Positions 1 to 64,000 of a DNA stretch of 64,000 nucleotides are shown here, piece after piece. The position numbers and the translations under genes are program-made. Within the stretch, counting starts at the first letter, position 1. Every line of letters begins with the position of its first letter. Below the pieces are notes generated by a model. It was not told where the DNA came from. It saw nothing but the letters and a program-made list of their open reading frames with translations, and did not search any database. The DNA lies in NCBI RefSeq assembly GCF_902726645.1, contig NZ_CACVAO010000001.1, forward strand, positions 2,836,764-2,900,763. The letters are read 5' to 3'. Source of the DNA: Halobacillus ihumii (lineage in GTDB: Bacteria > Bacillota > Bacilli > Bacillales > Halobacillaceae).

Positions 1-57
1 GAAAAACCCAAGAATTCCGCCGATTAATCCTAAAATGAATTCACTGTTACGGTCCAT
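1..57 (-). CDS. N-terminus of a small membrane protein (DUF4064-like), cut by window edge
   Basis: Only the first 19 codons are inside the window, read leftward from an ATG at 57. A GGAGGG ribosome binding site lies about 9 nt upstream on the minus strand. The peptide begins MDRNSEFILGLIGGILGFF, a short polar start followed by a Gly/Ile/Leu-rich membrane segment. DUF4064-type membrane proteins often start this way, but the family call rests on this fragment alone. Confidence 0.5.
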   Translation of the reverse strand, partial: MDRNSEFILGLIGGILGFF

Positions 58-224
58 GATGTTGTATCCCTCCACTCATAATAGAACCTGTCTATTCAAT
101 CGTATTCGGAAGCAGACAATTTATACCTGTCCGAATTCAGCGAACCGGCGGGGAGGTGAAGAGGCTGTGTTTATCCGCGAAATTCTACATACTTCAATAC
201 TCCTGCTCTGTATTTGGCTAAAAT

Positions 225-357
225 CCCTATACTATGTTATATTCATACCAATGCCATCCTACGCTAATAGCGACTGCGGGAAACTTAACCATTCTCATAG
301 GATGGCAGGTTACATATGAAAGCCGGACTTGTTTTATAAACAAGTCCGGCTTTTTTT
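225..357 (+). ncRNA. Candidate short structured transcript or leader ending in a terminator
   Basis: No convincing gene fills 58-578. Within it, complementary 9-mers GCCATCCTA (253-261) and TAGGATGGC (298-306) enclose about 36 nt. They are followed by a strong hairpin (320-350) and a T-tract. A promoter-like TTGGCT...TATATT pair lies just before. It could be a small RNA or an attenuated leader for the CstA gene 220 nt downstream. I do not recognise it as a known riboswitch class. Confidence 0.3.
320..357 (+). terminator. Rho-independent terminator
   Basis: AAGCCGGACTTGTT pairs with AACAAGTCCGGCTT around a 4-nt loop and is followed by seven T residues. It ends whatever is transcribed from the 58-320 region. 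Confidence 0.8.
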
Positions 358-455
358 ATTGAAGCAGCTTTAAAAGTGTCTAGTTTTCATGAAGTCAGGC
401 CCATCCATCTCCACCCTTTTTGCTTTGTCCGCCCGCGTCGTATCCGATTTAGATC

Positions 456-469
456 TGAAAGCGTTTTAC
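456..469 (+). promoter_or_regulatory. cre-like site upstream of the CstA gene
   Basis: TGAAAGCGTTTTAC matches 12 of 14 positions of the CcpA operator consensus TGWNANCGNTNWCA; the last two bases deviate. A catabolite-repression site would suit a carbon-starvation transporter, but a single degenerate match is weak evidence. Confidence 0.3.
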
Positions 470-578
470 TTTTATGAAAAAAATGGGAAAAAATATAATT
501 TTCAGAAAAACGGTTGCTATTCGACAAAAACGGGTTTACAATACTTTTTATTATTTATTGTTGAAAGGAGGCTTCGCG

Positions 579-2018
579 ATGGTTACATTTCTTGCATCCA
601 TCATGATTTTACTACTAGGATACTTTTTCTATGCAAAGGTGGTTGAGCGGATTTTCGGCATCAACGACCAGAACCCAACACCTGCTTACACAAAGAATGA
701 CGGGTTTGACTATACACCGATGAGCTGGTGGAAAGCGAGCCTCATTCAATTGTTAAACATCGCTGGCCTCGGTCCGATATTCGGTGCCATCATGGGTGCG
801 CTTTATGGACCCGTTGCCTTCATATGGATTGTTATAGGCAGTATTTTTGCTGGTGCTGTACACGATTATTTCTCAGGTATGCTGTCACTTAGACACAATG
901 GTGCACAGTTTCCGACGATCGTCGGAAAATATTTAGGCAAACCGGCGCAATCCATGATCAATGTGCTCTCCATCGGCCTGATGATTCTTGTGGCGGCTGC
1001 GTTTACCGCAGGACCTGCCCAGCTGATGTCCGAAATTACGCCGCTCAGTTTCACGGCTTCGCTACTGTTGATTTTTGCTTACTTTTTGCTGGCGACTTTG
1101 CTGCCTATTAATAAAATTATTGGACGAGTCTACCCAATTTTTGGGGCGATTCTTATTTTTATGGCGCTTTCGATCGGGGTAGGGCTTTTCTTTTTTGATA
1201 ATCCTGTACCCAACCTGACGCTGGAAAACTTGCATCCTGACGAGCTGCCGATGTGGCCGCTTCTTATGGTAACGGTCTCTTGCGGCGCTATATCAGGTTT
1301 TCACAGTACACAGAGTCCGATTCTTTCCCGGACGCTGAAAAAGGAAAGTGAAGGGCGAAAAGTTTTTTATGGTGCGATGCTTAGTGAAGGCATCATTGCC
1401 CTTATCTGGGCTGCTGCGGGAATGGCGTTCTTCGGGAGTACAGGGGGTCTTCAAGAAGCCCTTGCTAATGGCGGACCAGCTGGGGTTGTGAATGAAATCA
1501 GTATTACAACTCTTGGCACATTAGGTGGGATACTTGCTGTGCTTGGTGTGATTATCTTGCCGATTACTACAGGAGATACAGCATTAAGGTCCTCAAGAAT
1601 GATGCTGGGAGACCTTCTTACACCGATTCTTAAAAAACGCGGAAAGTGGACGAATGGGCTGCTGGTGATTCCGGTTGCTGTGCCGACCTTTTTGCTCACC
1701 CAAATGGATTATAGCTTCCTGTGGCGATATGTGGGCTGGTCCAACCAAGTGGTGGCCACTGTTATGCTATGGACCGGCGCCATGTATTTGATCAAACATC
1801 AGAAATTCCATTGGATTTGCAGTATTCCAGCTTTATTTATGACCGCGGTTGTCAGTTCCTATATTTTCTATGCACCAGAAGGATTTGATCTGCCTTATAC
1901 AACATCGATGGTGATCGGAGCTGTTATTTGGGCCTCTGTCCTAATTTGGTTCATTACGCAGGTCATGAAATACAAGGCAGCCAGTCAAGACGAATCCGCT
2001 GCCCGAAAAGCCGGATAA
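579..2018 (+). CDS. cstA: CstA-family (carbon starvation) membrane transporter
   Basis: Predicted 479-aa polytopic membrane protein of the CstA family, whose characterised members take up peptides or pyruvate when carbon is limiting. Near the N-terminus is the family-typical stretch around PIFGAIMGALYGP, followed by an acidic/aromatic HDYFSGM segment and repeated hydrophobic helices to the end. The ATG at 579 has GAAAGGAGG 7 nt upstream; a longer in-frame start at 474 has no ribosome binding site. It is shorter than enteric CstA (about 700 aa) but normal for the short Firmicute type. It is monocistronic, with its own terminator. The substrate cannot be told from sequence. Confidence 0.85.
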   Translation: MVTFLASIMILLLGYFFYAKVVERIFGINDQNPTPAYTKNDGFDYTPMSWWKASLIQLLNIAGLGPIFGAIMGALYGPVAFIWIVIGSIFAGAVHDYFSGMLSLRHNGAQFPTIVGKYLGKPAQSMINVLSIGLMILVAAAFTAGPAQLMSEITPLSFTASLLLIFAYFLLATLLPINKIIGRVYPIFGAILIFMALSIGVGLFFFDNPVPNLTLENLHPDELPMWPLLMVTVSCGAISGFHSTQSPILSRTLKKESEGRKVFYGAMLSEGIIALIWAAAGMAFFGSTGGLQEALANGGPAGVVNEISITTLGTLGGILAVLGVIILPITTGDTALRSSRMMLGDLLTPILKKRGKWTNGLLVIPVAVPTFLLTQMDYSFLWRYVGWSNQVVATVMLWTGAMYLIKHQKFHWICSIPALFMTAVVSSYIFYAPEGFDLPYTTSMVIGAVIWASVLIWFITQVMKYKAASQDESAARKAG

Positions 2019-2022
2019 TAGA

Positions 2023-2061
2023 GAATCCCGTCTCCCGTATTTCAGGGGACGGGAATTTTTT
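2023..2061 (+). terminator. Terminator of the CstA gene
   Basis: AATCCCGTCTCCC and GGGGACGGGAATT form an imperfect stem, followed by a run of T residues. Confidence 0.75.
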
Positions 2062-2119
2062 CGGCTTAATTCTTCTTCCTATAGGGTGACTTACATATTC
2101 ACATAAAACGACCGTGTGG

Positions 2120-2347
2120 CTATTCTTTTTCATAACAACTCCAAAAGGGTGAAAGTTTATCAATATCAAACTTCTCTATCGATTTTATCATTTGAATCTT
2201 CAGCTCTTGCTCCATATCTTCACGCTCAGTCGCAGGCAGAGAAGCACTTAATTTTTTTATTTTCGGTTCGAATTTGTCAATCAGCTCCATCATAGCTGTT
2301 TCATCTGCTTCTTTTGCTCGTAACAATAACTCGTACACCTCACTCAT
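2120..2347 (-). CDS. rsoA: RsoA-like co-sigma factor (sigma region 2-like)
   Basis: Predicted 75-aa protein resembling a sigma factor region 2 N-terminal helix bundle: EADETAMMELIDKFEPKIKKL, then an acidic EDMEQELKIQMIKSIEKFD segment. In Bacillus subtilis SigO (YvrI) supplies region 4 and RsoA (YvrHa, 79 aa) supplies region 2, and both are needed for transcription. Here the gene is third in a minus-strand operon after a SigO-type protein and a YvrJ peptide. Its ATG overlaps the end of yvrJ (ACATGAGTGA), with GAGGTG as ribosome binding site, so translation is probably coupled. The operon context makes the call stronger than the sequence alone. Confidence 0.72.
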   Translation of the reverse strand: MSEVYELLLRAKEADETAMMELIDKFEPKIKKLSASLPATEREDMEQELKIQMIKSIEKFDIDKLSPFWSCYEKE

Positions 2348-2495
2348 GTTTCTTTTTCACCTCTTCCGTTAAATGATCTATCGACTTATCAAGGTTTTGC
2401 AGGCATTGGTCCAATCGAAATAGAACGAAGAATGTAACAACAATGGGGAATCCAATATTTCCAGCAAGACTCATCCAAGATTCGATGGCTATCAT
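2340..2495 (-). CDS. yvrJ: YvrJ-family small membrane peptide
   Basis: A 51-aa gene that simple ORF searches miss. It starts MIAIESWMSLAGNIGFPIVV, has one transmembrane segment (about residues 12-27), then a charged amphipathic tail with the typical RLDxCLQNLDKSIDHL pattern. This fits the YvrJ family. Its ATG overlaps the TGA of the sigma-factor gene (ATGA) and its TGA overlaps the rsoA start, so the three genes form one coupled operon. The function is unknown; it might tether or tune the split sigma factor (inference). Confidence 0.75.
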   Translation of the reverse strand: MIAIESWMSLAGNIGFPIVVTFFVLFRLDQCLQNLDKSIDHLTEEVKKKHE

Positions 2496-3022
2496 ATCCA
2501 TTCTCCTTCCTGATAAGCTTTACGAAATTTTCTTATGATCCTGTGAAATGATTTTGAAGTAGATTGTTGTGAAACACCCAGTTTCTCAGCGATTTCCTTG
2601 AACGACAATTGATTGGCGACATGGTCATATAAAATCAAGCGCTGCTGAAGAGTAAGTCGACTAATTACGGTTTGTAATCGTGGACACGTGACCAACTCAA
2701 ATGAATCGCCTTCCTCACCCCAGCCGCTAAAATTAGTATCTTCGACCGTCATTACATCCAATACTGTCAGGTCTTCGCCTACTGGCTGATTAAGGGTGAG
2801 CCTATGAGAATCATGCCAGCGCTGCCGCTTTTTTCGATAATCCTTCGCACATCGCCACATCGTTGTATTCATATAGGTTACAAACCTTGCTTCAATCTGA
2901 TAATGATAAAACAGCTGATTCACACGACTACGATTCTTGGTCGTTGGATCGTTGCTCGCAATTGTATATGCTTCGTAATAGCGGCCATGCTGCAAAAATG
3001 AGTCGAATGGTTTTTTGGACAT
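2492..3022 (-). CDS. sigO: SigO-type alternative sigma factor (region 4 subunit)
   Basis: Predicted 176-aa protein with a C-terminal sigma-70 region 4: RLTLQQRLILYDHVANQLSFKEIAEKLGVSQQSTSKSFHRIIRKFRKAY, at roughly residues 120-170 and containing the helix-turn-helix. The N-terminal part lacks a canonical region 2, as in B. subtilis SigO, which works with RsoA. The length equals that of SigO as I recall it. The ATG at 3022 follows AGAAAGGAGG. First gene of sigO-yvrJ-rsoA; a LexA-like box lies about 60 nt upstream. In B. subtilis the target is oxdC, but no oxalate decarboxylase lies in this window. Confidence 0.78.
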   Translation of the reverse strand: MSKKPFDSFLQHGRYYEAYTIASNDPTTKNRSRVNQLFYHYQIEARFVTYMNTTMWRCAKDYRKKRQRWHDSHRLTLNQPVGEDLTVLDVMTVEDTNFSGWGEEGDSFELVTCPRLQTVISRLTLQQRLILYDHVANQLSFKEIAEKLGVSQQSTSKSFHRIIRKFRKAYQEGEWI

Positions 3023-3080
3023 GTTACCAGCCTCCTTTCTAAAGAATAAGGGTTAAGAACAAGATTTCACAACCGACAAT

Positions 3081-3094
3081 CGAACTAATGTTCG
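3081..3094. promoter_or_regulatory. LexA (DinR)-like SOS box
   Basis: CGAACTAATGTTCG is a palindrome of the CGAAC-N4-GTTCG type bound by Gram-positive LexA. It sits between the divergent sigO operon (start 3022) and the glycosylase/endonuclease IV genes (start 3244). It is close to the expected -35 region of sigO (TTGTGA-N17-TTATTC on the minus strand). It lies about 90 nt upstream of the TATAAT at 3171 that probably serves the repair genes. Confidence 0.6.
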
Positions 3095-3243
3095 TATTTT
3101 TTCACGAAAAGTACCATTTTATACATGATTAATGAATCAATTCTAGGCTTGTGAGATGTTTGCAGCCACGGTCTATAATTGCGTTTATATGTTTGGACAA
3201 ATTTGGGAATAGTAGTAAAAAGTTTTTCTATGGAGGAATGAAC

Positions 3244-4053
3244 ATGCCGGAATTACCGGAAATGGAAAACTATAAACTATTACTTCAGCAAAAGATTGGT
3301 GGGCAAACAATCACAGACATCTCCATTAACCGTGAAAAATCCATTAATGTGTATACAGAGACTTTCATACGCCAGGTGCAAAATCAGAAAGTAGTAGAGA
3401 TAGAAAGGAAAGCTAAGCATTTATTGTTTTATCTTGAAAATGGCCGTGTTCTAGTGCTGCATCTCATGCTTGGTGGCTTGATGTTTTATGGTACTGAAGA
3501 GGAAAAGCCGGATCGTACCATTCAAATACGACTGTCCTTTGGAAGTGAGAACCTTTATTTTATTGGCTTACGGTTAGGGTACTTGCATCTTTTTACACAA
3601 GAAGGGGTTAAGGAGGAATTAGCTGATTTAGGCCCAGAGCCGCTAAATGTGAATTTTTCGCTCGATCACTTTTTAGAACTAGTAGAAAATAAAAGAGGTA
3701 TGCTGAAAAACACCCTCGTTGATCAGGAATTTCTATCAGGGATTGGCAACTGTTATTCGGATGAAATTGCTTGGCATGCTCACTTGTTGCCAGACCGAAC
3801 CATGGACGATCTCGACAAAAAGGAGAAAGTTCAATTGTACGAATCTATACGCTTTATTCTTCCACGAGCCACTCAATTCGGTGGTTACATGGACCAGCCC
3901 CTTTTTAAAGGGGATAGCAAAACAGGCGACTACCCTTCGCAAGCGTATGTGTATGATCGAGAGGGAGAATCATGTAGAAGGTGTGGGAACAAGATTAGTA
4001 AAGGTGAGATTTCATCCCGAAAAACATTTTACTGTCGTGAATGTCAGCACTAG
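3244..4053 (+). CDS. Fpg/Nei-family DNA glycosylase-AP lyase
   Basis: Predicted 269-aa base-excision-repair glycosylase. It begins MPELPEMENY: the conserved PELPE holds the catalytic Pro2 and Glu3, which forces the ATG at 3244 rather than an upstream one. A basic KAKHLLFYL segment near residue 58 carries the beta-clamp lysine. The C-terminus is a zinc finger with CRRCG and CRECQH cysteine pairs. GTGGAGG-like spacing supports the start. The gene is followed 15 nt later by endonuclease IV, so excision of damaged bases and incision at abasic sites are encoded together. Whether it prefers oxidised purines (MutM) or pyrimidines (Nei) is not clear; another MutM may exist elsewhere. Confidence 0.88.
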   Translation: MPELPEMENYKLLLQQKIGGQTITDISINREKSINVYTETFIRQVQNQKVVEIERKAKHLLFYLENGRVLVLHLMLGGLMFYGTEEEKPDRTIQIRLSFGSENLYFIGLRLGYLHLFTQEGVKEELADLGPEPLNVNFSLDHFLELVENKRGMLKNTLVDQEFLSGIGNCYSDEIAWHAHLLPDRTMDDLDKKEKVQLYESIRFILPRATQFGGYMDQPLFKGDSKTGDYPSQAYVYDREGESCRRCGNKISKGEISSRKTFYCRECQH

Positions 4054-4068
4054 GAAGGGGAGATGATT

Positions 4069-4902
4069 ATGAATTTTGGCAGCCATGTCTCCATTCGCGA
4101 TGGCTATTTAGGTGCTGCAAAAAAAGCTGTATCCATGAATGCTTCTGCTTTTCAGTATTTTCCTAAGAACCCAAGAAGTTTATCTGTCAAAGCGGTAAGT
4201 AAGGATGATGCTGCATTATGTAAAGAATTTTGTGAAAAGAATAACCTTATATCTGTCAGTCATTCTCCTTATCCAACAAACTTGACGCCAACGAGCTCCA
4301 GCAAAAGAAAACAAATAGTTCAGTCGCTGCTAAACGACCTGGAGATCACCAATGCGTGTGGTTCGCTTGGGGTAGTTGTTCACTTTGGGAAGGAAATCAG
4401 CCAGAATGATCCGCTTGTAAGCTATCGATTGATGATTGAAGTACTCAATGAAATTCTCGGCCAATGGGATGGGGAATGTAAGATTCTTCTTGAAAACAAT
4501 GCCGGGAAGCCTGGCACAATTGGGACTACTCTTGAGGAGCTTGTCCAAATTCGGCAGTTATGTGATGAACCGGAGAAAATTGGGTTTTGTTTTGACACGT
4601 GCCATGCTTTTGCAAGTGGTTTATGGAGTGGAGAGGATTGGGGAGAAGTATGGAATAAAGGGACAGAGCTCGGCTATTTTGAACAATTAGAGGTAGTCCA
4701 TTTTAACAATTCCAAATATGAGAGCGGGTCGGGGAAAGACCGCCACGCTAATATTATCGACCATGGTTACATAACCGGTGACCAATTTGATCAACTTTTG
4801 AGTACTCCACAATTGAAAGACATACCATTTATTCTGGAAACGCCGAAAGAAATGGTTCCCCATCAAAAGGAGATTGCGCTTCTTCAAGAAAGATGGGGGT
4901 AG
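4069..4902 (+). CDS. nfo: Endonuclease IV-family AP endonuclease
   Basis: Predicted 277-aa TIM-barrel zinc enzyme that nicks DNA 5' of abasic sites. Family signatures are visible: GSHVSI at the N-terminus, HSPYPTNL, VVHFGK, LLENNAG, GFCFDTCHAFASG, VVHFNNSK and a DRHANIIDHG motif, which supply the His/Glu/Asp metal ligands. GGAAGGGGAG abuts an ATG at 4063, so the ATG at 4069 (6-nt spacing) is the likely start. It is probably co-transcribed with the glycosylase gene just upstream. An upstream LexA-like box raises the possibility of damage induction. Confidence 0.9.
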   Translation: MNFGSHVSIRDGYLGAAKKAVSMNASAFQYFPKNPRSLSVKAVSKDDAALCKEFCEKNNLISVSHSPYPTNLTPTSSSKRKQIVQSLLNDLEITNACGSLGVVVHFGKEISQNDPLVSYRLMIEVLNEILGQWDGECKILLENNAGKPGTIGTTLEELVQIRQLCDEPEKIGFCFDTCHAFASGLWSGEDWGEVWNKGTELGYFEQLEVVHFNNSKYESGSGKDRHANIIDHGYITGDQFDQLLSTPQLKDIPFILETPKEMVPHQKEIALLQERWG

Positions 4903-4917
4903 AAGGATGATGCTTTT

Positions 4918-5475
4918 TTATATTGAAGTAAGCCTTTTGAGTTGACTCACAAACCATTTCAATATTACCCCAATGGCAATATAAATAGGGAAAGAATAGA
5001 TGTGTTTCCACTCATGGAGTTCATAAATATTCATCCAGACAAATAAAGGTTCGGCGATAAATGCACCACCGGCTGAGAGTATGATATGGGCCAGAACAAA
5101 GTTTCTCCAGCGTGGAAACCACTGATATATAAGCATGTGGCATACAGGTAATAACGAATAATCTATAGGCAGTAACTCTGGCAGCATCTGGATCAACTTG
5201 GATTCATATGTCCATAACCCCCATATCACCCCAATAGAGTCCAATAAGGCGGCTGTTGTGGCTACAAAAAAACCCAGTGTGATCATTTCGAATAATCGGC
5301 TACGATCTACAAGTATCCACCAGAGGATCCAAGGAATAATCAGTATTAGAAGGAGAAACCACCAATTAAAAGAGAACAGAACATGTTCCACCCAATAATG
5401 ATAATGGGTGTAGAACCATTTCTCTTGAATTTCATAGAGATCGACTGGATTTACAGTTGAAACGAGACTGCTCAT
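4918..5475 (-). CDS. CBO0543-family integral membrane protein
   Basis: Predicted 185-aa protein with five or so hydrophobic helices and a short loop containing WTYESKLIQMLPELLPIDYSLLPVCHMLIYQWFP. This resembles the Firmicute CBO0543 family of unknown function. The ATG is preceded by an AGAGAGGG ribosome binding site. It converges with nfo and is probably a single-gene unit. A distant relative of the same kind is at 47452. No enzymatic motif is visible. Confidence 0.7.
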   Translation of the reverse strand: MSSLVSTVNPVDLYEIQEKWFYTHYHYWVEHVLFSFNWWFLLLILIIPWILWWILVDRSRLFEMITLGFFVATTAALLDSIGVIWGLWTYESKLIQMLPELLPIDYSLLPVCHMLIYQWFPRWRNFVLAHIILSAGGAFIAEPLFVWMNIYELHEWKHIYSFPIYIAIGVILKWFVSQLKRLTSI

Positions 5476-5647
5476 GGTTAACGGCCCTCTCTTCTGAAAA
5501 AAATATGCTGAACTTACATTATGGAATATAGAAATAAACGGTGTAGGATCTCGATGTTCAGAACTAAGTCGTACTCTTATTCTTCCTAAAAGGGATGTAT
5601 TTATTTAACACATAAAAAAATGTGAAGTACAGAGCTGAATTGAAAAT

Positions 5648-5672
5648 GGCTGCCAAACAATCTTTGGCAGCC
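5648..5672 (-). terminator. Hairpin terminator of the 55-aa gene
   Basis: GGCTGCCAAA pairs with TTTGGCAGCC around a 5-nt loop just beyond the stop of the small minus-strand gene. The following U-tract is weak (ATTTTC). Confidence 0.6.
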
Positions 5673-5685
5673 CATGTTTAAAAGT

Positions 5686-5853
5686 TTATTTATTATCCTC
5701 GTGGTTTTTCCAGTATGTTTCTTTCCCGCTAACAGGACAAACGGGAAAGTCCTCATCTTTATTAAAGGTGACCTTTTCTCCTGACTGACACATATATTCT
5801 CCAGTCTTAGGCACTCCTTGTCCAGTTCTATATTCACGGTAGTCTTCTTCCAT
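5686..5853 (-). CDS. Small YjzC-like protein
   Basis: A 55-aa gene with a good GGAGGTGG ribosome binding site. The peptide contains YRTGQGVPKTGEY, then FPVCPVSGKETYW. The RTGQ-x-P-x-x-G-x-Y start resembles the YjzC family of small Bacillus proteins, and the two cysteines (residues 22 and 39) could bind metal. It is oriented away from the DUF2243 gene. The function is unknown and the family assignment is tentative. Confidence 0.6.
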   Translation of the reverse strand: MEEDYREYRTGQGVPKTGEYMCQSGEKVTFNKDEDFPVCPVSGKETYWKNHEDNK

Positions 5854-6037
5854 TTATTCCACCTCCATCGGTTAACCTTGAGACTTATCGTTTCCAAAAA
5901 AAGTTGTTTTTACCTATCTAATTTGAATTTCGCTGGGGTTTTTGGCCAACGGACATGTTTATTATTCTATGGCACGGGTAAAATGGTGAAAAATAACAAC
6001 GATGAGATAACTATGAGTAAAGTTTGGAGGGCTAGAG

Positions 6038-6532
6038 ATGGAAAAGAATTCTGCCAATTTAACCCCAGGCGCATACTCTGCCCGCAATTTATGGTCGGGA
6101 ATTTTATTTGGCATCGGACTGGTCGCTTTTTTGGATGAAATGGTTTTTCACCAACTGTTGCATTGGCACCATTTTTATGACAAATCTACAACGGATATAG
6201 GGCTGGTGTCTGATGGTCTCTTTCATGCTTTCAGCTGGTTTGCGACAATTGGTTCGTTGTTTATGGTTGCAGATCTGCGTCGTCGAAGTGCATTTTGGCT
6301 AAAAAGATGGTGGGGAGGCGTATTACTTGGGGCTGGTGCTTTCCAATTATATGATGGAACGATTCAGCATAAGTTGATGAGGATTCATCAAATTCGCTAT
6401 GTGGAAAATCTTCTCCTGTACGACTTGATCTGGAATATTTCAGCTGCGGTCATGATAGTAATCGGCAGTGTACTTGTTGTTCGTACAGGGCGCAAATTAC
6501 AATCAGCAGTGGAGGGGAACTATGATGGGTAG
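6038..6532 (+). CDS. DUF2243 membrane protein
   Basis: Predicted 164-aa protein with four hydrophobic helices and histidine-rich loops (VFHQLLHWHHFYD, LVSDGLFHAFSW, GTIQHKLMRIHQIRY), typical of DUF2243. The ATG follows TTTGGAGGG. Its stop codon overlaps the start of the CtaG-like gene, and this pairing recurs in Firmicutes and actinobacteria. The conserved histidines suggest metal or haem handling near cytochrome oxidase assembly (inference). Confidence 0.8.
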   Translation: MEKNSANLTPGAYSARNLWSGILFGIGLVAFLDEMVFHQLLHWHHFYDKSTTDIGLVSDGLFHAFSWFATIGSLFMVADLRRRSAFWLKRWWGGVLLGAGAFQLYDGTIQHKLMRIHQIRYVENLLLYDLIWNISAAVMIVIGSVLVVRTGRKLQSAVEGNYDG

Positions 6533-7319
6533 CTCTCATTTACAACAAGGGAGTGGCTTCCTCCCTGATTTACCTGTAGTTCTATTTTTTGGATTGCTGT
6601 TCATATTATATATCTGGGCGGCGATCACAACTAGTAAGCAAAGTCGTCTCAGGTCATGGCCGATTCACAGGTACATATGCTGGTGTGCTGGCGTACTATG
6701 TGCTGGAGCAGCTATTGTTGGCCCTTTAGCAAATAGAGCCCATTATGACTTTACGGCCCATATGACTGCTCATTTATTACTTGGTATGCTTGCTCCTCTA
6801 CTTTTAGTTCTTTCTGCTCCGCTGACTCTATTGTTACGAACAGTTCCAGTCCGAACCGCAAAGTTTGTTGCTAAGCTATTGAAGAGCTGGCCTGTCAGCC
6901 TGGTCAGTCATCCGGTCTCTGCCTCAATCCTTAATATCGGCGGACTGTGGCTTCTTTACATGACGAGCTTGTACGAAGCCATGCATCATAATTTGTTAGT
7001 GGGCTTAGCTGTTCATTTACATATGTTTTTAGCAGGCTATCTGTTTACCGCTTCTATGATTTATATCGACCCGACTCCGCATAGGTATAGTTTCGTTTAT
7101 CGTGCGATCGTGTTAATTCTTACTTTGGCAGGGCATAGTATTTTATCAAAATATATCTACGTGCAACCTCCACCTGGCGTATCGGAAGCCCATGGCGAAC
7201 TGGGAGCGATGATCATGTACTATGGGGGAGACCTCATTGACTTATTTCTAATTATCGTGCTTTGTTATCAATGGTACAGAGCTGCCCGTCCTCGCGTTAC
7301 CATAGGCGTATGTCAATAA
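6522..7319 (+). CDS. ctaG: CtaG/caa3-type cytochrome c oxidase assembly membrane protein
   Basis: Predicted 265-aa seven-helix protein of the caa3-CtaG family, linked to maturation of caa3 cytochrome oxidase. Visible features are AHMTAHLLLGMLAPLLLVLSAP, LAVHLHMFLAGYLF and a C-terminal GGDLIDLFLIIVLC helix. The histidines in the transmembrane helices are typical. The start is ATG 6522 or 6525 behind GGAGGGG, overlapping the end of the DUF2243 gene by 11 nt, so the two are a coupled pair. Confidence 0.82.
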   Translation: MMGSSHLQQGSGFLPDLPVVLFFGLLFILYIWAAITTSKQSRLRSWPIHRYICWCAGVLCAGAAIVGPLANRAHYDFTAHMTAHLLLGMLAPLLLVLSAPLTLLLRTVPVRTAKFVAKLLKSWPVSLVSHPVSASILNIGGLWLLYMTSLYEAMHHNLLVGLAVHLHMFLAGYLFTASMIYIDPTPHRYSFVYRAIVLILTLAGHSILSKYIYVQPPPGVSEAHGELGAMIMYYGGDLIDLFLIIVLCYQWYRAARPRVTIGVCQ

Positions 7320-7498
7320 ACAAAATTCTGATGATTTTACAAAGTACAGACAAACTTATGGCTATATAATTTTAATGAATTGGTGCGAAAGACTTTCATA
7401 TATAAGACGGATTCCGTACAATGGTTACTAATTATACTTTTTGACTTTCAAGCGTCATAGAAGTAAACCAATACCAATTTCAGTTAGGAGTCCTGTCA

Positions 7499-8572
7499 AT
7501 GAGTGAACATCAGCTTGAAATCGTAGAAACAGAAAACAAGAAACCGAAACCTGAAACAGATCATATTCCATTTGGGAGAACATTTACGGATCATATGTTT
7601 GTTATGGATTATGATACAGACAAGGGATGGTATAACCCACGGATTGTTCCTTATGAACCGCTGACGCTCGATCCTGCAGCAATGATTTTTCATTATGGAC
7701 AGACTGTTTTTGAAGGGCTAAAAGCCTATAGGGCAGAAAACGATCGGATTCTATTATTCAGACCTTCTAAAAATTTGCAGCGACTAAATCGTTCAAGTGA
7801 ACGGCTTAGTATCCCGCCGATTGATGAAGAACGTGTGATGTATTATCTGAATCAATTGATCAGCCTGGAACAGGGCTGGGTTCCTTCCACACAAGGCACG
7901 GCCTTATATATCCGGCCATTCATCATCGCCACGGAAACGAATCTGGCTGTGGCACCGTCACATTCTTATAAATTTATGATTATTCTTTCACCGGTGGGTC
8001 CTTATTTTTCTGGCGGCTTAAAGCCTGTTAAGATCAATGTCGAAGAGCAGTTTACACGAGCTGTTAAAGGCGGAACAGGTACGGCAAAAACGGCAGGGAA
8101 CTACTCGTCAGGTTACCAGGCCCAAGCGAAAGCGAACAACGAAGGAAATGCAGATGTGCTCTGGTTAGATGGAGTAGAGAAACGATACATTGAAGAAGTT
8201 GGCAGCATGAATATCTTCTTTAAAATCAATGGAGAAGTAGTAACGCCTGAATTAAATGGAAGCATCTTAAATGGGATCACAAGAATGTCGATCATTGAGT
8301 TGCTGAAAAAATGGGAGATCCCTGTAACTGAGCGCAAAATCTCCATCGCCGAATTGTATCAAGTGTACGAAGAGGGTGGTTTGGAAGAAGCCTTTGGAAC
8401 TGGTACAGCTGCTGTTATTTCTCCAGTAGGGGAATTAAATTGGCTGGGCCATAAAATGGTGATCAACAACCATGAAATTGGAGAGTTATCTCAGAAACTC
8501 TATGATACAATTACGGGTATTCAAACAGGGAAAGTGGAAGATGCTCACCAATGGACAGTCGAAGTAAAATAA
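7499..8572 (+). CDS. ilvE: Branched-chain amino acid aminotransferase
   Basis: Predicted 357-aa PLP-dependent class IV aminotransferase that interconverts Leu/Ile/Val and their keto acids with glutamate/2-oxoglutarate. Visible are FEGLKAYR (residues 71-78), the PLP lysine Lys197 in GTAKTAGNY, VEEVGSMNIFF-type loops and FGTGTAA near the end. TTAGGAG precedes the ATG. It stands alone with about 180 nt of upstream control region, which shows no T-box or CodY box I can defend. The length is normal for bacterial type II BCATs. Confidence 0.92.
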   Translation: MSEHQLEIVETENKKPKPETDHIPFGRTFTDHMFVMDYDTDKGWYNPRIVPYEPLTLDPAAMIFHYGQTVFEGLKAYRAENDRILLFRPSKNLQRLNRSSERLSIPPIDEERVMYYLNQLISLEQGWVPSTQGTALYIRPFIIATETNLAVAPSHSYKFMIILSPVGPYFSGGLKPVKINVEEQFTRAVKGGTGTAKTAGNYSSGYQAQAKANNEGNADVLWLDGVEKRYIEEVGSMNIFFKINGEVVTPELNGSILNGITRMSIIELLKKWEIPVTERKISIAELYQVYEEGGLEEAFGTGTAAVISPVGELNWLGHKMVINNHEIGELSQKLYDTITGIQTGKVEDAHQWTVEVK

Positions 8573-8580
8573 GTGTGAGA

Positions 8581-8612
8581 AAGGGCGCCTGGCAAAATGC
8601 GAGGCGCCTTAG
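8581..8612. terminator. Convergent hairpin
   Basis: GGGCGCCT and AGGCGCC form a stem around an AT-rich loop between the converging aminotransferase and YdhK genes. It probably ends both transcripts; the T-tract is short. Confidence 0.5.
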
Positions 8613-8617
8613 TACTT

Positions 8618-9199
8618 TTAAGCTTCAGATAATTCATTTTCTGTGACCCATTTATGGTTTGTGACCTTTTCACCACCCGTAGTGGGGGTGTACGTAATCA
8701 TATAAACTGTAGTTTGTTTGGCAGCCTCAATTTCCGCTGTAGCACCATGCATTCCCTTCATATGTGAGGCCTGAATGGTGACCTCAGTGCCGGGCTCAAG
8801 CGGTTCTTCACCTGGGTTCTTAATTTCTTCGTGAATGACCCATTTATGGTCTTCTACTCTTTCTCCTCCTGTGGTCGGAGTGTAGGAAACTACGTAGGCG
8901 GTCGTGTTAAAAGCGCCTTCTATAGTTGCTTCTGCTCCTTGCATCCCCTTCATATGGCCTTTCTCAATTACTGCCTGACTGCCAACTTCAAAGGTTGGAT
9001 CCTCTGCCTTTTCTAATCCCTCAGGGACTTCACCTGAACTAGAATGATTCATATCCGTATGGCTTTCAGCGTCTGATTGTGTTTTGGAAGTCTCCTCGTT
9101 GGTACCCTGATTTGTTTCTTCATTACCACTACTGCATGCAGCTAACATCATAGTGAAGATCAGAATCACGATGCCAGCCCACTGTCTTTTACCTATCAT
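8618..9199 (-). CDS. YdhK-family lipoprotein with two DUF1541 repeats
   Basis: Predicted 193-aa lipoprotein. A signal peptide ends in the lipobox LAAC, with Cys22 as lipidation site. A Glu/Thr/Asn-rich linker follows, then two tandem DUF1541 repeats of about 60 residues. Each repeat carries GHMKGMQGA or SHMKGMHGA, a YTPTTGG motif and a DHKWV or NHKWV ending. YdhK-like proteins are extracytoplasmic and often near metal or copper genes. The Met/His motif could bind metal, but this is not demonstrated. AAGGAGGG serves as ribosome binding site. Confidence 0.85.
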   Translation of the reverse strand: MIGKRQWAGIVILIFTMMLAACSSGNEETNQGTNEETSKTQSDAESHTDMNHSSSGEVPEGLEKAEDPTFEVGSQAVIEKGHMKGMQGAEATIEGAFNTTAYVVSYTPTTGGERVEDHKWVIHEEIKNPGEEPLEPGTEVTIQASHMKGMHGATAEIEAAKQTTVYMITYTPTTGGEKVTNHKWVTENELSEA

Positions 9200-9307
9200 A
9201 CAAGCCCTCCTTCTACCTATTATCGTTCTCTTATACTGTACCCCCCTATAGTATTAAGTGCAATAATTAAATATTCCTAGATGATTTGTTATGTTTAATA
9301 AAGAAAA

Positions 9308-9340
9308 AGTGCCGCTGAAACTCGTGCCGGCACTTTTTTC
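9308..9340. terminator. Hairpin terminator, usable in both directions
   Basis: AAAAAGTGCCG and CGGCACTTTTTT flank an 11-nt loop, with A residues on one side and T residues on the other. It lies beyond the stop of the minus-strand DUF3231 gene. Confidence 0.75.
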
Positions 9341-9388
9341 GTGGTTTTAGGTTTGCTGAGGAAGTACGAACGATATATTTTTATAACC

Positions 9389-10402
9389 TTATTCGGTGTC
9401 TTTTGTACGAGCAAGCTGTTGTTTATTCAGGGTGCCAGGTGGTTGTTCTAACCATCCATGATCAATCATAAGTTCAGCACCGTCTTTCGCGTATTTTGCG
9501 ATTTCTAATGACATACGTTCATATTCGACAAACAGATCCGTTCTCTGACTAGCTGCTGCTCCAGTTGCATAATTCCCAATTCCTGCTCCGCTTAACAGGT
9601 CCATATGGAATAGAATTAATCGATCTGAGAAGGGCGGTACAGTGGAATTAGTGATACCGGCGTCTGAGGAAGCAGGTGCTTGGATATTGTTGTCCAGAAG
9701 AGTTTTTGCGAAAACTTCCACATGTTTTTTGGCGATTTCCGCTCCTCTGAACAACCAATTTTGTACGTCCCTCCTCGGGGAAGTTTGCGCAAAGCCGATA
9801 GTAAGCTTATGGCCTATGATATTTGTCTGAACGTTCATGAATAGATGAGATATTTCTATAGCATTCAGCGGTCTTTGTTTATGGAAAAGTGAATAACCAT
9901 TTAAATATTTTTTAGAATTGATAAATTCTGTGGTTTGAGGGTAAGCCATATAAGGGGCTCTGACAAAGATACCCTTGGAAAGAGAAACATCAGAACTTCT
10001 GTCATATAACTCAGAGGCTTCCTGCAGCCCTGTTAAAAAATAGTTTCTTACATCTTTCCGAGCACTCATGGCGATATAACTGCTGTAGGCAAGTAATCCG
10101 ACCTTAGCCATATGATTAATATACGTGAGCTTGAATATGTCTGTAAAAAGTCTAGGAGCATTTAAATTCACATCATTCTCTAGAGTGAAGCTTGTCGGAA
10201 TTGGAATTTCTTCCATCTCAAAAATAGTGGTCAATTGCTTTTTATGGGTTGTCGTCAGGTCATAAGCAAATTGCACAATTGGTCGTATCTCTTCGTCTTC
10301 TATATGTTTAAGAAAGTACTTTAATATGCAATTCGACATACTGTCATTCATATAACTCGTCCACAATGAGGCTAATTCAGAAGAAGTAAGTTTAGTACTC
10401 AT
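9389..10402 (-). CDS. DUF3231 protein (copy 1)
   Basis: Predicted 337-aa protein made of two similar halves, the usual DUF3231 duplication. Each half has a helical bundle, and PPFSDRLILFHMDLLSGAGIGNYATG stands in the second half. DUF3231 proteins are common in spore-formers and have a ferritin-like helical pattern, but their role is unknown. ATG 10402 follows GTGGAGG; a longer start lacks support. A paralogue of exactly the same length is at 21703-22716. Confidence 0.82.
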   Translation of the reverse strand: MSTKLTSSELASLWTSYMNDSMSNCILKYFLKHIEDEEIRPIVQFAYDLTTTHKKQLTTIFEMEEIPIPTSFTLENDVNLNAPRLFTDIFKLTYINHMAKVGLLAYSSYIAMSARKDVRNYFLTGLQEASELYDRSSDVSLSKGIFVRAPYMAYPQTTEFINSKKYLNGYSLFHKQRPLNAIEISHLFMNVQTNIIGHKLTIGFAQTSPRRDVQNWLFRGAEIAKKHVEVFAKTLLDNNIQAPASSDAGITNSTVPPFSDRLILFHMDLLSGAGIGNYATGAAASQRTDLFVEYERMSLEIAKYAKDGAELMIDHGWLEQPPGTLNKQQLARTKDTE

Positions 10403-10564
10403 GATATCTATCCTCCACGGCATTTTTTTCAGATGTTATTACTATTATTGTTAGCAAAAGTTAGATTATTATCAGATTGAAGAAATCAATTACACTTTTT
10501 GTGCTATAAACAGGGCAGGTCCCCTTTAACTTATGAATTAAGGAGACCTTTCCATTAGTAAACT

Positions 10565-10954
10565 TTACATTCTAACTATGATGGCGCCGCCGCCACTACC
10601 TTGCACACACTTGGTATCTTCTTGATCGTGCATGGATTGAAGTAATTCATTATACTGGGTCATTAATTGGCTGATTTTTTCCATTTGGCTCTCCAGTCTG
10701 ATGATGGCTTGCATCATATATTGCATATCCGAAGAGGAACCGTTGTACGAAGGGACGGGATAGGGAGGATATCCCTGACCATGGTAAGGGAGAGAACTCT
10801 GGTGGTGGGAGCCCATCTGGTACATGTCATCGTGATATGCACCGTGATGGCCGCTATCGTCTTCAGCACCTCCGCGTCCCTGAGTTCCACCGCTTTCACC
10901 CTGGTTGTGACGGTAAGGATTCCACATAGGCTGGTATCGATCGTATGAAGACAT
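10565..10954 (-). CDS. Low-complexity protein with C-terminal helix (possible spore-surface protein)
   Basis: Predicted 129-aa protein that I do not recognise. Residues 1-80 are rich in Tyr, His, Gly, Pro and Ser (PMWNPYRHNQGESGG, QGYPPYPVPSYNG). Residues 85-115 form a probable amphipathic coiled coil (MQAIIRLESQMEKISQLMTQYNELLQSMH). The end is Gly-rich. GGAAAGGAGG precedes ATG 10954. The composition is reminiscent of coat and germination proteins with a short coiled coil, and sporulation genes occur nearby, but this is only inference. Confidence 0.6.
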   Translation of the reverse strand: MSSYDRYQPMWNPYRHNQGESGGTQGRGGAEDDSGHHGAYHDDMYQMGSHHQSSLPYHGQGYPPYPVPSYNGSSSDMQYMMQAIIRLESQMEKISQLMTQYNELLQSMHDQEDTKCVQGSGGGAIIVRM

Positions 10955-10975
10955 CCTCTTACCTCCTTTCCTCAT

Positions 10976-11308
10976 ACGAGTAGTTTATTCGTTTATGTCT
11001 TTTCTTGGGTATAAACCTTATAAAATGATTGATCTGCCCATCCATGAAAGAATAAGCCAATGATTTTTCTTCTCTTGGTAACAGAGCAGAATCCGTATGT
11101 AAATAATGAATCATTTTTGTTCCATGGACTTAGGGTTACACTCCGAAAGTGGAAAGAGAACTTGTTTATCAAAGTATTGAGCGGACAAATGACTTCAAGC
11201 AAGCGGGTGAAACATATAGAGCCTTTGGCAGGAGATGTAAGGAAAAGATCGAATTATATGCAGTGAAATCATTTACACAACTTTCAAGTAGAAAGAAGGA
11301 ATCAGATT
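10976..11308. other. Intergenic stretch without a supported gene
   Basis: This 333-nt gap separates two divergent genes. A GTG-initiated frame from 11149 reads like coding sequence for about 40 residues (ERELVYQSIERTNDFKQAG), but it has no ribosome binding site and runs out of frame through the downstream gene. It may be a gene relic. Promoters for the flanking genes must lie here, but none is clear. Confidence 0.4.
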
Positions 11309-12073
11309 ATGCAACACATACCTGTTGCCGTGCAAATGTACACATTGCGAAAAGAAGCAGAGCGCGATTTTGCCGGAACTCTGCAACGAGTAGCAGAGCT
11401 AGGTTTTGCCGGAGTGGAGCTGGCTGGGTATGGCGGCTTGACTACAAAGGATTTGCGGCAGTTACTCGATCAACTCGGTCTTAAGGCAGTATCAAGTCAC
11501 ATTCCGCTCGATGAAATTAAACATAATTTAATGCAAGTGATCAAAGACCAGAAGACGCTTGGAAGCCAATATGTCGTCTGCCCTTATTTTGAACCAAATG
11601 GGGAAGAGGATTATCAAAAACTGATAAATACCCTGCGGCAAGCGGGGGAAGTATGTCGACAAGAAGGAATGACCCTTTGCTATCATAATCACGATTTTGA
11701 ATTGGAAAAATTAAGTGATCATCGTAGCGCCTTACAAACAATCTTTGAAGAAACTGAGGCTCAACAGCTTCAGACAGAATTTGATGTGTATTGGCTGCAA
11801 AAAGCTGGAGAAGACCCGTTGGATTGGCTGGAGAATTATAAGGGCAGAACACCACTCGTGCATTTAAAGGATATGACAACGGATGAAGCGCAGTTTTTTG
11901 CAGAGCTTGGTACTGGCGAGGTTGATTTGGATTCGATTCTTGAAAAAGGGAAAGCAATAGATGTGAAGTGGTGGATTGTTGAACAGGACGAAAGTCGAAA
12001 AACACCTTTTGAAAGTTTGGAGATTAGTATGGAGTATTTAAAAACCAAACTTCCTTATTTAAGAACGGATTAA
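11309..12073 (+). CDS. Sugar phosphate isomerase/epimerase-like TIM-barrel protein
   Basis: Predicted 254-aa member of the xylose isomerase-like barrel family (AP endonuclease 2 fold). Visible are VAVQMYTLR, a GFAGVELAGYGG turn, VSSHIPLDE, a YHNHDFE motif near residue 125 with a probable metal-binding His/Glu, TEFDVYW and PLVHLKDM. A GAAGGAATC ribosome binding site precedes the ATG. It is a single gene. The substrate is unknown; relatives act on inositol derivatives or keto-sugars. Confidence 0.82.
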   Translation: MQHIPVAVQMYTLRKEAERDFAGTLQRVAELGFAGVELAGYGGLTTKDLRQLLDQLGLKAVSSHIPLDEIKHNLMQVIKDQKTLGSQYVVCPYFEPNGEEDYQKLINTLRQAGEVCRQEGMTLCYHNHDFELEKLSDHRSALQTIFEETEAQQLQTEFDVYWLQKAGEDPLDWLENYKGRTPLVHLKDMTTDEAQFFAELGTGEVDLDSILEKGKAIDVKWWIVEQDESRKTPFESLEISMEYLKTKLPYLRTD

Positions 12074-12176
12074 CATGAGGGATGGGGATATTTAACACGT
12101 GTAAAAAACAAACGAAATTCTAATCCTAAGGATATGGAACAGTAAATGTTCCAAACCCCACGAGGAGTGATCAACG

Positions 12177-12377
12177 ATGGCTGACAACAATCGGAATGAA
12201 TTGTTAGTGCCTGGTGCAGAAAATGCAATGGACCGGATGAAGGAAGAAATTGCAATGGAATTTGGTGTTGAGCTTGGTGCCGACACTACTGCGCGTGAAA
12301 ACGGATCAGTGGGCGGCGAAATGGTCAAACAGATGATCAGAATCGCCGAGTCAAGTATGGCAGACAGAAACAAATAG
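12177..12377 (+). CDS. Alpha/beta-type small acid-soluble spore protein
   Basis: Predicted 66-aa SASP that coats and protects spore DNA. It has both family signatures: the germination-protease region around [23 protein letters not shown], and [15 protein letters not shown] near the C-terminus. ACGAGGAG is the ribosome binding site. It is forespore-expressed in known species; I could not assign a clean SigG promoter. Its terminator follows directly. Confidence 0.95.
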
Positions 12378-12385
12378 CCTGAAGC

Positions 12386-12420
12386 AAAGGGAACTCATAT
12401 TAAATGGGTTCCCTTGTTTC
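12386..12420 (+). terminator. SASP gene terminator
   Basis: AAGGGAAC and GTTCCCTT pair around a 13-nt loop, followed by GTTTC. Confidence 0.75.
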
Positions 12421-12651
12421 AATTTTACATACTAAAGCATTTTTAAACGAGTTCATTTCATAAGGGTTTTATACAAAAAATCAGAACGGTGTCTTTGCGA
12501 AAATCTTATCAATTATTGAATGAATTAACATCAAATGAAATAATTTTTTAAAAAATAAGTCGATCTGTAAAATTGATCAAATGGATATTCGTTGTACCCC
12601 CTGTAATATCTGTATAGTATCCGCTTTCATTCTTATATATCCCTTCTTATA

Positions 12652-12718
12652 GGCAAGCGCTTACAAAAGTCCGTGAATAGATTCATTCATTTGACTATCC
12701 AAAAAATTCTGATAACAT
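12652..12718 (+). promoter_or_regulatory. PEP carboxylase promoter with upstream cre-like site
   Basis: The reverse strand of 12652-12665 reads TGTAAGCGCTTGCC, close to the CcpA cre consensus with one deviation. Downstream, TTGACT (12691) and TAACAT (12713) form a promoter with 16-nt spacing. The cre centre lies about 65 nt upstream of the expected start, a position associated with CcpA activation rather than repression. The rest of the 400-nt gap 12378-12784 is AT-rich with nothing else I can support. Confidence 0.5.
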
Positions 12719-12784
12719 AATTAAAATACGAGCGAGGTTATCGTTATCGCTCAACCAAAAAGACAATTACAGGATGGTGAAAGA

Positions 12785-15544
12785 GTGACAATCCAAAAAG
12801 AAAAAAACGATCATACTACACCACTTCGACGTGATGTGAGTCTCCTCGGACATATGCTTGGTGAGATTCTCGTTCATCATGGCGGAGAAGAATTATTTAA
12901 CAAAGTGGAAACAATCCGTGAGTTAACGAAAGAGCTTAGAAGAAACCGAGATACTTCCACTTATGAGCAATTAAAAACAGAAATCCAAACCCTTCAACCT
13001 CCGATGCGTTCGCAAGTCATCCGCGCATTCTCAATCTACTTCCACCTCGTGAATATTGCTGAGCAAAACCATCGTATTCGCAGACGCCGTGAATACCAGC
13101 TTTTTGAAGACCAAGGGGTGCAGCCTTTTTCAATAGAAAGTGCGGTGCTCTCGCTTAAGGAGCATCAAATCGATAAAGGGGTCATCCAGAATGTGCTCAA
13201 CGAACTATCACTGGAATTGATCATTACGGCGCATCCTACCGAAGCAACGAAACGAACGGTACTTGAAATTCAGAAGCGTATTGCTACGATTTTAAGACAG
13301 CTTGATCATCCACAGTTAACGGATAATGAACGTGAACGTATTCAGGAGAGTCTGTTTAACGAAGTGACCGTACTGTGGCAGACCGATGAATTAAGGCAGC
13401 GTAAACCAACGGTCATGGATGAGGTTCGAAATGGTTTGTACTATTTTGATGAGACATTATTTGATGTCCTTCCTGATATCCATCAAGAATTGGAGGACCG
13501 TCTAGAGGAAAGCTATCCTGAAGATGAATGGACGGTTCCTAACTTCCTTCGTTTCGGTTCCTGGATTGGCGGGGACCGTGATGGGAACCCGAATGTGACA
13601 CCAGAACTGACATGGGAAACCCTCAAGAAACAGCGGGCATTAGTTTTGAAAAAATATGAGGCTGTGCTTATTGAATTAATGAAGAGATTCAGTCATTCAA
13701 CGAATCGTGTGCAAGTAAGTGATGAACTCATTACTTCCGTTGAAGCGGACGAGTCACTGATACCTTCGGATAAAAGATGGAAAGTCAAGGAAGAAATGTA
13801 CCGTCGTAAATTCGCAGTAATCTTGGAACGTTTACGCCAGGTAGGAAAATCGGAAATAGGCTATCCAGCAGCAGACGACCTGATGGCGGATTTGCACCTG
13901 ATTCAAGACAGTGTGAAACACCATCAGCCGACGAAGCGTGAATTGAAAATGCTTAGCAAACTTGTCCGTCAAGTAAAGCTGTTCGGATTCCACTTAGCGA
14001 CACTTGATATTCGTAACCATAGCGGGGAGCATGAGGCGGCAATTACGGAAATTTTGCAAAAAGTAAGCATTCATAGTGACTACGCGAAGCTTTCTGAATC
14101 GGAAAAAGTTGAGCTGCTCGAGGATGTCTTAAAAGATCCTCGTCCGATCACCCTTCTGAATGAAGATTATAGTGAAGAAACGCAGGAAATGTTGAAAGTG
14201 TTCCAGTTGATTCGTGATGCTCATAAAGAGTTTGGAAAACGTTCGATCGAAGTTTATTTGATCAGTATGGCCGAGTCAGCAAGTGACATGTTAGAAGTGT
14301 TAGTGCTGGCGAAAGAAGCCGGAATTTATCGTCTGCACGCTGATGGCCGTGTAGAGAGTAACTTGAATGTCGCACCGCTGCTGGAAACGGTAGATGATCT
14401 AATAGCCGGTCCAGAAATTTTAAAAACACTGTTTGAAAAAGATATTTATAGCAAGCACTTGAAGGACTTGAATAATCATCAGGAAATTATGCTGGGCTAT
14501 TCCGATGGCAGTAAAGATGGCGGTACGCTGACAGCGAACTGGAAACTATATAGGGCCCAGCAAGAGATTCATGAAATGGCAAAAGAGTACAATATTGGCT
14601 TGAAATTTTTCCATGGGCGCGGCGGGTCACTTGGCCGTGGCGGAGGTCCTCTAAATCGAAGCATCTTATCACAGCCAGCAGAAACGTTGGGAGATGGTGT
14701 GAAAATTACGGAACAAGGTGAAGTATTATCTTCTCGCTACCTGCTGCGTGATATTGCCTACAGAAGTCTTGAGCAAGGTGTGTCAACGCTAGTTGAGGGA
14801 GCGGCTCATGTTTCCAAAGAAACCGAACAAGTTGATCACCATGAGGGATCATGGACAGAGGCCATGGAAGAAATGGCAGATGTCTCACTTGAAAAATATC
14901 AATCGCTCGTTTTTGCCGACAAAGACTTTTTAACGTACTTTAACGAGGCGACCCCGCTTCAGGAACTTGGTGAATTAAATATTGGTTCACGCCCGATGAA
15001 GCGGAAAGACAGTATGAAGTTTGAAAATTTGCGCGCCATTCCATGGGTTTTTGCCTGGACGCAAAATCGCCAGCTGATCCCGGCATGGTATGCGGCGGGC
15101 ACAGGGCTTGAGGACTATGCATCTCGTAGTGACGATCACTTAAAGCAATTACAGCATATGTATGAAAACTGGCCTTTTTTCCGCTCCACGATTCATAATT
15201 TACAGATGGCCTTGACGAAGGCGGATATCCACACCGCTCAAGAGTACACAACACTGGTCAAAGATCAGGATCTTGGAGAACGAATTTTCCAAAATATTGT
15301 GGAAGAATACGAGAGGACGAAACAGGTTCTTCTGAAAATTACGGGAAACGAAGAATTGCTCGATCAGCAGCCGACGATTCAAGAGTCTGTGAAGCTGCGA
15401 AACCCATATGTAGACCCGATGAACTTCCTGCAAGTTGAATTGATCAAGGATCTCCGTGAATATGGTGATGACAATGAAGAGACCCTCACGGAAGTATTGC
15501 TAACGATCAGCGGGATTGCTGCAGGTCTGCGAAATACAGGTTAA
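12785..15544 (+). CDS. ppc: Phosphoenolpyruvate carboxylase
   Basis: Predicted 919-aa enzyme that carboxylates phosphoenolpyruvate to oxaloacetate and refills the TCA cycle. Diagnostic motifs are AHPTEATKR with the catalytic His near residue 150, GSWIGGDRDGNP, the phosphate-binding FHGRGGSLGRGGGP at about 609, and the C-terminal RNPYVDPMNFLQVELI. It starts at GTG 12785 with GGTGAAAG upstream. Many Bacillus species lack PEPC and rely on pyruvate carboxylase, so its presence fits a salt-adapted relative needing glutamate/proline precursors (inference). A cre-like site lies upstream. Confidence 0.95.
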   Translation: MTIQKEKNDHTTPLRRDVSLLGHMLGEILVHHGGEELFNKVETIRELTKELRRNRDTSTYEQLKTEIQTLQPPMRSQVIRAFSIYFHLVNIAEQNHRIRRRREYQLFEDQGVQPFSIESAVLSLKEHQIDKGVIQNVLNELSLELIITAHPTEATKRTVLEIQKRIATILRQLDHPQLTDNERERIQESLFNEVTVLWQTDELRQRKPTVMDEVRNGLYYFDETLFDVLPDIHQELEDRLEESYPEDEWTVPNFLRFGSWIGGDRDGNPNVTPELTWETLKKQRALVLKKYEAVLIELMKRFSHSTNRVQVSDELITSVEADESLIPSDKRWKVKEEMYRRKFAVILERLRQVGKSEIGYPAADDLMADLHLIQDSVKHHQPTKRELKMLSKLVRQVKLFGFHLATLDIRNHSGEHEAAITEILQKVSIHSDYAKLSESEKVELLEDVLKDPRPITLLNEDYSEETQEMLKVFQLIRDAHKEFGKRSIEVYLISMAESASDMLEVLVLAKEAGIYRLHADGRVESNLNVAPLLETVDDLIAGPEILKTLFEKDIYSKHLKDLNNHQEIMLGYSDGSKDGGTLTANWKLYRAQQEIHEMAKEYNIGLKFFHGRGGSLGRGGGPLNRSILSQPAETLGDGVKITEQGEVLSSRYLLRDIAYRSLEQGVSTLVEGAAHVSKETEQVDHHEGSWTEAMEEMADVSLEKYQSLVFADKDFLTYFNEATPLQELGELNIGSRPMKRKDSMKFENLRAIPWVFAWTQNRQLIPAWYAAGTGLEDYASRSDDHLKQLQHMYENWPFFRSTIHNLQMALTKADIHTAQEYTTLVKDQDLGERIFQNIVEEYERTKQVLLKITGNEELLDQQPTIQESVKLRNPYVDPMNFLQVELIKDLREYGDDNEETLTEVLLTISGIAAGLRNTG

Positions 15545-15719
15545 TGTGTGAAAGAGGCTGTCGGCTTTGACCGGCAGCTTTTTTTGGTGGTGCGTACTAT
15601 CTGAATTGATAGTGAACTTGCTTCATGGATAGGAAAGTTTGCTATTGAGAAAAATAACCTTTAGAATGTATGGTTGAGACAGGAAAATAAAGTCCAGTCT
15701 ATAAAAAGGAATGAAGTGC

Positions 15720-16412
15720 ATGGAGAAGAATTCATTGCAATCAGAGGTAGCCAGCTACATAGGGAAGTTATTACGGGACAACTTTGGGAAGGGACCTTCT
15801 TCCGTGTATGCTTCAATTGAAGAACCGTATATCGTGATCTATCTTCGCGGATTCTTAGCACCAATGGAGCGTGTGCTCGTTGGTCAGGACAATGAAATGA
15901 AGGTAGAGGAAACACGAGACCTATTAATGTACGAGCTGCTGCCGGAGATTAAAGCAACTCTCAAACTTATGACCGGATTTGAAGTAGATGAAATGTACTA
16001 CGACTGGTCACTGGCAAATCAGTCAGGGATGTTTGTCTGTACGATATCCGACTGCACAGAGAAGGAAAATGGGTTTCTCGATTATTCTGTTAAAGAGAAG
16101 CTTCATGATGAAATTATCCGTGTAAGTGAACTGGCAGAGAAAGCACCAGAAAAAGTTGAGTCATATATGTTAAATTCCCGCACACTTCTCATTATCCGTG
16201 AAGGTATTCTCGTTCGAATAGAGAAGGAATTAATTCGCTCCGGGTTTGATGAGGTATTGAAACTAACGAAACGAAAGCTTGAAAAAACTTTATTAAGACA
16301 GTCATATTGCGAAACGATCTTAGAACAGGAAGTGTTGGATGTTTTCGCAGACTGGGACTTTGATCAGGATAAAAGTTACATTCTCTTTATTTTAAAACCA
16401 AATACAAGGTAG
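15720..16412 (+). CDS. MpsC-family (DUF2294) protein with two tandem domains
   Basis: Predicted 230-aa soluble protein with two DUF2294 domains, about 3-110 and 120-228. Repeat 1 has SEVASYIGKLLRDNFGKGPSSVYASIEEPYIVIYLRGFLAPMERVL; repeat 2 has SRTLLIIREGILVRIEKELIRSG. DUF2294 was renamed after MpsC, linked in staphylococci to a membrane-potential system, but here no mpsAB gene is adjacent. AAAAAGGA is too close to the first ATG (15711), so ATG 15720 is chosen. Confidence 0.78.
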   Translation: MEKNSLQSEVASYIGKLLRDNFGKGPSSVYASIEEPYIVIYLRGFLAPMERVLVGQDNEMKVEETRDLLMYELLPEIKATLKLMTGFEVDEMYYDWSLANQSGMFVCTISDCTEKENGFLDYSVKEKLHDEIIRVSELAEKAPEKVESYMLNSRTLLIIREGILVRIEKELIRSGFDEVLKLTKRKLEKTLLRQSYCETILEQEVLDVFADWDFDQDKSYILFILKPNTR

Positions 16413-16442
16413 AAATGAGCCGGACAATTAGAGCTGGACATA

Positions 16443-16476
16443 AGCCGAAAAGATACTAAATCTTTTCGGCTTTTTT
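16443..16476 (+). terminator. Terminator of the MpsC-like gene
   Basis: AAGCCGAAAAGAT pairs with ATCTTTTCGGCTT and is followed by TTTTT. Confidence 0.85.
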
Positions 16477-16516
16477 AATTTTTTTGAGAATTTTGAAACG
16501 AAAAGGAGCTCAATAT

Positions 16517-16702
16517 ATGCATTATATTATTATTGCTACAGATGATAACGGACTACGAATTGAGTTTGATAAAAACGAACAGGAACTTCACTTTGAAAGC
16601 TACGAGGAGGCTCAACAATTTATGGATCATATTAAAGAATCTAAGGTGCTTCCTGAGAAAAAATATAAGTTTATTATAGAGGAAAACAAGCCGAATTTTT
16701 GA
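16517..16702 (+). CDS. Small protein of unknown function
   Basis: Predicted 61-aa protein with AAAAGGAG ribosome binding site. It starts MHYIIIATDDNGLRIEF and continues with alternating charged/hydrophobic residues (SYEEAQQFMDHIK), suggesting a compact alpha/beta fold. I recognise no family. It lies between the MpsC-like gene's terminator and a DUF2254 gene. Confidence 0.6.
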   Translation: MHYIIIATDDNGLRIEFDKNEQELHFESYEEAQQFMDHIKESKVLPEKKYKFIIEENKPNF

Positions 16703-16793
16703 TGGAAATCTATTAAAAGGAGGGATTGGTTTGTTTCCCCTATGTGGGGGAATAGACAATTAGTTTTATATTAGAGGGAGGAGGTTTGGAAGC

Positions 16794-18179
16794 TTGTTAC
16801 TTGATATATTACCAGTATCGCTAAGAAAATATTTAAAGATGTCCAAAAGACAGCGTAAAAATGAAATGCAATCCACTCTATGGTATATGCCTATGCTATA
16901 CATAGGTTTAGCCATCTTGCTTGTTGCCGTAACGCTTTTTCTTGATTTAGTTGTGAATGTAGCACCATACACGTTTGAGATTTTACACTTTAATGCTTCG
17001 GTAACGAGGACACTTGTGAGTACGTTGATCGGAGGTATTTTGACTCTGAGTGCGTTCACAATTAACTCTTTGCTAGTTGTGCTTACTACGTTCAGCGGTC
17101 AATTTTCTCCACGGATGCTCTTAAATTTCACATCAGATAAGCAAACACAGCATGCTCTTGGGATCTTTAATGGGAGTTTTATCTATGTTCTTGTGCTGTT
17201 TTTATTTATTGGAAGTGCTGATAATGAAGTGTTCGTCACGGTGCCGCTTGTAACCATTGCTCTGGCATTTATAGCAGCAGTGACGTTTATATATTTTATT
17301 AACCACGCAACGACGTGGATGCAAGTCCATAATATTACCTACAGTATGAAAGAAGTATCTGAAAAAATTGTCTACAATACGTTAAGGGTAGAATTGGAAC
17401 CTTATCGGACAAAAGAAAAAGGCGACTTGATGGAAGAGGGGCGTAAATTGGCTGAGCAAGTCAAAATAGAGACTTCAGGCTATTTGCAACTGATCCATTA
17501 TAGAAAGATGATTGAAGAGGCTAGGAAAGATAATATTATTATAGAACTACATTCACAAGTAGGAGATTATATTCTAGAGGGAAATGTTCTTTACAGCTTC
17601 TGGGGGCCGGGCGCCAAGAGTGTGGGTCGGCAGAAATATCTCCAAATGGTAGAGATGGGTCACAAGGAAACAGAAATTCAAGATATTCAAATGGGAATGC
17701 ATAAACTAGCCGAGATCGCTATCAAAGCTGTAGGAAATGATGACCCTAAGACAGCTACAAACACCATTCATAAGATGACCGAACTTATGCTTTCGATAGA
17801 TAGCTACATTACATTTACACCGTATTTGGCTGATGAGAATCATCAAGTTCGCATTATTATGAAAGAAGAAACATTTGAATACTATCTGTACCGCGGTTTT
17901 GGTTTCATCCGCCATTATGCCGGTGACAATCACTTAATCATTACGGAAATTATTAGCGGTTTGGCCATGGTTGCTGATTCTATTGATTCGTCCAAGCATG
18001 AGGCGATATGGAAGTTTGGGTGTAACACGCTTGACCATATTGAGAACAAACTAATTTATGAACTGGATAAGACTTTCTTATTGCAGGAGTTCCATAAACT
18101 TGCCAGCGCAACAGGGAATATGGACGGATATAGGGAAATTGAGAAGAAGTTTTATCCTGCTGCAAATGAGAATGTTTAG
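16794..18179 (+). CDS. DUF2254 membrane protein
   Basis: Predicted 461-aa protein. Residues 1-180 hold four transmembrane helices with the family-typical LVSTLIGGILTLSAFTINSLLVVLTTFSGQFSPRML. The remaining 280 residues are a soluble domain (HSQVGDYILEGNVLYSFWGPG and helical repeats). The start is a TTG at 16794, 9 nt after GGGAGGAGG. DUF2254 function is unknown; the topology suggests an ion-channel-like or sensory membrane protein (inference). Confidence 0.82.
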   Translation: MLLDILPVSLRKYLKMSKRQRKNEMQSTLWYMPMLYIGLAILLVAVTLFLDLVVNVAPYTFEILHFNASVTRTLVSTLIGGILTLSAFTINSLLVVLTTFSGQFSPRMLLNFTSDKQTQHALGIFNGSFIYVLVLFLFIGSADNEVFVTVPLVTIALAFIAAVTFIYFINHATTWMQVHNITYSMKEVSEKIVYNTLRVELEPYRTKEKGDLMEEGRKLAEQVKIETSGYLQLIHYRKMIEEARKDNIIIELHSQVGDYILEGNVLYSFWGPGAKSVGRQKYLQMVEMGHKETEIQDIQMGMHKLAEIAIKAVGNDDPKTATNTIHKMTELMLSIDSYITFTPYLADENHQVRIIMKEETFEYYLYRGFGFIRHYAGDNHLIITEIISGLAMVADSIDSSKHEAIWKFGCNTLDHIENKLIYELDKTFLLQEFHKLASATGNMDGYREIEKKFYPAANENV

Positions 18180-18213
18180 TGTTAAGGTTTTGGGATTCTA
18201 TATTAGGTATTTA

Positions 18214-18256
18214 AATAAGCCAACAGAATGGATCACTTCTGTTGGCTTATTTTCTG
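18214..18256. terminator. Bidirectional terminator between DUF2254 and NADH oxidase genes
   Basis: AATAAGCCAACAGAA pairs perfectly with TTCTGTTGGCTTATT around an 8-nt loop. T residues follow on both strands. It lies between convergent genes. Confidence 0.85.
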
Positions 18257-18264
18257 TGGGGAAA

Positions 18265-19620
18265 TTATACAAGCTCAGGCTGTTTAGCTGTACGAAGGGC
18301 TGCCAACCCTGCCTTATTTAAAAAGTTCCATGGCTGGTTAAAGTGTGGTTGGAAGAATTGGTCTACAAATGCCAATTCATCGATTGTCATACCCTGCTGG
18401 ATACCGACAGAAATCGTGTTGATGGCTTGAGTAACATCTGCTTTTGATATCACCTGGGCACCTAGAAGGCGTCTTGTATCAGGGTCAAATGTTACTTTTA
18501 ACTTAACGTTTTCTGCTGTAGGCATAAAAGCAGGACGGTGAGTGTCCTCTATTGTGATGTTTTTCACATGAATGTCCGTGAAAGAAGCAGATGTTTCAGT
18601 TAATCCAGTTGAGGCCATGTTTAAATCGTAAATACGCAGTCCGGATGTGCCCTGTGTCCCAACGTTTGCAATCGTTGGTTCCAATAAGTTCCGTGCGGCA
18701 AGTGTCCCCATACGAACAGCATTTGTAGCGAGCGGAATATAGGCATGTTCTCCAGTCGGGTTATACTTGACTGCACAGCAATCACCGGCTGCAAAAATGG
18801 ATGGATTGCTTGTTCTCATATACTCATCAACAGTAATAGCTCCATTATCCAGCATATCAACTTTTCCTCTCAACAACTCAGTATTAGGTCGGAAACCTAC
18901 ACACATGATGACTAGATCTGTCTCATACTCATCTTTGTCTGTAATGACTTTGTTCACAGAGCTGTTCTGACCTTCGATGCGTTCCACAGTTTGTGAAAGA
19001 GCAAGCTTGATGCCGCGGGAGTGGAAATCAGTTTCTACTTCGTTAGTGAATTCAGCATCAAGATACTTATTTAAAATTCGGTCAGCCCCGTCGATAAGCG
19101 TCACCTGTTTACCGGCTTTTTCGAATGCTTCTACGAGTTCAACACCGATATAACCTGCACCGACAACGGTAACTCGTTCTGCTTTTTCAGCCCGTTCAAT
19201 GATGGTATTGGCCTGATTGTAGTTCTTGGCTAACAGTACGTTATCAAGGTCTATCCCTTTGATCGTTGGGGTGACAGGCCAAGATCCTGTCGTCATGACG
19301 AGTTTATCATAATCATCGGTAACGGTTTCTCCCGTCACCAGGTTCGTTGCATGGATGAATTGCCGCTCTGTATCAATATCATCAACATCATGCTGTATCT
19401 TCATTGTAATGCCTAACTCTCTCATTTCTTTGGGGGAGGAGTAGAATAAGCCTTGAGGGTCATCGACAATGCCTCCTACATATAGGGCTAGACCGCAAGA
19501 TAAAAATGATACGTTATCGTTTCGTTCATAGACGGTGACTGTTGAATCAGGATATAAATTCGCAATCGTAGTGGCAGCTGCTGTTCCGGCATGTGTACTT
19601 CCGATGACTGCAATTTTCAT
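18265..19620 (-). CDS. nox: NADH oxidase (FAD-dependent, CoA-disulfide reductase family)
   Basis: Predicted 451-aa flavoenzyme. The FAD dinucleotide fold is at the N-terminus (VIGSTHAGTAAA), with His10 and the redox-active Cys42 in SFLSCG, both conserved in water-forming NADH oxidases. A second Rossmann motif (VVGAGYIGVELVEAF, about 150) binds NADH, and IFAAGDCCAVKY is the second FAD motif. It probably reoxidises NADH with oxygen. Two Rex boxes around its promoter show NADH/NAD+ control. AGGAGG precedes the ATG. A CoA-disulfide reductase role is possible but Rex control favours nox. Confidence 0.88.
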   Translation of the reverse strand: MKIAVIGSTHAGTAAATTIANLYPDSTVTVYERNDNVSFLSCGLALYVGGIVDDPQGLFYSSPKEMRELGITMKIQHDVDDIDTERQFIHATNLVTGETVTDDYDKLVMTTGSWPVTPTIKGIDLDNVLLAKNYNQANTIIERAEKAERVTVVGAGYIGVELVEAFEKAGKQVTLIDGADRILNKYLDAEFTNEVETDFHSRGIKLALSQTVERIEGQNSSVNKVITDKDEYETDLVIMCVGFRPNTELLRGKVDMLDNGAITVDEYMRTSNPSIFAAGDCCAVKYNPTGEHAYIPLATNAVRMGTLAARNLLEPTIANVGTQGTSGLRIYDLNMASTGLTETSASFTDIHVKNITIEDTHRPAFMPTAENVKLKVTFDPDTRRLLGAQVISKADVTQAINTISVGIQQGMTIDELAFVDQFFQPHFNQPWNFLNKAGLAALRTAKQPELV

Positions 19621-19643
19621 AAGGTTATCCTCCTAGTTATCAT

Positions 19644-19728
19644 TTGTGAAATATTTCACAAGTTGACTATAACCTTAGTATAATCTGTAAAAAGCTAACA
19701 CACAAGTACATTGCTCACTATTTCACAA
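19644..19728 (-). promoter_or_regulatory. nox promoter flanked by two Rex operators
   Basis: TTGTGAAATATTTCACAA at 19644-19661 is a perfect Rex box. A second, degenerate copy at 19711-19728 (TTGCTCACTATTTCACAA) matches 14 of 18 positions. Between them, read on the minus strand, lie TTGTGT (19705-19700) and TATACT (19682-19677) with 17-nt spacing. Rex is the redox-sensing repressor that leaves DNA when NADH rises, so nox should be induced by reductive stress. Confidence 0.88.
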
Positions 19729-19777
19729 ATTAGTCAAAAGTATGGTGCTGCCTATTGTACGAGCTAATATAAAAAAC

Positions 19778-19806
19778 ATCCTGCTTCTTATTAGACGAAG
19801 CAGGAT
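19778..19806 (-). terminator. Terminator of sppA-yteJ
   Basis: ATCCTGCTTC and GAAGCAGGAT pair around a short loop. On the minus strand a T-run follows. Confidence 0.85.
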
Positions 19807-19819
19807 CGGTTTCGTTCAC

Positions 19820-20353
19820 TCATTCAGAATCCTCAATTGAATCATTGAGACGTTTGAATTTATTTTTTATAACTGAAGTGTCCGCAAATAAATCGTGAAT
19901 CCCTTGGTGACGTTTTGTAAAGGCAACAACCAGGTAAGGCAAGCCTAAAAGCGCCATGCTGATATACCTGCCAATACACTCTCGGAAAATGATTTGCCCG
20001 TTGGTGAGAGGCTGATCATTTAGTGATTCGACAGATAAGCCAAGAATCATCTTCCCAAGTGTGGCACGGAAAAATTTTGTCATTAAAATAAAATAGAGAA
20101 AAAAGATGATCGATGTCGTGATATTTGCTGCACTGAACATGCTGATCCAAAGTTTTGCCTCCTCTAGGTTCAACAGTCGGAGGATCGGTCTGGTCACAAT
20201 CGAATTAACGCCCCAGATAACCATCAGGTCAATAAGATAAGCAACAAAGCGGGGGCCGAACCCAGCATAAAATACTCGTTGTATATCGTCTTTTTGTCCT
20301 TTGAACATCTCATTGAGCGGTATGTCATTAGGGTGGTGCTCGGTAGTCTCCAT
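19820..20353 (-). CDS. yteJ: RDD-family membrane protein (YteJ-like)
   Basis: Predicted 177-aa membrane protein with the RDD-type start GPRFVAYLIDLMVIWG, then three more hydrophobic helices including TLGKMILGLSVES and a PYLVVAFTKRHQGIHDLFADTSVI end. It is 12 nt after sppA, the same gene pair as sppA-yteJ in B. subtilis. The function is unclear; co-occurrence with the signal-peptide peptidase suggests a role in membrane protein quality control (inference). Confidence 0.82.
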   Translation of the reverse strand: METTEHHPNDIPLNEMFKGQKDDIQRVFYAGFGPRFVAYLIDLMVIWGVNSIVTRPILRLLNLEEAKLWISMFSAANITTSIIFFLYFILMTKFFRATLGKMILGLSVESLNDQPLTNGQIIFRECIGRYISMALLGLPYLVVAFTKRHQGIHDLFADTSVIKNKFKRLNDSIEDSE

Positions 20354-20365
20354 ATTTGTCCCTCC

Positions 20366-21364
20366 TTACTCGCTGTACATGTACATCAAGGTTGGTCCTT
20401 GACGGTTGCTAATCAATTGTTTGATGAAGCGGACTTCGCTATTTGGCAGTAAGCTCTTGGCTACCGGAAGGTTAAAGAAGGAACCTATGCTGTTCTGTTT
20501 ATATTTAAACACTTGCGGGTTTCCTCCAACTTTTTTCTGCAATGCATTCAATGCTTCATCTTTAAAGCCAATTTCATCGACGAGTCCGTTTTCAACAGCT
20601 TGCTTACCAGAATAAATTCGTCCATCTGCGAGCTCATAGACTTTGTCTTTAGGCATCTCACGTCCTGATGCTATAACCTCAACAAACTGTTCGTAAGATT
20701 CATCAACAAGAGCCTGAATGATTTGACGGTCTTCTTCAGACATAGGACGCGTTGGACTCATGATATCTTTGAATTCACCACTCTTGAACGTGTTGAATTT
20801 GATCCCAAAGTCATTGGCTAATTGCTGATAATTGATACTTTGCATAATCACACCAAGCGAACCTGTGAATGTTTCATTCGAAGCGAAAATTCGATCGGCA
20901 GGAGCTGAAATGTAATACCCGCCTGAAGCGGCCATTCCACCCATAGAAACGTAAATCGTTTTACCAGCTTTCTTAATCTCAAGGAGCTGATCATGGATTT
21001 GCGCACTTTCATAAACTCCTCCGCCTGGCGAGTTCACATAGAGCAGCACACCTTTTATACTGTCATCTTTTTTGATGGCCTCTAATTTCTTTAGGAACTG
21101 CTCGTGTTGATATCCTCCAGACCCAAAAGGATTGGAGCCTGACCCTGGATTGTTAATAATTGTGCCATTTACCTCAAGCTGGACAATTCGGTTGGCGGTT
21201 GAACCTTGTTCAATGATTTGCTCCTTTGGCTTCTGACTTACTGAAAACATCGAGGTTGTATTTTCAGAAATACTTTGATTCATGAAAAAGCTGACACTCT
21301 GAAATGCAATCGCGATCAGCAATATACTCGCGGCGATAATACTGGCCACAATACGTTTGTTCAT
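20366..21364 (-). CDS. sppA: Signal peptide peptidase SppA
   Basis: Predicted 332-aa membrane-anchored serine protease that degrades cleaved signal peptides. It has one N-terminal transmembrane segment (residues 4-25) and the S49 peptidase domain. The catalytic dyad is visible as Ser147 in MAASGGYY and Lys199 in KSGEFKD, at the same positions as B. subtilis SppA. AAAGGGGATT precedes ATG 21364, while a 41-residue upstream extension lacks a binding site. Upstream lies a 21-nt repeat array. Confidence 0.92.
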   Translation of the reverse strand: MNKRIVASIIAASILLIAIAFQSVSFFMNQSISENTTSMFSVSQKPKEQIIEQGSTANRIVQLEVNGTIINNPGSGSNPFGSGGYQHEQFLKKLEAIKKDDSIKGVLLYVNSPGGGVYESAQIHDQLLEIKKAGKTIYVSMGGMAASGGYYISAPADRIFASNETFTGSLGVIMQSINYQQLANDFGIKFNTFKSGEFKDIMSPTRPMSEEDRQIIQALVDESYEQFVEVIASGREMPKDKVYELADGRIYSGKQAVENGLVDEIGFKDEALNALQKKVGGNPQVFKYKQNSIGSFFNLPVAKSLLPNSEVRFIKQLISNRQGPTLMYMYSE

Positions 21365-21552
21365 ATGTAATCCCCTTTCAAGATATGTACAACCATCAGA
21401 GCTGTACTTAATGAGGCGATCTAATCCTGCCCCTTTATTCATACGGTTCATGGAATGGAAAGTTTCGTAAAATACGAGATTTTTCATGTAAAATTTGAAG
21501 TGACATGTGAAAAAAGGAGGAGTCAGTAGGCTGGTTTAACTAAATGTTTTCA

Positions 21553-21657
21553 GTTAGGACGTTATGGTCCTCCGTTAAGTCGCTATGGCTTTGAGTTAGG
21601 GCGTTATCATTTTGAGACAAGACGTTATGGCTTCCTGTTAAGGTGTAATAAAAAAGA
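21553..21657. repeat. 21-nt tandem array A (5 units)
   Basis: Degenerate units begin at 21553, 21574, 21595, 21616 and 21637, exactly 21 nt apart, each opening GTTAGG, GTTAAG or GACAAG. Most then read CGTTATGG-like. On the minus strand the units read CCTAAC/CTTAAC/CTTGTC followed by about TCAAAA and ATAACG. They lie upstream of sppA. No ribosome binding site or gene accompanies them. Confidence 0.8.
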
Positions 21658-21659
21658 AA

Positions 21660-21697
21660 AAGAGTGTCCCTCAAGTCATTGGTACACTTTAGGGACC
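21660..21697 (-). terminator. Terminator of DUF3231 copy 2
   Basis: GTCCCT and AGGGAC bracket a loop just beyond the stop. On the minus strand the stem is followed by CTCTTTTTCTTTTTT. Confidence 0.7.
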
Positions 21698-21702
21698 TCA
21701 TG

Positions 21703-22716
21703 TTATTTATCTTTATTGATTAATTCGTTTCGGTTCTCTGCTTGAGGCGGCTCTTCCATCCAATTGTTTTCAATCATAATTTTTCCGCCTTCTTTTGAAT
21801 AAGTGAAGATATCCTTTGCCAGCATAGCCATTTTTACAGGAAGATCCGGACGGAAGCTGAATGCCCCGCCAATAACGTTGCTTCCTAATCCAAAGGTGCT
21901 GAGCAGGTTGGTGTTATACATCATCAGCTTTTCTGAAAAGGGAGGTGTGGTAGAATCCGTCGCCTTTCCTGCAAATGTAACCGGGGCTTGGATGTTACTT
22001 TCCAACAGAATGTCGCTGAGTTCTGTGATTATTTTCTGTGAGATTTCTTTCCCTTTGAGAAAGTGGTTCTTAGCAGCTTTGTTTCTAGCTGCCTGAGCGT
22101 AGCCCGTCATCAACTGCATACCAGCTGTATTGGTTTCGATTCCATAACATAAATGCCCGATTTCCATGGCGTTTAAAGGCCGCTTTTCCTGAGAAAATGG
22201 AAATCCGCTAATGTATTTTGGGTCTTTTACAATCTCAACTTCCTTCGGTACGGAAATGTGAGGCGGACGCACCAGTGTACCCCGGTTTAACAAGACCTCG
22301 GTGATGTTGTCGTACACTTTCTGAGCGTGCTTAGTCAAACGGTTGTTTAAACTTCTAATATCCTTTCGATAGGACATGGTACTATACAATGCATAATAGC
22401 CAACGCTGACTTTTGCCATCGTACGTACATACATCAAGTCAAAATCCTGATCAAATAAACGAGGCACGCCTTTTCTGACGTCCTGCTCAGTAAAGCCGAT
22501 GGGGACGATCGCTTGCTCATTTTGCAATATAGTTGTCAATTCTTTAACAATGCGAACTTCACCTTCATAAAGCTTTGTGAGGATCTTTTGTGACTCTTTG
22601 TCATCAGTTTCTTTAAAATGTTCCAGTACACTGATCATCATGGTTTTAAATTGATATAGTGACCAGATAATTCCGATTTCAGTAGCACTTAGCTGCACGT
22701 GTCTAGAATCTCCCAT
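21703..22716 (-). CDS. DUF3231 protein (copy 2)
   Basis: Predicted 337-aa paralogue of the protein at 9389-10402, also with two internal helical repeats. Shared landmarks are EKRPLNAMEIGHL, STTPPFSEKLMMYNTNLLSTFGLGSNVIGGAF and WMEEPPQ near the C-terminus. GGGTGGTAT precedes the ATG. A perfect inverted repeat lies in the divergent region upstream. The role is unknown; the family is concentrated in spore-formers. Confidence 0.82.
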   Translation of the reverse strand: MGDSRHVQLSATEIGIIWSLYQFKTMMISVLEHFKETDDKESQKILTKLYEGEVRIVKELTTILQNEQAIVPIGFTEQDVRKGVPRLFDQDFDLMYVRTMAKVSVGYYALYSTMSYRKDIRSLNNRLTKHAQKVYDNITEVLLNRGTLVRPPHISVPKEVEIVKDPKYISGFPFSQEKRPLNAMEIGHLCYGIETNTAGMQLMTGYAQAARNKAAKNHFLKGKEISQKIITELSDILLESNIQAPVTFAGKATDSTTPPFSEKLMMYNTNLLSTFGLGSNVIGGAFSFRPDLPVKMAMLAKDIFTYSKEGGKIMIENNWMEEPPQAENRNELINKDK

Positions 22717-22776
22717 TATATACCACCCTTATTTATTGTTACTCCTTACTATTTCCAGTATTTGTTTAATTATGAT

Positions 22777-22801
22777 GATTCATGACATATAGTCATGAAT
22801 C
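22777..22801. promoter_or_regulatory. Perfect 10-bp inverted repeat, probable operator
   Basis: GATTCATGAC, five central bases ATATA, then the exact complement GTCATGAATC. It sits between the divergent DUF3231 (start 22716) and DUF4030-like (start 22861) genes. There is no T-run, so it is unlikely to be a terminator and more likely a binding site for a dimeric regulator. The regulator is not identified. Confidence 0.6.
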
Positions 22802-22860
22802 ATATTTTCATAATTGATCTATATATTGTAGTACAAGCAATATTATATGGAGGGGAGCAG

Positions 22861-23811
22861 ATGAAGAAGAGGATAGGTATTGGAATTGGGACAGCTTTAG
22901 CTTGTGTGATCATCGTTTGTTTATTTTATTCTTTTTCCAGCAATCAAACAGTACCAAGCGAACACTTAGAAAAAAGGATCAAACATAGCATGGAGGAAAC
23001 GGAACGGATGAACAAAACGATAAGATCTTTTCAAGAAAGTCTACATAAACAGCTCCAAGAAAGAGGCTTGAAAGGTAGTATTTCCAGTTCGATCGGTGCT
23101 ATTTTTTCTTCAAAACCTCCTTCTGTAACGATTAGAGTTGAGAGTAAGCAGTATAAACAAAAAAACGAAAAGGAAATAAAGCATATCATTCAAAAGCTGG
23201 TTACTTCTCATCAGCTGGGAGACGTAGACATTCATGTAAAAGTAGCGGATAGAAGATTAGAAGAGCCAAGTGAACAAGATAAAAAGCGGGAGAAGCATAT
23301 GAGAGAATTATTTGAAATCGCTCACGAAACTTTAGAAGAGGCAGGGGATATCAAAGTTAGCTCGATTAGCGTAAGTGGAAGAGAACCTAAAACAATGACA
23401 ATTGAAATAAAGGGATCAGAAAAGCTTTACCATGATGTTCGGAAAGACATTAAGAAACGTGTACACGATGCCATATATACCAAAAAGAAATTAGATTTAA
23501 CCATTAAAGTAAACAGAAGAAATGAAAGCCGTATGAAGTGGTCTCCTATTTTCCATTCCATTATGGAAGAAACCGATAAAAATTTTGATGATGTGACAGG
23601 ATTTGCGCATTCTTTTCACCCGAAACCGCTGCAAATTATTTTAAAAACATCTTTATCGAACGGATGGTTTTCATGGGGAACGAAGGATAAGGTCAAAGAA
23701 ATTGAGACTTATGTGGAGAAAATAATAGACATTAAAAGTGAAGAATTATCCAAAAAGGCCACTCCTTATAAACTAATTATTAGGGGGGAAGAAGGTAACA
23801 AATTGAACTAG
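22861..23811 (+). CDS. Membrane-anchored DUF4030-like protein
   Basis: Predicted 316-aa protein with one N-terminal transmembrane helix (residues 5-27) and a long, highly charged extracytoplasmic part. Two similar segments (PSVTIRVESKQYKQKNEKEIKHIIQ and PKTMTIEIKGSEKLYHDVRKDIKKRV) suggest repeated alpha/beta units. This resembles DUF4030 proteins of Bacillaceae, of unknown function. ATG 22861 follows TGGAGGGGAG. It runs alone, and a possible terminator hairpin lies near 23919-23950. Confidence 0.6.
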   Translation: MKKRIGIGIGTALACVIIVCLFYSFSSNQTVPSEHLEKRIKHSMEETERMNKTIRSFQESLHKQLQERGLKGSISSSIGAIFSSKPPSVTIRVESKQYKQKNEKEIKHIIQKLVTSHQLGDVDIHVKVADRRLEEPSEQDKKREKHMRELFEIAHETLEEAGDIKVSSISVSGREPKTMTIEIKGSEKLYHDVRKDIKKRVHDAIYTKKKLDLTIKVNRRNESRMKWSPIFHSIMEETDKNFDDVTGFAHSFHPKPLQIILKTSLSNGWFSWGTKDKVKEIETYVEKIIDIKSEELSKKATPYKLIIRGEEGNKLN

Positions 23812-23950
23812 TATACCAATTGAAATCCATGGTGATGGGCCACTAGAACTTTATGATTCTGCTGGCTTATTATAGTAGTTGGAAAAAATGTCTTATAACT
23901 GTGAATTTGCCACAAAGAATCCAGAAGAATTCCAATTTAAGTGGATTTTT

Positions 23951-23977
23951 TGAAACTAAATAATGGTTCCACACGTA
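23951..23977 (+). promoter_or_regulatory. SigW-type promoter of the flotillin gene
   Basis: TGAAAC at 23951 and CGTA at 23974 are separated by 17 nt, close to the ECF sigma-W consensus (TGAAAC, 16-17 nt, CGTA). In B. subtilis the flotillin operon yuaFGI is a SigW target. The leader to the start codon is about 220 nt, with a small inverted repeat AAACCCA/TGGGTTT at 24152-24179 and no other supported gene in the 23812-24202 gap. Confidence 0.6.
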
Positions 23978-24202
23978 TTCATAGTAGAGAGAGGCTCACG
24001 GTTGATGAGAGGTTTCTGATAAATAACTACCCATAACTCCATGTTAAAGCATCTAAAAACCGGACTATTATGAAGAGAGTAACTCATGAAAATCATTTCA
24101 AAAAATATAATACATACTGGAGTTTTTATAAGGTGGAGACGGTAATATTAGAAACCCAATATACATATTACGTGGGTTTTAGAATTTTAAGGGGGAATGG
24201 AA

Positions 24203-25720
24203 ATGCTTGAAGGAGCATTATTGTTTGTGATTTTAGGAATTATTGGTTTCTTAGTCGTCGCCGGCGGAATTATAACGTTCATCATTTTTAAAGTGCGTTA
24301 TAAAACGGCAAGCTCGAATGAAGCCTTGATTGTGACGGGGCCAAAGTTAGGAGATCCCGAGAAAGAGAAGAATGTGTTTGAAGATGATAATGGCCGTTCA
24401 GTGAAGATTATCCGCGGGGGCGGATATCGTCTGCGTATGTTCCAAACGGCTACCCCAATTGATTTGACTTCTTTTCAGCTGCAAGTTAACTCGGAAAAAG
24501 CGTACACCAAGGAAGGAATTCCGGTACGCGTAGCGAGTACAGCAGTGATTAGTATCGGCAGTGAGCTTGAGATCATGGCGAATTTTGCCGAGAAATTCTT
24601 AGGGAAAAAGCAAGATGAGCGAGAATCCGAATTGAAGGATGTCTTAAATGGTCACTTGCGCTCCATCATTGCGTCGCTGCCTATCGAGAAGATTTACAAT
24701 GATTTTAAAGAGGTCAATACACAGGTGAAGAAAATTGCTGAATCCGATTTAAAAGGTATGGGCTTTGAAATTACTTCGTTCGCCTTAAATGACGTAGAGG
24801 ACGTTGATCAAGAGAATGGTTATATTGATGCCCTCGGGCGTCCACATATTGCTGAAGTACAGAAGAAGGCGAATATGGCAGAGTCTGATGCGCAAAAAGA
24901 AACACGGATTTATCAGGCGAAGAATGATCAGGAAGCTCAAAATGAAGAGATTCGCCGTTTAACTGATGTGGCAGAATCGAAAAAAGAGAAAGATATAAAA
25001 GAGGCTGAATTTAGAAAAGATACGAATCGGGCCAAAGCTAATGCTGAACAAGCGGGTGAGATTGAGCGTCAAAAGCTCGCTCAGCAAGTTAAGGACGAAG
25101 AATTGAAGGTTCAGTATATCGAGAAACAACGTGCGGTTGAACTTGAAGAAGAAGAAAATAAACGCCGCCGCTCCATCGCTGATGCTGAGGCTTACCAAAC
25201 GACCAAAAAGGCAGAAGCGGAAGCAGAGAAGGAGCGCATTAAAGGTGAATCAGAAGCAGAAGTTATCCGCCAGCGTGGTATAGCTGAAGCGGAATCGAAA
25301 GAACGGATGGCTAAAGCCATGGAACAGTACGGAGAAGCAGCCATTATGGAGATGATGATCAATGTATTACCTGACTATGCAGAAAAGGTATCTGCTCCTC
25401 TGTCCCAAATTAAAGATATGAAAGTGATTGATATGGGAGGATCCAATTCTCAAGGCGGGTCCGCGAAAGTGGCGAATAGTGTAACTTCAACTATGCTGGG
25501 TATTCAGGAATCTTTAAAGGAAACTACCGGAATGGACTTGAAAGCAATGCTTGAGAGCTATGTTTCACGAGGGAACGTTAATCCGTTTGATCCTTCTCCT
25601 GACAGCCATTATCAAGAAGCAGCGGCATCTGAGGAATATAAGACGAGACCTCAAGAAGCAGAAGAAGAAGCTCCAGAAAAAGAATTGGAAGAGGAAAATA
25701 AAGGATCAGACAAAAAGTAA
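24203..25720 (+). CDS. floT: Flotillin (YuaG-type)
   Basis: Predicted 505-aa membrane scaffold protein of functional membrane microdomains. An N-terminal hydrophobic segment (residues 3-30) is followed by a PHB/SPFH domain (about 35-220). A long Glu/Lys/Ala-rich coiled coil (220-390) with EAEAEKERIKGESEAEVIRQRG repeats and a charged tail end the protein. AAGGGGGA sits against ATG 24197, so ATG 24203 is the better start. The size matches B. subtilis YuaG (509 aa). No NfeD/YuaF gene precedes it, unlike the usual arrangement. Confidence 0.9.
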   Translation: MLEGALLFVILGIIGFLVVAGGIITFIIFKVRYKTASSNEALIVTGPKLGDPEKEKNVFEDDNGRSVKIIRGGGYRLRMFQTATPIDLTSFQLQVNSEKAYTKEGIPVRVASTAVISIGSELEIMANFAEKFLGKKQDERESELKDVLNGHLRSIIASLPIEKIYNDFKEVNTQVKKIAESDLKGMGFEITSFALNDVEDVDQENGYIDALGRPHIAEVQKKANMAESDAQKETRIYQAKNDQEAQNEEIRRLTDVAESKKEKDIKEAEFRKDTNRAKANAEQAGEIERQKLAQQVKDEELKVQYIEKQRAVELEEEENKRRRSIADAEAYQTTKKAEAEAEKERIKGESEAEVIRQRGIAEAESKERMAKAMEQYGEAAIMEMMINVLPDYAEKVSAPLSQIKDMKVIDMGGSNSQGGSAKVANSVTSTMLGIQESLKETTGMDLKAMLESYVSRGNVNPFDPSPDSHYQEAAASEEYKTRPQEAEEEAPEKELEEENKGSDKK

Positions 25721-25743
25721 ATGAACCAGAAAAAGCTAAATAA

Positions 25744-25822
25744 TGCAGATGATCCATAATCATCTGCACAAATTCTAAAGCCAAGCCGGCAGAATCTGCG
25801 TATTCTGCCGGCTTGGTCTATT
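25744..25822 (+). terminator. Two consecutive hairpins after the flotillin gene
   Basis: TGCAGATGAT/ATCATCTGCA (25744-25768) is followed by a 15-bp stem CCAAGCCGGCAGAAT/ATTCTGCCGGCTTGG (25781-25816) and TCTATTTTG. The second is the probable terminator. Confidence 0.7.
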
Positions 25823-25912
25823 TTGTCGAGTATTGACAACTGCTTTACAGAGAGGTAGTTTGATGATAACTTAATATTTAGAAAATTATAAAATAATGAA
25901 CAACTCCACAGG

Positions 25913-25946
25913 ATCCAGTTAACTTTTTAACTGGATTTATTTTTCC
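25913..25946 (+). terminator. Hairpin with T-tract upstream of the amidohydrolase gene
   Basis: ATCCAGTTAA and TTAACTGGAT form a perfect 10-bp stem with a 4-nt loop, followed by TTATTTTTCC. It lies 40 nt before the amidohydrolase start, so it may terminate an upstream leader. No known riboswitch or T-box is recognisable ahead of it. Confidence 0.5.
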
Positions 25947-25985
25947 TATTGGGAGAGGCGTTCACGTAGGAGGGAGCAGAAAAAC

Positions 25986-27620
25986 ATGAGGAAACCTGAT
26001 TTGATTTTCTTCAACGGCGATGTATTGACAATGGATGATTCATTTCCTCAAGCCAGTGCTGTGGCAGTGAAAGATGGAATGATTGCAGCTGTTGGGGACG
26101 AGTCATATGTGTTCGACTGGAAAACGGAACAGACAGAAATCATCGATTTAAACGGAAAAACGCTAATGCCTGGATTCATCGAAAGTCACATTCACCCAAC
26201 CATTTACGGAAGTACGCTGCTTGAGATTGACTGCAGGCCAGAAATCGCTCCTTCGATGGAAGACCTTTTACACAAGGTAAGCGAAGAGGCAGTGAAAACT
26301 CCTGAAGGTGAATGGATACGAGGGTTTGGCTGGGATGATAGTAAGTTAGCAGAAAAGCGAAATCCGACACGGTGGGAATTGGATGAAGCTGCTCCTAACC
26401 ATCCGGTAGTGTTGAAAAGATCTTGTGCTCATATGGCCGTAGCGAATTCCAAGGCGCTTGAGCTGAGTGGGATTACAGAAGAAACGTCTGATCCTTCTGG
26501 CGGTCATATTGAACGAGACGAACATGGAAACTTAACGGGATTACTTCAGGAAAAAGCGCAAGGGCTGCTAGATGTTCCTCGTTACGACCTTGAAGACATT
26601 GCCAAAGGAATGAGGCTGGCTCAGCAGCAATTCGCTGAATGGGGAATCACGACTGTTCATGATATGTCGACTCAAACAGCAGACCTGCAACTATTTCAGT
26701 ATTTGCAGAAGCGAAATGAATTAAGAGTCAGAGTGCGGCCATGGATATGGGCGATTGATCAAAATGGCTTTGACGGTTCGTTAGATGAAGTGTTAAAGGT
26801 GGGGTTGAGAAGTGGATTCGGGAATGATCTTGTGAAAATTCAAGGTATGAAATTTATGCTGGATGGAAGCGTGGGCGGGAAAACTGCAGCCGTGTACGAG
26901 CCCTACGCAGGAACAGAGGAAAAAGGGATTCTGTATAATGCGGCAGAAGAAATCTATCCGCTCATGCAAAAGGCGATAGAAGCGGGACTGCGGGTAGCGG
27001 TTCATGCGATTGGAGACCGTGCGATTGAGGTGGCGATCGAATCATTCGAACAGATACATAACAACACGAACATAACAGACATGCGCAACAGGATCGAGCA
27101 TTGCGTCATGCCGACAGCCGCTCATTTGAAGCGCATGAAGAACTTAAAGCTGGTGGCAGCCTCTTCGATAGGCTTCCTGTACCATATTGGTGATAATTAT
27201 ATGGCTAAACTAGGGACGGAGCGCATGGACGGGATTTTTCCGCACAAGTCTTATAAAGACTATGAAATTGTCGCACCAGGTAATTCCGACTTGCCTGTTA
27301 ATAACGGTAATCCATGGCAGGGAATATACAGTGCCGTCACGAGAAAAACGTCCAGTGGACAGGTTGTGGCTCAAGGAGAACAGGTTTCCGTCTGGGATGC
27401 GTTGAAAGCGTTTACGACAGATGCGGCCTACAGCTCTTGTGAAGAGCAGCTGCTTGGGATCATTAAAGCAGGTGCGAAGGCTGACCTTATCGTTCTTACT
27501 GAAAATCCGCTTGAGATTAAGCCCGAACAATTAAAAGAATTGAAGGTGCAGCAAACGTATATGGAAGGCGAATTGACGTTCAGTCAAAGCCAGTCGTATC
27601 AAAAAGCCTTGAAAGGGTGA
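25986..27620 (+). CDS. YtcJ-type amidohydrolase
   Basis: Predicted 544-aa metal-dependent amidohydrolase (amidohydrolase family 3). Visible are FNGDVLTMD at the start, the metal-binding ESHIHPTIYG, VVLKRSCAHMAVANSKAL, the KFMLDGSVGGKTAAVYEPY region, AVHAIGDRAIEVAIE and NRIEHC. AGGAGGG precedes the ATG. It is 4 nt upstream of a sodium:solute symporter gene, suggesting import and hydrolysis of one amide or carbamate substrate (inference; substrate unknown). Confidence 0.85.
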   Translation: MRKPDLIFFNGDVLTMDDSFPQASAVAVKDGMIAAVGDESYVFDWKTEQTEIIDLNGKTLMPGFIESHIHPTIYGSTLLEIDCRPEIAPSMEDLLHKVSEEAVKTPEGEWIRGFGWDDSKLAEKRNPTRWELDEAAPNHPVVLKRSCAHMAVANSKALELSGITEETSDPSGGHIERDEHGNLTGLLQEKAQGLLDVPRYDLEDIAKGMRLAQQQFAEWGITTVHDMSTQTADLQLFQYLQKRNELRVRVRPWIWAIDQNGFDGSLDEVLKVGLRSGFGNDLVKIQGMKFMLDGSVGGKTAAVYEPYAGTEEKGILYNAAEEIYPLMQKAIEAGLRVAVHAIGDRAIEVAIESFEQIHNNTNITDMRNRIEHCVMPTAAHLKRMKNLKLVAASSIGFLYHIGDNYMAKLGTERMDGIFPHKSYKDYEIVAPGNSDLPVNNGNPWQGIYSAVTRKTSSGQVVAQGEQVSVWDALKAFTTDAAYSSCEEQLLGIIKAGAKADLIVLTENPLEIKPEQLKELKVQQTYMEGELTFSQSQSYQKALKG

Positions 27621-27624
27621 TGGG

Positions 27625-29073
27625 ATGTTTTCTGAACAACAGCAAACGATATTGTTTTTCATCGTAGTTGTCTATTTTTTCTTTTTATTTGGTCTTTCCC
27701 TCTATATTAATAGGAAAATTAAAACGTACGATGATTATAATGTGGCCGGGCGGACGATATCACTCATCCCGCTCATCTTAACCTTTACAGGAACAGCGAT
27801 TGGCGGTTCCATTTTGCTTGGCTACATGACGAATGGTTATTTATACGGAATGGGGCAGCAGTGGCTTGCGATTGGATTTACGTTAACATCAATCATTTTG
27901 GCGTTTGCTATGTTAAAGCGAATTAGGATTTTAGGTGAAAAATATAATATGGTAACGATCGGAGATTTCACGGCATTGCGGTTCGGGGAAGCGGCTCGAA
28001 TCCCAACTATGCTGAGCATACTTGTCGCCTATTGTTCCATCACTGGCATGCAATTTGTAGCGATAGCAACGATCTTGAATTTGACAGTTGACTTAAGTAT
28101 GACGACAGGCATTCTAATCAGCTGGGTGTTATTAACGCTGAAAACGTACTTCGGCGGATTAGTTTCAGTTATCTGGCAGGATGCGATTCATGGTACGATT
28201 CAAACAATCGGAGTCGCGGTGCTGCTTGTTGCCGTGTGGATGGCTTCTGGTGGATGGAGTACTGTTACAGAAAATGCAGCTGCTATGGGCAGTCCGAATG
28301 CGCTTAGTATTTTTAATATTTCTCCCTACAACTTCTTTGTTTTTTTATTTACGATTGGGGCTTATCAGTTCGTCAGACAGGATTTGTGGCAGCGCTTCTG
28401 GGCTGCCAAGGATATTAACATTGCCAGGAATGGGTACTGGGCCGCGATTATCCTTGGGTTTCTGACAGCAAGCGGAGTGATTGTCATTGGCGTTCTAGGG
28501 AAGTTCGGCATGCAAATGACAGACATTGACCCGACTTTAATTTATTATGAACTGAGTGCTGCCGTACTGCCATTTGCGCTCGTTGTCATTATGGTTATTG
28601 TTCTGCTGGCCACAGTCATTTCCTGTGCCGATTCCTTTTTTCTGGCAGCTTCAACATCTATTGTCAATGATCTCGTTAAACCGAGGCTGGGTGGTAAGTC
28701 CGATCAACATAACATGCTATTATACAGTCGCTTATCAGTCGCAGCCGTATCGGTCATTGCTGTGCTATTAGCTCTTTATATTCCTACTTTGGTTACTCTT
28801 TGGGTAACTGGTAGTGCGATGCTCGTTTCCGGATTACTAGCCCCCGTTTTGTTCGGCTTGTTTTGGAAAAAGACGACCAAAGCCGCAGGAGTATCAGGAA
28901 TGTGGCTGGGATTGTCAGTGGCAGTGATTTGGCAAATTGCAGGTCACCCGTTTGGTGCTCATCCAGTCTTCATTGGATTTCCTCTATCGATTATCACCGT
29001 TATTGCAGTGACCTTGTTTTCTAGACAAGAAAAGGAAAACGCCATGTATGAGGAGTTTAGAAAGACGGTTTAA
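27625..29073 (+). CDS. Sodium:solute symporter (SSS family)
   Basis: Predicted 482-aa transporter with about 13 transmembrane helices. Family landmarks include DDYNVAGRTISLIPLILTFTGTAIGG, TSIILAFAMLKRIR and SCADSFFLAASTSIVNDLV near residue 335. It starts 4 nt after the amidohydrolase stop, with GGGTGATGGGATG as overlapping signal. A metabolite linked to the amidohydrolase is the likely cargo. The specificity is not visible. Confidence 0.87.
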   Translation: MFSEQQQTILFFIVVVYFFFLFGLSLYINRKIKTYDDYNVAGRTISLIPLILTFTGTAIGGSILLGYMTNGYLYGMGQQWLAIGFTLTSIILAFAMLKRIRILGEKYNMVTIGDFTALRFGEAARIPTMLSILVAYCSITGMQFVAIATILNLTVDLSMTTGILISWVLLTLKTYFGGLVSVIWQDAIHGTIQTIGVAVLLVAVWMASGGWSTVTENAAAMGSPNALSIFNISPYNFFVFLFTIGAYQFVRQDLWQRFWAAKDINIARNGYWAAIILGFLTASGVIVIGVLGKFGMQMTDIDPTLIYYELSAAVLPFALVVIMVIVLLATVISCADSFFLAASTSIVNDLVKPRLGGKSDQHNMLLYSRLSVAAVSVIAVLLALYIPTLVTLWVTGSAMLVSGLLAPVLFGLFWKKTTKAAGVSGMWLGLSVAVIWQIAGHPFGAHPVFIGFPLSIITVIAVTLFSRQEKENAMYEEFRKTV

Positions 29074-29189
29074 TTTTGGAGATGCCGGATCGATTGCAAT
29101 TCAATAACTTCATCTTTGGGACTTCTCATAATAACGATTGGGGATTAAAAAACAGTGAGGAACGCATGCTATAGGTTGAGGTGATGACT

Positions 29190-29390
29190 TTGAAGAAACA
29201 GCCCAAGAAGACATTCGATTTCCCCACACAGGCAAATACAAATGGTGAAATAAGTGTAAGAACCGGCCCCAATAGTTTAGGGGAGAAAGACTGGTTTGCC
29301 GGAGATTCCGTAGATGAACATATGGAATTGGAAGCTGCCAATGCAGAACTTGCTGAAAAGGAAATATCTCAAACGTTCAATAATTCGTAA
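29190..29390 (+). CDS. Small hydrophilic protein of unknown function
   Basis: Predicted 66-aa acidic protein (GPNSLGEKDWFAGDSVDEHMELEAANAELAEKE). The GAGGTGAT ribosome binding site at 29178 fits a TTG start at 29190 (8-nt spacing) better than the GTG at 29181 or ATG at 29184, which lie inside it. I know no family. A terminator hairpin follows. Confidence 0.5.
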   Translation: MKKQPKKTFDFPTQANTNGEISVRTGPNSLGEKDWFAGDSVDEHMELEAANAELAEKEISQTFNNS

Positions 29391-29413
29391 CAACGAGTAG
29401 AAAAAAGCCTGAA

Positions 29414-29443
29414 AATCCAGCAGTGTATAGAACACTGCTGGAT
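29414..29443. terminator. Bidirectional terminator
   Basis: AATCCAGCAGTGT pairs with ACACTGCTGGATT around a 4-nt loop. It sits between the converging small gene and pbuX. Confidence 0.75.
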
Positions 29444-29464
29444 TCCAGTTTAGCAAGGTTATGA

Positions 29465-31610
<2,146 letters not shown>

Positions 31611-31691
31611 CACCCGATAAAGAAAAAATAAGGTTTACAAAAATTTGGTTGGAAACACTGTCAAATTATTTACAGCCATATTGCCGCTTTG

Positions 31692-32639
31692 TCAATCCGT
31701 TAAAAACTGATGAATGTTATGAAACACGAGTTCACGGATTTGTTTTGATTCATTAAATAACGAATGCTTTCCGTCTTCTATATGAACGATCTTTAGATGG
31801 GGAAATTTTTTACTGATAAAATGGAGATTATGCTTCCAGGCCACTGTGTCATCTTTAGTGCCTTGAATGACACAAGTCTCCATTCCTGTTGAGCGATAGG
31901 TTTGGATGTTTTCGTTCCAACGTATCAGTGCATTCAGCCATTCTAATGGGATGGTTTCAGGTTGTAATGGATCTTTACGGACAAACTTTAAATAGGCTTG
32001 GTTTGATGAATTTTCCCGGTATCGTCTATGAACACTTTTGATAAAGGGGAAAAGTTTAATCAGGTAAAACGCTAATTTTGTTAAACACCAATGATTGGAT
32101 TGAACGAGCGGTGCCACCAGAACAGCTTTATCGAAATTATGATCGCGATGTTGTAATACATAATTGATTGCGATGGCGCCCCCGGTACTATGCCCTATAA
32201 TATAAAACGGTCCGGCCATCTCATCCCTTGCTTTTTTCATTAATTTTTCTAACGTTAAAACATAATTGGAGAAGTGATCGATTGAAGCAGCTTCCCCTTC
32301 TGACAATCCATGCCCCTGTAAATCATAACTGACCACACGGTAGTGATGGTCGTTTAGAAATTGAATGATATTTCTTAAGTAACCGACATGCTCCAAGTAT
32401 CCGTGCAGTAAAAAAACAGTCGCTTTACTTTGCTTTGGGTTAAAAATCTGGACAGCGATTTCCTGTTCATCAATTTCCATCTTCCCAAAATGAAAATCCA
32501 CATTCTCTATATCAAATCCATAGTAGTTCAGGTACCTTTGAATATCCATTGTTTTCTCAACGGGACGGTCAAAGTCTATTCGCTGCTCCCAACTTGATAA
32601 GCGTTCCAACACATTTCTAATTTCCTTGTTGTCATTCAT
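31692..32639 (-). CDS. Alpha/beta hydrolase (monoglyceride lipase/lysophospholipase-like)
   Basis: Predicted 315-aa cytosolic hydrolase of the serine aminopeptidase S33 type. FLLHGYLEHVGYL forms the oxyanion region, YIIGHSTGGAIA holds nucleophile Ser151, GTKDDTVAW supplies the acid, and EDGKHSLFNE holds the catalytic His. AAGGAG lies 10 nt before ATG 32639. The substrate is probably a lipid ester, but this is inferred from family resemblance. Confidence 0.82.
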   Translation of the reverse strand: MNDNKEIRNVLERLSSWEQRIDFDRPVEKTMDIQRYLNYYGFDIENVDFHFGKMEIDEQEIAVQIFNPKQSKATVFLLHGYLEHVGYLRNIIQFLNDHHYRVVSYDLQGHGLSEGEAASIDHFSNYVLTLEKLMKKARDEMAGPFYIIGHSTGGAIAINYVLQHRDHNFDKAVLVAPLVQSNHWCLTKLAFYLIKLFPFIKSVHRRYRENSSNQAYLKFVRKDPLQPETIPLEWLNALIRWNENIQTYRSTGMETCVIQGTKDDTVAWKHNLHFISKKFPHLKIVHIEDGKHSLFNESKQIRELVFHNIHQFLTD

Positions 32640-32697
32640 AAGAGGTTTTCTCCTTGTAAGCTGAGCCTCGTGCAATCATCGAATTAAACCATCTTGT

Positions 32698-33555
32698 TTA
32701 ACGTTTTCGAAGGCGGTCTGAGGATTGAATCTGGACGATCATTTGGCCGTTTTTTGATGTAGCTCGGATTAGAATGGGCTGGTTATATTCATTTTTAAAA
32801 GTAAAGTCCGGACCATACCAGCTGACTGTGGCATCTCGTCCCTTAGGTACATAAGGGACCTCCCGACTATGGGAGTAGCGCTCGACAATTTCAAGGCCGG
32901 CTTCATCTACAGCGTTATATAATGTAGAGGAAACCTGACAAATCCCGCCTCCAATATCTTCTGACAGTTCACCTTTTACAATGACAGGCGCACGCATATA
33001 TCCTTTTTCCTCCGTCCGTTTTCCCACAACCTGATTAAACGAAAACAATTCACCTGGAAAGACAACGTGGTTATTAATCGCTTCAGTCGCAAGAGAAATG
33101 TTGTTCGTCCGTTCGCGATTGCCTTTTTTAAAAAAAGTTTGGTAGGCTCCGATTTGATTTGTTCTAATGTCCGCAAGTAATTCACCATCTACTTGGGGGT
33201 AATCTTGAATCATTGGTACTTTCGTCTCTACTTCTTCATGGGAGTAAAAATAATCGAGAAATTGTCTGCTTAATTTAGCACGATTCACTTTCGTACCGGC
33301 CTTGCCTTGAACAATCGTTCCGTTTTCATCGATTGTAGCATTCACAGGCTCCTTAGATAATTTGCTGTCGATTTCATCGATAAATGTTTCAAACCCTTGT
33401 TGATCCACAAACTTCTCGTCAAGGTAAGGGATCGTAAAGTCGGTTCTGCTGATCCTAGCCACCGTTTCCCCGTCGTGAGTAAGAGAGAAATAATCCGTCA
33501 TATCTTCCTGTGGCAGTATAAAAAATAAAAGAAAAGGGAGAATCATGATTTTCAT
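32698..33555 (-). CDS. VanW-family protein
   Basis: Predicted 285-aa secreted or membrane-anchored protein with a short hydrophobic N-terminus, a peptidoglycan-binding-like region and a C-terminal VanW domain. The VanW domain is clear in LATEAINNHVVFPGELFSFNQVVGKRTEEKGY, GGGICQVSSTLYNAVDEAGLEIVERYSHSREVPYVPKGRDATV. AGAGGTGTT precedes ATG 33555. Despite the name, this does not imply vancomycin resistance; it is a common cell-wall protein of Bacillaceae. Confidence 0.85.
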   Translation of the reverse strand: MKIMILPFLLFFILPQEDMTDYFSLTHDGETVARISRTDFTIPYLDEKFVDQQGFETFIDEIDSKLSKEPVNATIDENGTIVQGKAGTKVNRAKLSRQFLDYFYSHEEVETKVPMIQDYPQVDGELLADIRTNQIGAYQTFFKKGNRERTNNISLATEAINNHVVFPGELFSFNQVVGKRTEEKGYMRAPVIVKGELSEDIGGGICQVSSTLYNAVDEAGLEIVERYSHSREVPYVPKGRDATVSWYGPDFTFKNEYNQPILIRATSKNGQMIVQIQSSDRLRKR

Positions 33556-33632
33556 TTCCAACACCTCTGACAGTAGTATGAAGTAATGCCGCAAATTCAT
33601 GCACAGGAAGAGGGGGAATATCAGTGTTACTT

Positions 33633-34535
33633 TTATTGGAAATGGCTTGCTTTGAAGTTTTTTCTAGTGAGATCAATAAAGGATTGCAAAGGGATAGTAA
33701 TCAACTTATCTTTATGCCAGGCGATTTGAGTGAAAAAAGAAGAGGTAGGGTGATTCCATTTAAGTTCTTTGATCCGGCCTTCTTGCATTTCTCTATTCAC
33801 GACCATAGCAGGCAAAAAGGCTATACCTAACCCTGCTAATACACATTGCTTAATTGCCTCAATGCTTACGAATTTGAATTTATTAATGGATTGAACTCCT
33901 TGTTCTTTTAAGGAATCCTCCAAGATTGTACGATAAGAACATCCTTCGTCAGTTAGCAGAAGGGTTTCGTGCTCCAGATCGTCTGGAGTAATTTCTTGTT
34001 TCCGTGCCAATGAGTGTTCTGCAACTGCCACAAGTTTCATTTCTTCCTCGATAAGGGACTCGGTGATGAGTGAGTCTCCTGGTTTAGGGACATCCATAAT
34101 GAAAGCAATATCAAGCTCTCCCTTAAGAAGTTGTTCTTTTGCTGCTTCGTCTGAATGGGCAGGTTTAAAGATAAGTTTGACGTTTGGAAATTGACTTTTA
34201 AAGGCCGTTAAAATTGGAGGGAGACGATACGTGCACTGGCTTTCCTGTGCGCCAATGACGAGGGTCCCTGTCGGCTCCTTTAACTCGCCAGTCATTAACT
34301 TTGCTTCTTCAGTAAGTGTAATCATTTTGTCTGCATAACCTTTAAATTGGCGGCCCGCTTCTGTTAAAACTAATCGTTTCCCCAACCGTTCGAACAATAC
34401 TGTTCCCAGTTCACTTTCTAGTGCTTTAATCTGAGCGGTTACAGTGGACTGAGCAAAATTTAAGCTCTTGGCTGTTTGAGTGAAATTTAAAGTTTCCGCT
34501 GCCATCTTAAATGTAATCAATTGTTTGGTTTCCAT
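33633..34535 (-). CDS. LysR-family transcriptional regulator
   Basis: Predicted 300-aa regulator: an N-terminal winged helix (residues 1-60, TLNFTQTAKSLNFAQSTVTAQIKALE) and a substrate-binding domain. GGGGAGAAG precedes the ATG. It is divergently transcribed from an FMN reductase gene 130 nt away, the usual layout in which a LysR protein controls its neighbour. A PerR/Fur-like sequence lies in the shared promoter region. Confidence 0.88.
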   Translation of the reverse strand: METKQLITFKMAAETLNFTQTAKSLNFAQSTVTAQIKALESELGTVLFERLGKRLVLTEAGRQFKGYADKMITLTEEAKLMTGELKEPTGTLVIGAQESQCTYRLPPILTAFKSQFPNVKLIFKPAHSDEAAKEQLLKGELDIAFIMDVPKPGDSLITESLIEEEMKLVAVAEHSLARKQEITPDDLEHETLLLTDEGCSYRTILEDSLKEQGVQSINKFKFVSIEAIKQCVLAGLGIAFLPAMVVNREMQEGRIKELKWNHPTSSFFTQIAWHKDKLITIPLQSFIDLTRKNFKASHFQ

Positions 34536-34567
34536 ACAACTTCTCCCCTAATCAAAATTATCGATTA

Positions 34568-34582
34568 ATATAATCATTATTA
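34568..34582. promoter_or_regulatory. PerR/Fur-like box in divergent promoter region
   Basis: ATATAATCATTATTA matches 12 of the 14 fixed positions of the PerR consensus TTATAATNATTATAA and also resembles a Fur box. It lies between lysR and the NADPH:FMN reductase gene. In AT-rich DNA this may be chance. Confidence 0.35.
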
Positions 34583-34664
34583 TCATCTTTATTGATTTAT
34601 AAGTTCATTATAGTATAGAAGTGGAAGCAGGAAAAAAAGCAGTGAGGAAAGGGAGTAGATGAGC

Positions 34665-35210
34665 ATGTCAGTAGCCGTTATTTACGGAGGAACTCGTTCA
34701 AACGGGAATACAGAACAACTAACGGAACGGGTAATTAGCGAGATGGAAGCGGAGAAAATTGTATTGAAGGATTACGATATTCAGCCCATAGAAGATTACC
34801 GACACGATGAATCTGGTTTTCCAAGAGTAGGGGATGACTATAAACAACTTATAGATCGTATGCTCTCACATGATGTGATCATTTTTTCTACACCTATTTA
34901 CTGGTACGGAATGTCGGGAACGCTAAAGAATTTTATCGATCGATGGTCGCAGTCCATCAAGGAATATCCAAATTTTAAAGAGAGAATGGCTGAAAAACAG
35001 GCGTATGTTGTGGCAGTGGGCGGGGATATGCCGTTATTAAAAGGGCTTCCTCTAATACAGCAATTTCAGTATATCTTTAGTTTTGTTGGGGTTGCTTTTG
35101 AAGGTTATGTTCTTGGGGAGGGAAACAAACCAGGAGATATTCAAGAGGATGTGCAAGCGAAATTTGCCGCCCAACAGCTTCAGAAGAAAATTAAAAACGA
35201 ATTACGTTAG
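34665..35210 (+). CDS. NAD(P)H-dependent FMN reductase / flavodoxin-like oxidoreductase
   Basis: Predicted 181-aa flavodoxin-fold protein. AVIYGGTRSNGNTEQLTERV is the FMN-phosphate loop, IFSTPIYWYGMSGTLKNFIDRW the isoalloxazine-binding loop. GGGAG is 9 nt before ATG 34665; ATG 34659 is also in frame. Divergent LysR control is likely. The electron acceptor (flavin, quinone or azo compound) is not visible. Confidence 0.85.
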   Translation: MSVAVIYGGTRSNGNTEQLTERVISEMEAEKIVLKDYDIQPIEDYRHDESGFPRVGDDYKQLIDRMLSHDVIIFSTPIYWYGMSGTLKNFIDRWSQSIKEYPNFKERMAEKQAYVVAVGGDMPLLKGLPLIQQFQYIFSFVGVAFEGYVLGEGNKPGDIQEDVQAKFAAQQLQKKIKNELR

Positions 35211-35224
35211 CATTGATAAATATT

Positions 35225-35260
35225 AAAAGCCAGCGGTGAAGTGCCCCGCTGGCTTGTTTA
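35225..35260. terminator. Terminator between convergent genes
   Basis: AAGCCAGCGG and CCGCTGGCTT pair around a 9-nt loop, followed by GTTT. Confidence 0.7.
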
Positions 35261-35263
35261 CAG

Positions 35264-35788
35264 TTACTCAATTGTGAAGGAAGTCTTGGCTTTTAGCACG
35301 GGCTGAGTATGCAGGATAGCTGTAATTGAATATGTCCCCGGTTCCAAATCTTCCGGGATGGGCAGTTTGTATTCAATCTCTTCAGCTTGCTTTAATGTGA
35401 TCGGCTTTTTAGGCTCGTGTTGAGGCTGACTTTTTGAATTCTCAAAAACTGTATTTCCCTGAGGATCTGCAATGATGTAGTTGTAGGCAGTTTTTCCAGA
35501 GATGACGAGCTTCTGGACGCGTTCTGTTTGGTTCTTAATTTGAAAATAAGCATGTTTTTCGCTGACTTTAAGGTTTGTCTCTAATTTTCCTGCGACAATA
35601 CCTCCGGGACGGTCCGGTTTGGAATCTTCCTGGCTCCCATTCGAGTTGTTCTGGTCACCATTTACCTCCTCTGCTTTGTCGTCATTTGCGTTGTTGTCGG
35701 TGTTAGTTTGGCTGTCTTGTTGTTGACCGCAGGCTGATAGAACAATTCCCACTATCAAAAATGCCGTTAATAAAATCATGATTCTCAT
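35264..35788 (-). CDS. Lipoprotein with BsuPI-like domain
   Basis: Predicted 174-aa lipoprotein. The signal peptide ends in the lipobox LSAC with Cys20. An Asn/Asp/Gln-rich linker follows, and a beta-rich BsuPI-type domain (KVSEKHAYFQIKNQTERVQKLVISG, PEDLEPGTYSITAIL) ends the protein. The domain is named after an intracellular protease inhibitor of Bacillus, but the lipobox places this one outside the membrane. The start is uncertain between ATG 35800 and ATG 35788. Confidence 0.75.
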   Translation of the reverse strand: MRIMILLTAFLIVGIVLSACGQQQDSQTNTDNNANDDKAEEVNGDQNNSNGSQEDSKPDRPGGIVAGKLETNLKVSEKHAYFQIKNQTERVQKLVISGKTAYNYIIADPQGNTVFENSKSQPQHEPKKPITLKQAEEIEYKLPIPEDLEPGTYSITAILHTQPVLKAKTSFTIE

Positions 35789-35878
35789 GGGACTTCCCAT
35801 CCTTTCTAGATCACACCAATTTGTTATCTCTATTTTACTCGAAAAGGTGACAAAGTAACAATTTGTTGTTGATAAAGC

Positions 35879-36004
35879 CCTAACGAAGGGGCATAGTACC
35901 GTGTCTCAAAATTATAGCGCCCTGTCTCGGAATTATAAAGACCTAACTAAAAGAGATAACTTCCTAACGCATGAACATTGCGGCCTAACTCCAAATTAAA
36001 CGAT
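35879..36004. repeat. 21-nt tandem array B (6 units)
   Basis: Units begin at 35879, 35900, 35921, 35942, 35963 and 35984, exactly 21 nt apart: CCTAAC, CGTGTC, CCTGTC, CCTAAC, CCTAAC, CCTAAC. Several continue TCAAAATTATAGCG-like. CGTGTCTCAAAATTATAGCG here closely matches CTTGTCTCAAAATGATAACG on the minus strand of array A. It lies between the divergent lipoprotein and ars genes. Confidence 0.85.
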
Positions 36005-36035
36005 TCAAAGGGGGCGACAAGTTTTATTGTGAATC

Positions 36036-36055
36036 ATATAAGCATATGCTAATAT
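36036..36055. promoter_or_regulatory. Probable ArsR operator
   Basis: ATATAAGCATATGCTAATAT is a near-perfect inverted repeat (18 of 20 positions symmetric) just before the arsR gene, the usual position for ArsR autorepression. Confidence 0.7.
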
Positions 36056-36078
36056 ACTAATTGAGCGAGGTGATGTTC

Positions 36079-36426
36079 ATGGAAAAAACAAAGATTGAGC
36101 TAGAAAACGCTGCCCAAACATTGAAACTTCTGGGTGATAGAACACGCTTAACCATTATGGGATTAATAAAAGATGGAGAGTGCTGCGTGTGTGAATTTGT
36201 GGAAGTACTCCAAATGAGTCAGCCTTCCATTAGCCAGCATTTAAGAAAGCTTCGCGATGCTGGGCTTGTGAAAGAACAACGGAGGGGGCAATGGATCTTT
36301 TACACAATAAACACTGCTCATCCAACATTTCCGATCGTTCAACAGATTTTAGAGCAGATTCCAGATCAAAAAGAGAAATTACGCGCATTGGAGGAAGCGG
36401 GTTTACGTATACAATGCGGTTCGTAG
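36079..36426 (+). CDS. arsR: ArsR-family arsenic-responsive repressor
   Basis: Predicted 115-aa winged-helix repressor. [16 protein letters not shown], the metal-sensing ECCVCEF (CxC motif), [19 protein letters not shown] (recognition helix) and [11 protein letters not shown] wing are all visible. GCGAGGTGA is placed for ATG 36079; ATG 36073 is also in frame. First gene of arsRBC, behind a palindromic operator. Confidence 0.93.
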
Positions 36427-36436
36427 GGGGATTCAA

Positions 36437-37735
36437 TTGAACTTAGCTATTATAGCAACAATTATTTTTATACTTACACTAGTGTTAGTGATTTGGCAGC
36501 CGAAAAATTTGGGGATCGGCTGGTCTGCATGTGGTGGAGCGATTCTGGCGTTACTTTTCGGTGTGGTTGATTTCCAGGATGTCGCAGCGGTGACTGACAT
36601 TGTGTGGAACGCCACTTTAGCGTTTATCGCCATTATTATTATTTCACTTATCTTGGACGAAATCGGCTTTTTCGAGTGGGCTGCTCTTCATATGGCTAGA
36701 GTAGCCGGTGGAAATGGGAAGAAGATGTTTGTGTATGTCATTCTTCTGGGAGCAGTTGTGGCAGCCCTGTTCGCTAACGATGGAGCTGCACTGATTCTCA
36801 CACCGATCGTCCTTGCGATGGTGAGGAACCTGAATTTTAGAGAGGCAATGATCTTGCCGTTTATCATGGCGAGTGGATTTATCGCAGATACTGCCTCGTT
36901 ACCACTAATCGTGAGTAACCTGGTTAATATTGTCTCAGCAGACTTCTTTGGCATTGGATTTGTTGAATATGCCTCACGGATGATCGTTCCGAATTTCTTT
37001 TCCGTTGGGGCGAGTATCCTTGTGCTTTATTTGTTTTTCCGGAAAAGCATTCCAGAAAATTATGACCTCAATCAGTTAAGGGAACCAAAGCAGGCGATTC
37101 AGGATCATAAAATGTTCAGATTATCCTGGGCTGTGCTGGCGATTCTGTTAGTTGGTTATTTTGTAAGTGAACCATTAGGTATTCCAGTGTCGATTATCGC
37201 AGGAATTGTGGCGATTTTCTTCCTTCTGATGGCCAGAAGAAGTACCGCGGTAGAGACGACAACAGTGATAAAAGGTGCTCCATGGGCAATTGTCTTTTTC
37301 TCAATCGGGATGTATGTCGTCGTTTACGGACTGCGCAATGTTGGTTTAACGGATGTGCTAGCCAATGTTATTCAATTTACTGCTGAACAAGGGTTATTTG
37401 CAGCGACCATCTCAATGGGGTTCATCGCAGCCATTTTATCATCGATCATGAACAATATGCCGACCGTTATGATCGACGCGCTTGCGATTGCTGAAACGAA
37501 CACCTCTGGCGTGATGCGTGAAGCGCTAATCTACGCCAACGTCATCGGTTCTGATTTAGGGCCGAAAATTACACCGATTGGCTCGTTGGCGACCCTACTA
37601 TGGCTGCATGTTTTAGCAACAAAAGGGTTTAAGATTTCATGGGGCTACTATTTTAAAGTAGGTATTCTGCTCACGATTCCAACACTATTCATTACGTTAA
37701 CAGGACTGTATCTATGGTTAAGGTTCATTTTATAA
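36437..37735 (+). CDS. arsB: Arsenite efflux permease ArsB
   Basis: Predicted 432-aa 12-helix transporter that exports arsenite. Landmarks are [46 protein letters not shown] and [13 protein letters not shown]. It starts at TTG 36437 behind GTAGGGGGA, 10 nt after arsR. The length and sequence match the ArsB/Bacillus type rather than Acr3. Confidence 0.93.
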
Positions 37736-37771
37736 CGATGAAAAAAAGAAGAGCTAAAGGGGAGACTTCAC

Positions 37772-38191
37772 ATGACTAAAAAGATTATTTACTTTCTTTG
37801 CACAGGAAACTCTTGCCGTAGTCAAATCGCTGAAGGTTGGGCAAAAAAACATCTAGGAGAAGATTGGGTCGTCAAAAGCGCTGGAATTGAAGCCCATGGA
37901 TTAAACCCAAATGCCGTGAAAGCGATGAATGAGGTGGGTATCGATATATCAAGGCAGCAATCAGATGTGATTGATCCTGAAATTTTCAATCATGCTGATT
38001 TAATCGTCACCTTATGTGGGGATGCCGCAGATAAGTGTCCGATCACTCCCCCTCATGTAAAAAGAGAGCATTGGGGCTTTGATGACCCGGCTAAAGCTGA
38101 AGGAACGGATGAGGAAAAATGGGCGGTCTTCCAGCGTGTTCGTGATCAAATTGGGGAGCGAATTCATCGGTTTGCAGAAACAGGTGAATAA
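37772..38191 (+). CDS. arsC: Arsenate reductase, thioredoxin-coupled
   Basis: Predicted 139-aa low-molecular-weight phosphatase-fold enzyme. Cys10 in CTGNSCRS is the nucleophile; Cys82 and Cys89 in [10 protein letters not shown] are the redox relay. It reduces arsenate to arsenite for ArsB. GGGGAG precedes the ATG. Last gene of the operon, followed by a strong terminator. Confidence 0.95.
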
Positions 38192-38199
38192 GAACCATA

Positions 38200-38234
38200 G
38201 TAATAGCCAGAACGATTAGGGTTCTGGCTATTAC
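38200..38234 (+). terminator. ars operon terminator
   Basis: AATAGCCAGAAC and GTTCTGGCTATT pair around a 7-nt loop. Confidence 0.8.
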
Positions 38235-38256
38235 TAGTATGGTTTGGGAAAGTGAG

Positions 38257-38367
38257 TTATTTTTCTCCTTCCCAGGCGATTAGGACTTTGCCGAATTCTT
38301 TTTCAAGATTTTCTAACTTTTCTCGCTCAGTCTCTGAGAGTGTTGCCAGCTGGTAGTCATTCTTCAT
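38257..38367 (-). CDS. 36-aa charged peptide
   Basis: A short gene on the minus strand with ATAGGAGG ribosome binding site 8 nt before the ATG. The peptide starts MKNDYQLATLSETEREKLEN and ends EFGKVLIAWEGEK, a probable single helix. I recognise no family; the clear ribosome binding site is the main support. Confidence 0.5.
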   Translation of the reverse strand: MKNDYQLATLSETEREKLENLEKEFGKVLIAWEGEK

Positions 38368-38584
38368 AGTAAAACCTCCTATCTAAATTCTCTTTTAAGT
38401 ATTCGTTACTAAGCAAAAACTATTCTGTGCTGCTGTGTTTGCTTATGGGGAATTATTGAATAATAGAGAAATCGTTTATCTCCATGCTCTTGTCCCTTTG
38501 TGTATGCCATGGTAGAGTTTAATATAATATGACGGAATATTATGGTAAATATTAATTCTAGTTAGATTTCAATGGAGGTTTTTT

Positions 38585-39571
38585 ATGAAAAAATTATTTG
38601 TCTATGTATTGCTCGCTATGTGGGTATTTGCAGGAATAGGAACACAAGGAGTCCAAGCTAAGGGTCCACAACAATATGGTGAAATTTCGTTTAACCATGT
38701 ATCCTATCTAGCAACCGAAATCGGTGATCGTGTTGCTGGAACAACCGGAGAAGAATTGGCACGGGATTATATCTATCAAACTTTTGAACAATTAGGCTAT
38801 CAACCGGAGGTCCAGCCTTTCTCATTCATTTGTTCGAATAACAATAAGATTCATTCTGCCAACGTTACCGCTGTCAAGCCCGGGCGTTCTAAACATGAAA
38901 TTATTATTGGTGCTCACTACGACACGGTAAATCGAGTGGAGGGCGTGGACGATAATGGTTCTGGTGTAGGGGTAATGCTTGAGGTGGCAGAGAAAATCCA
39001 GAACATAGATACCCCTTACACGATTCGTTTTGTCGCTTTTGGCGCAGAAGAAACTGGGTTACGAGGATCAAATTTTTATGTTTCACAAATAACGAAACCA
39101 GAAATCAATCACACGAAGGCCATGATTAACCTGGACAGTCTTGCCGCGGGAGATAGGAGATACGTCCATGGAAACGCTGGTAAAAAAGGATGGGTCAGAG
39201 AACTAGCGCTAGATATCAGTAATGAGTTAGACATCGATCTTCAAGTGAATCCCGGACTGAATCCGCATTATCCAAAGGGAACAACAGGAGATTGGAGCGA
39301 TCATGCCGCTTTTAAAGAAGCGGGGATTCCGTTTGCTTATTTTGAATCAACGAATTGGGAAATTGGAGCCCTCGATGGATATACACAAACACGGGAACAC
39401 GGCTCAATTTGGCATAATCCTTTGAAGGATAACATGTCCTTTATTCAATCAGAATTTCCAGGTCGTATGAAGGAACATTTGCAATCCTATTCTCATATTT
39501 TGACAGAACTTGTTCAGCGAATTCAGCCGAACAGTAAAGGACAGTATATGCCGCGGCCAAATGAGCATTAG
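38585..39571 (+). CDS. Secreted M28-family aminopeptidase
   Basis: Predicted 328-aa protein with a signal peptide (residues 1-25, ending QAK) and a zinc peptidase M28 domain. Metal and catalytic motifs are IIGAHYDTVN, VDDNGSGV, FGAEETGLRG, NLDSLAAG and WSDHAAFKEAGIPFAYFE. TGGAGG precedes the ATG. It is similar to YwaD-type aminopeptidases and probably supplies amino acids from external peptides. Confidence 0.88.
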   Translation: MKKLFVYVLLAMWVFAGIGTQGVQAKGPQQYGEISFNHVSYLATEIGDRVAGTTGEELARDYIYQTFEQLGYQPEVQPFSFICSNNNKIHSANVTAVKPGRSKHEIIIGAHYDTVNRVEGVDDNGSGVGVMLEVAEKIQNIDTPYTIRFVAFGAEETGLRGSNFYVSQITKPEINHTKAMINLDSLAAGDRRYVHGNAGKKGWVRELALDISNELDIDLQVNPGLNPHYPKGTTGDWSDHAAFKEAGIPFAYFESTNWEIGALDGYTQTREHGSIWHNPLKDNMSFIQSEFPGRMKEHLQSYSHILTELVQRIQPNSKGQYMPRPNEH

Positions 39572-39607
39572 TTTTCACATTAGATTAAGTTGTTTTACAA
39601 AAAGGAA

Positions 39608-39660
39608 TTAAAAGAGCCTTTCCTCCAGTGCTTAAAGGCACGGAAAGAAAGGCTCTTTTA
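39608..39660. terminator. Bidirectional terminator
   Basis: TTAAAAGAGCCTTTC pairs with GAAAGGCTCTTTTAA across an inner loop. It lies between the convergent peptidase and sugar-transporter genes. Confidence 0.85.
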
Positions 39661-39702
39661 ATTGATGTTTCCTAGCAAAAACTGATAGAAAGTCCTGGTT
39701 CC

Positions 39703-41037
39703 TTAATGGCTTCCTCGAAGGTCACGCTCAATGTCCTCCAGGCTTCTTCCTTTCGTTTCAGGTACGAATTTCTTTACGAATGTAAAGGCAAAAACACCAA
39801 TAATCGCAAAGATTACGAATACCCATGCGGTGCCAATTGCACCTAGTAAAACAGGGAAGAAGAGAGAGACAACCAGGTTGGCCGCTGATAAAAGCAAGGT
39901 TGTAAACCCTGTTGCGGCACCTCTTGCCTTCAATGGGAAAAGCTCAGGGAGCATGACCCAAACGACCGGCCCCCACGTCGCAGAGAAAAACACGATAAAC
40001 AGGCCAAGGAATAGAACGATCAGCCATGCAATGGTGGTCGTCATTTGGAACGTAAACAAAATGGCCGCCAAAATGGCTAAACTCAAGGTCATTCCCACAT
40101 TTCCAATCAGCAGCAGCTTCTTTCTGCCCAATTTGTCAATCGTCGCAATCGCCACCAGCGTCATTAAAACGTTGACAATTCCAATCCCTAACGTACCAAG
40201 AATGGAAGCAGAATTTCCTAATCCTGCTTGCGTGAAAATGGTAGGGGCATAGTAGATGACTGCATTGATCCCGATCAATTGTTGAAACACCGCGATACCA
40301 CTGCCAATCAGAAGCATCGGACGAACCCACTTCGACTTCAATACGTCCATGGTACTTTCCTCTACCTCTTCAATCTTTTTCATTTGCTCAATTTCATCGT
40401 CAATTTCATTTTGTTTTCTAGTTAACGCCATAATATCTCGGGCTTTTTTCTCTCGATTATGTTTAATTAAGAATCGAGGACTTTCAGGCATGAACAGGAC
40501 ACCAATCATAAGAATGATCGCCGGAACTGAGGCGAGGCCTAACATCCAACGCCAACCCTCCATAGAGGAGAAAGCGTAGTTAACCAGGTAGGCGAGTACA
40601 ATCCCGATCGTAATCATCAATTGGTTGAGTGAGGCAAGTGCCCCTCTCGATTGAGTGGGAGCCATTTCAGATAAATACACGGGTACAATAGCTGTCGAAC
40701 CCCCAACGGCAAGACCTAGAATAATTCTTCCTGTAATCAGAACCCAAGCGTTTGGGGAAAAGGCCAACACGAGGGAACCAATCAGGTAGATGAGAGCGAT
40801 CACGAAGACCACACGTCTTCGGCCAAATTTATCGGCTACATAACCACTCATCCCGGCACCTACAATAGCACCACCCAGTAAGGAACTGACGACTAGTCCT
40901 TCGAGGAAATTAGAAAGAGGGATATCCTGGCCGATAAACAGCAGGGCACCAGAAATAACCCCCGTATCATATCCATAAAGGAGGCCGCCGAGAGCCCCGA
41001 AGAAAAAGATCCATCCTTTATGTAAATTTTTATTCAT
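39703..41037 (-). CDS. MFS sugar transporter (sugar:proton symporter)
   Basis: Predicted 444-aa 12-helix member of the sugar porter family. GYDTGVISGALLFI, GYVADKFGRRRV, PVYLSEMAPTQSRGALASLNQL, QQLIGINAVIYYAPTIF and the end PETKGRSLEDIE are family signatures. AAAGGTGGG fits ATG 41037, with longer in-frame starts inside the ribosome binding site. The substrate is a pentose, hexose or inositol; sequence alone does not decide. Confidence 0.9.
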   Translation of the reverse strand: MNKNLHKGWIFFFGALGGLLYGYDTGVISGALLFIGQDIPLSNFLEGLVVSSLLGGAIVGAGMSGYVADKFGRRRVVFVIALIYLIGSLVLAFSPNAWVLITGRIILGLAVGGSTAIVPVYLSEMAPTQSRGALASLNQLMITIGIVLAYLVNYAFSSMEGWRWMLGLASVPAIILMIGVLFMPESPRFLIKHNREKKARDIMALTRKQNEIDDEIEQMKKIEEVEESTMDVLKSKWVRPMLLIGSGIAVFQQLIGINAVIYYAPTIFTQAGLGNSASILGTLGIGIVNVLMTLVAIATIDKLGRKKLLLIGNVGMTLSLAILAAILFTFQMTTTIAWLIVLFLGLFIVFFSATWGPVVWVMLPELFPLKARGAATGFTTLLLSAANLVVSLFFPVLLGAIGTAWVFVIFAIIGVFAFTFVKKFVPETKGRSLEDIERDLRGSH

Positions 41038-41160
41038 GATCATTCCCACCTTTGAAATTTAACGTCTGTCTAGTCATTTTCCCACTTCTTAGGGGAGCGC
41101 AAACATAAAAGTTTTCTCAGGCGAGAGGCTTTTGGATGCTTTGTTGTGGATTGGGGAGAG

Positions 41161-41286
41161 GATTGTTCCGTAACAGAAGGGGATTGTCGTCTAACGCTCA
41201 ATGATTGTTTCCTAACTCATCGTGATTGTTCCCGTTCCAATCATGATTGTTCCCTAACGTTAAAGGATTGTTCTCTAACTAAAATC
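41161..41286. repeat. 21-nt tandem array C (6 units)
   Basis: Six units begin with GATTGT at 41161, 41182, 41203, 41224, 41245 and 41266, exactly 21 nt apart. Five carry CCTAAC or a one-base variant at unit position 9 (CGTAAC, TCTAAC, CCTAAC, CCTAAC, TCTAAC). The last 7 nt of each unit vary freely. It lies in the 380-nt gap between a sugar-transporter start and a 5'-nucleotidase stop. Translation would give a 7-residue peptide repeat, but there is no ribosome binding site. Confidence 0.88.
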
Positions 41287-41368
41287 GAGCGTGTATGTTC
41301 GAATAGGGAGCTGGTCTTAGATTGTAAACCCCATGCAACTTAGCGGCATTATCAATTAATCTACAGAT

Positions 41369-41403
41369 AAAGCCAGCAGAATCCCCACATTCTGCTGGCT
41401 TTC
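41369..41403 (-). terminator. Terminator of the 5'-nucleotidase gene
   Basis: AAAGCCAGCAGAAT and ATTCTGCTGGCTTT form a long stem just after the stop codon of the minus-strand gene. Confidence 0.75.
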
Positions 41404-41415
41404 ATGATCAATCTA

Positions 41416-43455
41416 TTATTTTTCAATCAAACGACCATCTAAAGCATCAGCAGGAACAATCGTTTCACCATTAGCTTGCTTCTCACGCAAGTAATCAGCA
41501 AACAGCTCTCGCTGGAAAGCAGGCTGTGACGTCCATTCTACTTCACCAAAGGTTGTATATCCGTCACCTTCACCTGTAGATAGGAAGTTGTTCGTCACCA
41601 CCGTAAACGTTTGATCAGAGAACTCGCCGTTTGTATAAACAGGTGTTCCATCTGTCAGCGTAATCGAAGTGACGCGTTCACCGTCTGGTTTAGCAGGATC
41701 ATAGACAACGTTCATGCCGGAGAACTGAATCTTCATAAAGTTCCAATCGTCGGGTGCCGGCCCTTCTAGGATTTTCTTGATTTGCTGGCCAGTCATCTGG
41801 GCAGTTACGTTATAGTTATCAAAAGGAAGCACCTCGAATACTTCTCCATAAGTAATTTCACCAGTGTTAATGTCAGCACGAATCCCGCCGCTGTTTTGGA
41901 AAGCAATATCTGCATTCGCGCGTTCACGCATCGCGTCCGTGATCATATTTCCAAGCTGGCTGACACCAAGCTCGCCATATTTGCGATCACGAGTCAGCGG
42001 TCCTTCCGTCGTTGAAACGACCTCACTTTTTACTTCTTCAACTTGTTCCTTATAGTAATCTACAATCTCTTGAACACTCTCGTCCTTACCAGCGAGATGC
42101 TCATATGTTTCTAGCATATCGACTTCAGAATCATAGATTTCTTCTGTTTCGGGATCGACAAATAACTGAATGTGTCCCATGGCATTGGTATAACGGCTTG
42201 CTTCAACAACTGGGATATCGTTGACATGTCCTGCCACTCGCTCGTGGGAGTGCCCGCCGACAAGGGCATCAAGTCCACCTTCAGAGGATTTTGCTAACTG
42301 AGCAAGTTCACCCATAATTTTTTCTGTTTCTTCTTCATGCCATCCAGGAAGGTGGGAGGTAACCATGACCATGTCAGCGCCTTTTGCCTCAAGTTCTGCC
42401 GCCAGCTCTTCAGCAATTGGAGCAGGGGTAGGAAATTCTAAACCTTCTACATGGGTCGATAAGGTTGTTTGTGGTGTTTGCGGAGTCGCAAACCCGATAA
42501 TTCCAATTTTATAACCGCCTTTTTCTACAATAGTATAAGGCTTGGCCCACTCAGGACGTTCTCCTGTAGCTTCCTCGAAAATGTTCGCGCCAAGTATAGG
42601 ATAGGAGGCATCATCTAAGCGCTGCTCCAGCACATCGATTCCCCAGTCAAACTCATGGTTGCCAATTGCCCCTGCATCATATTGAATATCATTTAACGTT
42701 TCAATAGTAGATTTTCCGTCAAAAGAATTAGAGATCAGCGTTCCTTGCATTGTATCGCCGCCATCGACAACGACCGTTCCATCAGCATTAACGGAGCGGA
42801 AATCTTCAACAATACCGCCGATTATCGCCATACCGCCTTGCTGGTATTGCTGATTTTGAGTGATGTGACCATGAATGTCATTAGTAGAAAGAATATCAAT
42901 CACATCAAAGACAAGTGGTTTGAATGTGTCGGCCACTTCTTCAAGGGTCATTGGTTCATTTGGATGGAATGCTTCCTCAAAAGTAATGTCGAATCCGCCA
43001 GCCAGAGTGGCATAGGCTACATATGGCTTCGCTTCTTCAGGAATGGAATCTCCATCCGTGAAATTATTTAATACTTCAAGATCTACTTCGGGAATCTCGC
43101 CATTATTCATGGCAAGCGTAAATACTTTCGCCATATCTATACGTGTAATTGGTTCCTTAGGACTAGCACCTTTAGACTTATTCGATGAATCGGAGAAAAA
43201 TATATCTTTCGGATTTAATCCCTTCATCTCATCGGCACGCTTCAACATTTTCATCACTTCGAGGCGCGTCACATAAGGGTTATTATGTATTTGAGCCTGC
43301 TGTTTCTGCTTAATAATGTCTTGTTCGATCAAAAGCTCTGTGTCACTTAACTGGGTCATGTCGAAATTCGTCTCTGCTGATACCTCATCTGCCTGAAATA
43401 ACGAGAACGCCATGACTGGAGCGGCTAAAACAGTTAACAACTGTCTTTTCTTCAT
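41416..43455 (-). CDS. Secreted 5'-nucleotidase (UshA/YfkN type) with SLH-like repeats
   Basis: Predicted 679-aa exported protein. A signal peptide (1-27, ending VSAE) is followed by SLH-like repeats at about 50-180 (PITRIDMAKVFTLAMNNGEIPE) for wall attachment. The metallophosphatase domain has ILSTNDIHGH, GGDTMQGT, GAIGNHEFDWG and GGHSHER. The C-terminal nucleotidase domain has AFQNSGGIRADI and TGEGDGY. The enzyme probably releases phosphate and nucleosides from external nucleotides. Confidence 0.87.
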   Translation of the reverse strand: MKKRQLLTVLAAPVMAFSLFQADEVSAETNFDMTQLSDTELLIEQDIIKQKQQAQIHNNPYVTRLEVMKMLKRADEMKGLNPKDIFFSDSSNKSKGASPKEPITRIDMAKVFTLAMNNGEIPEVDLEVLNNFTDGDSIPEEAKPYVAYATLAGGFDITFEEAFHPNEPMTLEEVADTFKPLVFDVIDILSTNDIHGHITQNQQYQQGGMAIIGGIVEDFRSVNADGTVVVDGGDTMQGTLISNSFDGKSTIETLNDIQYDAGAIGNHEFDWGIDVLEQRLDDASYPILGANIFEEATGERPEWAKPYTIVEKGGYKIGIIGFATPQTPQTTLSTHVEGLEFPTPAPIAEELAAELEAKGADMVMVTSHLPGWHEEETEKIMGELAQLAKSSEGGLDALVGGHSHERVAGHVNDIPVVEASRYTNAMGHIQLFVDPETEEIYDSEVDMLETYEHLAGKDESVQEIVDYYKEQVEEVKSEVVSTTEGPLTRDRKYGELGVSQLGNMITDAMRERANADIAFQNSGGIRADINTGEITYGEVFEVLPFDNYNVTAQMTGQQIKKILEGPAPDDWNFMKIQFSGMNVVYDPAKPDGERVTSITLTDGTPVYTNGEFSDQTFTVVTNNFLSTGEGDGYTTFGEVEWTSQPAFQRELFADYLREKQANGETIVPADALDGRLIEK

Positions 43456-43618
43456 CCGTCTTTTTCCCCCTTAAAATTGTAATAGAACCGTATACAATGT
43501 ACCAAATTGGAAGAATATTTTAAATCATGCAATCTATCTATTTTTTTACTAATGATAGGAGGATTTTGATAGAAAAATGTTTAATTATGTATTTAATATG
43601 GTTTGGGAGTGAGAAAAC

Positions 43619-43942
43619 GTGCCCGTATATCATAAACTCGTTCGTGATCGAATTCCAGAAATCATCAAAGGATCAGGGAAGTCGTTTTGCACACGTGTTC
43701 TAAGCGAAAGTGAATACATAGGTTCTTTGAAAGATAAGCTCGAAGAAGAGTTAAACGAATATTTAACCGCAGAAAGCGACCTCGAAGCGTTGGAGGAGTT
43801 AGCTGATTTACTAGAGTTAATTGTTGCTGCTTCGAAGACCCATGGATCTACGTTAAAACAAGTGGAAAGGATTCGTCGTGAAAAGCGTAAGCAGCGAGGA
43901 GGATTTGAAGGGCGAGTTTTTCTAGTCGAGGTTGAGGATTGA
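43619..43942 (+). CDS. MazG-like nucleotide pyrophosphohydrolase
   Basis: Predicted 107-aa protein of the phosphoribosyl-ATP pyrophosphohydrolase-like/MazG superfamily. KLVRDRIPEII is a typical start, and LEEELNEYL and EELADLLELI form the metal-binding acidic helices. It starts with GTG after GGGAGTGAG. It probably hydrolyses a noncanonical or housekeeping (d)NTP. Confidence 0.82.
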   Translation: MPVYHKLVRDRIPEIIKGSGKSFCTRVLSESEYIGSLKDKLEEELNEYLTAESDLEALEELADLLELIVAASKTHGSTLKQVERIRREKRKQRGGFEGRVFLVEVED

Positions 43943-44005
43943 GATGTTGGGGAATGAGAAAGACGACAGTTTGAGTTTTAGAATCTTATAATAGGAGGAA
44001 CTTTG

Positions 44006-44767
44006 ATGAAACTTCAAGATAAAGTTGCAGTTGTAACCGGAGCAGCTTCCGGCATGGGGAAAGCCATTGCAGACTTATATGCAAAAGAAGGAGCAAAAGT
44101 TGTTGTAGCTGATCTTAATAGCGAAGGTGCTGAAACGGTTGCAAGAGATATCATTAGTCATGGTGGAGTGGCAAAGGCAGTAAAGGTGAATGTTGCAGAA
44201 TTGGAAGATATCGAACATATGATTGATACGGCTGTTAAGGAGTTTGGAACGTTGGATATATTAGTTAATAACGCGGGAATTATGGATGGGATGGAGCCTG
44301 TCGGGGATATTGACGATGAAAAGTGGGACCTCATTTTTGATATTAATACAAAGGGTGTCATGCGTGCGACACGTAAAGCGTTGCCGATTTTCCTAGCGAA
44401 AGAAAATGGGATTATCGTGAATACAGCTTCTTCAGGCGGGCTAAACGGTGCTCATGCGGGGGCAACTTATACAGCATCAAAACATGCGGTCATTGGATTA
44501 ACGAAAAATACCGGTTATATGTATGCCGAAAAAGGAATTCGCTGTAACGCAATTGCTCCAGGCGGCGTGGAAACAAATATTGCTTCATCGATAAAAAACT
44601 TCAATGAATTTGGAGCCAGTCGTACAGGGGCTGCCCAATCTGTCATGCCGCGCACGGGTAAACCAGAAGAGATTGCGAAGGCTGCCCTATTTTTAGCATC
44701 TGATGACTCAAGTTTTGTAAACGGCACAGTTTTAACAGCCGATGCGGGCTGGACTGCTGCCTTTTAA
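44006..44767 (+). CDS. Short-chain dehydrogenase/reductase
   Basis: Predicted 253-aa SDR. TGAASGMG binds the cofactor, NNAGIMDG follows beta-4, and the catalytic triad is in NTASSGG, YTASKHA (Tyr and Lys). An Asp after beta-2 (VVADLN) favours NAD(H). AGGAGGAAC precedes ATG 44006. No operon partner; the substrate is unknown. Confidence 0.88.
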   Translation: MKLQDKVAVVTGAASGMGKAIADLYAKEGAKVVVADLNSEGAETVARDIISHGGVAKAVKVNVAELEDIEHMIDTAVKEFGTLDILVNNAGIMDGMEPVGDIDDEKWDLIFDINTKGVMRATRKALPIFLAKENGIIVNTASSGGLNGAHAGATYTASKHAVIGLTKNTGYMYAEKGIRCNAIAPGGVETNIASSIKNFNEFGASRTGAAQSVMPRTGKPEEIAKAALFLASDDSSFVNGTVLTADAGWTAAF

Positions 44768-44858
44768 CATTACTCATCCCTATTAGACAAAATTCGTTAG
44801 TCCCTTTGAAACCAATATGACTCATGTTCGTAGTTATATTGAGGTTTATTTGGGAGGA

Positions 44859-45674
44859 ATGAATTTGATAGCAGAAATGTATAAACGTAGAGAAAAACTA
44901 GCCTATGTTCTTACAGGGATAGTTACTTTGGTCGTAGCAGGATATTTAGTATTGGAAAGGCCTGAAACTACTAGTGGTTGGCTGGAGGCATCCGCTTTCC
45001 TGGCCCCATTGGGATTTTTGGCAGCTATAGCCATTACGAGTCGCCAGAAGTATAACAAGGTTAAAGATGTATCGATCCCGTATTCCAATACATCTATTCT
45101 AGGGATCGATCATCTTGTCCTAAAGCAAGATGCTGCGCTAATACCACGATTGCTCAGTTTTGAGAAAAACGGACATTTTGTGGGTACATTTAAACCTGTA
45201 CACATACCTTGGTATCTTTACCCTGTATTAATTTATAAAAGCTCCTTATTAACGATGCTCCCCGTAACTGTTGCATTCATTTCACATAAAGGGGAAACCA
45301 TGTTTACGTTTAAGCGCCGGGGGCTCAGGAAGAGTGAAATATCCGTCTATGACGGCGAGGATCAATACTTGGGTAAATACGTCCAAGAAGAATTTAAAAA
45401 CCTTTTACATATAAAAGGTGAGCTAATGAACAGCCATGATGAGGTGGTTCTACCTGTGAAGACCTCGGGGTTCTCGGGCGATTTTAGCTTGAAAGATACC
45501 AACGATCACCGTTGGGCTCACTTTTTTAACGGACGATTTCCACATGAGTATACGGGGATTTTCCGGGATATCGATAATGATATTGTAGAGCTATCTAATG
45601 ATTTATCAAAAGAACACAAGATAATTTTGTTAGGAATGATTGGCTATTTGTTCATAGCTAGGAATAATAGGTGA
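44859..45674 (+). CDS. Membrane protein with possible tubby/LURP-like C-terminal domain
   Basis: Predicted 271-aa protein. Two transmembrane helices near residues 14-55 are followed by a beta-rich soluble domain (TMFTFKRRGLRKSEISVYDGEDQYLGKYVQEEF, FSLKDTNDHRWAHFFNG). A final hydrophobic helix (IILLGMIGYLFI) resembles the last helix of tubby/LURP-one-like barrels. GGGAGG lies directly before ATG 44859; a TTG at 44865 has better spacing. The family call is tentative. Confidence 0.6.
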   Translation: MNLIAEMYKRREKLAYVLTGIVTLVVAGYLVLERPETTSGWLEASAFLAPLGFLAAIAITSRQKYNKVKDVSIPYSNTSILGIDHLVLKQDAALIPRLLSFEKNGHFVGTFKPVHIPWYLYPVLIYKSSLLTMLPVTVAFISHKGETMFTFKRRGLRKSEISVYDGEDQYLGKYVQEEFKNLLHIKGELMNSHDEVVLPVKTSGFSGDFSLKDTNDHRWAHFFNGRFPHEYTGIFRDIDNDIVELSNDLSKEHKIILLGMIGYLFIARNNR

Positions 45675-45719
45675 TCAATTATATGGCAGCTCAAACCTTC
45701 GATGGGCAGGGGGAGAATA

Positions 45720-46229
45720 ATGATTCATGTGGTAAAAGCAGATCCGAATCACGTACAAGGAATAGCTGATGTGTGTATAAACGCTACGCGGGCAACATAC
45801 AAAGACATATATACTCAGGAATATACCGATAGGGTCATAGTAGAGTTTTACAATTCAGAAAGAATTCAAGAGGAAGTTAACCATTCCAACAGAGAGTGGG
45901 GAGGGTATTTTGTAGCGTTGGAAAATAGTGAGGTAATTGGAGCGTGTGGAGGCGGAATGGTTAGCGAAACGGCTGGTGAGGTTTTTGTGCTGTATTTAGA
46001 ACCCAACAGGCGTAATGAAGGAATTGGCTCAAAGCTACTAGAAGCGGTCACCACTCAGCAAAAAGAAAGCTTCCACGCCACTGAACAATGGGTTTCTGTT
46101 CAAAAAGGGAACTTAAAAGGTATTCCTTTTTATGAAGCTAAGGGATTTGTCTATAAACACGAACAAACAGGGTATGCAAATAAAGAGTCTGACGACTATA
46201 GATCATTAAGATATTATCGGAAATTATAA
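45720..46229 (+). CDS. GNAT-family N-acetyltransferase
   Basis: Predicted 169-aa acetyltransferase. The acetyl-CoA loop is EPNRRNEGIGSKLLEAV (about residue 98-114) and PFYEAKGFVYKHEQT forms the C-terminal motif. CAGGGGGAG fits ATG 45720. The acceptor is unknown. Confidence 0.85.
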   Translation: MIHVVKADPNHVQGIADVCINATRATYKDIYTQEYTDRVIVEFYNSERIQEEVNHSNREWGGYFVALENSEVIGACGGGMVSETAGEVFVLYLEPNRRNEGIGSKLLEAVTTQQKESFHATEQWVSVQKGNLKGIPFYEAKGFVYKHEQTGYANKESDDYRSLRYYRKL

Positions 46230-46340
46230 AACGTATCCTTCTCAATGTATAACTGATTCTAGTTGGTGAGGAAAAATATTCTTATAAGGCAGGCTTTCGA
46301 TACATACCTTAATATGGAATATCAAAAAGGAGATGAACGG

Positions 46341-46772
46341 ATGTATAACAGATATGTTCCTCACCCTTATGTTATTCCGACTGGAGTCCCTTATTCACCT
46401 GGAGTGGGATATCCTCATCTGCCCCAAGCACCCAATCCAAATTATAGACATACAAATCAAAATTCCATGAGTCCAAATGAAAGAAGTGGTCATACCCACG
46501 GACATGGCGGGGCAACTACATGTCGGGATGAACATGTACATTTGCACCCAGGAGTGACTGGTACGCCGATTGAGACAGAAGGGGGCCATGTCCATAAAAT
46601 GTGGGGGAACACCACCTTTGATGACGGTCACATTCATTATTACGAAACTTATACCAGTACGCCAATCGCTTTACCTAATGGGTATCACACCCATTATGCA
46701 GAAGTGAAAACAACAGAGGATGATGGTCATATTCATATTATCAAAGGATTTGTGGATCCTTCTATGAGTTAA
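46341..46772 (+). CDS. YmaF-family histidine-rich protein
   Basis: Predicted 143-aa protein, very rich in His. It has a Pro/Tyr-rich first 60 residues, then YmaF repeats of the form G-H-x-H (SGHTHGHGG, EGGHVHKMWG, DDGHIHYYE, GYHTHYAEV, DDGHIHIIKG). These repeats suggest metal binding, and YmaF is often expressed during sporulation in relatives. AAAAGGAG precedes ATG 46341. Confidence 0.85.
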   Translation: MYNRYVPHPYVIPTGVPYSPGVGYPHLPQAPNPNYRHTNQNSMSPNERSGHTHGHGGATTCRDEHVHLHPGVTGTPIETEGGHVHKMWGNTTFDDGHIHYYETYTSTPIALPNGYHTHYAEVKTTEDDGHIHIIKGFVDPSMS

Positions 46773-46798
46773 ATATCCTTTCATATTTGTCGTACAAT

Positions 46799-46840
46799 AA
46801 TAACCACCATGGGGTGACATACGTACAGGTGGTTATTTTA
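46799..46840 (+). terminator. Terminator of the YmaF gene
   Basis: AATAACCACC and GGTGGTTATT pair around a 19-nt loop, followed by TTT. Confidence 0.7.
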
Positions 46841-46999
46841 TGTAGGCTAGATTTTATATTGTGTCTAGGATGAGCTTAAAGAAGGGATGTGGAGTGTTGA
46901 CATCTCGATTAGAACGCATTATTCCGTAACAGATCTTGCCTTTTTAATCTAGATAGTTGAAACTTGAATTAGCAACTACTCAGACAATATAAAAAAGGC

Positions 47000-47407
47000 T
47001 CACCTGCTATCCAATATATCTTCAATAATAGCAATGTGAAAAGAAGCCCACGCTTTTTCACGAAAATGAAGAATGACACTTAAAGTAAGGACAATGATAT
47101 AAGCAACTGCGAACACAATACCCCATGTCATACCTTTAGTGAAAATGAATTCTTGCAGCTGATCCGAAAACAAGAATAGCAGCCACGGCCCCGTGGAGAC
47201 AAAAATGGGAATCATTCCTGAGCCGTTCTTTTCTTTTATCATGCGGTATGAGATTTTTTCCAATGTATTTGAATCAAGATCTGAATAAAAGGACTGAACT
47301 TCTGTAACTTCACTAATTTCCTCCAATTCACCAAAAGGAATATCGGCTTCATGCGTCTTTTTTAATTTTAGGTATAATTTATGTGCATCACCACGAAACA
47401 AATTCAT
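47000..47407 (-). CDS. Two-helix membrane protein of unknown function
   Basis: Predicted 135-aa protein: a charged first 65 residues (GDAHKLYLKLKKTHEADIPFGELEEIS) and two transmembrane helices (about 70-85 and 98-118). GGAGGGGGC fits ATG 47407. It is 44 nt downstream of a CBO0543 gene on the same strand and probably co-transcribed. No family recognised. Confidence 0.6.
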   Translation of the reverse strand: MNLFRGDAHKLYLKLKKTHEADIPFGELEEISEVTEVQSFYSDLDSNTLEKISYRMIKEKNGSGMIPIFVSTGPWLLFLFSDQLQEFIFTKGMTWGIVFAVAYIIVLTLSVILHFREKAWASFHIAIIEDILDSR

Positions 47408-47451
47408 TGCCCCCTCCATTGGATTTCTTCTTCCCTGGAAATTTAAAATCT

Positions 47452-47910
47452 TTAAGGTGTACGGGTACGAAGCAGCTGCAATAGAACTCGTATAAAGATC
47501 ATAAAAATAAGGACACTAAAAAATGTATGGATCCCTGTCCATGTACTATACTCAACTAGGCTAGTGTATCTCTCAATTGTTAATTCCATAGCGGTTAAAG
47601 CAGCTGTATATAAAGCAGCTTGTAACAAAATTCCGATACGAGAAGAGTGATAGGATGTTCGGTAAAAGAATAAGCACACGACTGGAAACAGCAGATACTC
47701 AAATAGCAGGCTAGAGTCAAAGTGATTTTGCAAAAACTTATCAGGGTAGTCAATCATTTTTTCTTCTACTACAAGTACTCCAATGACAATGGCAAAATAG
47801 GATGTTAGTAAATACCCGAAAAGAAACTCCATAAAGGGTAATTTTGTCATAATGAAAATCAATAAGATTACTCCAATGATTAATAAAAGCCATAATATAA
47901 TGGATTCCAT
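47452..47910 (-). CDS. CBO0543-family membrane protein (second copy)
   Basis: Predicted 152-aa protein with five transmembrane helices. The segment FLQNHFDSSLLFEYLLFPVVCLFFYRTSY resembles the equivalent region of the protein at 4918. GAAGGGGC spacing prefers ATG 47910 over 47916. The function is unknown. Confidence 0.7.
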   Translation of the reverse strand: MESIILWLLLIIGVILLIFIMTKLPFMEFLFGYLLTSYFAIVIGVLVVEEKMIDYPDKFLQNHFDSSLLFEYLLFPVVCLFFYRTSYHSSRIGILLQAALYTAALTAMELTIERYTSLVEYSTWTGIHTFFSVLIFMIFIRVLLQLLRTRTP

Positions 47911-48144
47911 AGTCATGCCCCTTCACTAGCCTAATCTACTCCATACGTTTTCATTTGTGCAGCGTTTTTGCGTTATAAGCAGTACTCATATTTTTTGCAA
48001 GCTTGTCACATTTATTCAATGGATTAGTATTTAGTCATCGTTCGATTCGGCAGATGTTAAAGATAGCCGAAAAGTAACGGCCCGTTTAAACTAGTATCTG
48101 CTCGTGAGAAAACATACGGCGCGAGGTATTTATTGTGCTAAGCC

Positions 48145-48177
48145 AGACGTCTTTCTATTTAGAAGGGCGTCTTTTTC
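48145..48177 (+). terminator. Isolated hairpin terminator
   Basis: AGACGTCTTTCT and AGAAGGGCGTCT form a stem, followed by TTTTTC. No gene ends here; the 47911-48323 gap otherwise shows nothing I can support apart from upstream signals for the next gene. Confidence 0.55.
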
Positions 48178-48323
48178 ATTATGCTTTAGGGCTGTTTTCC
48201 ATTTAGCATCCTGATTTTCCTCATAAATCTATGAATTTTAGCAAAAACTCAGCGGATTTCCTCTCCAAAGTTCGACCTTCCTGCATAGGATATCTTAATG
48301 GATATACAGGGAGGTGGGTTTTA

Positions 48324-48419
48324 ATGGGATATGGACATAGAAACAATTTTGCATTGATCGTGGTGCTGTTTATTTTGCTCATTATTGTGGGAGCAAGCAG
48401 CTTCGGAAGACGCTACTAA
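48324..48419 (+). CDS. YjcZ/SscA-family sporulation peptide
   Basis: A 31-aa peptide, MGYGHRNNFALIVVLFILLI then VGASSFGRRY. The family pattern of a Gly/Tyr start and an ALIVVLFILLIIVGA helix is exact. GGGAGGTGGG lies 7-10 nt before the ATG. Such peptides are made during sporulation and help spore-coat assembly in B. subtilis (SscA). Confidence 0.88.
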   Translation: MGYGHRNNFALIVVLFILLIIVGASSFGRRY

Positions 48420-48508
48420 GATTAGTTTATGGAGAGTACAAAATGAGTCAGGACAGCAGCTTTCGTCCTGGCTTGTTTAAGAGTCGCGCTTCTAAGAGGA
48501 GGAACTTT

Positions 48509-49042
48509 ATGAGACAGACGTCCAAGGGGAATATACATTCTATTTTAACCGAAAAGGAATGGCGATCGATTGAGCAGTGGTTAGCCATAATGGAGAAATA
48601 CGGACATTATAATGATGACAGAATTGCGAGAAAGGCAAAGAAGAAAATGGGGCTCAGCTATGACGTGCTTGGTTATGGAACCTTTCGAATTGTTTTTGAT
48701 CTTAACAATGGATATGTGTTAAAAGTGGTCACGCGTAGAATGGGTTTCCTTTCCAATGAACTTGAAATTAATTTGTTTCGAGACTGTCCTAACCATTTAC
48801 GGAACTACTTATGCCCTGTGAAAGAATTTGGACATGGCTGGTTAATCATGAGAAAAATGACTCGAAAAGTATCGATAGAGGAGCGAGACCATAGGAAAAA
48901 GTTAGTTAAGTTGGAGGATGACTTCTTGAAAGAAGGCATACATCCGGGGGATTTAAATGAAGAGAACCTGGCTTTATCGCGTGAAGGTGATCTCGTTGTC
49001 CTTGATTACGGTCATTTTAGCAGAGCTGATTTCTGGTGGTAG
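48509..49042 (+). CDS. Atypical protein-kinase-like protein
   Basis: Predicted 177-aa protein with a minimal kinase fold: glycine loop LGYGTFRIVFDL (54-65), Lys72 in YVLKVV, Glu84 in NELEIN, the catalytic-loop equivalent HPGDLNEEN (145-153), and LDYGHF (165-170), a DYG in place of DFG. All core residues are present although the protein is only about two thirds of a normal kinase domain. AGAGGAGG strongly selects ATG 48509. The substrate could be a protein or small molecule. Confidence 0.65.
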   Translation: MRQTSKGNIHSILTEKEWRSIEQWLAIMEKYGHYNDDRIARKAKKKMGLSYDVLGYGTFRIVFDLNNGYVLKVVTRRMGFLSNELEINLFRDCPNHLRNYLCPVKEFGHGWLIMRKMTRKVSIEERDHRKKLVKLEDDFLKEGIHPGDLNEENLALSREGDLVVLDYGHFSRADFWW

Positions 49043-49145
49043 ACTCATTAGTACTTCAATGTCATAACTTCAGCGTGAGGTAAAATGAGTTGCCAACAGC
49101 TTCATTAAATATGTACATACTTATTATTTGATTTAAGCGACTAAA

Positions 49146-49178
49146 AAAGATGACCGGCTCCATACTGCGGTCATCTTT
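49146..49178. terminator. Bidirectional terminator
   Basis: AAAGATGACCG and CGGTCATCTTT pair around an 11-nt loop between convergent kinase-like and pirin genes. Confidence 0.75.
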
Positions 49179-49214
49179 CTCCTTTCCGTAGCACGCCTTA
49201 CCCTAACGTTGCCT

Positions 49215-50093
49215 TTAGATTGCCGGCGGACCAAATTTCCCGTCATGGAAATCCTGGAAAGCCTGTTTGATTTCTTCCATTGTATTCATCACAAACGGAC
49301 CATAAGGGACAATGTTTTCTTTTATTGGAGCACCTGAGTAAACGAGGATCTTGGTTCGGCGTTTGTTAGATTTTATGTTTAGCTCGCTGGAGTTTGCCTC
49401 CTCACCATCGTCATTAAACGACAATGTGGCCACCCCATGTTTCTTTAGATTGATATTATTTTTCCCGACGTCAAGATCTCCAGCTAATACATATAAAAAT
49501 GCATTATGGTTTTCCGGTAACGAAAGCACGTACTCGGCTCCATCAGATAAGGTGATCTCAGTAAGGGTGATCGGGACGATGGATTCCAACGGACCCTGGA
49601 CACCAGCAATTTTTCCGGAAAACACTTTAACAGATCCTCCTTCAATAGGAACGACTGGGGCTTCTTCTGAGTACACATTCTGATATATCGTTTCTGTGTT
49701 TCGTTTGTCTTTAGGAAGGTTCAGCCACAATTGGAGCGTGTGTGCAATATCATCCTCGACACCATCTTCTGCATGGCGAGCCGCCCATCCAGCATTCATA
49801 TATTGGACATCTCCGGGCTCAAGGATATCGCGCCCGCCTCCATTATCGATATGTTCTAATCTTCCGTCCACCACATACGTCACGGTCTGAAACCCACGAT
49901 GAGGATGGTCTGGAAAGGTTCCCTTCTTGAACCAATCTTCTGCCATTAATATGAAGGGATCAAATTCAGTCCAGCGATCAACTGGTAAAACCCATCCCTT
50001 CTGTATCGAAGGAAATCCCATTTCATTGTACGTTACATACCAGTGGTCTTTGACTTCTCTTTGTAAGGGTTGGTATTGATCTTCTTTTGCCAT
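49215..50093 (-). CDS. Pirin-family protein
   Basis: Predicted 292-aa bicupin. DPFILMAEDWFKKGTFPDHPHRGFQTVTYVVDGRLEHIDNGG carries the metal-binding His residues, followed by PGDVQYMNAGWAARHAE and a C-terminal cupin (AYVLSLPENHNAFLYVLAG-like). AAGGAG precedes ATG 50093. Some pirins have quercetin 2,3-dioxygenase activity; the role here is unknown. Confidence 0.9.
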   Translation of the reverse strand: MAKEDQYQPLQREVKDHWYVTYNEMGFPSIQKGWVLPVDRWTEFDPFILMAEDWFKKGTFPDHPHRGFQTVTYVVDGRLEHIDNGGGRDILEPGDVQYMNAGWAARHAEDGVEDDIAHTLQLWLNLPKDKRNTETIYQNVYSEEAPVVPIEGGSVKVFSGKIAGVQGPLESIVPITLTEITLSDGAEYVLSLPENHNAFLYVLAGDLDVGKNNINLKKHGVATLSFNDDGEEANSSELNIKSNKRRTKILVYSGAPIKENIVPYGPFVMNTMEEIKQAFQDFHDGKFGPPAI

Positions 50094-50315
50094 ATGAACT
50101 CCTTGATTGACCATTATTTTTATGATGCAGCTTGCTTTTCACCAGTCTGTTACACATACGATTTTACACGCCTTAAGTATAGACAGTTGGCGAAATGAGT
50201 GTCAACAAAACTGCACTTATACTAAGCTTCGAACCTTTTCTGGAAACCGTCTTCAGTCAGGATGATTTTATTGTATGATGGAAATATTAACTAACTTATA
50301 AGTGGAGGTGGAAGT

Positions 50316-50738
50316 GTGACGATTAAGGGAATTAATCATTTCTTATTTTCGGCGTCTAATTTGGAGGATTCGATCGCTTTTTACCAGGAGGTGTTCGATG
50401 CGAATCTTTTAGTAAAAGGGAGGAGCACAGCCTATTTTGATGTAAATGGAATGTGGTTTGCTTTGAATGAAGAAAAAGAGATTCCGCGAAATGACATCTC
50501 GCAATCTTATACACATATCGCTTTTTCAATTGAGGAAAACGACTTTGATAAGATGTATGAAAAACTTAATAAGTTGAACGTAAATATCTTGTCTGGACGG
50601 CCAAGGGATAGGAAGGACAAACAATCGATTTATTTTACGGATCCAGATGGTCATAAATTTGAATTTCATACAGGCACACTGCAAGACAGGTTAAACTATT
50701 ATAAAGAGGATAAGCCGCATATGACATTTTTTGACTGA
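50316..50738 (+). CDS. fosB: FosB-type bacillithiol transferase (fosfomycin resistance family)
   Basis: Predicted 140-aa vicinal oxygen chelate enzyme. Metal ligands are visible as His8 (GINHFLFS), His67 (YTHIAFS) and Glu116 (KFEFHTGTL). The protein has two paired beta-alpha-beta-beta-beta modules. FosB enzymes of Firmicutes add bacillithiol to fosfomycin. It starts at GTG 50316 behind GTGGAGGTGG. It is an intrinsic, chromosomal type with no mobile context. Confidence 0.88.
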
Positions 50739-50755
50739 AAGGACCGCGAAACTCC

Positions 50756-50859
50756 GATATTTAAGAATCCTAACTAGTTATTTAAGAATCCAGGCTGGTT
50801 ATTTTAGAATCATAGGCCGTTATTTTAGAAAAATCCTTGTTATTTCAGAATCACTTAGG
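50756..50859. repeat. 21-nt tandem array D (5 units)
   Basis: Units start at 50756, 50777, 50798, 50819 and 50839 (21, 21, 21, 20 nt). Each opens GTTATTT(A/T)AGAATC or close variants (GATATTTAAGAATC, GTTATTTTAGAATC, GTTATTTCAGAATC). The first unit contains CCTAAC, the core shared with arrays A-C. It lies directly after fosB, before its terminator. Confidence 0.8.
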
Positions 50860-50880
50860 AAGCACGAGTAAATAGTCATC

Positions 50881-50919
50881 ACGGACGCTGTCTTGAAAAA
50901 GGCAGCGTCCGTTTTTTTA
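50881..50919 (+). terminator. Strong terminator downstream of fosB
   Basis: ACGGACGCTG and CAGCGTCCGT form a perfect 10-bp stem, followed by seven T residues. Confidence 0.9.
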
Positions 50920-50948
50920 TGGATGCGCTCATTACAAGATGTAGGTGT

Positions 50949-50977
50949 GAATAGGAATAGAGTTGGTCTCATATATA
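50949..50977 (+). promoter_or_regulatory. Possible SigE promoter of cotJABC
   Basis: GAATAGG (-35 core ATA at 50951) and CATATATA (-10 at 50970) are spaced as in mother-cell SigE promoters. B. subtilis cotJ is SigE-dependent. The match is partial. Confidence 0.4.
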
Positions 50978-51014
50978 TGAGGTGATGCATTTATCAATGG
51001 GAAGGAGGGTGTTT

Positions 51015-51245
51015 ATGTACACACAGTATAAATATTGGAGGCCCTATTACAGTCCGTTTGATCCGTGTCCGCCCATGAAAATAAAGAGTTACTCCACCCC
51101 GCCTCAGTTGTACATGGGATTTCAGCCATATGGATTAGCCCAGTACCAAACGCCTAAAGAGGCTCTGTTCAGTGGAACTTTATGGCCGCAGCTTTTTAGT
51201 CCGTATCCAAATCCACACAAGAGGGGGAGTGAAGAGAATGAGTAA
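51015..51245 (+). CDS. cotJA: Spore coat protein CotJA
   Basis: Predicted 76-aa Pro/Tyr-rich protein (YKYWRPYYSPFDPCPPMKIKSY, TPPQLYMGFQPYGL, FSGTLWPQLFSPY). The pattern is typical of CotJA, the inner-coat partner of CotJC. AAGGAGGG precedes ATG 51015; an extended start is not supported. First gene of the cotJ operon. Confidence 0.9.
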   Translation: MYTQYKYWRPYYSPFDPCPPMKIKSYSTPPQLYMGFQPYGLAQYQTPKEALFSGTLWPQLFSPYPNPHKRGSEENE

Positions 51246-51501
51246 GAAGATGCCTCCTGAATACTATCAGCAGCTTGAGGAAATTCAGGCCATTGACTTC
51301 GTCTTAGTCGAATTGAACCTTTACTTAGATACACACCCCAATGATTATGATGCCATTCATCAATTTAATGAATTTACCAGGAAATCGATGGAACTTAAGG
51401 CTCGCTTTGAGAGCAAGTTTGGCCCACTAATGCATTTTGGTAGAAGCTTCGTAAGCTATCCTTGGAACTGGGATGATACCCCCTGGCCGTGGCAGGTTTA
51501 A
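51238..51501 (+). CDS. cotJB: Spore coat protein CotJB
   Basis: Predicted 87-aa protein: PPEYYQQLEEIQAIDFVLVELNLYLDTHPNDYDAI, then KFGPLMHFGRSF and a WNWDDTPWPWQV end. Both ends are diagnostic of CotJB. It overlaps the end of cotJA by 8 nt, with GGGGGAGTGAAG as ribosome binding site. It is required with CotJA for assembly of CotJC in B. subtilis. Confidence 0.92.
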   Translation: MSKKMPPEYYQQLEEIQAIDFVLVELNLYLDTHPNDYDAIHQFNEFTRKSMELKARFESKFGPLMHFGRSFVSYPWNWDDTPWPWQV

Positions 51502-51530
51502 ACAGAACGAACTGATGGGAGGAATAGTGA

Positions 51531-51809
51531 ATGTGGTATTACGAGAAGAAACTTCAATATCCCGTAAAGGTGCGGGATTGCAATCCAATGTTAGCAAAAT
51601 TCCTGATTGAACAATATGGCGGGGCCGACGGGGAATTAGCTGCGGCACTACGGTATTTGAATCAACGGTACACGATCCCTGACAAGGTTGTAGGTCTGCT
51701 AAATGACATTGGAACAGAGGAGTTCGCCCACCTCGAAATGATTGCGACGATGGTCTATAAACATACAATAACCATTATGCAACCTTTAGAAAAGCCTCTA
51801 CATTCATGA
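51531..51809 (+). CDS. cotJC: CotJC N-terminal part, interrupted at codon 77
   Basis: Residues 1-76 (MWYYEKKLQYPVKVRDCNP through EEFAHLEMIATMVY) are classic CotJC, a manganese-catalase-like coat protein. After the TATAA at 51756 the frame leaves the family and reads 15 unrelated residues to a stop at 51809. The missing 112 residues are at 59315-59654. Fusing the two at TCTATAA gives 189 codons in frame, the normal CotJC length. The vegetative form should lack half of the metal site and be inactive. Good ribosome binding site GGGAGG. Confidence 0.95.
   Translation: MWYYEKKLQYPVKVRDCNPMLAKFLIEQYGGADGELAAALRYLNQRYTIPDKVVGLLNDIGTEEFAHLEMIATMVYKHTITIMQPLEKPLHS
51754..51784 (+). other. attL: crossover core and left attP arm
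   Basis: Core TCTATAA at 51754-51760. The arm ATGCAACC at 51777-51784 begins 17 nt after the inferred dyad centre, which lies between the last two core bases. This is the element half of the attachment site; the other half-site is in cotJC to its left. Confidence 0.8.
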
Positions 51810-51842
51810 TACTTTCCTTATTATAAACCCTCAGTAAAGCAT

Positions 51843-51876
51843 AAAAAAAGGACTACCTCCAAAAAGAAGGTAATCC
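51843..51876 (-). terminator. Terminator overlapping the 48-aa gene stop
   Basis: On the minus strand GGATTACCT and AGGTAGTCC form a stem containing the end of the reading frame, followed by TTTTTTTA. Confidence 0.7.
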
Positions 51877-51999
51877 CATAGCGACCTCTATAAATTTTTC
51901 AACATCTAATTCCCCTACATCTGTAGCTTTTCCTATTCCTTCTATAATAACAGTTTTATCATCTACAATAACAACATTATCCTCATTATGTTTAGTCAT
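51853..51999 (-). CDS. 48-aa element peptide next to attL, candidate recombination directionality factor
   Basis: A small gene on the minus strand. The peptide starts MTKHNEDNVVIVDDKTVIIE and ends EVAMGLPSFWR; it is acidic and compact. GGACGGTGA is a ribosome binding site 6 nt upstream. I do not recognise the family. Small adjacent proteins such as SprB are needed to reverse integrase direction in SPbeta, so its place beside attL makes it a candidate, but this is inference only. Confidence 0.55.
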   Translation of the reverse strand: MTKHNEDNVVIVDDKTVIIEGIGKATDVGELDVEKFIEVAMGLPSFWR

Positions 52000-52019
52000 G
52001 CTGTTCACCGTCCTTAATC

Positions 52020-52289
52020 CAGCGTATGAATGTTAAGGGTTGTCCAATAACCCTTACAAACAGTTACTTGCAGTTTCACTGAGAAAAAGGACAAACTTTT
52101 TTTATTTATTTTCAAAACTACCTGTACCGCCCTATGTTTTTATGAACTATAAAGCAGACAGGTTAATAAGCCTGTTACGGTAAATAAAGACATATGGAAA
52201 TTTCCTTTGATTAAGACGAGGCTTTAGACAGCCTTGTCTTTTTTATATCCTGTTAATGCAATTTTATTTCATATGGGTAGGTGAACAGA
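52020..52289 (+). other. Gap with two hairpins and a terminator; possible small RNA
   Basis: AAGGGTTGTCCAATAACCCTT (52036) is a local stem, CAGGTTAATAAGCCTG (52159) a second. A strong terminator AAGACGAGGC/GCCTTGTCTT plus T-run is at 52213-52245. No gene ends at this terminator, so an untranslated transcript from about 52130 is possible. The XRE gene follows. Confidence 0.35.
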
Positions 52290-52568
52290 ATGGAAAATAG
52301 GCGTGGTGCTTATAATCATGACTACAATTTAGATGAACGCTATCTAAGACAAGTACGGTTATTAAGAAACCTGACACTAAAGGACATGGCTAAGTATATG
52401 GAAATGAATGATACAATCATTTCTCGTTTAGAAAATGGACAGATAGATTTCACACCTTATTACCATGACCGATTAAAGCAGGCGTGTAAAAAATTGAAAG
52501 TAACCAATGACGAGTTACTAGCATGTAGAAATATAATCCAGCAACGTGAGAAACGAGGCTATAAGTAA
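52290..52568 (+). CDS. XRE-type transcriptional regulator
   Basis: Predicted 92-aa protein with a single helix-turn-helix (residues 24-78: YLRQVRLLRNLTLKDMAKYMEMNDTIISRLENG). GGTAGGTG fits ATG 52290. It is a candidate repressor controlling the element's short genes. The TAA overlaps the ATG of the next peptide (TAATG). Confidence 0.78.
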   Translation: MENRRGAYNHDYNLDERYLRQVRLLRNLTLKDMAKYMEMNDTIISRLENGQIDFTPYYHDRLKQACKKLKVTNDELLACRNIIQQREKRGYK

Positions 52569-52645
52569 TGGCTACAATAGTTCTGTTGTTAGTCATTAAA
52601 GGGGTTATGGTGTTAAGGGAAGCTAACGAACTAAAACAAATTTAA
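52568..52645 (+). CDS. 25-aa peptide coupled to the XRE gene
   Basis: MATIVLLLVIKGVMVLREAN then ELKQI: a short hydrophobic helix with a polar tail. The start shares its A with the XRE stop codon, so translation could be coupled. Support is positional only. Confidence 0.35.
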   Translation: MATIVLLLVIKGVMVLREANELKQI

Positions 52646-52662
52646 AAAGGTGGTTATTTATA

Positions 52663-53013
52663 ATGGCAGAATTTAACAAGGAACTGGTGAGAAAACTTGC
52701 CCACGGAGATAAAGAGGCACAAGAACAGATTAAGGATTTACCTTTAACAGTTCGTATGAGTTTAGGGGCTACTGTAGATCAGCTTAGACGTGATGAAAAC
52801 ATTGTTCCTATGTCCAGTGGATTTAGCCTCTACGAACAAAAGAAAGTATCACAGGCAGATCATGACGCACTAGGTCAGGCTTTAGCAGAACGCAATAAGC
52901 GTTTACGTGAGGCTGAGGAATTGAAAGAGAAGATCAGACAGGAACATGCAGAAAAGATTGCTAAGGAACAAGTAGAACGGGCTAGGCTAGGACTTGCTAG
53001 AAATGATCGTTAG
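52663..53013 (+). CDS. Element protein with C-terminal coiled coil
   Basis: Predicted 116-aa protein. The N-terminal half (ELVRKLAHGDKEAQEQIKDLPLTVRMSLGATVDQLRRDEN) is helical. The C-terminal half (QALAERNKRLREAEELKEKIRQEHAEKIAKEQVERARLG) is a charged coiled coil. AAAAGGTGG precedes the ATG. No family recognised; similar small proteins occur on plasmids and phage-like elements. Confidence 0.65.
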   Translation: MAEFNKELVRKLAHGDKEAQEQIKDLPLTVRMSLGATVDQLRRDENIVPMSSGFSLYEQKKVSQADHDALGQALAERNKRLREAEELKEKIRQEHAEKIAKEQVERARLGLARNDR

Positions 53014-53037
53014 ATAATGTGATAAGGACGTGATTAA

Positions 53038-53142
53038 GTGACGTTTGGTAAGGCTTTTATGGAACTGGTTAAACAGTTAACGCCTGAACAGGCTTTACAG
53101 CTAGGTTTACTAGTTAAACAGTTAGAAGAACAAATGAAATAA
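53038..53142 (+). CDS. 34-aa element peptide
   Basis: GTG start after AAGGACGTG; MTFGKAFMELVKQLTPEQAL then QLGLLVKQLEEQMK, an amphipathic helix rich in Leu and Gln. It fills the gap between two larger genes in the same direction. Function unknown. Confidence 0.4.
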   Translation: MTFGKAFMELVKQLTPEQALQLGLLVKQLEEQMK

Positions 53143-53213
53143 TTCCCCTATATGTCCACTGGCTTTATTTAGCTGGTGGATTTTTTATTTTACTTTGAAA
53201 GGTTGTTAAGAAG

Positions 53214-53561
53214 ATGGAAAAGGAACTAAAGAAATTGATCACTAATAGCTGTGCTAACTATATAGACCGTAGCTGTATCTTATTTGATAGGGAATGTCCG
53301 TTAATTAGTGGTGGGGAATATCGAGGTAAGAAGATTCCTGCTAGTGACTGTTCATGTGCTTACTTTGAAAAAGCTGTACTACCAGCAGATAAGACACTAG
53401 AGGCTATGTATTATTGCAAAGAGACGGTTTTAAACAAGACATGTAAAGGTTGTGGCAAGGGATTTAATTCTGTTTCAAACAGGGCTGTTTATTGTTCTGA
53501 TAGTTGCAGGAAATCAGCAAGGAAAAGCACCCATGTTAAATACAATCGTAAACGAGGCTAA
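53214..53561 (+). CDS. Cysteine-rich protein (Cys-rich VLP-like) with C-terminal zinc ribbon
   Basis: Predicted 115-aa protein with 12 or so cysteines. The N-terminal part (CANYIDRSCILFDRECPLISGG ... DCSCAYFEKAVLPAD) resembles the Cys-rich VLP domain of Firmicute conjugative elements. The C-terminus has CKGCGKGFNS and YCSDSCRKSAR, a zinc ribbon. AAGGTTGTTAAG is a modest ribosome binding site. A nucleic-acid or metal-binding role is plausible. Confidence 0.7.
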   Translation: MEKELKKLITNSCANYIDRSCILFDRECPLISGGEYRGKKIPASDCSCAYFEKAVLPADKTLEAMYYCKETVLNKTCKGCGKGFNSVSNRAVYCSDSCRKSARKSTHVKYNRKRG

Positions 53562-53562
53562 A

Positions 53563-53665
53563 TAACGACAATTAGGACTAAACAAAGCTAGTCACAGCAA
53601 GGTTTTCAAGCGTTAAGAATTAGGGGGCAAGGTGTTTATACCTGACCTGTTTCTAACTGTCGTTA
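53563..53665. ncRNA. Candidate 103-nt structured RNA
   Basis: TAACGACAATTAG (53563-53575) and CTAACTGTCGTTA (53653-53665) can form a 13-bp stem with a single A-C mismatch closing about 77 nt. Inside, AGGTGTTTATACCT forms a small hairpin. There is no coding frame. It lies between the Cys-rich and coiled-coil genes of the element. Confidence 0.35.
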
Positions 53666-53692
53666 AACACTATTAGAATAGGTGGTTATGTA

Positions 53693-54295
53693 ATGGCTAA
53701 TAAAAGGCAACGTAAGAAACAAATGAAAAAACAAATGGAGAAAATGAAGGCACTTGAGGCAAAGCAAAAGTTACAGGAAGAAGTTAAAGAAGCTGAACCA
53801 GTGGAATTAAATGACGAGGTTTTAAGTGACAATGAAAAGCCCTGGCTAAATCCTGTCCTTATTGAAACAGAACGTAATATAGAAAAGGCAGAACTATATC
53901 TAGGGAAGTATGAAGCGGAAAACAAAGAGTATCAAGCATTATTAGATAAACGCTATCCTGAGGGCAGAATAAAACCTGTTGAACGGTATGTAACTCAGGA
54001 CGCTATTATCCTTCATCATTGTAGTAAATGTAATCAGGAATTTTACGGAAAACCTAAATGGATGTTAGGTGCTGATCATCAGAAACATATCTGTACTATG
54101 CCTTATGGCAATAGTTACGGTGAAAGGTTGGCTAGTGTCAGCACCATTAAGAATCGAAAAAAGAAGGGTACTCTAAACATAAATCAGTTCTATGAGATGG
54201 TATGGAATGATTACACCTATAAGGAGATAGCCCAAACATTAAAGATTAACCCTGACATAGTTGAGGATTACTTTAAATCAAATGGATTGATATAG
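53693..54295 (+). CDS. Element protein with coiled coil, Cys/His cluster and C-terminal HTH
   Basis: Predicted 200-aa protein. Residues 1-30 are a Lys/Gln-rich coiled coil (KRQRKKQMKKQMEKMKALEAKQ). HCSKCNQEFYG (about 109) and a later HxxHIC give a possible zinc site. The end (NDYTYKEIAQTLKINPDIVEDYFKSNGLI) looks like a helix-turn-helix. TAGGTGG precedes the ATG. Family unknown. Confidence 0.68.
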   Translation: MANKRQRKKQMKKQMEKMKALEAKQKLQEEVKEAEPVELNDEVLSDNEKPWLNPVLIETERNIEKAELYLGKYEAENKEYQALLDKRYPEGRIKPVERYVTQDAIILHHCSKCNQEFYGKPKWMLGADHQKHICTMPYGNSYGERLASVSTIKNRKKKGTLNINQFYEMVWNDYTYKEIAQTLKINPDIVEDYFKSNGLI

Positions 54296-54328
54296 GCTAT
54301 GGCTGTAAAAGCTGTAGCCATTTTTTTA
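54295..54328 (+). terminator. Terminator of the rightward element operon
   Basis: GGCTATGGC and GCTGTAGCC pair (one G-U) around a 7-nt loop, followed by ATTTTTTTA. Confidence 0.8.
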
Positions 54329-54416
54329 TGTCCTGCGATAGTTCCCCGAATGGTTTCTGAAACTGGCAAAAAAAATTTTTATTAGCTGCTAAACCATTTC
54401 AAAGAGTGGAAAATCC

Positions 54417-54698
54417 CTAAGGACGGGTAGTGTTTTTAAGTATATTTCCTAGTAGCTGAGTAATTTCCCTGTTGTCGTGTTCCTTCTTTTCCGCAATTCT
54501 TTCCAGACGTGCATTAAGGTTACTTAATTCAGTATTTATGCCATTGAATCTTGTATTAACAGTGTCAAAGTGTTTATGAATCTCATTGAAACCTAACCTT
54601 GTTTCTGAACGGAACTCATTAAGGTTGGTATGAATAGACTTTACTTTGTTTAGTATCTCGTCAGTAATTGGATTATCATTATTCGTCTTATCAGTCAT
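54417..54698 (-). CDS. Coiled-coil protein of the element
   Basis: Predicted 93-aa protein. Heptad-like helices (LNEFRSETRLGFNEIHKHFDTVNTRFNGINTELSNLNARLERIAEKKEHDN) cover most of it. ATAGGAGGG precedes the ATG. Its orientation is opposite to its neighbours. No function can be assigned. Confidence 0.6.
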   Translation of the reverse strand: MTDKTNNDNPITDEILNKVKSIHTNLNEFRSETRLGFNEIHKHFDTVNTRFNGINTELSNLNARLERIAEKKEHDNREITQLLGNILKNTTRP

Positions 54699-55266
54699 AT
54701 ATAGCCCTCCTATATTGCAATTATAAGGTAACTACCCATTGAAGGGAATTTAATTGCACTGTATGGATTACAAAATATGGTAACTACATTCCTGAGACAG
54801 TGTGTCTGTTTAGAACGACCCTGACAGACGGTATATACATAGCCCTGTCCCCTGTATATGGGGGTATTTACCAGTTGACAAAATAATTTTAATATGAAGT
54901 TAATAGCTGTCTTGCTTTACAATTACTTATTATTTCTTTTCTTGATTCGTTTCAGTTCCTTGTCATTGTCCTGCTGTTGTCCTAGTGTGCTTGCCTTGTC
55001 GATTGTTGTTTTTGTACCTTTTCCTTTTCTCTATGCCTTACCTGTTGTTGCCGTTATTGCTGTTGCTGTCCTTGCCCTGTGGCGTTGCCTTAGCCCTTCT
55101 ATGGCTGTCACAGTGGCTATGTAGTCCTTATATTACATGTATATCTAACAGCGTGCATAGGGCTTATATGGTGCGGTGCGTTAGCCTTATTTGAGGTGTT
55201 CACAGTGACATATATACCTACACCCATACACGCTATTTAATGTTCTATAAATCCTTGCCTTTAGAC
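54699..55266. other. Gene-poor, strand-asymmetric stretch
   Basis: No supported gene. From about 54900 to 55130 the plus strand is strongly pyrimidine-rich with repeated TTGTC/TGTTGC words. Both overlapping hydrophobic frames here lack a ribosome binding site. A TTGACA at 54877 has no matching -10. On the minus strand a Gln/Lys-rich frame (ending KELKRIKKRNNK) is broken by an in-frame stop, so a decayed gene is possible. Confidence 0.4.
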
Positions 55267-55398
55267 CTATAGCCCTTTCTTTTTGCGTACTTCTCCAATT
55301 ATTGATTGTTTTATCCATAACGATTGAATAAAAGAAATAATAGCACCAGCCGTAACAATGATAAGAATTTCTTTTAGCCTTTTTTTATCCGTATCCAT
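55267..55398 (-). CDS. 43-aa single-span membrane peptide
   Basis: MDTDKKRLKEILIIVTAGAI, then ISFIQSLWIKQSIIGEVRKKKGL: one hydrophobic helix between charged ends. AAAGGTGG lies before the ATG. No family recognised; it lies upstream of and divergent from the resolvase gene. Confidence 0.55.
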   Translation of the reverse strand: MDTDKKRLKEILIIVTAGAIISFIQSLWIKQSIIGEVRKKKGL

Positions 55399-55494
55399 TT
55401 ATAATCCACCTTTAAAGTATAATTAGCTTAACTTAATATGCCTCACTTTAAATAAAGCTATTCCCAAAAAGCTAAGTCTACAAAGGTACACCAT

Positions 55495-55588
55495 AATAGA
55501 CGGTTAAGAAACTGTCCTATTAGCGTCTATTAAATAGATAAAATAAACCTTTATAAACGTATAAAAACTAATTGACCTTTATAGACGT
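55495..55588. other. Putative res site of the resolvase
   Basis: AATAGACG (55495) and CGTCTATT (55524) are inverted arms 21 nt apart. CCTTTATAAACGT (55548) and CCTTTATAGACGT (55576) are direct relatives 28 nt apart. Arms with a shared TAGACG core directly in front of a serine resolvase gene are typical of multi-subsite res regions. Confidence 0.55.
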
Positions 55589-55635
55589 TTGGTGTATATT
55601 AAGATTATCAACTAATAGAAACGGTGGTCATAATC

Positions 55636-56244
55636 ATGTCAGGAATCAATTTTGGTTATATTCGTGTATCAACTAAAGACCAGAACTTAAATAGACAGTA
55701 TGAGGCTTTAAAGGGCTATGTCAGTGACGAGAAATACATATACAGTGATAAAGCTAGTGGCAAGGATATGGAACGTGAAGGCTTTCAGAATATGCTTAAA
55801 GCCATGAGAAAGGGCGACACTCTCTATATCAAGTCTATTGATCGTTTAGGACGTAATAAGGCACAGATAAAGGATTATTTAGAACAGTTTAAGAAAGAGG
55901 GCATAAGGGTTAAGATCATAGACCTTCCTACTACAATGCAGGACGTCCCTGAGGGGCAAGAGTGGGTTATAGATATGATTAACAACATTATCATAGAGGT
56001 TTATACTTCTATAGCACAGCAGGAAAGAGAAACGATTCTACAGCGTCAAAGAGAGGGAATAGACGTTGCTAAGACTAAAGGTAAGCATTTAGGGCGACCA
56101 GTTTTAGAACTTCCTAAGGAATGGGCTAAATTATATAAACAGTGGAGGGCTGGAAAGATTAAAGCTGTAGAGTTTATGAATGAAGTGGAAATGAAAAAGG
56201 CAACATTCTATAAGAAGGTTAAAGAATATGAGGCTACACTTTAA
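55636..56244 (+). CDS. Small serine recombinase (resolvase/invertase)
   Basis: Predicted 202-aa protein. Catalytic Ser12 in GYIRVST, KSIDRLGRNKAQI and a QQERETILQRQREGIDVAK E-helix form the resolvase domain. A C-terminal helix-turn-helix (KGKHLGRP...KATFYKKVKEY) binds DNA. ACGGTGG fits ATG 55636. It may resolve element dimers rather than excise the element, which is the job of the large recombinase. Confidence 0.88.
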   Translation: MSGINFGYIRVSTKDQNLNRQYEALKGYVSDEKYIYSDKASGKDMEREGFQNMLKAMRKGDTLYIKSIDRLGRNKAQIKDYLEQFKKEGIRVKIIDLPTTMQDVPEGQEWVIDMINNIIIEVYTSIAQQERETILQRQREGIDVAKTKGKHLGRPVLELPKEWAKLYKQWRAGKIKAVEFMNEVEMKKATFYKKVKEYEATL

Positions 56245-56686
56245 TAGTGCTAGTCTCTTTTTTATACAAAATTATTTCACTGATAGTGCTGTTTGAAAGA
56301 TTATTGACCTTGTGCTTGGTGCATAATTATATCAAGATGAACACTTTATATAACCATTTACGATATGTCGTAAAAGTTGAGGCTGTAGGGTTGTGCGTAA
56401 AAAAAGTTTTGACACCCCTTGTCTATTCGAGGCAACCAAGCGTTTTCATTGCATAATCCTGCCTAAATCTAATAACTTCCATTTAATACAATTTTACATA
56501 GCTTAATCACAAAAACAATGATCTGTTAATCACAAATTCAGAAAAACAAAGTCACTACCGTAAGTGCTGTAATAATAATCACTTAATAATAATCAACTAA
56601 TAATAATACAATAGCATGTCCTAAAACCCTTCTCTATTGCAAGTATATCTTTGTAGGTAACTTATTATAGAAAGGAGGGTAGAACA
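56245..56686. other. AT-rich intergenic region with TAATCAC repeats
   Basis: No gene supported in this 442-nt gap. Words AGCTTAATCAC, CTGTTAATCAC and AATAATAATCAC occur at about 56499, 56523 and 56572. TAATAATAAT runs occur at 56563-56610. The TAATCAC word recurs in the inverted repeats beyond the GIY-YIG gene. It could be a regulatory or origin-like region. Confidence 0.35.
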
Positions 56687-57058
56687 ATGTATATTGATGA
56701 ACTAGCTGTAACGGTGCAAGAACTAACAGGAAAGACTATAAACTTTATAGGTGAACCAGTGCCAAAAAATAATGAAAGAAAATCCGTACTACTTTTTAGT
56801 AAATGTTTTCCGTCTCAGGGTGTTTATTTCTTCTTTGACAGTGATCTAAACCTTATTTATATCGGTGCGTCTTGTCATTTAAAACATAGAATACGGGAAC
56901 ATTTTCAAAATAAGCATAACAACACTAGATGGATTAAAGATCAGTTCGCCTATGCTGGTTTTATCGAGTGTTACAGTAATGAGGTATTCAAGTATGAGAA
57001 TAGCTTAATAAATGAATTTAACCCTAATGGGAACAGATCAGCCCTAAAATCTTTATAA
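56687..57058 (+). CDS. GIY-YIG-family nuclease
   Basis: Predicted 123-aa protein with a GIY-YIG core: GVYFFFDSDLNLIYIGASCHLKHRIREHF (residues 45-74) and a C-terminal YENSLINEFNPNGN with conserved Glu and Asn. A free-standing nuclease of this size is common in phage-like elements. GAAAGGAGGG precedes the ATG. The target is unknown. Confidence 0.82.
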   Translation: MYIDELAVTVQELTGKTINFIGEPVPKNNERKSVLLFSKCFPSQGVYFFFDSDLNLIYIGASCHLKHRIREHFQNKHNNTRWIKDQFAYAGFIECYSNEVFKYENSLINEFNPNGNRSALKSL

Positions 57059-57151
57059 TCACAGTTGACAGTGATTAACCTACTAGTAATATCAAGGGTT
57101 CACAGCCTTTAATAATCCCAAATCCTTTATAATCACAGTTGATAGTGATTA
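57056..57151. repeat. Two copies of a TAATCAC-N8-GTGATTA inverted repeat
   Basis: Copy 1 at 57056-57077 and copy 2 at 57130-57151. Each lies inside a longer near-identical repeat reading CTTTATAATCACAGTTGA, then (C/T)AGTGATTAAC. They are 74 nt apart, directly after the GIY-YIG stop. Dimeric operators or recombination-accessory sites are the likeliest explanations. Confidence 0.6.
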
Positions 57152-57676
57152 ACACTTATCAATTCAGTTTAAAATAAGTGGTTAACAAAAAGCCAACGCA
57201 CAAAATCAGGCTTGTAACAAAAATGTAACAATCCTGTATCCCTTGGGGCTGTAGGGTTATAGCGTTTGGTGAAAATTTCTATTAAAAACTGCCTGTAATG
57301 CGTGAGAGTTGGCACACTATAGTATATAAATAACAAAAGATAACTAACAAGAAACAAAGATCAAAAGATAAAAACCAGTGGAAGAAAACCACTTCCACCA
57401 TAACTAAAAACAACTACTAAGATATAACTAATGATAGCTATGATAATAATAAATTATAGATGGTTAAGAATTGGCGAAGTCCTGAAAGGACAAGCAAGGC
57501 ATAAGCCTTAGATAACTTAATTAAAAGTAATGCCACTAATTATAGTGGTATAGTGGATATTCATAGATAAATGTTCTTTTCTTTAACAGCATAACCTAAC
57601 AACCTTTTTAATCCCCTTAATGGCTTTTATAGCTGTTGGAGGGGTTTCTTTTTTTTGTCCAAAAGAAAAAGAGGAA
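57152..57676. other. Gene-poor gap between GIY-YIG and large recombinase
   Basis: No gene supported. A stem GTGGAAG/CTTCCAC lies at 57378-57398. A terminator (57609-57657: AATCCCC, then GAGGGGTTT and TTTTTTT) points rightward, yet no gene ends there, so an untranslated RNA is possible. The recombinase gene converges on it. Confidence 0.4.
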
Positions 57677-59236
57677 CTAGCTTACCTGTTCCCCTGACTG
57701 TCCTTTGTAATGGATTTTCATTTCAATCTCTGCTTTATGGTTTCCTACTCGTTTATACTCTATATGATCAATCATAGAAGTTAATAGGTGGTTTATTTCC
57801 TTTGTTTCTAATTCAGACGTTCCTTCCAACAGACTTTTCAACTTGTCTAATGTACTCTGTAATTCGTCAATTTTCTCATCTTTAGATTTAGTATCCAATT
57901 TGTTAATTTGTTGCTTTAAATAATCCTTATGTGCGTTTAGTTGTTTAATCTCTTTCTGTGCCTCGTCCTCTGTATAAATTTCAGCTACATAACCTTTCTG
58001 TACTTTCTTAATATTAGCCTCAATCTTTTTAATATTTGCTGTTAGGGTAGCTTTTTCATCAGCAGGGTTAGGCGTATTATCTTCTTTAATGTTTTGTTTT
58101 ATTACTTCTAAATATGATTCCAATTTCTTTACAAACTGACTGAACTTTGCAAAGAAAACCTGTTCAAATAAGTCTAACCTAACGCCTTTATTTTTACAGA
58201 CAGTATAATTTTCCCCATCCTTATCATAATACCTAGTTTGACAGGATGTAATCCTTAGTTCTTTTCCCTTTCTTCTTTGAAAGCTGTGAGTTCTTCCACA
58301 TGAACTACATTTAATTAAGCCTGTAAAGATCACTTTTCCAATTCTTGCACTAGGAGGCTTAGTTAGTCTGCCTTCTCTAATATCTTTTACCATTTCCCAT
58401 TTCTCAGGAGGGATAATAGGTTCATGTGCGTTTTCATATATGATCTGATCATTTTCCTCAGCCTTTAACTGTTTTGGAGAACCTGAGGGTTTTTTCTCAA
58501 TTTTAGAAACCTTCGTCTTACCATAGATAGCAGTACCCTTATAAACAGGGTTCGACAATACCACGGATATTCTCGCCTTATTCCATTTTGAACCTGTAGG
58601 GGTTAATGTTCCTTCTAAGTCAAAAATTCTTTCAATATCTGTTGATGAGTTACCTGACAAATATAAATTATAAATTCTTTCGATTATTGGTGCATTTTCA
58701 TTACGTACTAGCTTTTTAGTTTTATGGTCATAGTTGTAACCTATAGGGGTTTTTCCACCTACCCAATTACCTTTTTTGGCTGAGGTTCTTTTCCCCCTTA
58801 TCAGCCTTCTTTTAGTATTCAAATACTCTTGTTTATCTATAACAGTCTGAAAGTCACTTTGTAATGAACCCTCAGGAGACGACAGGTCAAGTCCTTTAGT
58901 GTTGCTAGGTGTAACAAGTTTTACCCCATAATTGGTCAGTATTTCTTTAACTTGTTCAATAACTAGCCCATTTCTCCCAAGTCTGCTTTGTTCAGCCACT
59001 ACTACAGCGTCATAGTGGAATGACTGTACCTTATCTAACATCTTGGTTAATTCAGTGTTAATGCCTTGAGAAGAACCATATTCTTTAAAAATTTCATATT
59101 CCCAACCATTCTTTATACATATATCTATAAGGACAGCTAACTGATTCTTTAAAGCCTCATCTGTCTCATCAGGTCTTGACTTCCTGATATAAATAGCTAC
59201 TTTTTTGATTTTATTTATTAACACGGTACTATTCAA
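57677..59236 (-). CDS. Large serine recombinase (SpoIVCA/SprA-type), predicted cotJC element excisase
   Basis: Predicted 519-aa recombinase. Resolvase domain residues 12-155: catalytic Ser20 in YIRKSRPDE, and AEQSRLGRNGLVIEQVKEIL. Recombinase domain about 165-270 (GYNYDHKTKKLVRNENAPIIERIYNLYLSG). Zinc ribbon near 310 (IKCSSCGRTHSFQRR ... CQTRYYDKDGENYTVCKNKG), then a coiled coil about 370-470. It starts at TTG 59236, 7 nt after AGAGGTGG. The length is close to SpoIVCA (500 aa). It sits 71 nt inside attR and reads into the element. No clear SigE or SigK promoter was found, though CATTTATTA upstream resembles a SigK -10. Confidence 0.93.
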   Translation of the reverse strand: MNSTVLINKIKKVAIYIRKSRPDETDEALKNQLAVLIDICIKNGWEYEIFKEYGSSQGINTELTKMLDKVQSFHYDAVVVAEQSRLGRNGLVIEQVKEILTNYGVKLVTPSNTKGLDLSSPEGSLQSDFQTVIDKQEYLNTKRRLIRGKRTSAKKGNWVGGKTPIGYNYDHKTKKLVRNENAPIIERIYNLYLSGNSSTDIERIFDLEGTLTPTGSKWNKARISVVLSNPVYKGTAIYGKTKVSKIEKKPSGSPKQLKAEENDQIIYENAHEPIIPPEKWEMVKDIREGRLTKPPSARIGKVIFTGLIKCSSCGRTHSFQRRKGKELRITSCQTRYYDKDGENYTVCKNKGVRLDLFEQVFFAKFSQFVKKLESYLEVIKQNIKEDNTPNPADEKATLTANIKKIEANIKKVQKGYVAEIYTEDEAQKEIKQLNAHKDYLKQQINKLDTKSKDEKIDELQSTLDKLKSLLEGTSELETKEINHLLTSMIDHIEYKRVGNHKAEIEMKIHYKGQSGEQVS

Positions 59237-59288
59237 TTTTTATCCACCTCTGAATATAATAAATGTAAGTATATCAATATCTTAACAT

Positions 59289-59314
59289 GGTTGCATTTTA
59301 GTTTCAATCTATAA
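59289..59314 (+). other. attR: right attP arm and crossover core
   Basis: The arm GGTTGCAT (59289-59296) and core TCTATAA (59308-59314). When the element ends join, this arm and ATGCAACC of attL become an inverted repeat, 17 nt on either side of one centre. This is the symmetric half-site pattern expected of a serine integrase attP. Confidence 0.8.
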
Positions 59315-59654
59315 GCTCACGAAAGATGCCACAGCTGAGCAAATGAAAGAAGCGGGCCTTGGAGCTCATTACGCTGATCATGATAAAGCACTCTTCTACC
59401 ATAATGCAGCGGGTGCACCATTTACAGCGACGTACATTCAAGCAAAAGGTGATCCAATCGCCGATCTCTATGAAGATATCGCAGCGGAAGAAAAGGCGCG
59501 GGCAACCTACCAATGGATCATTAATTTGTCGGATGACCCTGAATTGAATGACAGTTTGAAGTTCTTGCGGGAAAGGGAAGTCGTCCATTCGCAACGCTTC
59601 AGGGAAGCAGTAGAGATACTGAAAGACGACCGTGATCAGAAGAGGGTTTTTTAG
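59308..59654 (+). CDS. cotJC: CotJC C-terminal part (displaced by the element)
   Basis: In frame from the core TCTATAA: YKLTKDATAEQMKEAGLG, HYADHDKALFYHNAAGAPFTATYIQAKGDPIADLYEDIAAEEKARATYQW, EILKDDRDQKRVF. These are residues 76-189 of CotJC, with the second set of metal ligands. There is no start or ribosome binding site of its own, so it is expressed only after excision. A terminator follows. Confidence 0.95.
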
Positions 59655-59677
59655 TAAAGGTTTATAAAAAATGCTTT

Positions 59678-59716
59678 AAAGGCGCTGGTCCGAATTACCC
59701 CGGAAGGCGCCTTTTT
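59678..59716 (+). terminator. cotJ operon terminator
   Basis: AAAGGCGC pairs with GCGCCTTT around an imperfect inner loop, followed by TTG. Confidence 0.75.
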
Positions 59717-59795
59717 GTATTCAATAAAAAGGGTTATAGAATAAGTTGGAGAAGTATTACAGTATAGAGATTGTAAAGGTAGGAGGAGAGACGCA

Positions 59796-59993
59796 ATGCT
59801 GAAGACGATTTGTTTTTTCTGTAAAAAGAACTATACAATTGATCGCTCAGATACTCAGTATCAAAAGATTCTTAAAAGCCCTGAAACGCGTTATGTGTGT
59901 AAAAGCTGCAACCAATCCATGCAAAAAGAAGCCCAGGCAAGCAGCGGGTTAAATCCGGATGATATTGACAAATATGATAAGTATTTGCGCTAG
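59796..59993 (+). CDS. DUF2197 zinc-ribbon protein (YlaI-like)
   Basis: Predicted 65-aa protein with FFCKKNYTI and YVCKSCNQSMQ, two CxxC-type pairs forming a zinc ribbon, and a C-terminal charged helix. AGGAGGAGAG precedes the ATG. The function is unknown. Confidence 0.78.
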   Translation: MLKTICFFCKKNYTIDRSDTQYQKILKSPETRYVCKSCNQSMQKEAQASSGLNPDDIDKYDKYLR

Positions 59994-60016
59994 AATATGA
60001 GAAATAGGTGATTAGG

Positions 60017-60547
60017 ATGTTCAGTAGTAACAGAATAAACTTAAGGAAAGCAACTGAGAACGATGCGCCCATTTATCATAAATGGAGAAATAATCCGGTG
60101 GTAATGGAGAACACGAGTCCAAATTTAGATGTTTACACTCAAGAAGAGACGGAAGGTTTCATAAGGGAGATTACTAATTCCATCGATTCAAAATGTTACA
60201 TGATTGAACTAAAGGATCAAGATCAATCAATAGGCATTGTCTCTTTAATTAATATCGATTATAAGAATCGAAACGCAGAGTGCATAATTGATATTGGAGA
60301 GAAAGATTATTGGAGTAAAGGATATGGCCGGGAAGCTATGGAGCTAGTGTTAAACTATAGCTTTACAGAAATGAATTTACATAAAGTGTATTTGAGATTC
60401 TTTTCGTTCAATCATAGAGCGATGAAGTTGTACGAGAAGTTAGGATTCGTGAAGGAAGGGGAGCAAAAAGAACATATATTCAGGAACGGACAGTGGCATG
60501 GGGTTACCTTGATGGCTATTTTCCAAGGAGATTATTTGAAAAGCTGA
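60017..60547 (+). CDS. RimJ/RimL-type N-acetyltransferase
   Basis: Predicted 176-aa GNAT protein. LRKATENDAPIYHKWRNNP, IDIGEKDYWSKGYGREAMELVLNYSF (CoA loop GYGREA) and NHRAMKLYEKLGFVKEGEQKEHIFRNGQW are family hallmarks. AATAGGTGATT supports ATG 60017. Possible substrates include ribosomal proteins, aminoglycosides or peptides. Confidence 0.87.
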   Translation: MFSSNRINLRKATENDAPIYHKWRNNPVVMENTSPNLDVYTQEETEGFIREITNSIDSKCYMIELKDQDQSIGIVSLINIDYKNRNAECIIDIGEKDYWSKGYGREAMELVLNYSFTEMNLHKVYLRFFSFNHRAMKLYEKLGFVKEGEQKEHIFRNGQWHGVTLMAIFQGDYLKS

Positions 60548-60700
60548 GGGTCAAAACAGAAAAGACATAGGAAGTATAACAGTCCTAACCTTTCTAAACA
60601 TATATATCCCTATATCAGCTGCCTGCTTTAGCGAACCATAAACAAATAGAGTACTCTTAATAGGAATTGTTCTCTATTTTTGCAAGTGAGGGGGATTTTT

Positions 60701-61408
60701 ATTAAAAAGAAATGGGTTGTAGCTGGGATGATTTTAACAGCCCTCCTATTTTCCCTGTATGGGACTTATAAGCTGATGAATTCAAGGACAGTTCAGTTAT
60801 TTGGAGGGTTAACAAACAGAGTAGTAACAGATGAGAAAGTGGTGGCTCTAACGTTTGATGATGGCCCCACAAAGAATGTAGAAGACATTCTGCCCCTACT
60901 CGACAAATATCAGGTTAAAGCTACCTTTTTTGTAGTAGGAAAAGAATTGGAGAACAACCTTGATATAGGAAAACAACTAGTGGAAGCGGGTCACCAAATT
61001 GGAAATCATACCCATTCTCACGAACCCATGATCTTCAAAAGGTACTCCACGATAAAAGAGGAGGTTGAAAGGACTAACCAAGCCATACGGGCAACGGGTT
61101 TTAAAGGCGAGATTGATTTTCGTCCCCCGTATGGTAAAAAGCTTGTCACCCTGCCATATTATTTAAATCAACATCAGGTAGAAACGATTATGTGGGATCT
61201 TGAGCCGGATACTTATTTCTCTTCAGTGGAGGATAAAGTGAATTACGTAAATAAAAATGTCCAGCCAGGTTCAATTATTCTGCTGCATCCTATGTATGAC
61301 CAGACCAGGAATGAATGGAGAACGATTGAAGGGATACTGCGTTTTTTGACTCAAAAAGGATATAAATTTGTTACGGTTAATGAATTGCAAGCTATGGGTG
61401 ACGAATAA
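60701..61408 (+). CDS. Polysaccharide deacetylase (NodB type), probable AUU start
   Basis: Predicted 236-aa cell-wall enzyme: basic KKK start, transmembrane anchor (residues 5-24), NodB domain with VALTFDDGP, NHTHSHEP and DFRPPYGKK. The TTG at 60680 gives a longer frame but has no ribosome binding site. GAGGGGG at 60688-60694 points to an in-frame ATT at 60701 (6-nt spacing), giving a protein starting KKKWVVAG. AUU starts are rare (infC is one case). The conventional annotation would be 60680. Confidence 0.78.
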   Translation: MKKKWVVAGMILTALLFSLYGTYKLMNSRTVQLFGGLTNRVVTDEKVVALTFDDGPTKNVEDILPLLDKYQVKATFFVVGKELENNLDIGKQLVEAGHQIGNHTHSHEPMIFKRYSTIKEEVERTNQAIRATGFKGEIDFRPPYGKKLVTLPYYLNQHQVETIMWDLEPDTYFSSVEDKVNYVNKNVQPGSIILLHPMYDQTRNEWRTIEGILRFLTQKGYKFVTVNELQAMGDE

Positions 61409-61459
61409 AAACCATAGATTTCCTGTTTCAAAAAGATTAAGGAAGAATCTATGGTTTTA
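61407..61459. terminator. Terminator of the deacetylase gene
   Basis: AAAACCATAGATT and AATCTATGGTTTT form a 13-bp stem with a 22-nt loop, and T residues follow. Confidence 0.8.
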
Positions 61460-61541
61460 ACTGAATGGTAACGCCAACGAACTAATACTTATTTGGTTGT
61501 AACTTCCATTCGTTGCAGGACAGAAGGTCTGTGCTCACTTA

Positions 61542-63377
<1,836 letters not shown>

Positions 63378-63413
63378 TTATAGTTGAATGTTGCTTCATC
63401 ATATAGAAGATAG

Positions 63414-63450
63414 AAAAACACCCCGTTTTCCAGACAGGAAAACGGGGTTG
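63414..63450 (-). terminator. Terminator between the CGTase-like gene and the GH13 gene
   Basis: CCCCGTTTTCC and GGAAAACGGGG pair around a 5-nt loop; on the minus strand GTGTTTTTC follows. It ends the upstream gene. Confidence 0.85.
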
Positions 63451-63524
63451 TTGTTACAACAAAGCATTGCCCTCATATTAGATACTATTAACTTACTGAA
63501 AGCACTCTATCTTGTCAATGAACT

Positions 63525-64000
63525 TTATTGCCAATTTACGATGACTGTATCCGTTCCTGTTGCAGGTGTTGTATAGGTATGGTTTGAGCCGCTCTCCCAA
63601 ACTACATTCCCAGAGCTATCTTTTTTAATAAATTTGTATTCTATTTCTTTACCGGCTGGGACACTAATATCGTAGTACCAAGTAGGATAGTTATAAGCTA
63701 CTTGATTAAACATTGGTCCGATTGCGTTATCAGGATCCCAATTGCCTAGCTCGTTAACATTACCAACTATATAAACATTTTCTCCAGGCTCTGTAAAAGC
63801 ATTATTTACACCAAATCTTACGGCTATTTGTTTACCTGTTAATACTTCAAATTCATCGTACTTGTTGCTGCGAATATCATTAGCACTTGTCACAGTAATA
63901 GGATACTTTCCTGCGGTTACATCTGGAACACTAACTTTAATTTCTGTATCCGACCAGGATAGGATGTCTGCATTTGTAGAACCAAATTGAACACTGCCTT
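63525..64000 (-). CDS. C-terminus of a CGTase-like starch enzyme (TIG domain plus CBM20)
   Basis: The frame is open to the window edge and ends at 63525. The first part ([26 protein letters not shown]) is an IPT/TIG domain. From [18 protein letters not shown] onward it is a CBM20 starch-binding domain ([47 protein letters not shown]). This D-E domain end is typical of cyclodextrin glucanotransferases and maltogenic amylases. The catalytic part is outside the window. Probably secreted, making cyclodextrins for the neighbouring GH13 enzyme (inference). Confidence 0.85.

Follow-up and report, generated by a model that had tools for sequence, protein, structure and literature searches.

A 7,554-bp element with its own large serine recombinase splits the coat gene cotJC of Halobacillus ihumii and is probably excised during sporulation

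A small number of genes are on record as sites of developmental DNA excision in sporulating bacteria (PMC10747680; PMC6957869). SPbeta interrupts the mother-cell gene spsM of B. subtilis and carries a large serine recombinase together with a small directionality gene; Abe et al. showed mother-cell expression of sprB and its role in excision, and sprA and sprB were necessary and sufficient (PMC4191935). The skin elements of sigK (SpoIVCA/Skr in B. subtilis, CD1231/CD1234 in C. difficile) are prophage-like and are excised in the mother cell by a serine recombinase. In C. difficile, CD1234 is a small recombination directionality factor (RDF) under sigma-E and SpoIIID, and CD1231 is sigma-A driven (PMC5025042). 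The gin element in gerE of B. cereus ATCC10987 (28.6 kb; GirC/GirX) is not a phage; it has a serine integrase and an RDF, both expressed in sporulation, and a central AA in a symmetric attP (PMC5595907). Sporulation genes are also split by recombinase-bearing elements in the case of vfbin (spoVFB), the spoVR element and yin (yabG), and an earlier sequence-only reading of the present locus, which listed sigK, spsM, spoVFB and gerE as known targets, was thus incomplete as to spoVR and yabG (PMC10747680; PMC6957869). From one element to the next, the RDF is reported to differ (PMC10747680).

Here, we analyzed a window of 64,000 nucleotides (the whole stretch under study) from H. ihumii, in which that reading had reported two separated halves of cotJC at 51531..59654. 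The split was confirmed: the heptamer TCTATAA occurs at 51754 and 59308, a spacing of 7,554 bp, and fusing the halves there gives 189 codons plus a stop, in frame and without internal stop, as in a normal CotJC. A large serine recombinase gene does lie at the junction, starting about 75 bp inside the right one (Table 1). Read into the element, the 5' half forms a 92-residue ORF, and the 5' fragment matches positions 1-79 of Mn_catalase (Pfam). When CotJC is aligned to the catalase 1jku, the break parts E35, E64 and H67 from E135 and H168, which we take to be the ligands of the di-manganese site; because of this separation, neither half alone should form the site. An assembly artefact was ruled out as the source of the split, since the same codon, Lys77, is broken in 16 other genomes and the break is therefore neither chance nor a fault of one record.

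Table 1. Features of the cotJC locus in the window
Feature	Position	Strand	Remarks
Presumed cotJA-like and cotJB-like genes	51015..51501	+	ORFs upstream of cotJC; names assumed from the cotJ operon
cotJC 5' half	51531..51760	+	codons 1-76 and first two bases of Lys77
attL core AA	51759..51760		predicted crossover point; common to attL and attR, centre of attP symmetry
attP right half-arm	51761..51784		ends with ATGCAACC; 24-bp arm, imperfect inverted repeat of left arm
Predicted recombination directionality factor	51853..51999	-	48-residue ORF, small ORF at this element end; 51 residues if GTG at 52008 is used
Predicted mother-cell promoter block	52021..52044	-	GACAA-N11-CATANNNT; upstream of small ORF; same arrangement before SPbeta sprB
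HTH regulator (cargo)	52281..52568	+	Pfam HTH_19/HTH_3
Cys-rich protein (cargo)	53214..53561	+	Pfam Cys_rich_VLP
Unnamed 200-residue protein (cargo)	53693..54295	+	related ORFs in sister elements G004 and G001
Small serine resolvase/invertase	55624..56244	+	Resolvase (Pfam), DNA invertase (PHROG); sister element G001 has a protein 90% identical to it
GIY-YIG nuclease-like protein (cargo)	56687..57058	+	Pfam GIY-YIG
Large serine recombinase, predicted integrase/excisionase	57677..59236	-	519 residues; Resolvase, Recombinase and Zn_ribbon domains (Pfam)
Sigma-A-like promoter candidate of recombinase gene	59279..59307	-	TTGAAA-N17-TAAGAT; inside attP arm
attP left half-arm	59289..59312		starts with GGTTGCAT; attP arm analysis
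attR core AA	59313..59314		site comparison, attP symmetry
cotJC 3' half	59313..59654	+	codons 77-189; part separated from the cotJC start codon

The common heptamer exceeds the crossover: when the sites are compared, the predicted exchange of strands is confined to two bases, AA. This AA, read on the cotJC strand, is common to attL and attR in all 17 elements, and the attP symmetry score peaks at it in every one of them (17/17). In the window the inverted repeat of attP is centred exactly on it, and the predicted attP is palindromic and 50 bp long, which resembles the symmetric attP of gin. Matching att sites and a site-specific recombinase of its own, by which sporulation intervening elements are recognised, are both present in the element. 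In G001 and G542, which are inverted, the core reads TT in the element's own orientation; this is a consequence of the host AA and adds no independent evidence. A search of viral_contigs for the attP pattern of the circular form produced 0 matches.

The nearest characterised relative found for the recombinase is SprA/YokA of SPbeta (about 28% identity over 95% of the query), and it is homologous to SprA, as expected of an SPbeta-type recombination unit; it also matched the PDB entries 9dxh (E 3e-23) and 9dxd. All of its relatives in phages and plasmids are below 60% identity, and about 28% or less among the matches listed. A single recombinase query had no match in genome_contigs or viral_contigs, and the recombinase alignment as query yielded 26 loci in genome_contigs, 10 of them close, and only distant loci (20-28% identity) in viral_contigs. 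The promoter candidate of the recombinase gene recurs at an identical offset and with identical spacing in 11 of the 17 elements; in the window it is individually weak, being not better than mononucleotide shuffles (P 0.12).

The sequence-only reading had also proposed a search of other genomes. Members of this recombinase clade were found in 16 more genomes, where cotJC is split at the same lysine codon in 16/16 and intact in 0/16; G773 and G754 were chosen by recombinase alone, and cotJC was then found split in both. Among 12 tested genomes with only distant recombinase relatives, cotJC is intact in 11 and has no orthologue in one (10 genomes were examined for cotJC from the 42 weak recombinase matches of one search). 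In a sample of 249 genomes, the seven recombinase-positive ones are exactly the seven with a split cotJC; a strong cotJC match is present in 160, full length among the matches listed, only a weak paralogue in a further 19, and no match at E 1e-20 in 62. G169 was dropped from the split count: its pieces (1-126 and 117-187, the second from base 6 of a contig) reflect a break at a contig end. The reading was right in part: its placing of the element with those of the sigK-skin, spsM-SPbeta and gerE-gin kind is supported by the recombinase, att sites, predicted directionality factor, mother-cell-like promoter block and occurrence in 17 genomes, the excision in sporulation that it expected stands as a prediction, and its idea of a single new case gives way to a mobile family with one target.

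Could the insertion instead be dead, with cotJC a pseudogene and the element immobile? The 19 genomes with only a weak paralogue would fit this, and G109 shows that such elements can die: besides the recombinase counted among the 17, it carries a second copy in decay (334 bits, five stops), flanked by short cotJC fragments (codons 107-148 and 167-189). Against it, the joined cotJC frames are open in 17/17 elements, with 188-189 residues and no internal stop (the joined halves sit on different contigs in G006, G008 and G109), and the recombinase has an open frame of 496-546 codons in 15/15 elements and an open one in 2/2 further ones, with one TAA inside the recombinase match counted in the search tables for G109 and for G007. 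Moreover, two Sporolactobacillus elements are 99.7-99.9% identical where aligned and their cotJC halves 75-79%; therefore, the elements move between species, and at least one pair has moved recently. We regard a dead insertion as very improbable. The intact halves may partly reflect recency rather than selection for rejoining, because some insertions are recent. As a side observation, two Sporolactobacillus cotJC genes share a one-codon deletion.

At the end opposite the recombinase, all 17 elements have a small ORF of 29-59 residues, the weakest being that of G109 (29 residues only, weakly similar). The position of the small ORF suggests a directionality factor. The window ORF has 69 database relatives, none with an informative name except in one odd row. 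No sequence match to known directionality factors was obtained, the search against SPbeta gave nothing at E up to 10 and hence no SprB homologue, the profile search of PDB did not find the YotN chain, and the search in phages gave no meaningful match. The AlphaFold model of the small ORF was poor (mean pLDDT 67, pTM 0.32), had no structural match and was set aside as too weak to use. In 15 of the 17 elements, a GACAA-N10/11-CATA block lies upstream of the small ORF (a stricter regex matched 13 of the first 15, one more of these was recognised by eye, and one of two later elements has it), the background being 26 matches in 435,820 strand positions, own matches included. SPbeta sprB is also preceded by it (AGACAA...CATA), and we predict that the block is a mother-cell promoter. 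No clear sigma-E or sigma-K -35 was seen in the block, and its spacing is shorter than the 14-16-nt sigma-K gap given in PMC517825.

The elements range from 2.1 to 16.6 kb, occur in many genera and in both orientations, and differ in cargo; several have genes for restriction or other kinds of defence, and plasmid-like cargo was also seen. The small serine resolvase/invertase of the window possibly serves multimer resolution. Phage structural or packaging genes, as expected of a prophage, were absent from 10 window ORFs (PHROGs) and from the scanned window ORFs and 30 sister-element ORFs (Pfam). Plasmid records had no near match to window positions 50000-63000 except for the neighbouring glycoside hydrolase region. 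Unlike SPbeta, a 134-kb phage, the element is thus without a phage structural family among scanned window ORFs, lies in cotJC, has other att sites and a small ORF with no SprB match. It shares with gin the non-phage nature and a serine integrase with an RDF (here predicted) but differs, as judged from the published description of gin and GirC/GirX, in target and size. Skin, with Skr and CD1234 compared with the small ORF by description, differs in its sigK target and in being prophage-like; vfbin, the spoVR element and yin, likewise compared by description, have other target genes.

Movement between species, the plasmid-like and defence cargo and the HTH regulator inside the element would also suit a mobile island for which cotJC is merely a landing site, with excision for transfer on a non-sporulation signal and CotJC lost in most carriers, a loss that seems tolerated because a cotJC match at E 1e-20 is lacking in 62 of the 249 genomes. 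We consider this unlikely in view of the conserved sprB-like block, of the 2,076-bp Niallia element, whose sole recognised genes are the recombinase and the small ORF, and of the cotJC 3' half, in which there is no clear relaxation of constraint: dN3'/dN5' is 1.48-2.53 in 15 split genes (G004, at 2.53, slightly exceeds the values of the intact genes) and 1.25-2.48 in 31 intact ones (32 loci less L128, excluded by the motif filter). The Niallia element, with no recognised cargo yet a predicted excision pair, could in turn suggest that the host, not the element, gains from a split that delays CotJC, and efficient C. difficile sporulation reportedly requires disruption of sigK, according to a title by Haraldsen and Sonenshein. 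Such a domesticated timer is hardly credible, since patchy presence (7/249) and recent transfer suggest that the element is selfish in most carriers and 160 of the 249 genomes apparently manage without one.

We therefore favor, with good confidence, a site-specifically integrated mobile element that its own recombinase and the predicted 48-residue directionality factor would excise from the mother-cell chromosome in sporulation, restoring cotJC. The circular element would insert through attP and the cotJC attB at Lys77, with strands exchanged at AA; acting by itself, the recombinase would be unable to undo this step, so that cotJC would remain split during growth. In the mother cell, sigma-E together with SpoIIID would probably then turn on the small ORF, after which the recombinase would join attL to attR and rejoin cotJC; the mother cell dies, and the spore would retain the element. 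The working mode would resemble that of skin, SPbeta and gin, which is already known; as far as our searches reach, the cotJC target, the recombinase clade and the small-ORF family are new.

In all 17 genomes, a mobile family has struck a single codon of one coat gene, and this family has a recombinase clade of its own and a so far undescribed family of small proteins. On balance, we lean toward the view that, across the spore-forming Bacilli, Lys77 of cotJC serves as a dedicated docking site of plasmid-like, often defence-carrying elements, hidden in a coat gene at little cost because they would excise themselves from a doomed mother cell, with the Niallia element as a reduced form of the family, a natural two-gene 2.1-kb "DNA intron" that only removes itself. 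If excision is true, the family would provide a minimal cassette for excision that occurs in nature, several new serine integrase/attB/attP/RDF units, and comparative material (one site, differing cargo, either orientation) on how elements couple to the mother-cell programme, and it would link defence-gene mobility to sporulation. A cotJC annotated as broken or missing may be a split, rejoinable gene.

The sequence-only reading had described the window's cotJC as two halves that lie 7,554 bp apart and share the heptamer TCTATAA, and both copies of the heptamer were located. When the halves are fused there, a normal CotJC of 189 codons plus stop is restored without any internal stop, as had been proposed, and the large serine recombinase reported at the junction has the usual three domains. 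The first description of the split is accurate in all checkable details. The 5' fragment matches positions 1-79 of the Mn_catalase domain, and the break parts the aligned positions that we take to be metal ligands, three on one side versus two on the other. Three tandem 21-bp repeats (beginning TATTTAAGAATC) lie upstream of the cotJ operon (50758-50820).

Coordinates of the split cotJC gene and of features of its element in the window
Feature	Position	Strand	Comment
cotJC start	51531		heptamer TCTATAA at the break, 51754
Second TCTATAA copy	59308		7,554 bp downstream of the first
Large serine recombinase	57677-59236	minus	519 residues, right end of the element
Small ORF	51853-51999		48 residues

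The same reading had suggested looking for similar insertions elsewhere, and 16 further genomes were found to have cotJC split at the same place with a recombinase of the same clade. The recombinase alignment contained 44 further sequences (59-84% identity), taken from 120 listed of 260 protein matches (E 0.001). With this alignment, 84,980 species were scanned, each represented by one genome; 26 recombinase loci were obtained, 10 of them close (61-76%). At all 10 a cotJC half adjoins the recombinase, and these 10 genomes have cotJC solely as two pieces with a common breakpoint, their remaining CotJC matches being weak paralogues (E 5e-9 or worse). These 10 carriers comprise Rossellomorea aquimaris (two species-level genomes), Pseudalkalibacillus spartinae, Schinkia azotoformans, Pontibacillus yanchengensis, Paenibacillus mangrovi, Paenibacillus sp. 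FSL H7-0326, Sporolactobacillus inulinus, S. spathodeae and Niallia sp. NCCP-28.

Within a single order, 249 genomes were sampled, and seven of them have the recombinase. A CotJC search of this sample (E 1e-20) gave matches in 187 genomes and none in 62; the 187 comprise 160 with a strong match (E at most 1.6e-98; full length among the matches listed), 19 with a weak paralogue only (E about 1e-21 to 1e-24) and eight with an apparently split gene. One of these eight (G169) proved to be a contig break, and the other seven are precisely the seven genomes with the recombinase. A wider draw of 397 genomes, overlapping the 249, contained it in 10, all among the split ones. Among 296 genomes of the order of the Paenibacillus carrier, the two with strong recombinase matches (G007 and G542) have a split cotJC, and the two with weak matches an intact one. 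The Niallia family (193 genomes) was set as a prospective test: the recombinase search matched 45 genomes, namely G009 again, two new strong matches (G773 and G754), both with a split cotJC, and 42 weak ones, 10 of which were checked (170-226 bits) and showed intact cotJC in nine and a weak paralogue only in one (G735). Overall, clade recombinases of at least 463 bits, the window's included, are located in cotJC in 17 of 17 cases, a count that leaves out a decayed second copy in genome G109 (334 bits). This copy (contig C85, locus L065) has five stops and lies between pieces of cotJC (codons 107-148 and 167-189). A further piece, from the CotJC C-terminus, is at C107:8151-8279; all are read as remains of an older element or of a duplication.

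Both element ends lie on one contig in 14 of the 17 elements; in G006, G008 and G109 the cotJC join is inferred because the halves are on different contigs. Aligned at Lys77, the host side of the junction reads ATGAT(T/C)GCNACNATG(G/A)TNTA(T/C), then AA, then the K-L-T-K-D codons, and the element side consists of 24-bp arms, which in the window are GGTTGCATTTTAGTTTCAATCTAT and ACATACAATAACCATTATGCAACC. When attP complementarity was scored at 17 possible centres per element, the maximum fell at the AA core in all 17 elements (for 13 of them, a mean of 13.2 of 20 at AA versus means of 5.6-8.2 elsewhere), and strand exchange is accordingly predicted at AA. The gin paper argues likewise for the diadenine of gin (PMC5595907). 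Fifteen elements are oriented one way and two are reversed at the same cotJC site (loci L066 in G001 and L135 in G542), which suggests that either AA or TT may serve as attP core.

Every element also has a short ORF of 29-59 residues, immediately within the end that lies away from the recombinase; in the 15 elements measured, 45-150 bp separate the stop of this ORF from the core. Its consensus (...KTVIVEGxGKATDVGELDxKKFIEVAMxLPSFWR) is kept in part in the distant members (G196, G542, G109 and G754), G109 being the weakest. A profile search gave 69 relatives without informative names, except for one odd row, and searches of phages and of the PDB gave no sequence match to a known directionality factor. 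The small ORF is a predicted directionality factor because of where it lies, how long it is and its invariable association with the recombinase.

Upstream of the small ORF, in sequence otherwise poorly alignable, a GACAA-N10/11-CATA block was found in 13 of 15 elements by a regular expression with A or G in front, in a 14th (G004) by eye, and in one of two elements added later (G754; G773 has GACAT). The block of G109 has CAGA in place of CATA. The background is 26 per 435,820 strand positions, own matches counted in; for the version with CATANNNT, two matches were observed within the window versus 0.38 expected (at least two in 7 of 100 shuffles). The second GACAA-N-CATANNNT match lies outside the element (9804-9827, minus strand). 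The GACAA box is similar to the sequence of SpoIIID sites, taken to be WWRRACARNY. SPbeta sprB has a similar AGACAA...CATATAATA upstream. According to PMC4191935, sprB is a mother-cell gene whose promoter has a perfect -10 but an imperfect -35, and the authors suggest help from SpoIIID, GerR or GerE. In C. difficile, sigma-E and SpoIIID control the skin directionality factor, and sigma-A the recombinase (PMC5025042). The GACAA-to-CATA spacing is below the 14-16-nt sigma-K gap given in PMC517825. On the basis of the SpoIIID likeness, these two parallels and a spacing too short for sigma-K, the small ORF is predicted to be switched on by sigma-E with SpoIIID. The recombinase gene has a sigma-A-like box at a fixed offset in the attP arm in 11 of 17 elements, most individual cases being near chance.

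Of the 14 elements with both ends on one contig, the smallest is that of Niallia (2,076 bp) and the largest that of G542 (16,570 bp), and most pairs compared align at their ends alone; G003/G005 and the Sporolactobacillus pair have more in common. The cargo family scan, covering 30 sister-element ORFs and the window ORFs, detected type II restriction-modification in G004, G010 and G014 (in G014 an EcoO109I-like enzyme with a C5 methylase; the G010 methylase ORF also occurs in G008), an ABC-3C-like pair in G003 with similar ORFs in G005, a phage-integrase-family protein in G003, a PDC-M26-like protein in G542, a rolling-circle-type Rep in G007, a weak DnaD-like match in G196, and small resolvases in G007, G196 and G542. 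The window cargo comprises an HTH protein, a small resolvase, a GIY-YIG protein and ORFs without assignment. No phage structural family was found among these scanned ORFs, and on their evidence the element is not a recognisable prophage. Two 37-nt repeats (TTTATAATCACAGTTGACAGTGATTAAC), 74 bp apart and iteron-like, lie where the GIY-YIG gene ends and beyond it (57043-57153) and are perhaps a replication or regulatory site. Many cargo ORFs in L124:9723-14649 and other element middles have no family match; the elements holding them belong to a series with defence-like genes elsewhere, and new systems might be found among such ORFs.

The joined cotJC frames are open in all 17 elements (15 + 2). 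Fifteen split genes were compared with 31 intact ones, 30 of which are the best-scoring loci of the 249-genome search (with one other, a sample close to the window); dN3'/dN5' was 1.48-2.53 versus 1.25-2.48, with G004 slightly above the intact range, so that the 3' half gives no clear sign of decay. Both observations need caution because some insertions may be recent: in aligned stretches, the identity between the two Sporolactobacillus elements is 99.7% (4,756 bp) and 99.9% (1,738 bp), whereas the surrounding cotJC halves are 79% and 75% identical. The G003 and G005 recombinases are 95% identical in hosts of different genera. Near-identical elements in diverged hosts point to live horizontal movement.

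As targets of such elements, PMC6957869 lists sigK, spoVFB (which one target list prints as spoIVFB), spoVR, spsM and gerE, and PMC10747680 adds yabG; among the matches listed from open-licence literature, no report of cotJC split by an intervening element was found. An SprA/SprB unit is ruled out, there being no SprB match and a target other than spsM. The engineered SPmini, which contains sprA and sprB only, retains excision in sporulation (PMC4191935). The Niallia element, which has the small ORF and, as its sole ORF of at least 90 residues, the recombinase, would be its natural counterpart, with cotJC excision predicted. Judged from its sequence, the cotJC element has the structure of a sporulation gene-intervening element and, by analogy, would function like SPbeta, skin and gin. 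The cotJC elements form a well-supported new family of predicted sporulation gene-intervening elements, set apart by their target and recombinase clade, by the family of their small protein, by their breadth and by how small they can be.
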